Source: a virus
Virus record (IMG/VR): IMGVR_UViG_3300045944_000260
Span: 1 to 36,160 of that record
Reading direction: 5' to 3' (one strand)
Length of the DNA stretch: 36,160 bases
Below, in pieces: positions 1-36,160 of this stretch. Under the pieces are notes generated by a model, which worked only from the letters and a program-made list of their open reading frames with translations, was not told the origin of the DNA and ran no database searches. Positions within the stretch are counted from its first letter, which is position 1. The number at the start of each line of letters is the position of its first letter. The translations under genes were made by a program, and so were the position numbers.

Positions 1-173
1 CAAGCCTCGTGCTCACGCATCCCGGCACGCTGTCGAAGACGGCGAGCGAGAACATCAAGACCTCCGTGCAGAACGCCATCGGCGGCGACAATCGCCACCG
101 CCTCTTGATCTTCGAAGAGGGGATGAAGGCCGAAAAGATTTCCATCCCGCCCGATGACGCGCAATTTCTGGAG
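1..173 (+). repeat. Left copy of terminal direct repeat (173 bp)
   Basis: Positions 1-173 align without gaps to 35880-36052 with three differences: 128 G/A, 170 G/A and 173 G/A. All three are synonymous in the portal frame. Beyond this point the copies diverge completely: Thr codon ACG at 174 here, Cys codon TGC at 36053 there. This is the signature of a circular or permuted genome assembled through two alleles rather than an exact terminal redundancy. Confidence 0.9.
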
Positions 174-1070
174 ACGCGGAAATTTCAAGTCCTCGAAATC
201 GCCCGCTGGTTCAATCTGCCGCCGCACAAGCTGCGCGACCTGGAGCGCGCGACCTACAGCAACATCGAGCAGCAGGCCATCGACTTCGTCACCGATACCC
301 TGCGGTACTGGCTCGTCGTCTGGGAGCAAGAGCTCCGGCGCAAGCTGATTCCGGAGCTCGAGTGGAATCAGCAATTCGTCGAGCACCTGATCGACGGCCT
401 GCTGCGTGGCGATTCGCAGGCCCGCCATACCGCCTACGCCTCGGGCCATCAAAACGGCTACTACTCCATCGACGACATCCGCGAGCTGGAGAATCTGAAT
501 CCGCTGCCCGATGGCGCCGGGGAAAAGTACTACGTCCAGGTCAACATGGTGCCCGTCGATCGCATCGATGAGCTGGTGGACAAGCAAGTCTCGACGGCGG
601 CGCCCGCGGATCCCACGCCACTCCCGACGGCGCGGGCCCTGCCGGATCCCGACGCCAGCGCCCGCATGATTGCCGCGCAACGCGCCCTCTTCGTCGATGC
701 GATGGGACGCATGGTGCGGCGCGAGACGCAAGCGCTGCGGCGGGCCGCGAAGAGCGGCTCGGCCGGCGTGACGCAGTGGCGGGAGGAGTTTTATCCGAAG
801 CACGCCGGGATGCTGCGCGATGCACTCTTGCCCGCGGTGTCGTCCCACCTGGCCTATGTGGCGGCCACCACCGGCGCGCAGGAGATCACGCGCCAGCTCG
901 CCGAGGCCCATATCGCCGAATCGCTCGGAGAGCTCGAGCGCTTGCCCGCCGAGGAATTAGAAAACGCGGTGGATCTCATGGCTCAGCGCTGGGAAGTCCA
1001 CCGGCCCGCCGCCCTGGCCGATAGCCTGATGACGGAGGAACTACGCCATGCCCTCACTCGCCCCGCCTGA
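1..1070 (+). CDS. HK97-family portal protein, C-terminal part (intein-free allele)
   Basis: Portal proteins form the dodecameric DNA channel at the capsid vertex. This frame enters from the left edge (first full codon at 3) and is the C-terminal continuation of the portal that starts at 35249. The stretch QFLETRKFQ followed by EIARWFNLPPHKL is the conserved clip/stem region of HK97-type portals, and NLNPLPDGAGEKYYVQVNMVP is the usual end of the core. About 170 further residues, rich in charged helix, form a C-terminal extension. Joined to the 268 residues encoded at 35249-36052, the intein-free protein would have 566 residues, longer than the usual 400-430. Here codon 174-176 (Thr) directly follows QFLE, whereas the right-hand copy has an intein at that point. 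Confidence 0.9.
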   Translation, partial: SLVLTHPGTLSKTASENIKTSVQNAIGGDNRHRLLIFEEGMKAEKISIPPDDAQFLETRKFQVLEIARWFNLPPHKLRDLERATYSNIEQQAIDFVTDTLRYWLVVWEQELRRKLIPELEWNQQFVEHLIDGLLRGDSQARHTAYASGHQNGYYSIDDIRELENLNPLPDGAGEKYYVQVNMVPVDRIDELVDKQVSTAAPADPTPLPTARALPDPDASARMIAAQRALFVDAMGRMVRRETQALRRAAKSGSAGVTQWREEFYPKHAGMLRDALLPAVSSHLAYVAATTGAQEITRQLAEAHIAESLGELERLPAEELENAVDLMAQRWEVHRPAALADSLMTEELRHALTRPA

Positions 1071-1638
1071 CGCGCTCGAGACGCGCTATCAGCCCGGCCA
1101 TCTGCGCGTGGCTCTCGGCGACGGCCTGCGCCCCAAGTTGACCGGCCACGCCATCGTGTTCAATGCCCCGAGCGAAACGCTGGGCTTCTTCCGCGAGCAG
1201 ATCGCGCCGCAGGCGATCCAGCGCACCTTTGACGAGGGCATCGACGTGCGCGCGCTGGTCGATCACGATCCAGCCAAGATCCTTGGGCGGGTGAGTGCGC
1301 GCACACTCAAGATCGCCGGCGATCCTCACGGGCTCCTGGTGGAGATCGATCCGCCCGATACGACCTACGCGCGCGATGTCCTCGAGTCCGTGCGCCGCGG
1401 CGATCTCAGCGGCATGTCCTTCGCCTTCCGCACGCTCATCGACGAGTGGGACGAATCGGTCGAGCCGCCGATGCGCACCGTGAAGGACATGCGGATCTCG
1501 GAAGTGAGTATCGTGACCTTCCCTGCGTACCCCCAGACCGACGTGGACGTGGCCCAGCGCTCGCTGAGTGCCTATCGCGCGGCCAAGCCCTTCGTGCCCT
1601 CGCTCGCCTTGCGCCGCCGCATGCTGGAGCTGCCGTGA
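1048..1638 (+). CDS. Prohead protease (HK97 gp4 / peptidase U35-S78 family)
   Basis: This is the maturation protease that cleaves the N-terminal delta domain of the capsid protein and then itself. The 196-residue length is typical. Family motifs are visible: a GHAIVFN strand near residue 33, VDHDP with the expected catalytic His73, and SGMSFAF with the expected catalytic Ser124, followed by the conserved RISEVSIVTFPAYP segment. The ATG is preceded by GGAGG with good spacing and overlaps the portal end by 23 nt. The order portal-protease-capsid is standard, but here a glycosyltransferase separates protease and capsid. Confidence 0.95.
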   Translation: MPSLAPPDALETRYQPGHLRVALGDGLRPKLTGHAIVFNAPSETLGFFREQIAPQAIQRTFDEGIDVRALVDHDPAKILGRVSARTLKIAGDPHGLLVEIDPPDTTYARDVLESVRRGDLSGMSFAFRTLIDEWDESVEPPMRTVKDMRISEVSIVTFPAYPQTDVDVAQRSLSAYRAAKPFVPSLALRRRMLELP

Positions 1639-3146
1639 GTCAACTCCGCGGCCCGCAAGTCCCGCTGGTGACGCGGCTGGCCGCCGCCGCCTACGATCAC
1701 GCGCTTCGCGACGAGTTTTTTCAGGCCATCGAGTATTTCGATCAGCTCGTGAAGATCCAGCCGCGCGCCAGCTTCTTCATGAGCTACGGCTCGGCCTTGA
1801 TGGCCGTCGGGCGCTCCGCGGAGGCGACGGCGATCTATGAGCAGGCGCTCACCGCGCCGCCGGGCTTGCAAGGCTACGAGCGCATGATGGTCCACGAGAA
1901 CCTGGTGTTCAGCACCGATCAGATGGACGACACCACGCTCGCGCAGGCGTCGGAACGGCGCAACGATTTCGCGCGGACCTACTTCGATCCCCTCGTGGCC
2001 AAGCCGCGGGCGCCCTACGCCAACACGCTGGATCCCGAGCGCCCGCTGCGCGTCGGCTACGTCGGCGGCGATTTCTCGATGCACTCGGCGACGATGGCCT
2101 TCGGCGTCGTGCTCATCAATCACACGCCGGCCGTCGAGCCGTTCCTCTACAACACGGCCCGCCCGAATCGGTGGGACGAATTCACCACGGTCTATTCCCA
2201 GCGCTGCACGCTCCGCATGATCGAGCAGGGCCAGCAGATGAGCGATGACGATCTCGCCGAGCTCGTGCGGCGCGATCGGATCGATATCCTCGTCGATCTC
2301 GGGTCATTCAGCAACGGTGGGCGGCTCTCCCTCTTTGCGCTGAAACCGGCGCCCATTCAAATCACCGCGTGGGGCTACGTGATGGGCACGGGCTTGGAGA
2401 CGATTGATTACATTTTCGGGGATCCCGTCGCCATGCCGCACCGGCTGCAGCCCTATTACCGCGAGCAGATTTATCACTTGCCGAGCATCATCCCGTTCAA
2501 CTACCAGCACTACGCGCCCGAGCCCAACGTCCTCCCGTGTCTGCACAATCAGCCCTTCACCTTCGGCTGTTTCAATCGGGCGGCGAAGATCGGGGCGAAG
2601 ACGTTGGCGCTCTGGAAGCAAGTCCTGCACGCGCTGCCGGAGAGCCGACTCATTCTCAAAGAGGGCCAGCTCGGCTATCCCTACCACGCCGAGCGCATCC
2701 TGAAAGCCCTGGAGATCAATCCGCGGCGGGTGATCATCCAGGGGCACTCCGGCCACGCCGATCACCTGGGCGCCTATGGCCAGATCGACCTGGCCCTCGA
2801 TCCCTTCCCGATCGCCGGCGGGGTCTCGATGCTCGAGGGGATCGGGCAGGGGGTGCCCGCGCTCATCCGCCGGGATGCGAATCAGGAGCGGGTCTGCTCC
2901 CTGGTCGGGGTGTCAGCGTCGGAGATCCTGGGCCTGTCCGATTTCGTGGCCGATAGCGATGAGGACTACGTGCGGCTGGCGAAGGCGTGGGCGACGGAGG
3001 GCCGGCCGCTCTTGGCCCAATGGCGGATGTACCTGCGGGCGATGCTGCTGAAAAGCCCGATCCACGCCGGCTACGTGCAGGCCGTGGAGGGCGCCTACCG
3101 GGACTTCTGGCGGGAGTACTGCGGCAAGGCCGGATCAGCCGCCTAG
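1635..3146 (+). CDS. GT41 (OGT/SPINDLY-like) protein glycosyltransferase with short TPR region
   Basis: This is a predicted cytoplasmic transferase that moves a sugar from a nucleotide donor to Ser/Thr of proteins. The GTG at 1635 overlaps the protease stop by 4 nt and gives 503 residues. Residues 20-75 look like one to two TPR helical repeats. The GT41 blocks follow: RVGYVGGDFSMHS (139-151, with the His of the OGT active-site loop), DILVDLGSFSNGGR (217-230), LKPAPIQITAWGYVMGTG (236-253) and DYIFGDP. Next come FGCFNRAAKIG (310-320, Lys318 at the place of the donor-phosphate-binding Lys) and IDLALDPFPIAGGVSMLEG (384-402). Known GT41 enzymes use UDP-GlcNAc, UDP-hexose or GDP-fucose; the donor here is unknown. 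Its place between protease and capsid suggests a virion protein as substrate. Confidence 0.88.
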   Translation: MSQLRGPQVPLVTRLAAAAYDHALRDEFFQAIEYFDQLVKIQPRASFFMSYGSALMAVGRSAEATAIYEQALTAPPGLQGYERMMVHENLVFSTDQMDDTTLAQASERRNDFARTYFDPLVAKPRAPYANTLDPERPLRVGYVGGDFSMHSATMAFGVVLINHTPAVEPFLYNTARPNRWDEFTTVYSQRCTLRMIEQGQQMSDDDLAELVRRDRIDILVDLGSFSNGGRLSLFALKPAPIQITAWGYVMGTGLETIDYIFGDPVAMPHRLQPYYREQIYHLPSIIPFNYQHYAPEPNVLPCLHNQPFTFGCFNRAAKIGAKTLALWKQVLHALPESRLILKEGQLGYPYHAERILKALEINPRRVIIQGHSGHADHLGAYGQIDLALDPFPIAGGVSMLEGIGQGVPALIRRDANQERVCSLVGVSASEILGLSDFVADSDEDYVRLAKAWATEGRPLLAQWRMYLRAMLLKSPIHAGYVQAVEGAYRDFWREYCGKAGSAA

Positions 3147-3383
3147 AATTGGCAGCCAGGGGCCTTAGAAACGATTTCTTGACAAGGTGGCGCGTCAAGA
3201 TCTAGCCTCTGGGCCGTCGATGGGCCTTCGGAGCCGACGCTGACCAGCCCACCGGCCACATAGCGAAGACGCGCACGCCGTAGCGGGCGCTGGATCGCGG
3301 GATCGAATCTCTCAACGTGAGAGTTTCGCCAGCCGGCCAGCGCTGTCCCATGCGGTCGCCTGGGCGAACAAGAAAGGGCGGCC
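3147..3383 (+). promoter_or_regulatory. Intergenic region upstream of capsid gene with promoter/operator
   Basis: This 237-bp gap is the longest in the head module. It holds the palindrome CTTGACAAG at 3178-3186, which includes a perfect -35 hexamer TTGACA (3179-3184). A weak -10 candidate TAGCCT lies at 3203-3208, 18 nt downstream. A second half-site-like CGTCAAG lies at 3194-3200. A perfect 6-bp stem CTCTCA/TGAGAG with a 3-nt loop lies at 3309-3323. Independent, repressor-controlled transcription of the capsid gene is a reasonable reading, but the -10 is poor. Confidence 0.55.
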
Positions 3384-4748
3384 ATGCCGGCACATCAGGA
3401 TCTCGTCGATCAGCGCCACGCCATCGCGCAAGAACTCCGCAAGATCGTGGACAAAGCCACCGCCGAGAAGCGCGATCTGAACGCGGAGGAAAACGAGAAG
3501 TTCGACCGGCTCCACGGTGAGGATTCGGCGCTTCGCGCCAAGCTGGACAAGCTAACTCGCCTGGAGCAGATCGAGCGCGAGCTCGGCGAGAGCCGCGGCC
3601 GGCAAGCCGAGCCGGCGAAGCCGTGGACGCCCGAGCCGACCGTGCCTGCACGCCGGGAGACCTCCCAGGATCGCTATGCCTCCGGGCTCGAGGGCTTCCG
3701 GACGTGGCTCCTGGCCGGATCGACCAAGCGCAACACGATCACCGCCGAGCGCATCGACGCCGCCCGGCGGGTAGGCTTCGATCCCGATAGCCGGATCGTC
3801 GATCTCGAAATGCCCGTCATCGTGCCGCATTCGCTCGAGGAAGCCCGCAGTCTCAAATACGACGCGGTGGACTACCGGGCGATGGCGGTGGGCTCGGCCG
3901 GCCTCGGCGGCTACTCCGTCCCCGATGAGCTGATGCGCCCGCTCGAGGTCGCCCTGCTCCAATTCGGCGGCATGCGCACGGTGGCCACCATCCTGCGCAC
4001 CGATACCGGCGCTTCGCTGCCGATCCCGATGACGAACGACACCGCCAACAAGGGCGAGATCATCGCGGAGAACGCGACCGTCAATCAGCAGGATCTGACG
4101 CTCACCCAGCTCACCCTCGGCGCCTACAAGTATTCCTCGAAGATGGTGCTCGTCTCCGTCGAGCTCATGCAGGACAACGCCATCAATCTGGCGTCCTTCC
4201 TCGGCGAAGCGCTGGGCACCCGGATCGGCCGCATCACCAACGATCACTGGACGACCGGCACCGGCACCAGCCAGCCGTGGGGCATCGTCACCCGGGCGAC
4301 CACCGGCAAGGCGTCGGCGACCTCGCAGCAGACCAGCGTGATCTTCGACGACCTGGTGGACCTCGAGCACTCCGTGGATCCGGCCTACCGGCCCGGGGCG
4401 CGCTTTATGATGCACGACAGCACGCTCAAGGTGATCAAGAAGCTGAAAGACACGAGCGGCCGGCCGCTCTTCCTGCCGGGCCTGGCCTCCACGAATCCCG
4501 ACACGATCCTCGGCTATCCCTTCGTCATCAATCAGTCGATGGCCGCGGTGGGGACGACGGCGAAGTGCATTCTCTTCGGCGATCTGTCGAAGTACATCAT
4601 CCGCGACGTGCGCGGGATCACGCTGCTGCGGCTCGATGAGCGCTTCGCGGAATTCCATCAGACCGCCTTCCTGGCCTTTGCGCGCTTCGACGGCGATCTG
4701 ATGAACGCCGGCACCAACCCGGTCAAGTTCTTCGTCAACGTGGCGTAG
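3384..4748 (+). CDS. Major capsid protein (HK97 gp5 family)
   Basis: Residues 1 to about 75 form a charged, coiled-coil delta domain that acts as an internal scaffold. A linker of about 40 residues follows, and from about residue 150 the HK97 fold. The fold shows the usual SAGLGGYSVPDELMRPLEVAL and ASLPIPMTNDTANKGE segments, the VSVELMQDNAINLASFLG spine helix and a terminal ARFDGDLMNAGTNPVKFFVNVA. The 454-residue length fits a self-scaffolding capsid cleaved by the protease at 1048. The ATG is preceded by AAAGGG. It is the most plausible substrate for the adjacent GT41 enzyme, although nothing in the sequence proves this. Confidence 0.95.
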   Translation: MPAHQDLVDQRHAIAQELRKIVDKATAEKRDLNAEENEKFDRLHGEDSALRAKLDKLTRLEQIERELGESRGRQAEPAKPWTPEPTVPARRETSQDRYASGLEGFRTWLLAGSTKRNTITAERIDAARRVGFDPDSRIVDLEMPVIVPHSLEEARSLKYDAVDYRAMAVGSAGLGGYSVPDELMRPLEVALLQFGGMRTVATILRTDTGASLPIPMTNDTANKGEIIAENATVNQQDLTLTQLTLGAYKYSSKMVLVSVELMQDNAINLASFLGEALGTRIGRITNDHWTTGTGTSQPWGIVTRATTGKASATSQQTSVIFDDLVDLEHSVDPAYRPGARFMMHDSTLKVIKKLKDTSGRPLFLPGLASTNPDTILGYPFVINQSMAAVGTTAKCILFGDLSKYIIRDVRGITLLRLDERFAEFHQTAFLAFARFDGDLMNAGTNPVKFFVNVA

Positions 4749-4757
4749 GAGGCGGGC

Positions 4758-4940
4758 ATGGCGTGGCTGGCGGGCGGGACGACCAAGCAGTGTGAGAAGT
4801 GCGGCGGCACCATCAAGACCGACAACGAGATCGTGGAGCAGCCGGAAGAGGGCGAGCCGGTGACGCGCGAGATCGAGCGGCATCTCGGCTCCTGCAATCC
4901 GCCGGTGGTGGAGGAGTACGCGGAGGCGCCGAAGCCGTGA
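4758..4940 (+). CDS. Small Cys/His zinc-finger-like protein
   Basis: This 60-residue protein carries QCEKCGG near residue 11 and HLGSC near residue 42, together a possible C-x2-C...H-x3-C zinc site. The acidic middle is rich in Glu. It lies between capsid and connector genes, where phages often carry short head decoration or unknown proteins. The start follows a GGAGG-like site 9 nt after the capsid stop, and the end overlaps the next gene by 4 nt. I assign no function. Confidence 0.7.
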   Translation: MAWLAGGTTKQCEKCGGTIKTDNEIVEQPEEGEPVTREIERHLGSCNPPVVEEYAEAPKP

Positions 4941-5170
4941 AGATCAAGTGCCTCGTGCCGGAGGCGGATATGAGCGGGTCGTTCGACTACGGGCAGATCG
5001 TGGATATGCCCGAGGCGACGGCCCGCGCCTTTCTGAAACGGCGCACGACCGACGGCTCGCCGAAGTGGGTGGAAGTGGCCCCGACGGCCTGCCCGCACTG
5101 TGGCCAAGATCTCGAGGCGCCGCCGCTCGAGGCGGCCACCGTCAGCCACCAACCGCGGCGCCGTGGCTGA
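4937..5170 (+). CDS. Hypothetical protein with single CxxC
   Basis: This 77-residue protein starts at GTG (4937), overlapping the previous stop by 4 nt. The N-terminal two-thirds (YGQIVDMPEATARAFLKRR) resembles the small all-beta or mixed head-module proteins in which a binding loop is followed by an amphipathic helix. The C-terminus has ACPHCGQDLEAPP, half of a zinc ribbon. It ends inside the start of the connector gene. Function unknown. Confidence 0.65.
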   Translation: MKIKCLVPEADMSGSFDYGQIVDMPEATARAFLKRRTTDGSPKWVEVAPTACPHCGQDLEAPPLEAATVSHQPRRRG

Positions 5171-5744
5171 CGCGCTCAACCTGGTGACCGCGCCATTGAT
5201 CGAGCCCATCACGGTCAATGACGTGAAGCTGCACGCCCGCGTGACTGGCCTGCAGGATGATCAGGTCATCGCGAGTCTCATTCCCGCCGCCCGCCGCCTG
5301 CTCGACGGGCGGGACAGTTGGCTCGGGCGGGCCCTCATCACGCAAACCTGGGATTACTTCTTGCCGGCCTTTCCGTGCTGCGGCGAGATCCGGATCCCGC
5401 TGCCGCCGCTGCAGAGCGTGACCTCGGTGAAGTATTACGACGCGGCGGGCGCCCTGCAGACGCTCCCGCCGGCCGACTACGTGGTGGACACCTACGCGCA
5501 GCCTGGGCGCATCGTCCCGGCCTACGGCGTCTCGTGGCCGTCCACCCGCTCGTATCTGCCCAACGCCGTCGAGATTCGCTTCGTCGCCGGCTACGGGGCG
5601 AAGGTGTCCGACATTCCCCAAGATATCCGCGCGTGGCTCGCCCAAGCCGTGGCCTTCCTCTACGAGAATCGCGAAGCCCCGGTGATCCCGACGGCGTTTC
5701 TGCACTCGCTCGGCGGCACCTACCGCGTGGAGTACGCCTTTTGA
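5163..5744 (+). CDS. Head-tail connector (gp6-like adaptor)
   Basis: This protein of the HK97 gp6/SPP1 gp15-like adaptor family forms the ring under the portal. The family pattern is visible: EPITVNDVKLHARV...DDQVIASLIPAARRLLDGRDSW, then the hydrophobic ITQTWDYFLP, a PLPPLQSVTSVKYYDAAGA strand-loop, a FVAGYG motif and a helical end IPQDIRAWLAQAVAFLYENRE. The length of 193 residues is usual. The GTG at 5163 overlaps the previous gene by 8 nt; the TTG at 5741 of the next gene overlaps its end. Confidence 0.88.
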   Translation: MADALNLVTAPLIEPITVNDVKLHARVTGLQDDQVIASLIPAARRLLDGRDSWLGRALITQTWDYFLPAFPCCGEIRIPLPPLQSVTSVKYYDAAGALQTLPPADYVVDTYAQPGRIVPAYGVSWPSTRSYLPNAVEIRFVAGYGAKVSDIPQDIRAWLAQAVAFLYENREAPVIPTAFLHSLGGTYRVEYAF

Positions 5745-6091
5745 ATGCCGGCGAGCTGCACGACCGGATCATCCTCGAGCGGCTGGATCGCACGACGAGC
5801 GAATGGGTGGAGATCGCCGATCCGGTGATGCGCGCGTCGGTCGAATCGCAGGGCGCCGAGCTCTACCGCGTGCGGATTCGCTACCGCCACGATCTCTTCG
5901 GCTTGAAGGACACCGAGCCCAAGCTGCGGATCCTCTGGGATCGCGGCGCCGGCGAGCCGCGGGTCCTCTTCGTCGATGACGTGCTCGAGACGGTGCGCGC
6001 CCGGGAAGTGACCCTCATGGCGGCCGGCCGCCACGTCGAAGAGCCCGTGCTGCCGCATGGCGTGATCGAGCGGCGCACCTGGCCAGAATAA
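5741..6091 (+). CDS. Head-tail adaptor / head closure protein
   Basis: This 116-residue protein starts at TTG 5741 in a 4-nt overlap. AGELHDRIILERLDRT at the N-terminus is the typical opening of the SPP1 gp16/HK97 gp7-type closure family (small beta-barrel). RYRHDLFGLKDTEPKLRI and a late VDDVLETVRAREVTLMAA also fit. It should bind below the connector ring and stop DNA leakage before tail joining. Order and size support the call. Confidence 0.82.
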   Translation: MNAGELHDRIILERLDRTTSEWVEIADPVMRASVESQGAELYRVRIRYRHDLFGLKDTEPKLRILWDRGAGEPRVLFVDDVLETVRAREVTLMAAGRHVEEPVLPHGVIERRTWPE

Positions 6092-6100
6092 GGGGGCCTC

Positions 6101-6523
6101 ATGTCCAACATCGCGAACGGCTGGACCTTCAATCGCGGAGACGGCGCCACGCCGACGGAAGCGTTCACGGAAGTCCCGAACACCAGCCGGGCCGATCCAG
6201 GCGCCCCGACCTCGCCCGATATCGACGTGACGCACCTGGGCTCCACGGCGCGCGAGAGCAAGCCGGGCCTGCCGGCCTTCGGCGACTTCCAGGCCGAGAC
6301 GATCTATACGCCTGACGATACCGTCCACAACGCGATGCGTGCCGAGGCGCCGTCGGCGACCTTCCGCAACTATCGCCTGATGGATCCCACGAACACCTTC
6401 GGCTTCCAATTCTCGCTGGCGATCGCCACCTTCGTCACCGCCGGCTATGAGGTCGATGGCTCCCTGCGCAATCGCATCACCTTCAAGCAACAAGGGGCGC
6501 CGACCTTGGTTGGGGACGCATGA
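6101..6523 (+). CDS. Major tail tube protein
   Basis: This 140-residue protein polymerises as hexameric rings into the tail tube. It starts with an ATG after a GGGGG site and ends with an overlap into the tail chaperone gene. The sequence carries SPDIDVTHLGST...FGDFQAETIYTPDD, the usual order of the compact tail tube fold (for example phage lambda gpV N-domain-like and related short tube proteins). The place directly before the frameshifting chaperone pair strongly supports the call. Confidence 0.85.
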   Translation: MSNIANGWTFNRGDGATPTEAFTEVPNTSRADPGAPTSPDIDVTHLGSTARESKPGLPAFGDFQAETIYTPDDTVHNAMRAEAPSATFRNYRLMDPTNTFGFQFSLAIATFVTAGYEVDGSLRNRITFKQQGAPTLVGDA

Positions 6524-6870
6524 GCCTGCGCGATCGCGTGCGCAGCTTGAAACCGCGACGGGTGAGAGTCGCCGTGCCAGGCCATGACCTCGAGGTCACG
6601 CTCCAGGCGCCGACGGCGGGCGCCTGGCTCGAGTATCAGCGGTGGCTGATGGCCTTGCCGTCAGACTCGCTCGAGCATCTGACGGCGATCGTCGCCCTGA
6701 CCGCGGTCGATCCCGAGGACGGCAAGCCGATCTTGACCGCCGAGGATTGCCAGCAGCTTCCCCATGATGTCTTGACCACCTTGGCCCGGGCGGCGATGGA
6801 GCTCACCCACAGCACGGCGGATCAGGGAGTGGCCGCCGCCAAGGGGGAATCCTCGCCCAGCCGCTCCTGA
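6520..6870 (+). CDS. Tail assembly chaperone, upstream (G-like) product
   Basis: This 116-residue protein starts in an ATGA overlap with the tail tube gene. The first half (RVAVPGHDLEVTLQAPTAG) is beta-rich, and the second half is helical. It is followed in the -1 frame by an open extension, as in lambda gpG/gpGT. The in-frame stop at 6868-6870 gives the short form. A Gly run at 6843-6847 is the likely slip site. Confidence 0.8.
   Translation: MSLRDRVRSLKPRRVRVAVPGHDLEVTLQAPTAGAWLEYQRWLMALPSDSLEHLTAIVALTAVDPEDGKPILTAEDCQQLPHDVLTTLARAAMELTHSTADQGVAAAKGESSPSRS
6840..6848 (+). other. Probable -1 ribosomal frameshift site
   Basis: The run CAAGGGGGA contains five G. Zero-frame codons are AAG GGG GAA. 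Slipping back one base gives GGG GGA ATC, and the new frame stays open through 7088. No classical X-XXY-YYZ heptamer is perfect here, but P-site GGG re-pairing is. The zero-frame stop lies about 20 nt downstream at 6868. Confidence 0.6.
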
Positions 6871-7088
6871 GATACACCCTGGGGCTCTCACGGCGGCTGG
6901 GGATGAGTTGGAAGGCCATGCTGGAGACGGTGGACATCGACGAGCTGGTGTATCAAGTCGCCTACGATGCCCTCGAGGCCGAGCCGGCGAAGGCCCCGGC
7001 CTCGGCGGCGCCGGCGCCCGCCTTGATCGATCTCATGGCTCCCGATGTCTACGAGCAGATCAAACGACGGCTTGGGATGCGCCCGTAG
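6846..7088 (+). CDS. Tail assembly chaperone, -1 frame (T-like) extension
   Basis: This is the -1 extension of the 6520 gene. From GGA (6846) the frame reads GILAQPLLRYTLGLSRRLG and continues through MSWKAMLETVDIDELVYQV to the stop at 7086-7088, about 80 residues. It carries no initiator of its own before ATG 6903 (a possible but unlikely separate start). The full G-T fusion would have about 190 residues and recruit tape measure protein during tail assembly. RYTLGLSRRLGMSWKAML resembles the helical T domain of many siphophages. Confidence 0.7.
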   Translation, partial: GILAQPLLRYTLGLSRRLGMSWKAMLETVDIDELVYQVAYDALEAEPAKAPASAAPAPALIDLMAPDVYEQIKRRLGMRP

Positions 7089-7091
7089 ACC

Positions 7092-7703
7092 ATGGCCGCC
7101 GTCAATGCGTCCCTCACCATCAAGGGGCTGAGTGAACTCGACCGGGCCCTGGCCGAGCTGCCCGACAAGGTAGAGGAACACGTGATGGCGGTGGCGCTCC
7201 GTGACGCCGGCCTGGTGATCCACCGCGCCGCCGTCGCCAATATCCCCAAGCGCTCCGGCCGCACCGCGGCCGATCTCCGGCTCGCCGTCCAGCAGCCCGC
7301 CACCGATCAAGGCGTGGCCGCCGTCGGCGGCACCACCGGCAAAGACGGGCGGGCCTTTATCCTGCGCTTCCTCGAGATGGGGACGAAGGCCCACAAGATC
7401 GTGGCGGGCAGTAACGAGCGGCGCCAGGCGCGGCAGGCAGCCAAGGCGCTGGCGGCCATCGGCCAGAAAAGTGCGGCCCGGGCCCTGCGTAAGCGCGTCC
7501 GTGAGGGCGGGATCCGGATGCGGAAAGCGCTGCGCATGCCCGGGCCCACCTTCCGCCGGAGCGTGAACCATCCCGGCTCGCCGGTACTGAGCCCGTTGAC
7601 GCGGGCCCTCTTCGAGAACGGCCCGCGGGCGATCGATGTGTTTCGCCGGGCGCTCTGGGCGGGGATCGTGAAGCAAGCGCGCACGCTGAAACAGCCCGCA
7701 TGA
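7092..7703 (+). CDS. HK97 gp10-like tail completion/joining protein
   Basis: This 203-residue protein opens with the typical gp10 pattern: LTIKGLSELDRALAELPDKVEEHVMAVALRDAGLVIHRAA, then IPKRSGRTAADLR. Later it has RFLEMGTKAHKI, matching the EFGTxxxxA motif. Members of this family sit between head and tail. Usually the gene lies before the tail tube gene; here it follows the chaperone pair, a mild rearrangement. A basic helix-rich C-terminal part is longer than usual. Confidence 0.82.
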   Translation: MAAVNASLTIKGLSELDRALAELPDKVEEHVMAVALRDAGLVIHRAAVANIPKRSGRTAADLRLAVQQPATDQGVAAVGGTTGKDGRAFILRFLEMGTKAHKIVAGSNERRQARQAAKALAAIGQKSAARALRKRVREGGIRMRKALRMPGPTFRRSVNHPGSPVLSPLTRALFENGPRAIDVFRRALWAGIVKQARTLKQPA

Positions 7704-8977
7704 GCACCACCGAGATCGGCGCGCTCATCGTCTCGCTGCGTACCGAGTCGGCGGAATTCCGCGCCGAGATGGACAAGGCCCGCGGCTCGCTCAAGACCGT
7801 GGGCGCGCAGTCGGATCAGACCAGCCGCCAGATCGCCAAGGTGGCGGCCGACGGCTTCGGCGCCATCATCCCGCTCAGTTTCCGGGCCGAGAACGCGCTC
7901 GAGCGCTTCATCGAGCGGGCCTTGAAAGCCCAAGGCGCGATGGCCCTCTTCGGCAAGTCCGTGCTGGCCGTCGGCGTGGGGCTGGCCGCCTTCAAGCTGG
8001 GCTCGCTCATCGGCGAGATGCTGTCGCTCGGCACCACTGTTTCCAAGTACGACGAGGAAGTGAAAAAGGCCACCGCGGCTGAAAAGGAATTCATGACGGC
8101 GCTGCGGGCCCGCGGCGATCTCCAGCGGAATCTGAATCGCGAGCTGGCCAGCGTGCGGGGCGACGAGCTCGCCACCTTCCGCGCCGCCGAGGAAGAGCGC
8201 AACGCCCGCATCCGGCAAGTGGTCGGGCCCACCGCCGAACGCGATCGGCTGCTCGCCCAGAGCGCCCAGATCCGCGCGCAGCAGGAAAGCAAGTTTTTCC
8301 AGGAGCAGCAGCGGCTCGCCGCCGAGAACGAGCAAAAGAACCTCGAGCGCATCAAGCGGGAGATGGACGCGCAGGCCCAAGCGTGGCAGCAGGAAACTGC
8401 CGCCTATTCGGAATCGCTGCAGCGGCGGCTCAAGCTGCGGCAGGACTTCGAAGCGCAACTCGGGCAGGGGGGCTTTGGCGGCGGCGCGGCGGCGGGCTTC
8501 GGCGAAGTCCGCCAATTGCAAGAGCGGATCCGGGCCGAAGCCCAACAGCTCGCCTTTCTCGAGCGCGAAGGGCGCATCAGCCAGACCGATTCGATTCGCG
8601 AACAAGCGCGGATTCGAGAGCGGGCGCTTCAAGACGCCGCGCAGATTCGCCAAGCCTTCGGCGCGCTGCCCGCCGTGCTCGAGGCCGTCGATCGCGCGGT
8701 GGCGTCCATCGAATTCGGCAACTTCGGCGCCGAGCTCCAGGTGGCCCGCGGCGAGATCGAGATTCTGGCCCCGCGCCTGGATGAGCTGCAGAACGGCCTC
8801 GGCCAATTCGCGGCAGCCCTGGCCAGCATGCCCAACGCCGTCGATCCGGCCTCGGCCGCGGTGCGGAAGCTGAGCGTGGACTATCTGAATCTCGCGAATG
8901 CGATCTATCAGGCGGTGGCCGCGCAGAGCACGCTCATCGGCGGCGCCGCACCCGTGCAGCCCGCGGAGACGCCGTGA
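7700..8977 (+). CDS. Tape measure protein (short)
   Basis: This 425-residue protein sets tail length and crosses the envelope during DNA entry. The N-terminal IGALIVSLRTESAEFRAEMDKARGSL is the standard start of short tape measures. A hydrophobic segment (about residues 85-120, ALFGKSVLAVGVGLAAFKLGSL) is followed by long Ala/Glu/Arg/Gln coiled coil to about residue 330. Using about 0.15 nm per residue, the tail would be near 60-65 nm, short for a siphovirus. Start in an ATGA overlap with the gp10-like gene. Confidence 0.85.
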   Translation: MSTTEIGALIVSLRTESAEFRAEMDKARGSLKTVGAQSDQTSRQIAKVAADGFGAIIPLSFRAENALERFIERALKAQGAMALFGKSVLAVGVGLAAFKLGSLIGEMLSLGTTVSKYDEEVKKATAAEKEFMTALRARGDLQRNLNRELASVRGDELATFRAAEEERNARIRQVVGPTAERDRLLAQSAQIRAQQESKFFQEQQRLAAENEQKNLERIKREMDAQAQAWQQETAAYSESLQRRLKLRQDFEAQLGQGGFGGGAAAGFGEVRQLQERIRAEAQQLAFLEREGRISQTDSIREQARIRERALQDAAQIRQAFGALPAVLEAVDRAVASIEFGNFGAELQVARGEIEILAPRLDELQNGLGQFAAALASMPNAVDPASAAVRKLSVDYLNLANAIYQAVAAQSTLIGGAAPVQPAETP

Positions 8978-9312
8978 TCGAGACGGCCCGGGCCCTCACG
9001 CAGCAGGGACGCGATCTGCGCGAGCTCATCGCCGCCATGCGCCGCACGACCCAGGCCATCGAGACCGCCTTTATCCGCGATCCCCGCGATCGGCAATTCT
9101 TTCTCACGCCCGCCGATCCGCGCTTCTCGATTCGGCTGAGCGAATGGGATCCGCGCGTGCGGAAGATCCTCGGGCGCAGCGTCGTGCGCGATCCCCGCAC
9201 GGCGTTTCTGCGCCCGAGCGTGACGCGCGATCCGCGGCTCTCCACCTTGATGGCGCTGACGCGCTTTGTCTGGGTCCGTGTGAACTCCAAGCCGATGCCG
9301 GGTGAGTCATGA
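8974..9312 (+). CDS. Hypothetical protein with repeated DPR motifs
   Basis: This 112-residue basic protein starts at GTG 8974, overlapping the tape measure stop. The first 30 residues form an amphipathic helix. Then a DPR tripeptide recurs five times: IRDPRDRQ, ADPRFSIR, WDPRVRKI, VRDPRTAF and TRDPRLST, spaced about 11-17 residues apart. This looks like a small solenoid or a set of turns with Asp-Arg bridges. I do not recognise the family. The location suggests a tail-tip or tape-measure-associated role. Confidence 0.65.
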   Translation: MIETARALTQQGRDLRELIAAMRRTTQAIETAFIRDPRDRQFFLTPADPRFSIRLSEWDPRVRKILGRSVVRDPRTAFLRPSVTRDPRLSTLMALTRFVWVRVNSKPMPGES

Positions 9313-9494
9313 CCATCACGGAGTGGCTGAAGATCCAGACGGCGGCGTGGAACAACCTGGCCGACGCCGTGGACCGCCTGCGCGCTTCGCCCCAGCTCGA
9401 CGTGCAGATTCGCGCCGATGACACCGAGGAAGCCGACGCCATCAAGCGCGGCCAGCGTCCCGCCTTGCTCGATGCCCTGCGGCGGATGCTCTAG
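9309..9494 (+). CDS. Small hypothetical tail-module protein
   Basis: This 61-residue protein starts in an ATGA overlap and ends just before the GTG of the distal tail gene. The sequence ITEWLKIQTAAWNNLADAVDRLRAS suggests a helix, followed by a charged segment and a terminal helix. No known domain is recognised. Tight spacing on both sides supports that it is translated. Confidence 0.6.
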   Translation: MTITEWLKIQTAAWNNLADAVDRLRASPQLDVQIRADDTEEADAIKRGQRPALLDALRRML

Positions 9495-10240
9495 TGCCGA
9501 CCTATCCCGTCACCTTGTTCGCCCAGAACCTCTTGGAGTCAGGCACCGTCACGTCGAGCTCGACGGCCACGGGCTACGCGGTCACGCGGCTCTACGATCG
9601 CGATCGTAGCCAGGTCTGGAAGGCGGCCTCGGCCGTCGCCGTCGATATCGAGATCGATCTCGGCACCGCCCAGGATGTCGGCGGCCTCGCCCTGGTGGGC
9701 CACAACTTCCCCGATCCCACGACGCTGGATCTCTACTACGGCGCCTCGAGCCCGGCCAATACGCTCCAGGGGAGTCCCGCCGTCGGCGACGATCCCTATA
9801 GCGCGACCTTTGCGGCAGTCTCGGCGCGGTACTGGCGGCTCCACATTCCGGTGCTGACGGGCAGCGTCGTCCCCGAGCTCGGCGAGCTGATGCTCGGCGA
9901 TCCGCAAGTCTTGACGTGGAATCCGTCACTCGATCGGATCCAAAAGATCCGCAACGGCAACGTGCAGCGGGACGAGTCGCCCGCGGGCTACACGTGGGCG
10001 GTGCGCAAGGGCATCCAGCGGATCCGCTGGGTCTATGGCTGGAATGCCGTGGGCGAGGATGACCGGACGGCCCTGGCCACCGCCTTCGCGGCGCTCGATG
10101 ACGGCGCCAAGAAATTCGTGCTCGTCGATGACGAAGGCACGACGCGCTGGGTGATCTGGCGCTCCACGTCCTATGCGGAAGTGCCGCTCGGGAATAGTCA
10201 GTGGCAGATCCCCGAGATCATCTTCGAGGATGCGCCGTGA
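9494..10240 (+). CDS. Distal tail protein with discoidin-like domain
   Basis: This 248-residue protein has two parts. Residues 1 to about 135 look like an F5/8 (discoidin) jelly roll: VDIEIDLGTAQDVGGLALVGHN, LDLYYGASS and a terminal ARYWRLHIPVLTG...PELGELMLGD. The C-terminal part, about residues 140-248, is a beta domain ending WQIPEIIFEDAP, as in phage Dit-like proteins that join tail tube and hub. The start is GTG. A carbohydrate-binding role in host adhesion is plausible. Confidence 0.72.
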   Translation: MPTYPVTLFAQNLLESGTVTSSSTATGYAVTRLYDRDRSQVWKAASAVAVDIEIDLGTAQDVGGLALVGHNFPDPTTLDLYYGASSPANTLQGSPAVGDDPYSATFAAVSARYWRLHIPVLTGSVVPELGELMLGDPQVLTWNPSLDRIQKIRNGNVQRDESPAGYTWAVRKGIQRIRWVYGWNAVGEDDRTALATAFAALDDGAKKFVLVDDEGTTRWVIWRSTSYAEVPLGNSQWQIPEIIFEDAP

Positions 10241-13200
10241 AGACCCTGAGCGCCGCGGCCACGCTCGCGACCGAGCGGCCCTATGCCACGCCGATCTTTC
10301 TGGCCGAGATCACCTTCACCGTGCCGTCCTCGCTGACGCTCTATCTCGCCGATCGCGCCGTCACGATGGGCGGCCAGGACTATCTGCCCTTCGTCGTCGA
10401 TTGGGGCACGCTCGAGAGTACCCTGAACGTCCTCGACGTGGATGGGCGGCCGGCCACGGCGACGGTCCTCTTCAATAACACGACGCCGATCGCCGGCCGC
10501 GATCGGCTCTCCGATCTGATCCGCACGACCTTCAACCCCGGCGGCTACGAGTGGGCCTTCGCCGCTTGCACGATCCGCCAGGGCTTCGACGGGCTCACCG
10601 ACGCGGCCGATCTCGCCACGCTCGGCGTGTTCTATCTCGAGGATCCCACCGACATCGGCGAGGACCGCCTCGCCGTGCGGATGAGCGATCAGGGCCTCGT
10701 GATCGATACCGCGCTGGCCGTCACCCGCGTCAATCGTGAGGAGTTTCCCCGCTGCAATCTCGCCGAGGTGGGCCGCAGCATCCCGATTCCCTTCGGCACG
10801 ATGCGCGGGGTGCCCGCCGTCCAAGTCGTCGATAGCGCGCAGGATCGTCTCGACGGCGGCATCACGGCCTCGGCCACGAGCCTCACCCTGCAGGATGCCA
10901 CCGACTTCCCGTCGGGTGCCGTGACGATGCAGATCGACAGCGAACAGGTCACCGGCACCAAGAGCGGCAATTCGTTCGTTTCGCTGTCTCGCGCCAATAA
11001 CGGGACGAGCGCCGCGGCGCACCCGCACGGGACGCCCGTGTACGAAGTGCGGGCGGGCACGGCCGCCTATCGCTTCGCCGTCGGGGAGCACGTCGGCGAT
11101 TTCAAGATCCGGTCGATCAGCAACGTGACGATCGACGACGAGCCGCCGACCTCCACCGCCGTCAGCATCGTGCTGGAAGACACCACCATCGTGCCCGGCA
11201 AGAACTTCGCGATGATCGATATGAACGGGCTCGCAAAATTCTTTGTCGAGGCCCCCACCACCGCCGAGCGGGATGTCAGCGTGACCACGCTCGGGTCCGT
11301 GCTCAATGGCAACGTCGGCAGCCCCACCTCGCCGATGGAACGGACCATTGCCCCGAGTTGCACCGGGGGCACGACCTCCACCGTGCGGAGTCTCAATGGC
11401 CGCGTCCAACGGGCGGGCAATAAGACCGGCATCGTCTACTGGCAAGTGGCGCGGCGGCTCTCCGGCGGGAGCAACGTCATCGTGGCGACGGGCACGTATG
11501 CGAACGAAGTGGGGGGCGATCAATCCTTTTCCGACAGTAAAACGTATGCCTCCACGTCCAATGAGATCGTCTCGCTCATCTTTTCCGGCGGCGAGTGGAA
11601 CGATGGCGAGCTCTATCTCTACTTCGATAATTACCACGTCGAGGACTCGACCACGACCGTGCAAGGCGGGGGCCCGGTCACCATCGGCACGGTGCGCTGC
11701 GATGTCGAAGGGATTCAAGACGACGACGACGGCACCATCAGCGGCACGCCGGCGCTGCTCCTGGAGAATCCCGCCGATATCACGCGGCTGATCCTCACCG
11801 AGCTCTACGACATTCCGAGCGCCAGCCTGGGCACGACGTGGGCCACGACGCGCACCCGGCTCGCCGGACTCGCCTACGCCTGGGCCTTCCCCTTGGACTA
11901 CGACACCTTTGCGAATCTGCGGCGCCAGCTCGGCGAGCAAGCCCGCGCCGCGCTCTATCTCGAGGCGGGCCTCTGGGAATTTCAGTTTCTCGACGACGCG
12001 CCGAGTGCGGGGCTCACCCTGGACTATCCGCGCGATATCTGGGACGGCGAGCCCGCGCTCCTGACGCGCACCCCGCGCGTGGACGTGCGCAACCGGCTCA
12101 CCGTGAACTCGCGTATCGATTTCGTCACCGGCGACTATCGGCGACGGGTCACGCTCGAGGATCTGACCCAGATCCCCACGGCCCAGGCGGGGGAATTGCT
12201 GTTGCCGTGGGTCCAAGATGAAACGACCGCCGCGAACCTCGGCGCGTACTGGCTCTCGATCTGGGGCCGCCAGCGCTTCTCGGTGGCGCTCACGGCCTGG
12301 TGGAATCTCTTGCCCGTCACCAAGATCGATTACTTCCGCGTGCAGAGCCATCCGATCCTCGAGGCGCACGGCGACGATGCGCTCGTGTTTCGCGTCGTGC
12401 GGCGCGATGACCGGATCGCCGACGGGCGCGTGGCCTTGCACGGCGTGGAAGTGGCGTTGCTCCCGGTGCCCCGCGATCCCGAAGAGGACGAGGACATGGT
12501 GTGTAACTGCCGCCTGACCTACGTGAGCACTACCCAGATCCGCCTCGATCCCTGGCAGGGCAATCAGATCCGCATCAAGACGGGGAGCGGCTGGCAAGTC
12601 GGCACGGTGCCGAGCGCCGGCGTGACGAAGGATACGACCGGGCTCTCGGCGTCCACGCTCTACTACGTCTACGCCTACGACAGCAGTGGCACCTTGACGC
12701 TCGAGCTCAGCACGACGGCCTACAGCGTGGACACCGTGACGGGCCTCGCCATCAAGACGGGCGACGATACGCGGCTCTTGGTCGGGCTGGTGCGCACGAA
12801 TGCCTCCACGCAATTCGCCGACTCAGCCACCCAGCGCTTTTGTCTCACCTGGTTCAATCGCCACCACCGCCACGCCACGAATACCTTTAGCGCGGATCGC
12901 ACGACGACCAGCACCAGCTTCGTGGAGCTCAATACGGAGATCCGCATCGAATTCCTCGCGTGGTCGGATGAGGCCGTCTACGCGGGCGCCTCGGGCGGCC
13001 TCGCCAATAACACCCTGGGGAACACGAATCAGAGCGGCCTGGCCTTCGATGGAACGACGCCGACCTCGACGAGTGGGGCCGTCTCCTACACCGGCGCGAC
13101 CGCAACGAACCTGGGCACGCTGGCGGGGGCGGTCGTCACCACGCTGACCGAAGGCTATCACTACTTGACGCTGGTCGGGCGCGTGAGCGCCGGCACCGGC

Positions 13201-13266
13201 ACTTGGTTCGGTACCGATGCCTCCAACACGGCGAAGTGTCGCCTCTGGCTCGATCTGCGGGGCTAA
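10237..13266 (+). CDS. Tail hub/tip protein fused to receptor-binding C-terminal domain
   Basis: This 1009-residue protein starts at GTG 10237 in a 4-nt overlap. The N-terminal 200 residues (LFLAEITFTVPSSLTLYLAD...TFNPGGYEWAFAACTI) fit a baseplate hub-like beta domain. A small beta module near residues 205-270 has DATDFPSGAVTMQIDSEQV and a NNGTSAAAHPHGTPV end, common in phage tail tips. Residues from about 510 to 750 contain the long hub part. From about residue 755 the sequence VCNCRLTY...LYYVYAYDSSGTLTLELS...FNRHH...EIRIEFLAWSDEAV...EGYHYLTLVGRVS is a fibre-tip domain usually found as a separate receptor-binding protein. Confidence 0.78.
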   Translation: MKTLSAAATLATERPYATPIFLAEITFTVPSSLTLYLADRAVTMGGQDYLPFVVDWGTLESTLNVLDVDGRPATATVLFNNTTPIAGRDRLSDLIRTTFNPGGYEWAFAACTIRQGFDGLTDAADLATLGVFYLEDPTDIGEDRLAVRMSDQGLVIDTALAVTRVNREEFPRCNLAEVGRSIPIPFGTMRGVPAVQVVDSAQDRLDGGITASATSLTLQDATDFPSGAVTMQIDSEQVTGTKSGNSFVSLSRANNGTSAAAHPHGTPVYEVRAGTAAYRFAVGEHVGDFKIRSISNVTIDDEPPTSTAVSIVLEDTTIVPGKNFAMIDMNGLAKFFVEAPTTAERDVSVTTLGSVLNGNVGSPTSPMERTIAPSCTGGTTSTVRSLNGRVQRAGNKTGIVYWQVARRLSGGSNVIVATGTYANEVGGDQSFSDSKTYASTSNEIVSLIFSGGEWNDGELYLYFDNYHVEDSTTTVQGGGPVTIGTVRCDVEGIQDDDDGTISGTPALLLENPADITRLILTELYDIPSASLGTTWATTRTRLAGLAYAWAFPLDYDTFANLRRQLGEQARAALYLEAGLWEFQFLDDAPSAGLTLDYPRDIWDGEPALLTRTPRVDVRNRLTVNSRIDFVTGDYRRRVTLEDLTQIPTAQAGELLLPWVQDETTAANLGAYWLSIWGRQRFSVALTAWWNLLPVTKIDYFRVQSHPILEAHGDDALVFRVVRRDDRIADGRVALHGVEVALLPVPRDPEEDEDMVCNCRLTYVSTTQIRLDPWQGNQIRIKTGSGWQVGTVPSAGVTKDTTGLSASTLYYVYAYDSSGTLTLELSTTAYSVDTVTGLAIKTGDDTRLLVGLVRTNASTQFADSATQRFCLTWFNRHHRHATNTFSADRTTTSTSFVELNTEIRIEFLAWSDEAVYAGASGGLANNTLGNTNQSGLAFDGTTPTSTSGAVSYTGATATNLGTLAGAVVTTLTEGYHYLTLVGRVSAGTGTWFGTDASNTAKCRLWLDLRG

Positions 13267-13294
13267 GTGCAGTCAACGTAACGAGGAGGATCAC

Positions 13295-13732
13295 ATGGCC
13301 AGATTTGGATGCGGCGTCCTCACCACCACGGCGGCCAACATCACGTTGCCCGCGATGGGCCTCTATAACTCGGCGTCGGTCGTCGCGGCCTTGCGCGAAG
13401 TCGGGATCTCGAATACGAGCTCGACGGCCTGCGCCTTCATGATCTCGCTCGTGACCACAGTCGGGACCAAAGTCTCGACGCCGACCGAAGTGAAGCATCG
13501 CGACAACGGGCCCGCCTCGGAAGTGGATGCGGTCACCTGGTCCGCCGGTCCCACCATCGGGGCCACCTTGGGGTATCGCCAGCAGCTCGGCGCCGCCGTC
13601 GGCGCGGGCGTGATCTGGACCTTCGGCGGGGACGGCCTGCAGTGCGCCGTCGGCACGGCCAACGCGCTGGCGATCGCGACATCTGACACGACGGCGCAGA
13701 ACGTCCATGCCTACATGGTCTGGGATGAGTAA
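13295..13732 (+). CDS. Hypothetical virion/fibre-associated protein
   Basis: This 145-residue protein begins 8 nt after a strong GAGGAGG ribosome site. It is neutral and rich in Ala, Thr, Val and Gly, with alternating hydrophobic beta pattern (AFMISLVTTVGTKVSTPTEVKHRDNG) and a closing HAYMVWDE. This composition fits a structural or decoration protein made in quantity. Family not recognised. The strong ribosome site is unusual among its neighbours. Confidence 0.65.
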   Translation: MARFGCGVLTTTAANITLPAMGLYNSASVVAALREVGISNTSSTACAFMISLVTTVGTKVSTPTEVKHRDNGPASEVDAVTWSAGPTIGATLGYRQQLGAAVGAGVIWTFGGDGLQCAVGTANALAIATSDTTAQNVHAYMVWDE

Positions 13733-13940
13733 ATTCCTTTGCGCGAAGGTCCGGACGACCGCCGGCGCCATCACGGCGCCGGATGGTCATTCGATGCCCT
13801 GCCGGGCCTGGCACGTCCAGATGACCAGTGTTGAGGAACCAATGGGCCCGCAGTGGGGCATTGCTGACGTGATGATCACGGTCCTCCACGAATGTCATTT
13901 CGTGGAGGGCCAGATTTACGAGCTCGACTTCGAGCGATGA
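13725..13940 (+). CDS. Small hypothetical protein
   Basis: This 71-residue protein starts at ATG 13725, overlapping the previous stop by 8 nt. A strand-rich sequence (WGIADVMITVLHECHFVEGQIYELDF) suggests a compact beta fold. Two Cys and two His are dispersed. It ends in an ATGA overlap with the next gene. No family recognised. Confidence 0.6.
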   Translation: MSKFLCAKVRTTAGAITAPDGHSMPCRAWHVQMTSVEEPMGPQWGIADVMITVLHECHFVEGQIYELDFER

Positions 13941-14215
13941 GCCGCTGGACCAGCCGCCACGCCGTCAGCCACGCCGATCTCTTCGGCAAGGATCACAAGC
14001 ACGTCGGTGAGGAGGACTGGATGACGTGCGTGCATTGCTACTTCGGCTGGAAAGTCGAGCCGGGCAGTGGCCGCACCCGGAGCTGGTGCCATGACTGCAA
14101 AGGGCCCGTCTGCAACCGCGGCCCGGAGCATTGTCGCGAGTGCAAGTATCTCGCGAAGCTGAAATTCTACGTCGCCATCGGCGCGCCGCGGGCGCGCGGG
14201 CGGTGGGCGCTGTGA
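13937..14215 (+). CDS. Cys-rich zinc-binding-like protein
   Basis: This 92-residue protein carries TCVHCYFGW, SWCHDCKGPVCN and HCRECKYLAK, giving three CxxC pairs plus one more Cys and several His, so one or two zinc sites are likely. The C-terminal tail is basic. Start in an ATGA overlap, end in a GTGA overlap. The motif spacing resembles small zinc ribbons rather than any enzyme. Function unknown; its place is between tail-tip and fibre genes. Confidence 0.65.
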   Translation: MSRWTSRHAVSHADLFGKDHKHVGEEDWMTCVHCYFGWKVEPGSGRTRSWCHDCKGPVCNRGPEHCRECKYLAKLKFYVAIGAPRARGRWAL

Positions 14216-14505
14216 GCATCATCGGGATCCTCGTCTACTGGAATGCCTCGACGGATACGAGCGTGAACAACTACAAGGTCTACGCGGGGACGGCGCCCAC
14301 GAATTACAACCTCGCCAATTCCCCGATCACGACGGGCCACGTGCTGCACACTTACTATCCCGTGCCCGGGCCCGGGCGGTACTACTTTGCCATCGCCGCC
14401 GTCTCGACGAGCACGGGGGAGTCGAATAAGGGAACCGAGTTTTCTCTCGACGTGCGCGAGCCCACGGGGCGCGTGACGCAGATGGTGCGGCGGTCGCTTG
14501 CATGA
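14212..14505 (+). CDS. Single fibronectin type III domain protein
   Basis: The 97 residues are almost exactly one FN3 domain: ILVYWNASTDTSVNNYKVYAG, then YYPVPGPGRYYFAIAAVSTSTGESNKGTEFSLDV. Isolated FN3 domains in phages commonly decorate tails or bind surface carbohydrate. The start is GTG 14212. It ends in an ATGA overlap with the beta-helix gene, suggesting coupled translation. Confidence 0.75.
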   Translation: MSIIGILVYWNASTDTSVNNYKVYAGTAPTNYNLANSPITTGHVLHTYYPVPGPGRYYFAIAAVSTSTGESNKGTEFSLDVREPTGRVTQMVRRSLA

Positions 14506-16337
14506 GGTATCTCGTGTCTGTGCTCCTGCTGCTCGGGGCGCTGGCGCCGGCCGGCGCGCAGCCCACCGGCGGGACGGCCACGCAAGCCGGCGCGTCGTTT
14601 GTCTCCCTGCGAGTCGCGAAGTCGGGCAGCGGCTCCGGCACCATCACCGGCGCCGGGCCCATTAATTGCGGGACGCAGTGCGATGCCTCCTACGTGACGG
14701 GCGTGACCGTGCGCTTGGTCGCCGTGGCCTCGAGCGGCTCCACCTTTACCGGATGGTCGGGGGCCTGCGAAGGCACGGGCACCTGTGCCGTGACCATGAG
14801 CGCCCCGCAAACCGTCACGGCCACCTTTGCGGTGCCCCAGACCGTCGATCGCTACGCCGGGCCGAGCGGAACGGGCAGCCCCAACGACTGCACCAGCTAT
14901 AGCTCGCCATGCCATATCGCTAGACTCATGCAGGTCCTGGCCTGCGGTGAAACCGCCATGTTGCGCGACGGCGAATATACCGGGTCTACCAATAACGCCA
15001 TCGATCTGTATAACGCCCCACCCGCCCATCCGACGTGTACGGCCGACAGTCAAATTCGGATTGTGGCCGAAACCGACGGCGGGGTGTTCATTAACGGGGA
15101 CGGGGCGCGGGCGACGTTTAATGTGGCCGGCGTAACCTACTGGAATTTTGAAGGCTTTGATGCGGGCAATAGCGGCAACGGAGAATACCCCGGCTATGTG
15201 GGCGGCACCGGCAGCAGCGTCCCCACCACCAACAGCAGCTTCAAACGGATGTGTTTCTCTAATGCGTACAACGAAGGCGTCAGCGCCTCCAACCGAAATC
15301 TACACGTCTTCGGAACCTCGGGAGTGACCAACAGTCTGTTTGAAGATATTTGCGCCCACGGATGGGGCCGCAATACATTGCTGACCAACAACGATTTCGG
15401 CGAGATCAACGGCAATACTTATCGCCGCTTTTGGCTCCGATTTGAAGGGTACGTGAACGCCGCGGATAACTACGTCTCCCAGGTGAACTATTTGAGCAAT
15501 TCGCCCGCCAGTCCAGCGAGCGGCAATAATACCTATGAGAATTTCATCGTCATTCATAGCGGCGAACAGAACCCCAGCTTCACGGGCGCCGAAAAATATA
15601 TGGGCATGTCTCGCCGCTGGACGAGCCTGCCCGATGCCCGCGTGGGATTTGTTTTGTACGCCTACTCAACGAGCTACGCCGGGAGTCAACCCTTCTATCG
15701 CGATGTGAATGCCAACGGGGCGAATGAGGCGTGGACCACGAACGCCGTCGATATGTTCGCCGATGCGCGATCTCACTCCACGGTGGCGCCGATCCACATG
15801 GATTGCTCGATGGGCGCCAATCCGACCAAGTGCGCGACGAATAGCGCCGACCGGTTGACGGCCATCCGGGCCTCGGGCGGCGCCACGTCCATTTTCAATT
15901 TCCAGAACACCACGAACACGAACGAATGCACCTCCCTGGCGAGTTGTCCGAATTTTTATACAGGGGTGGCGCAGGGTGGCGGCTCGACGCCCGGCGCGCG
16001 AAATTGTTTCGCGTATAGTGGTGGCTCGCTGACCTCGACGCCGCTCTGGCCGTGGCCGATGGATGACCGCATCAAGGCATCGCTGGCTCGAGCGAATGCG
16101 GCGGGGAAGGGCGGCACCGCGCTCGCTGGCACCACCGGGATCTTTTGGGCCGCGAACACCGTCACCAGCGAGATCGTGTCCCGCTACGGCGCGATCCCCG
16201 TGGGCTGTATGAGTGGTTCGACGCTCCGGCTCCGTCATTGGGTCCTGCCGTTTCTCACCAGTGGCGTCTACTTCTTACTCGCCGGCGCAGCGCTTGCGCG
16301 GCGACGGAGGCCCCACGATGCCCTTCGATCCTACTGA
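14502..16337 (+). CDS. Secreted beta-helix protein with InlB-like repeat and C-terminal membrane anchor
   Basis: This 611-residue protein starts with a clear signal peptide (residues 1-20, MRYLVSVLLLLG...GAQ). Residues 38-108 match a divergent InlB B-repeat (SGSGTITGAGPINCGTQC...FTGWSGACEGTGTCAVTM). Residues 110 to about 520 look like a right-handed beta-helix, with many Asn-rich turns. The end carries a hydrophobic segment, VLPFLTSGVYFLLAGAALA, followed by RRRRP. Such N- and C-terminal signals are typical of exported, membrane- or wall-anchored proteins and are odd for a tail spike. Base use at about 14900-16000 is visibly more AT-rich than its neighbours, suggesting later acquisition. Alternatives: a depolymerase-like spike or a host-surface conversion protein. 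Confidence 0.7.
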   Translation: MRYLVSVLLLLGALAPAGAQPTGGTATQAGASFVSLRVAKSGSGSGTITGAGPINCGTQCDASYVTGVTVRLVAVASSGSTFTGWSGACEGTGTCAVTMSAPQTVTATFAVPQTVDRYAGPSGTGSPNDCTSYSSPCHIARLMQVLACGETAMLRDGEYTGSTNNAIDLYNAPPAHPTCTADSQIRIVAETDGGVFINGDGARATFNVAGVTYWNFEGFDAGNSGNGEYPGYVGGTGSSVPTTNSSFKRMCFSNAYNEGVSASNRNLHVFGTSGVTNSLFEDICAHGWGRNTLLTNNDFGEINGNTYRRFWLRFEGYVNAADNYVSQVNYLSNSPASPASGNNTYENFIVIHSGEQNPSFTGAEKYMGMSRRWTSLPDARVGFVLYAYSTSYAGSQPFYRDVNANGANEAWTTNAVDMFADARSHSTVAPIHMDCSMGANPTKCATNSADRLTAIRASGGATSIFNFQNTTNTNECTSLASCPNFYTGVAQGGGSTPGARNCFAYSGGSLTSTPLWPWPMDDRIKASLARANAAGKGGTALAGTTGIFWAANTVTSEIVSRYGAIPVGCMSGSTLRLRHWVLPFLTSGVYFLLAGAALARRRRPHDALRSY

Positions 16338-16554
16338 TGAGCGCGAGCGCACGCCGTGGCGCGCCGGGACGACGCGGTGGCGTCTGCCGGGCCTGCCGCA
16401 GTCCTTCGAAAATCGCTTGCTCCTGATCGGCGGCGTCTTGGTTGTGCTGGATTTTCTGCACTTGGCCCGCAGCTTCGCGTCAGAGTTTACGGGGCTCCTG
16501 ATGCTCCCGGTCAGCCTGATCCGCACGCTCGGGCAGTGGCTGAGCGCCTGGTAA
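16318..16554 (+). CDS. Small two-helix membrane protein
   Basis: This 78-residue protein overlaps the beta-helix gene by 20 nt and the next gene by one base (TAATG). After a charged N-terminus with Arg/Asp, a segment LLLIGGVLVVLDFLHLA (about 33-49) and a second hydrophobic stretch FTGLLMLPVSLIRTLG form one or two membrane spans. A holin role is possible from size and topology only; no endolysin is nearby. Confidence 0.6.
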   Translation: MPFDPTDERERTPWRAGTTRWRLPGLPQSFENRLLLIGGVLVVLDFLHLARSFASEFTGLLMLPVSLIRTLGQWLSAW

Positions 16555-17294
16555 TGGGCATCACCGAAGTTTCGGGTCAGAAGTCGTCCTCACCCGTGCG
16601 CGACGATAACGTGGCCTCGTCCACGCTGGCCTTTCCGAATCCGGTCACGGCGGGTAATTTGATCGTGTTCGCTGGGGCTGTGTGGAATGACGCCGCGGTG
16701 GCCAGTGTGACCGTCACCAAATCCGCCGGGGGCGCCACGCTGGTTTCTCCGGGCATAATCGCCGTCGCGGGTGAGTTGACGCCGACGGTCACCGATAATT
16801 TCCCGTGGCTCGCGTATGGGATCGTCGAGACGGGCGGCACGTTGACGCTACAAGTGGCGCCGAGCACGACCAGCGGCAATTACATCAATGCGCAAGTCGA
16901 TGAATTCACCGGCGTCGATCCCACGCCGCTCGATGCGACGGGCAGCGAAACGACGGGCGAGGGGTCATCGGGCCCGGCCACCGGCACCATTACCACCGCC
17001 ACGGCGGGCGCCTTAATTGTCGGGGTGCTGTGCTTGTATGGCGGCGCCGTGATCAATGTCGGCTCGGGCTACACGCAACTGGACGAAGACGAAACGCAGA
17101 ATCGCGTGGCCTATAACTCCCAGTGGTCGCTCGCCGGGGCGGCCGGATCCTATAACGTGGATTGGACGGGATGGAGCGGAGCCACGCGCGGGTGGAGTTT
17201 GATTAGTCTCGCATTCAAAGAGCTGGCCACGACGCCGCCGCTGCCCGCCGATGCGGTGCCTGCCCGCCCGCTGCGCTCCACGATGCGCTGGTGA
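16554..17294 (+). CDS. Beta-sandwich tail fibre-like protein
   Basis: This 246-residue protein is rich in Thr, Gly, Ala and Val, with regular strands: PVTAGNLIVFAGAVWND, VTVTKSAGGATLVS and INAQVDEFTGVDPTPLDATGS...TTATAGALIVGVLCLYGG. This pattern is seen in single-jelly-roll phage fibre or carbohydrate-binding modules. There is no signal peptide. A proline-arginine tail (PLPADAVPARPLRSTMRW) ends the protein. Probably a virion surface component. Confidence 0.62.
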   Translation: MGITEVSGQKSSSPVRDDNVASSTLAFPNPVTAGNLIVFAGAVWNDAAVASVTVTKSAGGATLVSPGIIAVAGELTPTVTDNFPWLAYGIVETGGTLTLQVAPSTTSGNYINAQVDEFTGVDPTPLDATGSETTGEGSSGPATGTITTATAGALIVGVLCLYGGAVINVGSGYTQLDEDETQNRVAYNSQWSLAGAAGSYNVDWTGWSGATRGWSLISLAFKELATTPPLPADAVPARPLRSTMRW

Positions 17295-17295
17295 C

Positions 17296-17823
17296 ATGGC
17301 CAGCACCGGCAACGTCTTCGTCGGGACGGGCGAGAACAACGCCGGTATCGGCGCAACGGCGTGGACGAACCCCGGCAATATCACCTCCGACAATGCGACG
17401 GATGCCTCATGCAACGCCGCCGCGACCTCGCAGTACCTCGTCGGGCGTAATTGCGGGTTTGCGATTCCCACGGACGCCACGATCGTCGGCGTGACGGTGC
17501 GGATCGAAGCCGCCGAAACCTCGGCCGGCTCCGAAACGCTTAACGGGCGCTTGCAGGATGAAACGGGGGCGCTGACCGGGAGCGGCAAGACGGCCAGCAT
17601 CGGCGGCACGACGCCGACCGTGTACACCTACGGGGGCACCGCGGACCTCTGGGGCGCCACGCTGACGCCCGCGATCGTCAATGACGCGGACTTCGGCGTG
17701 CGCTTTTGGTTCACGACCGCGCACAACATGACGGTCGATTACGTCACGATCGCCATCGAGTATTCCACGCCGACGCCTGCCGAATTCTGGGTGCCCGAGC
17801 TGCAGACCGCCATCGCCCCATGA
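17296..17823 (+). CDS. Beta-sandwich virion protein
   Basis: This 175-residue protein has a conserved phage/bacterial surface-module pattern: TAWTNPGNITSDNATDASC, then CGFAIPTDATIVGVTVRIEA, a YGGTADLWGATLTPAIVNDADFGVRF block and VDYVTIAIEY at the end. These modules are usually fibre- or capsid-bound jelly rolls. The C-terminal tail EFWVPELQTAIAP resembles the QEFWQPLRV segment of the following Pro-rich protein, suggesting shared docking sites. The gene starts at ATG, two bases after the previous stop. Confidence 0.65.
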   Translation: MASTGNVFVGTGENNAGIGATAWTNPGNITSDNATDASCNAAATSQYLVGRNCGFAIPTDATIVGVTVRIEAAETSAGSETLNGRLQDETGALTGSGKTASIGGTTPTVYTYGGTADLWGATLTPAIVNDADFGVRFWFTTAHNMTVDYVTIAIEYSTPTPAEFWVPELQTAIAP

Positions 17824-19091
17824 TCAACCGCCGCGTGCCGCGCCCCATCGAGGAGCCGCGGCTCACGCGGTCGATCCTCTTTGAAGTCGTCCCGATCGGC
17901 GTCGGCGGGCCCGTCCCGACGCCGCAAGAATTCTGGCAGCCGCTCCGCGTCAAGGCCGAGGCCCCGACGCTCACGCCTCCGCTCACGACGACGGTCCTGC
18001 TCGGCGAGTACGTCTATCCCGTCCCCGAGCCGCCCGTCCCGATCCGCGTAGACATGGCCCCACTGCGGGCGCGCTATGAAGCGCCGCCCATTCGCTATGC
18101 GCCCGTGCTGCTCGTGGGCCTCGTCGAGACGGTGCCGCTGCCGATCGATGTCGTCACCGCGCCGCTCACAAATGCCTCACAGATCCTCGAGCCGATTCCG
18201 CGCGCCTCCCGGATCCTCACGCCGCCGGCCGTCGCCGTCGCGGCGCCGGTCAACCTGCTCACCCAGCAGCGCCCGCTGGCCCGGCCGATTCCGCCACCGA
18301 TCCCGGCGCCCGTCCAGCGCCTCGTTACGGCCCCGATCCCCGACCGGCACCCGAGCCCGCTGCTGCTGACGGGGCGCATTGCGCCCGAGCCGATCCAGGC
18401 ACCGCGGCCGCGGCTGGTCGTCGTGCCGGTGGCCGATATCATCAACCCGCTGGATCTGCTGCGGCAGCAGCGCCCGCACGCCGGGATCATCCGGACGCCC
18501 GTCCTGGTGCGCCCGCCGGCGCTGGTGGCCGTCCCTGTCCCGGATCGCCACCCGAGCCCGCTCCTGCTCCAGATCCCGCGGCGGCTCGAGGAACGGGCCC
18601 CGCTGCCGAGCTCGCGCCTGGTCGTCGTGCCGGTGGCCGATGCGCCCGTAGCGCCGCCGCCCGCGCTCGAATTCCTGGCGCCACGGCAGGCCGTGCGGCC
18701 GATCCCGGCCCGTATCACCGCCGGTGCCAGCCGCCTCGTCACGGTGCGGCCGACGCTGAATCTGCTGACCACCCAGGCCCCGCGGCAGGGGATCCTGCGG
18801 GCGGTCCCCGCCGAGGCCGGCTATCGCCCCAGCCGCTATATCAGCATCGTCCCAGCCGATCGCATCCCGCCCGTGCTCCTGCTCATGGTGCGCCCGCAGC
18901 CGGTCTATGTGACGATGCCGCGGCCTTCTCAGCTCGTCGTCGTTCCCGAGATGGCCGAGATCATCACCGGCCCGCTCAATGTGTTCAAAGTGCCGCCGCA
19001 TCGGCGCGGCTTCGCCAGCCCGCGCAATGAACGCCAAGGCTTTCCCAGCCAGATCCCGCGCCGCCACTTCCCGGCGCCCCGACGGAGATAA
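17820..19091 (+). CDS. Proline-rich repeat protein, putative fibre
   Basis: This 423-residue protein starts in an ATGA overlap. After about 70 residues it consists of around ten imperfect repeats of about 30-37 residues. Each has a hydrophobic triplet (VLL, NLL, LLL), a Pro/Arg stretch, and a strand such as RLVVVPVAD, RLVTAPIPD or LVAVPVPD. The pair PDRHPSPLLL occurs twice. Gly is scarce, Pro and Arg very abundant. The last 40 residues are basic (RRGF...RRHFPAPRRR). I know no family with this pattern. Order between fibre proteins and a fibre-adaptor-like protein supports an extended tail appendage. Confidence 0.65.
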   Translation: MINRRVPRPIEEPRLTRSILFEVVPIGVGGPVPTPQEFWQPLRVKAEAPTLTPPLTTTVLLGEYVYPVPEPPVPIRVDMAPLRARYEAPPIRYAPVLLVGLVETVPLPIDVVTAPLTNASQILEPIPRASRILTPPAVAVAAPVNLLTQQRPLARPIPPPIPAPVQRLVTAPIPDRHPSPLLLTGRIAPEPIQAPRPRLVVVPVADIINPLDLLRQQRPHAGIIRTPVLVRPPALVAVPVPDRHPSPLLLQIPRRLEERAPLPSSRLVVVPVADAPVAPPPALEFLAPRQAVRPIPARITAGASRLVTVRPTLNLLTTQAPRQGILRAVPAEAGYRPSRYISIVPADRIPPVLLLMVRPQPVYVTMPRPSQLVVVPEMAEIITGPLNVFKVPPHRRGFASPRNERQGFPSQIPRRHFPAPRRR

Positions 19092-19093
19092 TC

Positions 19094-19402
19094 ATGCTGC
19101 TCGGCACCGTCTATCCGCCCAAGCAACCGAGTGAGTCGTTTCCGGTGGGGATCGACTTCACCAACGATCTCGCCACCGGGGAGACCATCAGCAGCGCCGT
19201 GACCACCGCGCTCCGACTGAGCGATGGTGAGGACGTGAGCGCGGAAATCTTGACCGGCGTGGAGCTGATTGCCACGCCCGTCGTCGCCAAGCGCGTCATC
19301 GCCGGCGATCCCGGTGAGCTCTACCGGATGCAGATCACCATCACGACCAGCGGGCTCAATACCTACGAGCACGAGGTCGATATCCCGGTGGAGGAAAACT
19401 GA
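19094..19402 (+). CDS. Fibre-tail adaptor-like beta-sandwich protein
   Basis: This 102-residue protein shows the pattern KQPSESFPVGIDFTNDLATGETISSAVTTAL...EILTGVELIATPVVAKRVIAG...YRMQITITTSGLNTYEHEVDIPV. This matches small phage beta-sandwich proteins described as fibre-tail adaptors or Gp7-like. It follows the Pro-rich repeat protein by 2 nt, so it may attach that fibre. Confidence 0.65.
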   Translation: MLLGTVYPPKQPSESFPVGIDFTNDLATGETISSAVTTALRLSDGEDVSAEILTGVELIATPVVAKRVIAGDPGELYRMQITITTSGLNTYEHEVDIPVEEN

Positions 19403-19407
19403 GACGG

Positions 19408-19626
19408 GTGCTCCTGCTCGTCGCGTGTCTCAGCGCCGCGTGCTCGAGCGCAGGCACGGCGCGCGATCTCGCCGCCGTGAAGGGCTGGGATTATCGGGGC
19501 GAAACCGTCGGCGAGATCATTTATCTCTATTGCCGCCGGGCCGCCCCGCGGGAGCAATTGATCTTCCAGTGGGGTGTGGAGCGCACCGTTGGGCCCCATC
19601 GGCTCACGATTCAGTGCGCCGATTGA
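19408..19626 (+). CDS. Small lipoprotein
   Basis: This 72-residue protein starts at GTG 19408. A hydrophobic n-region (VLLLVACL) is followed by SAAC, a lipobox with the acylated Cys near residue 12. The mature part is about 60 residues, with two further Cys that could form a disulfide. Outer-membrane lipoproteins at the end of a late operon can be spanin subunits (Rz1) or superinfection-exclusion proteins. It lacks the Pro-rich body of Rz1, so the role is open. The 3' end overlaps the convergent 19611-19802 gene by 16 nt. Confidence 0.6.
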   Translation: MLLLVACLSAACSSAGTARDLAAVKGWDYRGETVGEIIYLYCRRAAPREQLIFQWGVERTVGPHRLTIQCAD

Positions 19627-19802
19627 GCTTCCTCGATGGCCCGGGCGTGGAAACTGCGCCATTGGGCCCATTCGGTGTCGGATCTTGGAGTATGCCGGGA
19701 CAAATCAGTCAGCGCCGCCCGCGCCTCGGCGAGTTGCTGGCGTAGGGTGTCCGTGGGGCACGAATGCCCGCATAGAGGACACTCGCGTAATTCTTCGCTC
19801 AT
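19611..19802 (-). CDS. Small zinc-ribbon/helical protein of the repressor operon
   Basis: This 63-residue protein starts in an ATGA overlap with the end of the DUF1566 gene. CPLCGHSC at residues 8-15 is a knuckle-like metal site. The remainder is an amphipathic helix (TLRQQLAEARAALTDLSRH) and a second charged helix. Last gene of the leftward operon. Function unknown. Confidence 0.6.
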   Translation of the reverse strand: MSEELRECPLCGHSCPTDTLRQQLAEARAALTDLSRHTPRSDTEWAQWRSFHARAIEEAQSAH

Positions 19803-20467
19803 CGATTCCGCACCGGCCACCAGCAGAGCTGGTAATTCGTCATGCCCGACACAGAGGCCCATTCCCGCTGCAGCCGCGTGATATCGACCAGCACCACGGC
19901 GCCCGGCTCCCGGAAATACGTCGAGGTCCAATAGCCGCCGCACGTGATGAAGGGATCGCCCGGCGTGGCTTGGCCGGTCCCCGCGGCGTTACTCAGCATC
20001 GGATTCAGATAGCGGTAGTCGAGCAGGCTCTCCAGCTCGCGCAGGTTGGCGAGTCGCCAATCGCCAGGATCGCTGCGATCCGTGAGGCCGCACTGCCCAT
20101 CGGCGAGCTCGCGCGTGCGGGCGAGGGCGCCCCACCAATTTTCGGTGCCGCACGCGGAATTCTGGAGCCAGACGAGGCCCGTCAAGAGATCCGTCACCGT
20201 GCCGTTGCGATTGTCGCGGAAGCGCGGCGTCGGCAGGGGGACGCCGGCTTGGAGATCGCCGTCATCGCCGGCGGTCAACGTGGGGGCGCCGGTGGAGGGG
20301 ACGGGTGCCGGGGCTTTAGGCCCGGCGCCGACGGAGCTGGCGCTGAGGAGCGAGAGCACCAGGCCGACGAGCGCGCAGCTCATCGCCGAGCGCAGCGGAC
20401 GCCATGTGCAGCTCGAGGAGTTGACGGATGAGGCGACCAGGAAACGACGCAATGTGCTGATGATCAT
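19799..20467 (-). CDS. Secreted DUF1566 (Lcl-like) domain protein
   Basis: This 222-residue protein has an Arg-rich n-region and a hydrophobic core (about residues 30-46, SCALVGLVLSLLSASSVGA), so it is probably exported. The DUF1566 domain begins at about residue 72: RFRDNRNGTVTDLLTGLVWLQNS, then WWGALARTRELADGQCGLTDRS and DPGDWRLANLRELESLLDY, then GYWTSTY near the end. The domain has a C-type-lectin-like fold and often binds surface ligands. GGAGGTG lies 7 nt before the ATG, within a possible hairpin that could mask it. Following the repressor on the same strand, it may be expressed in lysogens. Confidence 0.8.
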   Translation of the reverse strand: MIISTLRRFLVASSVNSSSCTWRPLRSAMSCALVGLVLSLLSASSVGAGPKAPAPVPSTGAPTLTAGDDGDLQAGVPLPTPRFRDNRNGTVTDLLTGLVWLQNSACGTENWWGALARTRELADGQCGLTDRSDPGDWRLANLRELESLLDYRYLNPMLSNAAGTGQATPGDPFITCGGYWTSTYFREPGAVVLVDITRLQREWASVSGMTNYQLCWWPVRNR

Positions 20468-20529
20468 GAGTCCACACCTCCACGGTGTAGTGGTCACGAA
20501 GGGGCCAACGCATTCCAACGTCATGGAAG

Positions 20530-21018
20530 CTAATGTGCAGGGCAATAGAGTTTGGCATAGGCCATCCATTTTAGGTGGCATCGGCCGCGCCAACGATCAT
20601 GCCAAACACGCCGCATCCCACTTCCGATAAGAGGGACGATGTTAAGCGCCACGGGCACCCATAGGGGCTGAGCCTCGGCCGAGCCCCGAGCGGTGGGGCC
20701 CACCACGGCGGCCCCGGCACCGAGCGAGAGCACCACCAATAGGTTTTTCAGCTTCCGCGCCCGGCCCTGCCGGGGTGCGGCTTTTCCCCGCTCGGCTCCC
20801 GTGAGTAACCATTCCGCGCTGCAATCCAGGGCGACACACAACCGGATCAGATCCTTAAAGGGGGTGTAGCGCTCGGAGAGCCAGTTGTAGACGTTCGTTT
20901 TCTCGAAGCGGTGATCCCAGCAAAACCGCTGCACGTCCAGCTCGCCGCCATTCTTCACATAGCCGCGCTCGCGGAGCTTCGCCTCGATTCGCGGCCCGAT
21001 CCCCGGATAATCGCCCAT
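20530..21018 (-). CDS. Phage repressor-like HTH protein with hydrophobic C-terminus
   Basis: This 162-residue protein starts at an ATG preceded by AGAGGA. Residues 5-75 form an HTH domain of the phage CI-like type: GPRIEAKLRERGYVKNGGELDVQRFCWDHRFEKTNVYNWLSER, then LIRLCVALDCSAEWLLTG. The C-terminal part is not an S24 protease. Instead a basic stretch (about residues 78-90) is followed by LLVVLSLGAGAAVVG and QPLWVPVALNIVPLIGSG, which look membrane-associated. Position next to a divergent Cro-like gene supports a lysogeny control role. Confidence 0.7.
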   Translation of the reverse strand: MGDYPGIGPRIEAKLRERGYVKNGGELDVQRFCWDHRFEKTNVYNWLSERYTPFKDLIRLCVALDCSAEWLLTGAERGKAAPRQGRARKLKNLLVVLSLGAGAAVVGPTARGSAEAQPLWVPVALNIVPLIGSGMRRVWHDRWRGRCHLKWMAYAKLYCPAH

Positions 21019-21029
21019 CGTGTGCAATC

Positions 21030-21061
21030 CTCTTGACAAGAGTTTTTGTCGTGCGTATTCT
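21030..21061 (+). promoter_or_regulatory. Early promoter and operator between repressor and Cro-like gene
   Basis: TTGACA at 21033-21038 and TATTCT at 21056-21061 are separated by 17 nt, a strong sigma70-type promoter. The -35 lies inside a perfect inverted repeat CTCTTG-A-CAAGAG (21030-21042), whose core CTTGACAAG recurs at 3178 and 26690 (reverse complement). A second pair of related half-sites, TTTGTCGTG (21044-21052) and CATGACAAA (21070-21078), flanks the -10. Transcription would start about 21068, three bases before the ATG at 21071, so the mRNA may be almost leaderless. Confidence 0.75.
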
Positions 21062-21070
21062 GACAGCGCC

Positions 21071-21298
21071 ATGACAAATACTATTGCAAGGTCCCCCAAA
21101 AAGCAAGCAGGCCGCGGGATTCGGCGGTTGCCGACCTGGGTACTCGTCCAGCGCTATCGCCGCGCCGGGCTGACGCAGTGGGGCATTGCGCGCGAGGCCG
21201 GCGTGTCGCAGGGCACCGTCGCGAGTGCCATCCACCGCCGGGCGAAGGGCCCGGCGGTCGATCGGGTGTGGGCCGTGCTCGAGCGGGTGCTGGCTTGA
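21071..21298 (+). CDS. Cro-like small HTH protein
   Basis: This 75-residue basic protein has a helix-turn-helix: GLTQWGIAREAGVSQGTVASAI (about residues 33-54), followed by a C-terminal helix RVWAVLERVLA. It is first in the rightward operon and divergent to the repressor, the usual place of Cro/CII-type regulators. There is no Shine-Dalgarno site, in keeping with a nearly leaderless transcript. It may act on the same CTTGACAAG sites. Confidence 0.75.
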   Translation: MTNTIARSPKKQAGRGIRRLPTWVLVQRYRRAGLTQWGIAREAGVSQGTVASAIHRRAKGPAVDRVWAVLERVLA

Positions 21299-21480
21299 CC
21301 ACCACGGCGCACTTTCTCCCGCCCGAGCTGCAGGCCACCACGTTCTACGTCATCGGCCGCGAGCGCGCCTTCGCGATCGCCACCGCGCCCGTCGGCTGTC
21401 CCGTCTGCCACGTGGCCCACATGCTCTTTATCGTCGAGGCGACTGCGTATAGCTGCCTGCTGTGCGCGAAGGGGATGTGA
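21295..21480 (+). CDS. Small zinc-ribbon protein
   Basis: This 61-residue protein starts at TTG 21295, overlapping the Cro-like stop. GCPVCHVAHML and SCLLCAKGM form two CxxC knuckles about 20 residues apart, a plain zinc ribbon. The N-terminal half is a beta strand pair (TFYVIGRERAFAIATAP). No specific family recognised. Second gene of the early operon. Confidence 0.62.
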   Translation: MTTTAHFLPPELQATTFYVIGRERAFAIATAPVGCPVCHVAHMLFIVEATAYSCLLCAKGM

Positions 21481-21722
21481 TGAAAGCTCACGATGTTCGC
21501 AAGCTGCGCCATTGCGCGAAGTGTGATCGCCTAGTCCATCAGGACAACTTCACCACCGATCAGATATGTATTGGATGCGCCTGGCGGAAGGCGAGAACTG
21601 TCGACCGTTTTCTCACGCTCTATCCGTGGCAGGACGCCGACAAGCTCTCGATCGGCTTGATTGGCGGCGACAATATGCGTCACCTGATCGAACGCCGGCA
21701 ATTCGCGCGGGCCGCGAGATAA
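21480..21722 (+). CDS. Small zinc-finger-like early protein
   Basis: This 80-residue protein starts one base before the previous stop ends. HCAKCDRLVHQDNF and ICIGCAWRKAR are two CxxC units 16 residues apart, suggesting a treble-clef or ribbon. A C-terminal part, LYPWQDADKLSIGLIGGDN, follows. The CAKCDRLV...F pattern is seen in small HNH-like or ribbon proteins lacking catalytic residues. No function assigned. Confidence 0.62.
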   Translation: MKAHDVRKLRHCAKCDRLVHQDNFTTDQICIGCAWRKARTVDRFLTLYPWQDADKLSIGLIGGDNMRHLIERRQFARAAR

Positions 21723-21730
21723 GGGTCCCC

Positions 21731-21931
21731 ATGCTCCGCACCCGCGCCCGCTGCTGGGAGATTCCGACGCGCGACGACAGTGCCGCCGCCTATCACGCCT
21801 TAAAGCTGATTCTGAGGAGGCCCGAATGTCCACCGCTGTCGCCACCACCGAGGCGCCGATCCATTACAGCGCAAGCGAGATTGCTTTGGTCAAGAAGACC
21901 ATTGCGGCGGGCGCCACGGACGAAGAACTAA
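21731..21931 (+). CDS. Doubtful small ORF in a gap of the early operon
   Basis: The gap 21723-21825 contains an ATG at 21731 whose first 30 residues (MLRTRARCWEIPTRDDSAAA...) look coding-like, but the frame runs 106 nt into the Bet/RecT gene before stopping at 21931. It may be a short real protein, a remnant, or chance. The GAGGAGG at 21815-21821 serves the annealing protein gene. Confidence 0.22.
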   Translation: MLRTRARCWEIPTRDDSAAAYHALKLILRRPECPPLSPPPRRRSITAQARLLWSRRPLRRAPRTKN

Positions 21932-22599
21932 AGCTCTTCCTCTTCGACTGCAAGCGCCAAGGCGTGCATCCGCTCGATCGGCTCATCCATTTCAGCAAGC
22001 GCGGCGGGAAGTACACGCCGATCACGTCCATCGACTTCATGCGCCTGCGGGCGGATGACACCGGCGTGCATGCCGGGACGGACGATCCCGTCTACGACCT
22101 GCCCGAGGATAGCGACAAGCTCATCCGGTGGGCGAAGGTCACCGTATACAAGTTCGTCCAGAGTCAGAAGGTCGCCTTCACGGCCACGGCGCGCTGGTCG
22201 GAGTACGCGCCGCCGGGCAGCGAAGGCTTCATGTGGAAGAAGATGCCGCGCCTGATGCTCGGCAAGTGCGCCGAGGCGCTGGCGCTGCGCAAAGCCTTCC
22301 CGAAACAACTGCACGGCATCTATGAGCGCGCCGAGATGGACCAGGCCGAGCGCGCCACGCCGGAGCCCGAAGCGCCGCCGCGCGTGGAGCCCGCGCCGCA
22401 GGAGCTCCTGACGCTCGAAGCCGATTCCAATCCGCTGGCCGAGGTCAAGGCGGGCCTGGTCACGCGCATCGAGAAATTCACCTTGGCCAAGATCACGTTG
22501 CTGATGCACCGGCTCGATCTGGGTGAGGGCGAGTGGCAAAACCTGGACGTGGCCGCAATGGATCTGCTCGCGAAGAGTCTGGAGGGCAGTAAGAAATGA
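21826..22599 (+). CDS. bet: Phage recombination protein Bet / RecT-family ssDNA annealing protein
   Basis: This protein promotes annealing of single strands in phage recombination. It has 257 residues, close to lambda Bet. Family motifs are visible: ATDEELKLFLFDCKRQGVHPLDR near residue 31, HFSKRGGKYTPITSIDFMRLRAD near 55, and then GFMWKKMPRLMLGKCAEALALRKAFP at about 137-162, the Bet/RecT signature. The ATG follows a strong GAGGAGG. No classical exonuclease adjoins it; the resolvase-like nuclease at 23892 may be a partner. Confidence 0.92.
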   Translation: MSTAVATTEAPIHYSASEIALVKKTIAAGATDEELKLFLFDCKRQGVHPLDRLIHFSKRGGKYTPITSIDFMRLRADDTGVHAGTDDPVYDLPEDSDKLIRWAKVTVYKFVQSQKVAFTATARWSEYAPPGSEGFMWKKMPRLMLGKCAEALALRKAFPKQLHGIYERAEMDQAERATPEPEAPPRVEPAPQELLTLEADSNPLAEVKAGLVTRIEKFTLAKITLLMHRLDLGEGEWQNLDVAAMDLLAKSLEGSKK

Positions 22600-22811
22600 C
22601 GACGTGTCAGGGATGTCAGACGACCGCCCCGCAACGCCTGCGCCCGTTCCATCTCCCGAATCAGTGGGAGCCGCTGCAGCTCTGCGATGCCTGCTGGGCG
22701 GCGGCGATGACCGGGCTCATCGGGCGGATTCGCGCCTGCGAACGGGCCACCGTGGCGAAGATGGCCGAGCGGATCTGTGAGCGCTTGGCTGAGCTCCGGA
22801 TGCATGGCTGA
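22596..22811 (+). CDS. Small zinc-ribbon protein downstream of bet
   Basis: This 71-residue protein starts in an ATGA overlap with bet. CQGCQTTAP and LCDACWAAAM are two CxxC knuckles 25 residues apart, followed by a long basic helix (RACERATVAKMAERICERLAEL). The zinc ribbon plus helix could bind nucleic acid. Coupled translation with bet suggests a recombination or replication accessory role, unproven. Confidence 0.65.
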   Translation: MTTCQGCQTTAPQRLRPFHLPNQWEPLQLCDACWAAAMTGLIGRIRACERATVAKMAERICERLAELRMHG

Positions 22812-23118
22812 TCTGCTCTGCACCCACGGCCTCACGGAATACTGCGAATGCCTCGGGCCGCCGCGGAGGACCGGCTACCTCGTGCAACGGGCGGCGCTGA
22901 AAGGCCCGGGGGAGCGGGAGCCCGAGTGGACGTGTCAGTGCCGACGGCCCGACGGGCGGCCCTTGCTCAAGGGCCACCGCCACCAGCGCCCCGCGCAGTG
23001 TCTCCCGCAGGCCGCCATCGACACGTGGGCACACAAGGTGGGCTGTGGCCCGCGCGTGGCGCGCGAGATGTTCTGGCTCGAGCTGGAATTTACCCCCAAC
23101 CCAGGAGGACATCCATGA
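22804..23118 (+). CDS. Cys/His-rich hypothetical early protein
   Basis: This 104-residue protein starts at ATG 22804, overlapping the previous gene by 8 nt. Cysteines at LLCTHGLTEYCEC, TWTCQC-like WTCQCRR and further His/Cys in GHRHQRPAQC and VGCGP could bind metal. The second half is WTCQCRRPDGRPLLKGHRH, then a helix. Family not recognised. It ends in an overlap with the next gene. Confidence 0.55.
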   Translation: MADLLCTHGLTEYCECLGPPRRTGYLVQRAALKGPGEREPEWTCQCRRPDGRPLLKGHRHQRPAQCLPQAAIDTWAHKVGCGPRVAREMFWLELEFTPNPGGHP

Positions 23119-23372
23119 GTGGTGCGCACCCCGAAGTGAAGCCCGGCACGATGAACAAGGAGTTGGCGCGGCTGGAGCAGCAATACGGGCGGAAACCCCG
23201 TAAGGGCACGCTGGCCGCACGCGTGGCCCAGGAGCGGAAAGCCGCCGAAAAGGCGATGCGGGCGGCCGAGATTCGCTTGGCCAATGCCCGGCGGGCCGAG
23301 TCCATTCTGCGGACGGCGCCCGATCTGACGGAGAAGCAACTCGTCGCCCTCGTCCGGAAGAAGGCGCGGTAA
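23115..23372 (+). CDS. Small coiled-coil basic protein
   Basis: This 85-residue protein has a good CAGGAGG ribosome site. Nearly all is predicted helix: MNKELARLEQQYGRKPRKG followed by AARVAQERKAAEKAMRAAEIRLANARRAESIL and LTEKQLVALVRKKAR. The charge is strongly basic. Such proteins may bind nucleic acid, but nothing specific can be read. Confidence 0.62.
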   Translation: MSGAHPEVKPGTMNKELARLEQQYGRKPRKGTLAARVAQERKAAEKAMRAAEIRLANARRAESILRTAPDLTEKQLVALVRKKAR

Positions 23373-23376
23373 GCCG

Positions 23377-23460
23377 ATGCGGGCGCCCGGCTGGCTGCGT
23401 GCGCTGGGCGCTCGCCTCGCCCGCTGGCTCGATCGAGTTCCCAAGACCGGAGCGTTGTGA
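23377..23460 (+). CDS. 27-residue amphipathic peptide
   Basis: The short frame ATG 23377 to TGA 23460 fills the gap between two genes, with its stop overlapping the next ATG by one base. It reads as an Arg/Leu/Trp-rich amphipathic helix (WLRALGARLARWLDR). Overlap coupling favours translation; composition alone could also be chance in GC-rich DNA. Confidence 0.35.
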   Translation: MRAPGWLRALGARLARWLDRVPKTGAL

Positions 23461-23822
23461 TGGAAGGCTATCTGAGCCTCTATCGGTGTCGAGCGGAATG
23501 CCACGTCATCCTGCTCACGTGGGCGGAGCCAGTGGCGAGTGAGCACTTCGCGGATGCGACCTTCGTGGTCACGGTCATTCCCAAGACGCAACACGGCGCC
23601 ATCCGCAATCGCGTGGAAGGTGTCGATCGGTTTCAGGCGATCCGCGCCGAGTTCAAGCCGATGAAGACCTGGGTGGAGTGTTACGCGCGCCTCATCGACG
23701 AGGACCGCGCCCACCCGCATCGGCGCTGCTGGGAGCCATCGATTCGGCGTGCGGCCGCGCACATCATCGACGTGGAGCTGCGGAGTATTCCGCTCTGGCA
23801 TCCGCCCTATGCCGTGCTTTAA
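23460..23822 (+). CDS. Hypothetical early protein
   Basis: This 120-residue protein (ATG 23460; GTG 23457 is an alternative) contains YRCRAECHVILLTWAEPVAS and ATFVVTVIPKTQHGAIRNRVEG, a mixed alpha/beta pattern, followed by a helix and EPSIRRAAAHIIDVELRSIPLW. No catalytic motif recognised. It sits between a tiny peptide and a tiny membrane peptide in the early operon. Confidence 0.6.
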   Translation: MEGYLSLYRCRAECHVILLTWAEPVASEHFADATFVVTVIPKTQHGAIRNRVEGVDRFQAIRAEFKPMKTWVECYARLIDEDRAHPHRRCWEPSIRRAAAHIIDVELRSIPLWHPPYAVL

Positions 23823-23895
23823 GTTCGGCGAGCTCGCCCTGCTCGGCGTCATCGCCGGGCTCATCCTCGCCTGGCTCGCGAGCCTCGTGCTGTGA
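23809..23895 (+). CDS. 28-residue single-span membrane peptide
   Basis: The frame ATG 23809 to TGA 23895 overlaps the previous gene by 14 nt and the next GTG by 4 nt. After MPCFKFGE the whole remainder is hydrophobic (LALLGVIAGLILAWLASLVL), one transmembrane helix. Strong bias away from charged residues makes chance less likely. Possible membrane effector; a holin or toxin-like role is speculation. Confidence 0.5.
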   Translation: MPCFKFGELALLGVIAGLILAWLASLVL

Positions 23896-24173
23896 AGGCG
23901 AAAGCGAAAGGGGCGCGAGCCGAGCGGCGCACGATGGCCTTGCTCGAAGCCGCTGGCTATCGGTGCACCAAGTCGGGGGGCTCCCTTGGGGAGTGGGACG
24001 TGATCGGCATCAGCGCCACCGATGTCGTGCTCTGCCAGGTGAAGAGTAACCGCGGCCCGGGCCCACTGGAGCGCCTGGCCCTGCGCGATTTCGTGATTCC
24101 ACCGATCGGGGTGCGGAAGCTGATCCACGTATGGCGGGATCGTGCGCGGCGGCCGGACGTGCAGGAGTTGTGA
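23892..24173 (+). CDS. Holliday junction resolvase-like PDDEXK nuclease
   Basis: This 93-residue protein starts at GTG 23892. It shows the compact Hjc/VRR-type core: KGARAERRTMALLEAAGYRCTKSGG (Glu at residue 11), then GEWDVIGIS with Asp near 36, and VVLCQVKSN with the Q-x-K motif near 49-51. The Arg/Lys-rich start and short length fit phage resolvase-like enzymes. It probably resolves branched DNA in recombination with Bet or before packaging. Confidence 0.75.
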   Translation: MKAKAKGARAERRTMALLEAAGYRCTKSGGSLGEWDVIGISATDVVLCQVKSNRGPGPLERLALRDFVIPPIGVRKLIHVWRDRARRPDVQEL

Positions 24174-24454
24174 TGCCGGACGAGTTGGCGAAGCGACTGT
24201 TTGATGCGTGGCCCTTGAATGATCGCGGCGGGGCCTGGCATGACCTATACCTGCGAGAACAGGCCGGGTATGAAGACATGGCCGCCGAAGCGCGGGCCTA
24301 CTGGCGGGAGCGGACGCCGACGAGGGAGGAGATCATGGAGCGCGTCTTTCACATAGATCGTTGGAATCAAGAGCACAATCCGACCGCACAGACCTACTTC
24401 GTTTACGCCGACGCCATCCTCGCCCTGCTGGACTCGCGACTCGGGGGGAAGTGA
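24173..24454 (+). CDS. Hypothetical helical early protein
   Basis: This 93-residue protein starts one base inside the previous stop. It is acidic and helical, with several aromatic residues (WPLNDRGGAWHDLYLREQAGYEDMA) and IMERVFHIDRWNQEHNP...YFVYADAILALLDSRL. No known domain. The tight context in the early operon supports it. Confidence 0.58.
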   Translation: MPDELAKRLFDAWPLNDRGGAWHDLYLREQAGYEDMAAEARAYWRERTPTREEIMERVFHIDRWNQEHNPTAQTYFVYADAILALLDSRLGGK

Positions 24455-24723
24455 TGAACACGATAGACCGGCTCGTGCATGACGTTCGGACCCATGAAGG
24501 TCTGCGCGTGCGCCTGGATGATCTTGAAGAAGTGCAGCGCCAGCAAGCCGAGAACGAGGCCGCGATCCGGGCGCTGGGTGGGCCTAAGAATCTAGGTGAC
24601 GGCGTCTCGGAGTGTAGATTCTGCGGAATCGCGTGGTGGCCCAATCACTCGTGGACACACGTGCCGGGCTGCCCAATCGCAGAGCACGCCCCCGCGATCG
24701 CGCGGGCCGAGGGGAAGAAGTGA
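24454..24723 (+). CDS. Coiled-coil plus zinc-site early protein
   Basis: In this 89-residue protein, residues 1-42 are an acidic helix (LDDLEEVQRQQAENEAAIRAL), followed by SECRFCGIAWWPNHSW and HVPGCPIAEHAP, giving a C-x2-C...H...C set that probably binds zinc. Similar helix-plus-ribbon proteins occur in phage early regions. No function known. Confidence 0.62.
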   Translation: MNTIDRLVHDVRTHEGLRVRLDDLEEVQRQQAENEAAIRALGGPKNLGDGVSECRFCGIAWWPNHSWTHVPGCPIAEHAPAIARAEGKK

Positions 24724-24884
24724 GCCTCCCGATCGAGGACGCCGATGCCGAGCGCGTCTTCGCCTGGCGGGATCGGCAGCGCGAGCAGGAAGTCCGGGTG
24801 TTCGCGTGGGTGGCCTGGATTGCGTTGACCGTGTCCCTCGTAAGCTTGTTTCTCTCGATCGCCCGCTTGGTCATTCAGCCATGA
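24720..24884 (+). CDS. Small single-span membrane protein
   Basis: This 54-residue protein starts at GTG 24720 in a 4-nt overlap. A charged N-terminal helix (DADAERVFAWRDRQREQEVRVFAW) precedes VAWIALTVSLVSLFLSIARLVI, a clear membrane span near the C-terminus. A holin-like or membrane-anchoring role is possible. Confidence 0.55.
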   Translation: MSLPIEDADAERVFAWRDRQREQEVRVFAWVAWIALTVSLVSLFLSIARLVIQP

Positions 24885-25063
24885 AGCAGCGCACCCTGGT
24901 GTCCTGTGACTACTGTCCCCATGAAGCGGAGCGGCGCAAGCCGATCGACACCTACGGCTTCGTCTTCCACTCCGGCTGGTGGTTGCCCGAGGGCTGGATC
25001 CTCATCGCCGATGGCGCCGAAGACAAGCTCGTCTGTGCGGCGCATAAGATCATCATCGAGTGA
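24881..25063 (+). CDS. Cys/His small protein at end of early operon
   Basis: This 60-residue protein starts in an ATGA overlap. SCDYCPHEAERR and LVCAAHKI provide a C-x2-C-x-H and a later C-x2-H, a plausible zinc site. The middle FHSGWWLPEGWILIADGAED is beta-like. Last gene of the rightward early operon; it converges with the 25053-25217 gene, overlapping by 11 nt. Confidence 0.6.
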   Translation: MKQRTLVSCDYCPHEAERRKPIDTYGFVFHSGWWLPEGWILIADGAEDKLVCAAHKIIIE

Positions 25064-25217
25064 CCAATTGTGACCGAAGCCATGCGGCATATCGCTCTGG
25101 ATAGGCGCGCCGCCAAGCGGCAAATCCATCTGGATCTAGGCACTTAGCACACTCGCAGAATTCTTCATCGCAGGGGCGATTGTCCGCGCCGCAAGACCAG
25201 CAGGGCCGCAGGCGCAT
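25053..25217 (-). CDS. 54-residue Cys-rich microprotein downstream of antirepressor
   Basis: The frame starts at an ATG sharing bases with the antirepressor stop (TGATG) and ends with TGA at 25055-25053. It reads RPCWSCGADNRPCDEEFCECAKC, with six Cys in the first 25 residues, then a Trp/Arg/Tyr-rich helix. This is a probable zinc-binding microprotein, translationally coupled to the antirepressor. It may modify the antirepressor's action, which is a guess. Confidence 0.55.
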   Translation of the reverse strand: MRLRPCWSCGADNRPCDEEFCECAKCLDPDGFAAWRRAYPERYAAWLRSQLVTR

Positions 25218-26062
25218 CAGAACGCGAATCCCATTTGCTGATCCGCGTCAATGCGTGGCGGCTTCGCCCGCATGGTCAAATTACGGAGTTGTCGGGCGAG
25301 GCAGTCCCGCTTCTCGCCAGTCGCCGTCGCGAGTTGCAGGAGCATGATCAGGATATCTTGCCGAAGGGCGACTCGGTTGGAGAGCGCATACACCCGCTGC
25401 AGCCACGTCATCGTATCGCGGAACGCTGCGGCATCGAGGCCAAACTGGGCTAACGTCAGCCCATATTCACGCAGGGCCATGATGATCTGGTCTCTCGCTC
25501 GGCTAATCTCATCCAACAGCAGATGCACCACGTCGCGGCCTTCGATTTGGGCGTCCCGCTTCAGATTTTCGAGTGTGAGCTCAGCTTCCCGGGCAGTGGT
25601 CGGGCCTTCAAGCGGAAGCTTGGGCGGCAGGACATCAGCAATCAGCATTTGATCATGCGCTGTCGAATTCGGACCAAGGAACTTGGCGGCGAGTACGGCG
25701 CGGATAGTCGTGAAACATTCGCGGCGGTAGAGCTTGAGTTTTTCGGGATTCTTTGTGACTCGCCGGTGCCCGATCGTATAGAGGAAAACCGGGAGCACAT
25801 CGAGCGGCATCGCGATGACCTGCCGGCCTTGTTTCCCGTCGCGCCCCTGGATGGTTATAACAACCATGGTTGCGGCGAGCTCCTCGTCGCGCTTGATGCG
25901 CTGCAATTGCGAGGACCAATCGACGCCCAAATTTTCCGCCACGGTCGACGGCAGAAATAGCGTTGCCTCCACCGTGGTGCCGGGGATCACTTCAAGCCGG
26001 TCACCGTGAAATTCGATCACCTCAACTTGCGGGGTTCCCCACGGGAATGCATTGGCCGTCAT
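25217..26062 (-). CDS. ant: Phage antirepressor (P22_AR_N domain)
   Basis: This 281-residue protein has GGAGGA ahead of the ATG. Residues 25-115 match the P22 antirepressor N-terminal domain: ATLFLPSTVAENLGVDWSSQLQRIKRDEEL, then QGRQVIAMPLDVLPVFLYTIG and KLKLYRRECFTTI. The C-terminal region (about 150-281) is mostly helical and not recognised. Antirepressors bind and inactivate prophage repressor to induce lysis. The coding DNA is visibly more AT-rich than neighbouring genes, suggesting separate acquisition. It runs against the early operon. Confidence 0.85.
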   Translation of the reverse strand: MTANAFPWGTPQVEVIEFHGDRLEVIPGTTVEATLFLPSTVAENLGVDWSSQLQRIKRDEELAATMVVITIQGRDGKQGRQVIAMPLDVLPVFLYTIGHRRVTKNPEKLKLYRRECFTTIRAVLAAKFLGPNSTAHDQMLIADVLPPKLPLEGPTTAREAELTLENLKRDAQIEGRDVVHLLLDEISRARDQIIMALREYGLTLAQFGLDAAAFRDTMTWLQRVYALSNRVALRQDILIMLLQLATATGEKRDCLARQLRNLTMRAKPPRIDADQQMGFAF

Positions 26063-26166
26063 CGCTCGATCCTCCAGCCGCTACTTTTTAAGTTTGGCCG
26101 CCCAATTTTTTAACCCCAGTCACAAACGCAGACTCCCCCCCACCGAAGACCTTTTGCTCTCTCGGA

Positions 26167-26215
26167 CTCGGCCCTCTGATTGCGAGAGCAATCGCTCTGC
26201 TTTCAGAGGCCCGAG
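26167..26215. other. Stem-loop with 12 pairs and one mismatch
   Basis: CTCGG at 26167-26171 pairs with CCGAG at 26211-26215, and CCTCTGA (26173-26179) with TCAGAGG (26203-26209); only C26172/C26210 mismatches. The 23-nt loop contains a further AGAGC/GCTCT stem (26185-26189/26194-26198). Confidence 0.65.
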
Positions 26216-26441
26216 GGCACGGCGGTTTCGACCTCACGTAGTCCCGTGTTCGTCCAATCCATACCCGCCCAAGTTCTGCCTTTGCTCTTCGTCCGCTCCT
26301 AACTGCCAGACCAAATAGCACACGCCACAAGCCCCCCTCTCGCGGCCATGTTTGGTCAGTCTTCTCCGCTATTTCGGCATGCCCTTCACCAAGGCAATTG
26401 CGTCCGTTGTACCACTGGGGATATGCTGTGGATTGGCTGAA

Positions 26442-26461
26442 ACTTACCCACCCGGATAAGT
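26442..26461. other. Short stem-loop
   Basis: ACTTACCC (26442-26449) pairs with GGATAAGT (26454-26461) over 7 of 8 positions, with one C/A mismatch and a 4-nt loop. Confidence 0.4.
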
Positions 26462-26473
26462 AGCCGACGGTCC

Positions 26474-26511
26474 CGAGTCCGAGGGATGCGCTGCTTCCCT
26501 CGCCAGACTCG
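26474..26511. other. Strong stem-loop with 3-nt bulge
   Basis: CGAGTC (26474-26479) pairs with GACTCG (26506-26511) and CGAGGGA (26480-26486) pairs with TCCCTCG (26496-26502): 13 perfect pairs interrupted only by the bulge CCA at 26503-26505. Loop of 9 nt. Confidence 0.7.
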
Positions 26512-26513
26512 CA

Positions 26514-26557
26514 GAGGTCAGCCGATCAGCTCGTGATTGGCTGGCCTCCTTCTTTTT
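26514..26557 (+). terminator. Rho-independent terminator
   Basis: A 15-pair stem (26514-26528 with 26534-26548), two of the pairs G-U, has a 5-nt loop GCTCG and is followed by CTTCTTTTT at 26549-26557. On the plus strand this is a textbook intrinsic terminator. It would stop rightward early transcripts that read antisense through the antirepressor and insulate the HNH/terminase operon. Confidence 0.75.
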
Positions 26558-26561
26558 AAAC

Positions 26562-26621
26562 CCCGTCCCAGCTCGGCTTGCACCGAGGTGTCCGCAGGTT
26601 GCCTGCTGCGTTAGGGACGGG
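26562..26621. other. Three-stem cloverleaf-like element
   Basis: CCCGTCCC (26562-26569) pairs perfectly with GGGACGGG (26614-26621). Inside lie two hairpins: CTCGG/CCGAG (26572-26576/26583-26587) and GCAGG/CCTGC (26594-26598/26602-26606). The result is a closed three-way junction of 60 nt. It is not a tRNA: no T-loop sequence and wrong arm sizes. Confidence 0.6.
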
Positions 26622-26689
26622 AGGTGGGTCGATGGCGAGGGACCACGGGCAACGTCATGGGAATCCACCGAGTAAACCTGGCAAGTCAT

Positions 26690-26720
26690 CTTGTCAAGTA
26701 CCCCTGACCCAAAGTATTCT
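26690..26720 (+). promoter_or_regulatory. Promoter/operator of the HNH-terminase operon
   Basis: TTGTCA (26691-26696) and TATTCT (26715-26720) are separated by 18 nt. The -35 lies in CTTGTCAAG (26690-26698), the reverse complement of the CTTGACAAG found at 3178 and 21032. The -10 hexamer is identical to that at 21056. The ATG of the HNH gene is at 26732, so the transcript would have a very short leader. Confidence 0.6.
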
Positions 26721-26731
26721 CTCGTCCCGAG

Positions 26732-27055
26732 ATGCCGCGCGCGCCCGCCCGCCCATGTACGACGCAGGGCTGTCCCAACCTGCAGCCGTGCGCATCGCAT
26801 CCCCGCATTCCCTGGCGCCGGCCGCAATCGCAAACACGCCAGCAGCGTGGTTACGATCACCGTCACGAATTTCTCCGCCGCCGCGTGCTGCGCGAAGAAC
26901 CGCTCTGCCGAGCCTGCCGCATTCGCACGTCGCTTATTTCTGATCACATCGTGCCGCTCTCGTTGGGAGGCAAGACCGTGCGCTCGAATCTCCAAGGCTT
27001 GTGTGCGTACTGCCACCGCACCAAGACGGGACGCGAAGGACAGGCGGCACGATGA
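26732..27055 (+). CDS. HNH endonuclease (terminase-associated type)
   Basis: This 107-residue protein carries PLCRACRIRT...ISDHIVPLSLGGKTVRSNLQGLCAYCHRTKTGREG at about residues 57-104. This is the HNH fold with the DHIVPL metal-site His and two CxxC zinc knuckles. The N-terminal RPCTTQGCPNL carries further Cys. HK97 gp74-like HNH enzymes sit beside terminase and help DNA cleavage in packaging. Placement ahead of the terminase gene fits that role. Confidence 0.88.
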   Translation: MPRAPARPCTTQGCPNLQPCASHPRIPWRRPQSQTRQQRGYDHRHEFLRRRVLREEPLCRACRIRTSLISDHIVPLSLGGKTVRSNLQGLCAYCHRTKTGREGQAAR

Positions 27056-27261
27056 GCGTGGTCTATGCGCAGCTCAGTGCGGGTGAGTATCCGCTCGCCG
27101 TCGTGCAACACGTGCGCGACGTGCGACAGCACTGCGATGCGGTGAAATATTTCTTGGGGCGCATACATTCGGCGACGGAGAGGGGCCGCGCATCGCTGCG
27201 ATTCGCGGCTCAGGACCGGCGGGCCAGTCACGCGCGCGATTCGTCTGCGCAGAATTTATGA
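27052..27261 (+). CDS. Hypothetical protein in the small-terminase position
   Basis: This 69-residue protein starts in an ATGA overlap with HNH and ends in an ATGA overlap with the large terminase. VYAQLSAGEYPLAVVQHVRDVRQHCDAVKYF weakly resembles the leading helix of some large-terminase N-termini. It is too short for a typical small terminase and has no clear HTH. The C-terminus is basic. Function unknown. Confidence 0.55.
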   Translation: MSVVYAQLSAGEYPLAVVQHVRDVRQHCDAVKYFLGRIHSATERGRASLRFAAQDRRASHARDSSAQNL

Positions 27262-28874
27262 TTTCGGTGGGCCAAGCGAGCGCGATGAGGCCCGGCCCGA
27301 AACGCGATCCCGGCGGCAACGGGCTGATTCGGCTCGTCGCCACGAAGCCCGCCGAGCGCATGAGTGAGTTTTGCAGCACGTATCTGACGCACGTCAAGGG
27401 CGAGCTCGCCGGCGTCCCGCTCGTGCCGGATCGGTGGCAAGTCCGCGACATCATCAAGCCGATTTTCGGAACGCTCAAAGGGCCTCTGCGGCAATACCGC
27501 ACGAGCTACGTCGAAGTGCCGCGAAAGAACGCCAAGAGCACGTTAGGCTCGGCCATCGCGCTCTATCTGCTGCTCTGCGACGACGAACCGGGCGCAGAAA
27601 TTGTGTCTGCGGCGGCGGATCGCGACCAGGCCGCGGTGGTCTTCGACATCGCGCGCTCGATGGTTGAAGCGAGCCCGACGCTCAAACAGCACTGTGTGAT
27701 TTACCGGCGCGAGATCGTGGTGCCGAGCACCGGCTCGCGCTACAAAGCGATCAGCGCCGAGGCGTATTCGAAGCACGGCTTGAATCTGCACGGCGCGATC
27801 ATCGACGAAGTCCATGCGCATCCGAATCGCGAGCTCTGGGACGTGCTGGCCACCTCGATGGGCGCGCGGCGCCAGCCGCTCACTTTTGCGATCACGACGG
27901 CGGGGTACGACCGATCGGAAAGTAATCTGTGCTGGACGCTGCACCAGCACGCCGAGCGCGTGCTCGAGAATCCGAAGCTCGATCCGACCTTTTGGCCCGT
28001 GATCTATGCGGCGCCGCGGGAGGCGGATTGGCGCTCGCCGCGCGTCTGGGCGAAGGCGAATCCCGGGCTCGGCGTCACGATCAAACGCGATTACTTGGCC
28101 GCGGAATGCAAGCGTGCCGAAGAGATCCCGAGCTACCAAAACCAATTCCGGCGCTTTCACCTGAACCAGTGGACCGAATCGGAAACCGTGTGGATTCCCG
28201 TCGCGAAATGGGACGAGAACGCGACGAGCGTGGATCGCGCGCGCCTGGCGGGGCGGCCGTGCTACGGCGGGCTCGATCTCTCGACGACGACGGATCTCAG
28301 CTCGCTCGTGCTGGTGTTTCCCGACGCGGAGCGCGGCGGCTTCGACGTGCTGTGTACGACGTGGTGCCCGCGGGAGGGGATCGCCAAGCGCGCGCAGAAA
28401 GACGCGGCGCCGTATCCGCTCTGGGTGCGCGACGGCTATCTCACGCCGACCGAAGGCAACGTGGTCGACTACGACGTGATCCGCGAAGACGTGAAGCGGC
28501 TGGCCGAGGAATTCCGCATTCAAGAAATCGCCTTCGACCGCTGGAACAGCTCGCAGATCGTGACGCAATTGCAAGCCGACGGGGCGACGATGGTGCCGAT
28601 GGGCCAGGGCTTCGCGTCGCTCTCGGCGCCGGCGAAAGAGCTGGAGAAGTTAGTGCTCGCGCGCAAGCTGCGGCACGGCGGCCAGCCGCTCCTGCGCTGG
28701 GCGATCGGCAACACGGTGATCGAGTCGGACCCGGCGGGGAACATCAAGCCGTCGAAGCGCAAGAGCACGGAGCGGATCGATCCCACGGTGGCGCTGGTGA
28801 TGGCGCTCGGCCGCGCGATCCTGCACGACCAGGCGGGGAGCGTGTACGAATCGCGCGGGGTGGTGACGGCGTGA
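27258..28874 (+). CDS. terL: Terminase large subunit (HK97-like, Terminase_1)
   Basis: This 538-residue packaging motor and nuclease has a Walker A-like VPRKNAKS at about 87-94, Walker B AIIDE at 180-184, and a motif III region LTFAITTAGYD. The nuclease domain shows YGGLDLSTTTDLSSL (first catalytic Asp), IAFDRWNSSQ (second), and a closing KRKSTERIDPTVALVMALG with the third acid. It starts at ATG 27258; ATG 27285 is an alternative. Unusually, the gene is not followed directly by portal but by a 5.4-kb sugar cassette. Confidence 0.95.
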   Translation: MISVGQASAMRPGPKRDPGGNGLIRLVATKPAERMSEFCSTYLTHVKGELAGVPLVPDRWQVRDIIKPIFGTLKGPLRQYRTSYVEVPRKNAKSTLGSAIALYLLLCDDEPGAEIVSAAADRDQAAVVFDIARSMVEASPTLKQHCVIYRREIVVPSTGSRYKAISAEAYSKHGLNLHGAIIDEVHAHPNRELWDVLATSMGARRQPLTFAITTAGYDRSESNLCWTLHQHAERVLENPKLDPTFWPVIYAAPREADWRSPRVWAKANPGLGVTIKRDYLAAECKRAEEIPSYQNQFRRFHLNQWTESETVWIPVAKWDENATSVDRARLAGRPCYGGLDLSTTTDLSSLVLVFPDAERGGFDVLCTTWCPREGIAKRAQKDAAPYPLWVRDGYLTPTEGNVVDYDVIREDVKRLAEEFRIQEIAFDRWNSSQIVTQLQADGATMVPMGQGFASLSAPAKELEKLVLARKLRHGGQPLLRWAIGNTVIESDPAGNIKPSKRKSTERIDPTVALVMALGRAILHDQAGSVYESRGVVTA

Positions 28875-28990
28875 TCATGGTCCGGCCGGAATTATCTGCG
28901 CTGTCAGGCAGGCGGGAAGGAACGCCCGTGGCTGCGGACAGGCGGCCCTCGCGGTGGCGGGTCAGACCGCTAACGGACCACCATTCGTGA
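28871..28990 (+). CDS. Possible 39-residue peptide after terminase
   Basis: A GTG at 28871 overlaps the terminase stop by 4 nt, and the frame ends at TGA 28988-28990, itself overlapped by GTG 28987. It is Arg-rich and without recognisable motif. The double 4-nt overlap is the only support. Confidence 0.25.
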   Translation: MIMVRPELSALSGRREGTPVAADRRPSRWRVRPLTDHHS

Positions 28991-29064
28991 CGCTGCGGGT
29001 CGGCGAATCCACGCTCGGCCGGCGCGCCTCGGTGCTCACCCGCCGGGCCAAGGGGGGCACGGCG

Positions 29065-29217
29065 ATGCAGATCGTGAGTCCGATCCTGCTGGTCTTGGCC
29101 TTCGTGTGTTTCTTCATCGCGGCGATCAAGCCCAGCGCGCTGGGCGCGGTGAATCCGATCGGCTTGGGGCTGGCCCTCTGGGTCTTGAATGCCCTCGTGG
29201 TGATCGCGCCGCGATGA
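29065..29217 (+). CDS. Small two-span membrane protein
   Basis: This 50-residue protein from ATG 29065 has AGGGGGG 7 nt upstream; GTG 28987 would add 26 residues. ILLVLAFVCFFIAAIKPS and GLGLALWVLNALVVIAP are two spans with a short loop, a holin-like topology. The next gene's ATG overlaps its stop. No lysis enzyme adjoins, so function is open. Confidence 0.55.
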   Translation: MQIVSPILLVLAFVCFFIAAIKPSALGAVNPIGLGLALWVLNALVVIAPR

Positions 29218-29750
29218 AGGTCGCGGCCAAATATTGCCGAGGGCTCCCCGCGGAGCGATTCGTGCGGTATGTCGAGCCCGAGCCGAATTCGGGTTGTTGG
29301 CTCTGGATCGGCGCCCGGCATCGGCAAGGGTATGGGTTGTTCGAATCTGAGCGGGGCCAGACGCGCCGGGCCCATCGGTACAGTTACGAATTGGCCTGCG
29401 GCCTGATCCCATCTGATTTGTTTGTGCTCCATCGGTGTGATCAGCCGTGCTGTGTCAACCCAGCCCATTTGAGAGCCGGGACGGCGCAAGACAACGTGGA
29501 TGACATGTGGGCTCGGGGCCGCGGGAACCGAGATGTCCGAGCGATGCAGGCGCATCAAGTACGTGGCGAACGGCATGGGCACAGCAAGCTCTCCACCTCG
29601 GAGGTCGCGCAAATCCGGCTCCTCGTCGCTGACGGCGAGTTGACCCTGCGAGAGATCGGTCAACGATTTGGCGTGACACGGTCCAATGTGTCCTGCATTG
29701 CGCTTGGTAAATCGTGGAGGGAGCGATCAGAGTCAGCGCCAACTACATAA
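29214..29750 (+). CDS. HNH homing endonuclease
   Basis: This 178-residue protein has an HNH_3-type core: SGCWLWIGARHRQGYGLF, then RAHRYSYELACGLIP, VLHRCDQPCCVNPAHLRAGTAQDN and MWARGRGN. The C-terminal part, HSKLSTSEVAQIRLLVADG followed by REIGQRFGVTRSNVSCIALGKSW, is the common DNA-binding helix-turn-helix. Free-standing homing endonucleases of this kind insert between phage genes. It overlaps the aminotransferase gene by 37 nt if that gene uses GTG 29714, and marks the border between terminase module and sugar cassette. Confidence 0.88.
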   Translation: MKVAAKYCRGLPAERFVRYVEPEPNSGCWLWIGARHRQGYGLFESERGQTRRAHRYSYELACGLIPSDLFVLHRCDQPCCVNPAHLRAGTAQDNVDDMWARGRGNRDVRAMQAHQVRGERHGHSKLSTSEVAQIRLLVADGELTLREIGQRFGVTRSNVSCIALGKSWRERSESAPTT

Positions 29751-30814
29751 CCAGACACTTCGACAAGGCGCGCACCGAGGCGATCCTCGACGAGGTGCGG
29801 GCGCTCGTCGCGTCCGGCGACTTCACGCTCGGGGCGCCGCTCAAAGAATTCGAGTGGCGCTTTGCGAATCTCGTCGGCGGGCGTGAAGTCATCGCGGTGA
29901 ATTCGGGCACCGAGGCGCTGATCCTCGGCCTCAAGACGCTCGGGATCGGGCCCGGCGATGGCGTGATCGTCCCCGTCAATGCGTTTTACGCGGATGCCGG
30001 CGCCGTGGTCGCCGTGGGCGCCACGCCGATCTTCTGCGACGTGGACGCTTCGCATCAGCTCGATCCGCTCTCGATTCCGGTGCCGGCGCATGCCCGCGCG
30101 ATCCTGCCCGTGTGGTGGTACGGGATCCCGCCGGATCTCGATCAGGTGTGCGGCTACGCGCGCACGCATGGCCTGGCCGTGCTCGAGGACGCGGCGCAGG
30201 CGGTCGGCGGCGCCCTCGGCAATCGGCGCGCCGGCACGTGGGGCGACGTGGCGGCGTTCTCGTTTCACCCGATCAAGCCCTTGCACGTGTGGGGCGACGG
30301 CGGGGCGGTGGTGCTGGATCCGGGGGAGCGCGCCGATTGGCTCCGGCGCTATCGCGACCACGGCAAGCTGGACCGCGACACGATCGAATTCTTCGGCATC
30401 AATGCCCGCATGCAAACCATTCAAGCCGTCGTGGCGAATGCGGAGCTCTCGCGGGTGGGCCGCGCCGTGGGCCTGCGGCGGGCGCTGGCCAGCGAATTGG
30501 ATCTCGAGCTCGCGAAGATCCCTGGGCTCACGATTCCGCCGCGCCGCGGCCTGCCGGCGTGGCGGGGCTACGTGATCGAGGCCGAGGATCGGGACGGCCT
30601 GATGGCGCGGCTCACCGAGGCGGGCATCGAGGTCGCCGTGCATTATCCAACACCCTTGCACATGCAGCCTCCCGGGCGGGCCCTGGGCTACGCGCGCGGG
30701 GATTTCCCGGTGGCCGAGCGGCAGGCGCTGCGCCAGCTCACGCTGCCCTGTCACGAATTCCTCACGCGCGATGAAGTGGCCTACCTGCTCGAGTCCATCC
30801 AGGCCGCCGTATGA
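29714..30814 (+). CDS. DegT/DnrJ/EryC1/StrS-family PLP aminotransferase
   Basis: This 366-residue enzyme transfers an amino group to a keto-sugar nucleotide. Motifs visible: NSGTEALILGLK near residue 63, VIVPVNAFYADAGAVVAVGATPIFCDVD near 84, LEDAAQAVGG near 157 and AFSFHPIKPL with the PLP Lys188. A C-terminal YVIEAEDRDGLMARLTEAGIEVAVHYPTPLH follows. The start is taken at GTG 29714; it overlaps the HNH gene. An amino-sugar product is suggested by family membership, but the exact substrate is unknown. Confidence 0.88.
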   Translation: MEGAIRVSANYITRHFDKARTEAILDEVRALVASGDFTLGAPLKEFEWRFANLVGGREVIAVNSGTEALILGLKTLGIGPGDGVIVPVNAFYADAGAVVAVGATPIFCDVDASHQLDPLSIPVPAHARAILPVWWYGIPPDLDQVCGYARTHGLAVLEDAAQAVGGALGNRRAGTWGDVAAFSFHPIKPLHVWGDGGAVVLDPGERADWLRRYRDHGKLDRDTIEFFGINARMQTIQAVVANAELSRVGRAVGLRRALASELDLELAKIPGLTIPPRRGLPAWRGYVIEAEDRDGLMARLTEAGIEVAVHYPTPLHMQPPGRALGYARGDFPVAERQALRQLTLPCHEFLTRDEVAYLLESIQAAV

Positions 30815-31662
30815 AATGCCTCGTCACGGGCAGTCGGGGCTTTCTCGGCGCGGCGATGATCGCGCGCCTGCGCCGCGACGGGCACGACGTCATGGGCCTT
30901 GATACCGAGCCCACGCGGCAGGCGCCCGACGGCTACTACGTGCAGGACATCCGCTACCCGTTTCATCTGCGGCCGGTGGAGTGGGTGTTTCACTTCGCCG
31001 GGCTCGCCGCCGTGCCGCCCTCGCTCAAGCATCCGACGCAGTGGCTCGCCGTGAACACGCAGGGCACGGCGCACACGCTCGAGGCCGCGCGCCAGGCCGG
31101 CGCGACACGATTTCTCTACGCCGCCTCGGGCACGTGCTACGGCTTCGCGCCGCCGGAGCCCACACCGGAGACGGCGCCGATCCGGTGCGAGACACCCTAC
31201 GCGCTATCCAAATGGCTCGGCGAAGAGCTCGTGCGCCACTACGATCACGTCTACGATCTGCCGTCCGTCTCGTTGCGCTTGTTCAATCCCTACGGGCCCC
31301 GCATGAGTCCCCACACGAGCGGCATGGGCGCACTGCTCGAGCGGCGCCGCCAAGGCGTGCCGCTGCAGCTCACCGGCGACGGGACTCAGTATCGGGACTG
31401 GCATTACGTCGACGATACCATCGACGCCTTCGTGAAAGCTGCCGAATCCGATCACCGGGATCTCGCGATCAACATCGGCAGCGGCGCCCCGCAGACGCTC
31501 AACCGCCTCGCCGAGCTCCTGGGCAGTCCCGTGGAGTACATCCCCGCGCGCAGCGAAGCGCGCGGCACCTGGGCCGATATCACGCTCGCGAAGCGGCTGC
31601 TCGGCTGGGCGCCGACGGTTAGCTTCGAGGACGGCGTGGCGCGCACGCTTGCTCACGGCTGA
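30811..31662 (+). CDS. NAD-dependent epimerase/dehydratase (extended SDR, nucleotide sugar)
   Basis: This 283-residue enzyme has TGSRGFLG (6-13) as the NAD-binding Rossmann motif, SGTCYG (106-111), and the Y-x3-K pair Tyr130/Lys134, with RLFNPYGPR and DWHYVDDTIDAF following. This fits the UDP/GDP/ADP-sugar epimerase-dehydratase group such as GalE/RmlB/HldD. HldD-like function would complete a heptose pathway but cannot be told from sequence alone. It starts in an ATGA overlap with the aminotransferase. Confidence 0.88.
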   Translation: MKCLVTGSRGFLGAAMIARLRRDGHDVMGLDTEPTRQAPDGYYVQDIRYPFHLRPVEWVFHFAGLAAVPPSLKHPTQWLAVNTQGTAHTLEAARQAGATRFLYAASGTCYGFAPPEPTPETAPIRCETPYALSKWLGEELVRHYDHVYDLPSVSLRLFNPYGPRMSPHTSGMGALLERRRQGVPLQLTGDGTQYRDWHYVDDTIDAFVKAAESDHRDLAINIGSGAPQTLNRLAELLGSPVEYIPARSEARGTWADITLAKRLLGWAPTVSFEDGVARTLAHG

Positions 31663-32215
31663 CGAGCTGCGGCAGTTTGAACGCGACGTTGCCGACGCCT
31701 TCGAAGCGAAGCGCGTGACGGGCCCGATTCACCTTTCGGGCGGCAATGAGACACAGCTCTTGGAGCTCTTCACCGAGATCCAGCCCGAGGATTACGTGTT
31801 CTCGACGTGGCGCTCGCACTATCACGCGCTCTTGAAAGGCGTTCCGCCCGAGCGGGTGATGGCCGAGATCATCGCCGGCCGCTCGATGATGCTGCACTTT
31901 CCCGACTATCGCTTCTTCAGCTCGGCCATCGTCGGCGGCATTCTGCCGATCGCCTGCGGCGTGGCGGCGGGTGGCCATCGTTGCTGGTGCTTCGTCGGGG
32001 ACATGACGGCCAGCCTCGGCGCCTTCCACGATGCCGAGCGCTACGCGATGGGCCATCTGCTCCCGATCACGTTCGTCGTCGAGGACAACGGGCTCTCCAC
32101 GAATACACCGACGGCTGAGACGTGGGGCCTCCGGTGGGGCCTGCCGAAGACGCGGCGCTATGCCTACACGCGCACGTGGCCGCATACGGGGAGCGGACGC
32201 TACATTGCCTTCTAA
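31649..32215 (+). CDS. TPP-dependent E1 alpha/transketolase N-half-like subunit
   Basis: This 188-residue protein starts at TTG 31649 (14-nt overlap). WRSHYHALLKGVPPERVMAEI near residue 54 and the TPP/Mg motif from VGDM (116-119) through FVVEDN (142-147) are seen, as in E1 alpha subunits and transketolase N-halves. It is much shorter than usual (about 320 residues); it ends soon after NTPTAETWG...YTRTWPHTGSG. With the beta-like protein at 32327 it would form a split TPP enzyme, perhaps making a ketose phosphate such as sedoheptulose 7-phosphate. The reaction is inferred. Confidence 0.75.
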   Translation: MLTADELRQFERDVADAFEAKRVTGPIHLSGGNETQLLELFTEIQPEDYVFSTWRSHYHALLKGVPPERVMAEIIAGRSMMLHFPDYRFFSSAIVGGILPIACGVAAGGHRCWCFVGDMTASLGAFHDAERYAMGHLLPITFVVEDNGLSTNTPTAETWGLRWGLPKTRRYAYTRTWPHTGSGRYIAF

Positions 32216-32336
32216 AGCCTGCGCGCATCGCCCGCAGGAGCAACTGCGCTTTGAGCTCGACGAGTCCGGCTTGTATTACCGGCGGATTTATCGCTGCGGC
32301 AAGTGCGGCCAAGAGTACGCGGGGAAGTGGCATTGA
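32205..32336 (+). CDS. 43-residue zinc-ribbon peptide between TPP subunits
   Basis: The frame starts at TTG 32205, overlapping the previous gene by 11 nt, and ends at TGA 32336, overlapping the next gene's start. It reads KACAHRPQEQ...LYYRRIYRCGKCGQEYAGKW, with a C-x-H and CGKCG pair likely to bind one zinc. The YRCGKCGQEYAG pattern is common in small phage ribbon proteins. Confidence 0.5.
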   Translation: MPSKACAHRPQEQLRFELDESGLYYRRIYRCGKCGQEYAGKWH

Positions 32337-32842
32337 CGCCCTTCCATCGCGCCGTGAATCAGGCCATGCGGGCGCTCGCCGCCGAGCCGCGCACGGTGTT
32401 CGTGGGCCAGTCCGTGCGCTACGACGGCGCGGCGATCTATCACTCGCTGGACGGCGTGCCGCTGGCCCAGCGGCGCGAGATGCCCGTGCTGGAAGATTTT
32501 CAGCTCGGCTTTTGCACGGGCCTCGCGCTCACGGGCTACGTGCCGATCTGCATCTTCCCGCGCTGCGACTTTCTGCTGCTCGCCGCCAATCAGCTCGTCA
32601 ACCATCTCGACAAACTGCCGTATTTCGGCTGGGAGCCGAAGGTGATCATCCGGACCGTGGTGGGCGCCCGCGCGCCGCTCGATGCGGGCCCGCAGCATAC
32701 GCAGAATCACGCGGATGCCTTCGAGCGCATGCTGCGCACCGTGCGCGTCATGGAAGTCACGACGGCCGAGGACGTGGAGCGCGCCTACGCCTCCGCGTGG
32801 CATGACAAGGGCTCGGCGCTGATCGTGGAGGCGCCGCGGTGA
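32327..32842 (+). CDS. TPP-dependent E1 beta/transketolase C-half-like subunit
   Basis: This protein has about 170 residues (GTG 32327 or TTG 32333). MPVLEDFQLGFCTGLALTGYVPICIF is the E1-beta segment with the TPP-activating Glu near residue 54-56. PRCDFLLLAANQLVNHLDKL and PLDAGPQHTQNHADAFERM follow. The C-terminal transketolase domain (about 120 residues) is absent, as in the compact alpha partner. Together they look like a minimal two-gene transketolase or E1 enzyme. Confidence 0.75.
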   Translation: MALTPFHRAVNQAMRALAAEPRTVFVGQSVRYDGAAIYHSLDGVPLAQRREMPVLEDFQLGFCTGLALTGYVPICIFPRCDFLLLAANQLVNHLDKLPYFGWEPKVIIRTVVGARAPLDAGPQHTQNHADAFERMLRTVRVMEVTTAEDVERAYASAWHDKGSALIVEAPR

Positions 32843-33384
32843 TCTTCAAGACGTGGCTGCAGGAAGTGCAGGGGATCGCCAAGCGCGTGGACGTGGGCGA
32901 GCTCGAGCGGCTGTGCGGCATTCTCCAGCACGTGCGCGCCGATCACGGGCGCGTGTTCGTCTGTGGCGTGGGCGGCTCCGCGGCGAATGCGAGCCACTGC
33001 GTCAACGATCTGCGGATGCGGGCCAAGCTGGACGCCTACGCGCCGACCGACAACGTGGCCGAGCTCACGGCGCGGCTCAACGATGAGCCCGACGGCTGGG
33101 TGCAGCTCTTCACGCGCTGGCTCGAGTGCGCGCGCCTGGGCGAGCCCGACGCCGTGCTGATTCTCAGCACGAGCGGCGAGACGCTGCCGCTCGTCGCCGC
33201 CGCGCAATACGCCTTCGAGCATCGCGCGCACGTGCTCGCCATCCTCGGGCGTCACGGCAGCACCGTCGCCAAGTACGCGCGGGTGTCGGTCGTCGTGCCG
33301 GGGGAGAGCCCGCATCGCGTGGGCCATGCCGAAGCCTTCCAGGCCGTGCTCTGGCACGCCATCGTGGAGGAATTGGCGGCGTGA
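32839..33384 (+). CDS. SIS-domain phosphosugar isomerase (GmhA-like)
   Basis: This 181-residue enzyme, of typical GmhA size, starts at GTG 32839. VFVCGVGGSAANASHCVNDL near residue 40 matches the GmhA GNGGSAADAQH motif, and AVLILSTSGETLPLVAAAQYA near residue 110 matches S-T-S-G. GmhA converts sedoheptulose 7-phosphate to D-glycero-D-manno-heptose 7-phosphate. The presence of HldE-like genes just downstream supports that assignment; a different phosphosugar is possible. Confidence 0.82.
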   Translation: MIFKTWLQEVQGIAKRVDVGELERLCGILQHVRADHGRVFVCGVGGSAANASHCVNDLRMRAKLDAYAPTDNVAELTARLNDEPDGWVQLFTRWLECARLGEPDAVLILSTSGETLPLVAAAQYAFEHRAHVLAILGRHGSTVAKYARVSVVVPGESPHRVGHAEAFQAVLWHAIVEELAA

Positions 33385-33824
33385 TGCTGCTGCCATTCAC
33401 GTCGGGCCTCATCGCGACGACCGGATACGATCCCGAGATCATCGCGCTCATCGACCGGCATTATTCCCGCCGGCCTGGGCAGCGGACGCAAGTCGGAGGC
33501 CCCGCGCGCCGATTGATCCTGCGCGATGCGCTCGGGTCCGTCGCCTTCGTGTGGCTCTGGCCGCTTGACGGCAAGCGCTGGGATGGGCAGAACGGGTTTT
33601 ATTGCGCCGCGTTTCGCAATGAATCCGCGCGGCTCAGTAGCGAGATCATTCTCGAAGCGGAGCAGCACGCCCGCGACTATTGGGGCGGGGCCCATCGGAT
33701 GTTTACCTACGTGGATCCCCGCCGCGTGCTGTCAAACAATCCTGGGTACTGTTTCCTTCGGGCTGGCTGGCGTCGCGTGTTCACAACGCGGCATGGCCGA
33801 CACCTGTTGGTCAAAGAACCATGA
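33384..33824 (+). CDS. Uncharacterised protein, possible GNAT-like fold
   Basis: This 146-residue protein has IDRHYSRRPGQRTQVGGPARRLILRD near the N-terminus and ALGSVAFVWLWP...GQNGFYCAAFRNES, then a helix IILEAEQHARDYWG, and YVDPRRVLSNNPGYCFLRAGWRRV at the C-terminus. The overall pattern resembles small phage-encoded GNAT-like proteins that lack an obvious acetyl-CoA motif. It sits inside the sugar cassette in overlaps of 1-4 nt, so an acyl modification of the sugar is a guess. Confidence 0.6.
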   Translation: MLLPFTSGLIATTGYDPEIIALIDRHYSRRPGQRTQVGGPARRLILRDALGSVAFVWLWPLDGKRWDGQNGFYCAAFRNESARLSSEIILEAEQHARDYWGGAHRMFTYVDPRRVLSNNPGYCFLRAGWRRVFTTRHGRHLLVKEP

Positions 33825-34243
33825 AAGTCGTGCTGTGTCATGGCTGCTGGGATGGCCTGCACCCGGGCCATCTGCGCCATCTTGAGGCGGCCAAGCGCTA
33901 CGGCGATCGGCTCATCGTCTCCGTCACCACCGATGCCTGGGTCCGCAAGGGCCCGGGGCGCCCGTACATTCCCGAAACCCTGCGCGCCGAGCTCGTCGGC
34001 GCCCTGCGCTGCGTGGATCAGGTCATGCTGACCAATGGCAACTCGGCGGCCGAATTGATTCGCCTCTTGAAGCCCGCCGTGTTTGCCAAGGGCCACGACT
34101 ACGCGCCGGGCACCGATCCCCGCACCCGCGACGAGGCCGCCGCGCTCGCGACCTACGGCGGGCTCATGCTCTTCACGCCGGCCGAAGTCGTCTTTGCCTC
34201 CACGCGCATCTTTGCCGAGTCGGGCATCCGCTATGGCGCGTGA
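33821..34243 (+). CDS. HldE C-domain-like sugar nucleotidyltransferase
   Basis: This 140-residue protein has HGCWDGLHPGHLRHLEAAKRYGD near the N-terminus, the cytidylyltransferase-like HxGH motif (HPGH, residues 14-17), and a late STRIFAESGI, the ISSS-like motif. It matches the adenylyltransferase part of HldE (RfaE2), which makes ADP-heptose from heptose 1-phosphate. The start overlaps the previous stop, and its end overlaps the kinase by 11 nt. Confidence 0.85.
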   Translation: MKVVLCHGCWDGLHPGHLRHLEAAKRYGDRLIVSVTTDAWVRKGPGRPYIPETLRAELVGALRCVDQVMLTNGNSAAELIRLLKPAVFAKGHDYAPGTDPRTRDEAAALATYGGLMLFTPAEVVFASTRIFAESGIRYGA

Positions 34244-35093
34244 GCTCTGGGCCGCGGTGCGCGCGCTGCGCGTGCAAGTGATCGGCGATGCCATCCGCGA
34301 TATCTACACGCAAGCCCGATGCCTCGGCGCCGCGTCGAAATCGCCGACGCTCGTCTACGAGCGCCAGGGGAGTCGCGAGTGGATCGGCGGCGCCGGCGTC
34401 ATCGCGGCGCACTGTCGTGCCGCCGGGGCCCTCGTGGGCCTCACGACCGCGGGCGAGACGATCAAGGAGCGGATTCTCGTCAGCGGCGTCAAGGTCGCCG
34501 AGTTTCATCGCCCCGCCACGCCGCGCCAGGATCGGGTGGAGCTCCTGGCCCATCCGGATTGCGTGCTGTTCGCCGACTTCGGCCACGGCATGTTTGAGCC
34601 GGGGAGCTGGAGCCGCATGCGGGAGGCGATTCCGCCCTCGGTCCTCACGGCGGCCGACACCCAGACGAGCGATATCGCGTGGGGTAACATTCTCGACTTC
34701 GCCGGGGCGCACTTGCTCTTTGCGAATGAGCGCGAAGCGCGCTTCGCCGTCGGCGATCGCTGGAGCCCGCTCGAGGCGATTGCGCGCCGGCTCTGGACGC
34801 GGGCCCACCTGGCGGGGACCGAAGCCCTGTTTCTCAAGCGCGGCGCCGACGGGCTCTCGGTCTATCACCAGGGCCCAACCCTGCACGTGCCCGCCTGCGC
34901 CGTGCAGCCCATCACCGATCCCATCGGCGCGGGCGATGCGCTCATGGCCTACGCCACGCTGACGTATGCGGCGACGAAGGATCTGGCGCTCGCGGCGCGC
35001 GTCGGCTCGGCTGCCGCCGCGGTGGCGTGCGCGCAGGAAGGTAATGCGCCGGTGGCGCCGGCAGCGATCCGCGCGCGCTGGTCGGAGTGGTGA
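34233..35093 (+). CDS. HldE N-domain-like PfkB sugar kinase
   Basis: This 286-residue protein has VQVIGDAIRDIYTQARCLG near residue 14 and EWIGGAGVIAAHCRAAGA near 49, which follow the HldE kinase pattern. ITDPIGAGDALMAYA near 225-240 is the PfkB GAGD signature, with the catalytic Asp at about 234. This kinase would form heptose 1,7-bisphosphate. In most bacteria kinase and transferase are fused in one HldE protein, kinase first; here they are separate, in reverse order. No GmhB phosphatase is seen. Confidence 0.85.
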   Translation: MARELWAAVRALRVQVIGDAIRDIYTQARCLGAASKSPTLVYERQGSREWIGGAGVIAAHCRAAGALVGLTTAGETIKERILVSGVKVAEFHRPATPRQDRVELLAHPDCVLFADFGHGMFEPGSWSRMREAIPPSVLTAADTQTSDIAWGNILDFAGAHLLFANEREARFAVGDRWSPLEAIARRLWTRAHLAGTEALFLKRGADGLSVYHQGPTLHVPACAVQPITDPIGAGDALMAYATLTYAATKDLALAARVGSAAAAVACAQEGNAPVAPAAIRARWSEW

Positions 35094-35248
35094 GGCTCGA
35101 TGGCGTCGATAGCGTCATGGTCATCGGCGGGCTCCTCGTGGCCATCGGCACGGCCTGGATCCATCCGCCGAGCGCCGTCATCGTCGTGGGAGTCGAATTG
35201 ATCGTGGGCGCCATTCTCGTCTCCGCGTCCCGAGCAGGGAGGCAGTAA
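35090..35248 (+). CDS. Small two-span membrane protein upstream of portal
   Basis: This 52-residue protein starts at GTG 35090 in a 4-nt overlap with the kinase stop and ends directly before the portal ATG (TAAATG). VMVIGGLLVAIGTAWI and AVIVVGVELIVGAILVSA are two membrane spans. GGGAGG near its end serves as portal ribosome site. Function unknown; holin-like topology. Confidence 0.55.
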   Translation: MRLDGVDSVMVIGGLLVAIGTAWIHPPSAVIVVGVELIVGAILVSASRAGRQ

Positions 35249-36160
35249 ATGGGCCGACTGGTGCAGGGCGCACGGAGTTACTTCCTCGGGGAGAAATCGC
35301 TCCGCGATCCGACGCTCAATCTCTACTTCGGCACGGGCCCGACGGTGGCGGGCACCAGCGTCACGGAGTGGACGGCGCTGAATTATTCCGCCGTCTGGCA
35401 GGCCGTGCGCGCCATCTCGGAGCCCGTCGGCTCGCTCCCGCTGTTTCATTACCGGCGCCTCCAGCCGCGGGGCAAGGACCGGATCACGACGAGTCGGCTG
35501 CACCGGCTCATCCACGATCAATTCAATCCCGAAATGACCGCGGTCATCGCGCGCACGACGATGCAGGCCCACGTCCTCACGTGGGGCAATGCCTATGCCG
35601 AGATCGAGCGCGATCAGCTCGGCCGCCCGCTCGCCCTCTGGGTGCTCACGCCGGATCGCGTCACGCCGGATCGGAATAAGGCCGGCGATGTCGTCTACCG
35701 CGTCCAGCAGGAAAGCGGCACGGAAGTCATCATCGCTGCGGCCAACATGCTCCACGTGCTCGGCCTGCCCTTTAACGGCCTGATGGGCTATTCCGTCATC
35801 GCCAAGGCGCGGCAGTCCATCGGCCTCGGCACCGCGACGGAAAAGTACGGCGCGCAATTCTTCGGCAACGGGGCGACCTCAAGCCTCGTGCTCACGCATC
35901 CCGGCACGCTGTCGAAGACGGCGAGCGAGAACATCAAGACCTCCGTGCAGAACGCCATCGGCGGCGACAATCGCCACCGCCTCTTGATCTTCGAAGAGGG
36001 GATGAAAGCCGAAAAGATTTCCATCCCGCCCGATGACGCGCAATTTCTAGAATGCGTCGTGCCTCGCACGCTCTTCACGATGGCCGACGGGACGCGCCGG
36101 GCGGTGGAGTCCCTGCGCCCGGGCGATGAAGTCATGTCATGGAATGGGGCCATCCTGGTG
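35249..36160 (+). CDS. HK97-family portal protein, N-terminal part, interrupted by intein (partial)
   Basis: The ATG at 35249 follows a GGGAGG site. Residues 1-268 are portal: VTEWTALNYSAVWQAVRAISE near residue 34, PLFHYRR, WGNAYAEIERD and an ANMLHVLGLPFNGLMGYSVIAKAR strand-helix, then AQFFGNGATSSLVLTHPG. At codon 36053 the frame continues into an intein and runs off the window. The C-terminal extein is the sequence at positions 174-1070 if the molecule is circular, giving QFLE joined to TRKFQ. Confidence 0.9.
   Translation, partial: MGRLVQGARSYFLGEKSLRDPTLNLYFGTGPTVAGTSVTEWTALNYSAVWQAVRAISEPVGSLPLFHYRRLQPRGKDRITTSRLHRLIHDQFNPEMTAVIARTTMQAHVLTWGNAYAEIERDQLGRPLALWVLTPDRVTPDRNKAGDVVYRVQQESGTEVIIAAANMLHVLGLPFNGLMGYSVIAKARQSIGLGTATEKYGAQFFGNGATSSLVLTHPGTLSKTASENIKTSVQNAIGGDNRHRLLIFEEGMKAEKISIPPDDAQFLECVVPRTLFTMADGTRRAVESLRPGDEVMSWNGAILV
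35880..36052 (+). repeat. Right copy of terminal direct repeat (173 bp)
   Basis: Matches 1-173 with differences at 36007, 36049 and 36052, all synonymous. Two of the three differences lie in the last two codons before the intein. This is what co-conversion next to a homing insertion would leave. Confidence 0.9.
36053..36160 (+). other. Intein N-terminal (Hint) segment in portal gene, truncated by window end
   Basis: From Cys codon TGC at 36053 the frame reads CVVPRTLFTMADGTRRAVES, then LRPGDEVMSWNGA. This is the Hint block A pattern: catalytic Cys1, a DG turn, then the Glu-Ser-Leu...GDEV segment. The insertion lies between Glu (QFLE) and Thr of the portal; Thr is an accepted +1 extein nucleophile. 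The splicing end and any endonuclease domain lie beyond the window. Confidence 0.85.

Follow-up and report, generated by a model that had tools for sequence, protein, structure and literature searches.

The phage population behind the contig studied here very probably holds two alleles of one portal gene, one uninterrupted and the other carrying a class 1 self-splicing intein between Glu268 and Thr269. The contig, called the window below, makes up an entire virus record and is 36,160 bases long. Nearly the same portal stretch stands at both of its ends. One copy continues as portal and the other runs into the beginning of an intein. The intein may be a selfish element that is partway through its spread in a wild phage population.

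Portal Sequence at the Two Ends of the Window

The portal stretches 1-173 and 35880-36052, both on the + strand, align without gaps and are identical at 170 of 173 positions. Their first 127 nt match exactly (1-127 = 35880-36006), and they part ways from 174/36053 onward. The three differences are all synonymous and at third codon positions, the left copy having G and the right one A in each case: 128/36007 (AAG/AAA, Lys), 170/36049 (CTG/CTA, Leu) and 173/36052 (GAG/GAA, Glu). The near-identity and the three synonymous changes had been pointed out in the preliminary description of this DNA, and both are confirmed here; the last two changes lie near the insertion, at −4 and −1. Directly repeated 25-mers occur in the window at a single offset, 35879, and beyond that offset the window holds no direct repeat of 25 nt.

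The left copy is the end of the N-terminal extein in the intein-minus allele and runs on as TRKFQVLEIAR (frame 3-1070; Pfam Phage_portal, E = 2.6e-52). The C-terminal extein (174-1070, + strand) has 298 aa plus a stop and begins at the would-be +1 Thr. At the other end, the portal ORF from 35249 (Phage_portal, E = 6.6e-58) enters CVVPRTLFTMADGTRRAVESLRPGDEVMSWNGAILV in frame. Its N-terminal extein (35249-36052, + strand) has 268 aa, ends in QFLE and contains the three intein-plus-side changes within its last 46 nt. The first 36 intein codons follow (36053-36160, + strand), with Cys1 and the N-terminal Hint block, and are truncated by the contig end. The portal is of the HK97 type (Phage_portal, 196.8 bits against a cut-off of 39.1; portal_HK97, E = 1.1e-43, 149.8 bits against a cut-off of 112.05). 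Its AlphaFold model was poor (pLDDT 56.9).

The Uninterrupted Allele

Our IMG/VR portal search returned a separate record, IMGVR_UViG_3300045930_000274 (28,524 bp), which appears in our locus set as L003, L015 and L040. It matches window 1-27216 with zero mismatches and window 34572-36051 with two, at 36007 and 36049; at the third site, 36052, it also has the left-copy base. Window 27217-34571 is absent from it. The record spans the empty junction and passes straight into window 174 onward, with the C-terminal extein directly adjoining the N-terminal one, and its portal is a single open frame of 566 aa without an insert. An empty homing target site is thus present in a near-identical genome. 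Because this record crosses the empty junction, the window ends are adjacent, and the genome measures about 35.9 kb. The intein-minus form therefore closes at 35,879 bp and is either circular or circularly permuted. Of the two portal alleles that had been proposed for one phage, the empty one is thereby confirmed by a separate record.

Evidence that the Stub Begins an Intein

In the right copy, Cys is the first residue in frame after the extein (GAA/TGC at 36052/36053). The +1 residue is the Thr encoded by 174-176 of the empty allele, where the filled allele would return to portal sequence. The 39 aa across the junction matched Hint_2 (E = 0.0096), Hint (E = 0.028) and Hom_end_hint (E = 0.043), all below the Pfam cut-offs. 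For the 36-aa stub, the best NCBIfam match was an intein-containing radical-SAM model (E = 3.5e-4), which aligned from the Cys and scored 19.6 bits, where its cut-off for whole proteins is 700 bits. A PDB sequence search with the stub gave four matches at E ≤ 10, of which three were synaptic exocytosis regulators (E = 0.01 to 0.49) and the fourth was an intein-domain protein (E = 0.49). General library models by themselves would not name the stub an intein.

The stub scored 42.3 bits against a profile built from six full inteins of other phages; its E-value of 5e-11 is somewhat flattered, because the six inteins had been recruited starting from the stub. The whole ORF scored E = 3.5e-9, and the best of 20,000 shuffles of the stub reached 7.7 bits. 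Together with the Phage_portal match of the left copy, the profile score bears out the earlier statement that one copy continues as portal and the other enters a Cys-first, Hint-type sequence. The identical insertion place in other phages, described below, is a stronger argument than the E-value of the stub. The intein sequence in hand comprises 108 nt and ends at intein residue 36, before block B. Block B of class 1 inteins carries Thr..His, and at its place the relatives L039 and L038 have TADHP and SADHP, respectively.

Full Relatives of the Intein in Other Phages

When 49 residues spanning the junction served as the query, seven loci came up, and two of these had a complete intein at the same place; profile scans added more. 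The profile scan of IMG/VR contigs placed the intein family in 15 loci, which represent 11 distinct inteins. In nine other phage contigs, the equivalent place of the portal holds a full intein: L133 (the same contig as L039 and L045), L134 (L046), L135 (L047), L136 (L048), L137, L138, L144, L145 (L049) and L038. The residues before Cys1 at this site are QFLE, QFIE, QHLE or QFLA, and the N-terminal block is shared with the window stub. Full inteins are 350-376 aa long, Cys1 is present in 10/10 distinct aligned relatives, and a terminal HN with Thr or Ser at +1 is found in 15/15 loci; L146 begins inside the intein. These inteins back the filled allele of the window's phage, and the +1 residues agree with the claim that Thr at the Glu/Thr junction is a valid nucleophile.

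LAGLIDADG_3 was detected in the two relatives scanned (E = 4.1e-13 and 8e-14), and the motif FLS[GA]..D.DG in all 10 distinct inteins read, one of which sits at a second portal site. Five structure models were made of the L039 intein (best pLDDT 80.7; others 66.4, 62.7, 62.5 and 47.7). The top PDB match of the best model was the TliVMA homing-endonuclease intein (E = 7.5e-18, TM 0.72), and PI-SceI also matched. By analogy with its relatives, the window intein probably holds a LAGLIDADG homing endonuclease. It would continue for about 370 codons to His-Asn, return at the portal Thr and splice itself out to leave a working portal. It would spread by its cleavage of empty portal genes during co-infection, followed by repair from the filled copy.

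Two further observations concern individual relatives. In L139-L143, which are identical over the 2,398 nt compared, a family intein (L139:4001-5098) occupies the second portal site, 25 residues downstream of the first (GDTKE/C ... HN/TTAWG). Their first site, QFLA/T, is unoccupied, and in the similar L134 portal the arrangement is reversed; the pattern suggests that the intein moved to another site of the same gene. In the L145 intein (4001-5128), the first LAGLIDADG motif has GNG against GDG in the other five inteins of the six-intein alignment. From the sequence, this is possibly a loss of a catalytic Asp and hence a dead endonuclease.

Frequency of Filled and Empty Sites

We surveyed the insertion site in the loci found with each query, with L001, L002, L012-L014 and L037 left out. 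Among the TerL-related loci (best 80 of 168), 69 had a readable portal site and 69/69 were empty; of the others, 6 lacked a portal match and 5 were partial. The portal query gave 35 empty sites among 36 loci and one partial site, with the record listed as L003, L015 and L040 counted three times. The nine intein-query loci comprised six split sites, two without a portal match and one called partial (L046), whose intein was read directly despite this call.

A 30-base pattern of the intein start, with one degenerate base, found no IMG/VR record. The C-extein and TerL searches of IMG/VR (TerL, best 80 of 168) gave no second filled-allele record of the same phage; the IMG/VR searches may omit the own record and very near ones. 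Comparison of the L039 intein with 50,697 phage records yielded 14 matches at E ≤ 1e-5, none of them at the QFLE-type HK97-portal site. One genome contig scan for the intein gave no match, and a second gave one weak match in an archaeal MAG (37% identical over residues 150-228). The plasmid search gave one Nocardia match (23.6%).

Stub and Exteins Compared

The stub shares 12-28 of its 36 residues with its relatives, whose portals are 29-42% identical to the window portal. It is most like L133/L039 (28/36) and L038 (25-26/36, depending on the alignment), and both portals are only 35-36% identical to that of the window. With L135, L136 and L145 it shares 12-15 residues, yet their portals are closer (39-42%). 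L144 is fairly close in both (23/36; portal 40.1%). We compared six relatives site by site, in 2 × 3 pairs picked after the identities had been seen. The stub was nearer to L039/L038 than to L047-L049 in 6/6 pairs (p-values 3e-5 to 3.4e-3), and the exteins leaned the opposite way (p-values 0.002 to 0.09, below 0.05 in 5/6 pairs).

Over 10 relatives, stub and extein identity showed no significant correlation (Spearman’s correlation, −0.39, p-value 0.26), and intein identity exceeded extein identity in 41 of the 45 pairs. In this set, L139 alone stands for the identical L139-L143, and the partial L146 was left out. The stub thus groups with the inteins of some portals and the exteins with those of others, a pattern suggestive of horizontal transfer. 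Inteins more alike than the exteins around them are, on this sequence comparison, the trace left by horizontal spread between phages, though the stub is short.

Flank Changes and Possible Co-Conversion

All three changes fall in the 46 nt before the insertion (−46, −4 and −1), which is suggestive of co-conversion. Random placement in 173 nt would give this with a p-value of 0.018, but the test is biased because the assembler’s join must sit where the alleles first differ. With the join at that place, the intein-plus haplotype further upstream is not visible. All three intein-plus bases together were found in 0/6 of the intein-bearing relatives compared, which gives no donor pattern. Taken singly, the intein-plus A occurred at −46 in 1/6, at −4 in 1/6 (both in L048) and at −1 in 3/6; with further flanks read, the counts were 1/9 at −4 and 3/9 at −1.

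A portal intein in mid-sweep, with an active endonuclease that converts empty genes and with the three changes as a short co-conversion tract from a sister phage, is a tentative reading that we hold to be less probable than its contrary. If it were true, invasion frequency and tract length would be measurable directly from existing reads. Since both alleles of one wild phage, otherwise near-identical, are in hand, the reads, including those of sibling samples, could give the frequency of the intein. A RecT-family gene lies at 21826-22599 of the window and could serve repair.

The Probable Assembly Fork and Alternative Explanations

One metaSPAdes setting of the JGI kind, given in PMC7171226, has a k list that ends in 127. 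The window contig was presumably assembled with those settings. The exact shared run at 35880-36006 (+ strand) is 127 nt, the same as this k-mer, and we read it as the assembly-graph node that splits the alleles; both alleles were therefore probably in one read set. Their co-presence in one sample is argued from this 127-nt run rather than from reads. A fork at the node, with one branch running round the intein-minus genome and the other into the intein, would explain both contig ends. With both alleles among the reads, the contig would then run from the last part of the intein-minus genome into the intein-plus branch. The filled branch stops 154 nt past the fork, and low depth or a further fork may account for its early end. 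Given the shortness of the stub, the filled allele may be rare, or may come from a near relative that has only this stretch in common.

In a different account, the stub belongs to another related phage of the same sample, with a portal identical over at least 127 nt, and the assembler joined two lineages. The join at an exact 127-mer would suit such an origin, a rate of three changes in the final 46 nt (about 6.5%) is in keeping with a sister lineage, and the stub haplotype is known from 35880-36160 alone. However, the other portal homologues in IMG/VR, among the matches listed, reach at best 57% (N-extein) and 62% (C-extein) protein identity. Set against these values, the exact 127-nt run and 98% identity overall point to the same or a sister strain and not to a distant phage, and we regard a joining of two lineages as unlikely.

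A chimeric read or library artefact, in which an intein piece was fused to the portal in vitro, would agree with a stub that is short and ends 154 nt past the fork. However, the join is in frame and codon-precise, lies where nine phage contigs hold the intein family and stands before a valid +1 Thr, and the flank has three synonymous differences of its own, which a chance chimera would hardly produce. We rejected this explanation as extremely improbable on account of the codon-precise join at the family site and the flank differences. Duplication of the portal gene within one genome, giving an intact copy and an intein-bearing one, would account for the presence of both copies in one contig. 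The copies, however, stand at the two ends of the contig, which the 28.5-kb record unites into one portal gene, so that the geometry is that of a genome closing on itself; nor has the window any other direct repeat of 25 nt. Duplication, which scarcely deserves credence, was rejected because that record fuses both ends into one portal gene. Two portal alleles, empty and filled, remain our preferred reading.

Other Genes in the Window

A glycosyltransferase family 41 gene (1635-3146; E = 1.6e-28) lies between the prohead protease and major capsid genes. We take it to be of the O-GlcNAc transferase type, and capsid glycosylation is a possible role. A sugar-nucleotide module (29714-35093) comprises a DegT aminotransferase, an epimerase, two thiamine-enzyme halves (the second, Transket_pyr, below the cut-off), a SIS isomerase, a cytidylyltransferase and a PfkB kinase; it resembles a pathway of the ADP-heptose type. 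An HNH gene (26732-27055) lies immediately upstream of TerL, and a free-standing HNH_3 gene is found at 29199-29750. Two blocks of about 175 nt each (18264-18437 and 18465-18641), about 70% alike, lie within the ORF 17706-19091.

Comparison with Known Systems

The presence or absence of inteins in phages is already known, and here is one more case. Among the top matches in the open-access literature, we found no description of the HK97-portal insertion site, which may still occur in print. The portal is also interrupted by an intein in the mycobacteriophages ET08, Colt, Gizmo, Cane17 and Blubba, to which the portal matches among the 14 phage records belong (eight records, five phages, 28.7-29.1% identity to the whole L039 intein). 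The Colt intein has Cys1, HN and +1 Thr, as in the HK97-portal intein family, but its portal and insertion sequence differ (IKFS/C ... HN/TLNL). These mycobacteriophage inteins are probably the ‘PORT’ group (cluster C1) of Kelley et al. 2016 (PMC5050341).

Cryoconite-hole phage metagenomes have shown inteins as variable genome islands, one of them in a minor head protein (PMC7468147). Those islands belong to other phages and were found by read mapping, and the main text of that study does not use the word portal. The rise, coexistence and loss of empty and filled alleles in populations have been treated in models of the homing cycle (PMC1654191, PMC3229294).

Intein-plus and intein-minus terminase pairs have been reported in mycobacteriophages, with Omega and LittleE against Courthouse (PMC3706429), and BAKA-Courthouse and Bethlehem-Solon (PMC5050341); cleavage of inteinless alleles was examined in such pairs (PMC3706429, PMC5050341). 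There, as here, a packaging gene has an intein in one phage and lacks it in a relative. However, those pairs, as these sources present them, are named isolates and concern the terminase, whereas the present alleles concern the portal in one wild population. The case also reveals an intein family at one conserved portal site, across phages whose portals are 29-42% identical to that of the window.
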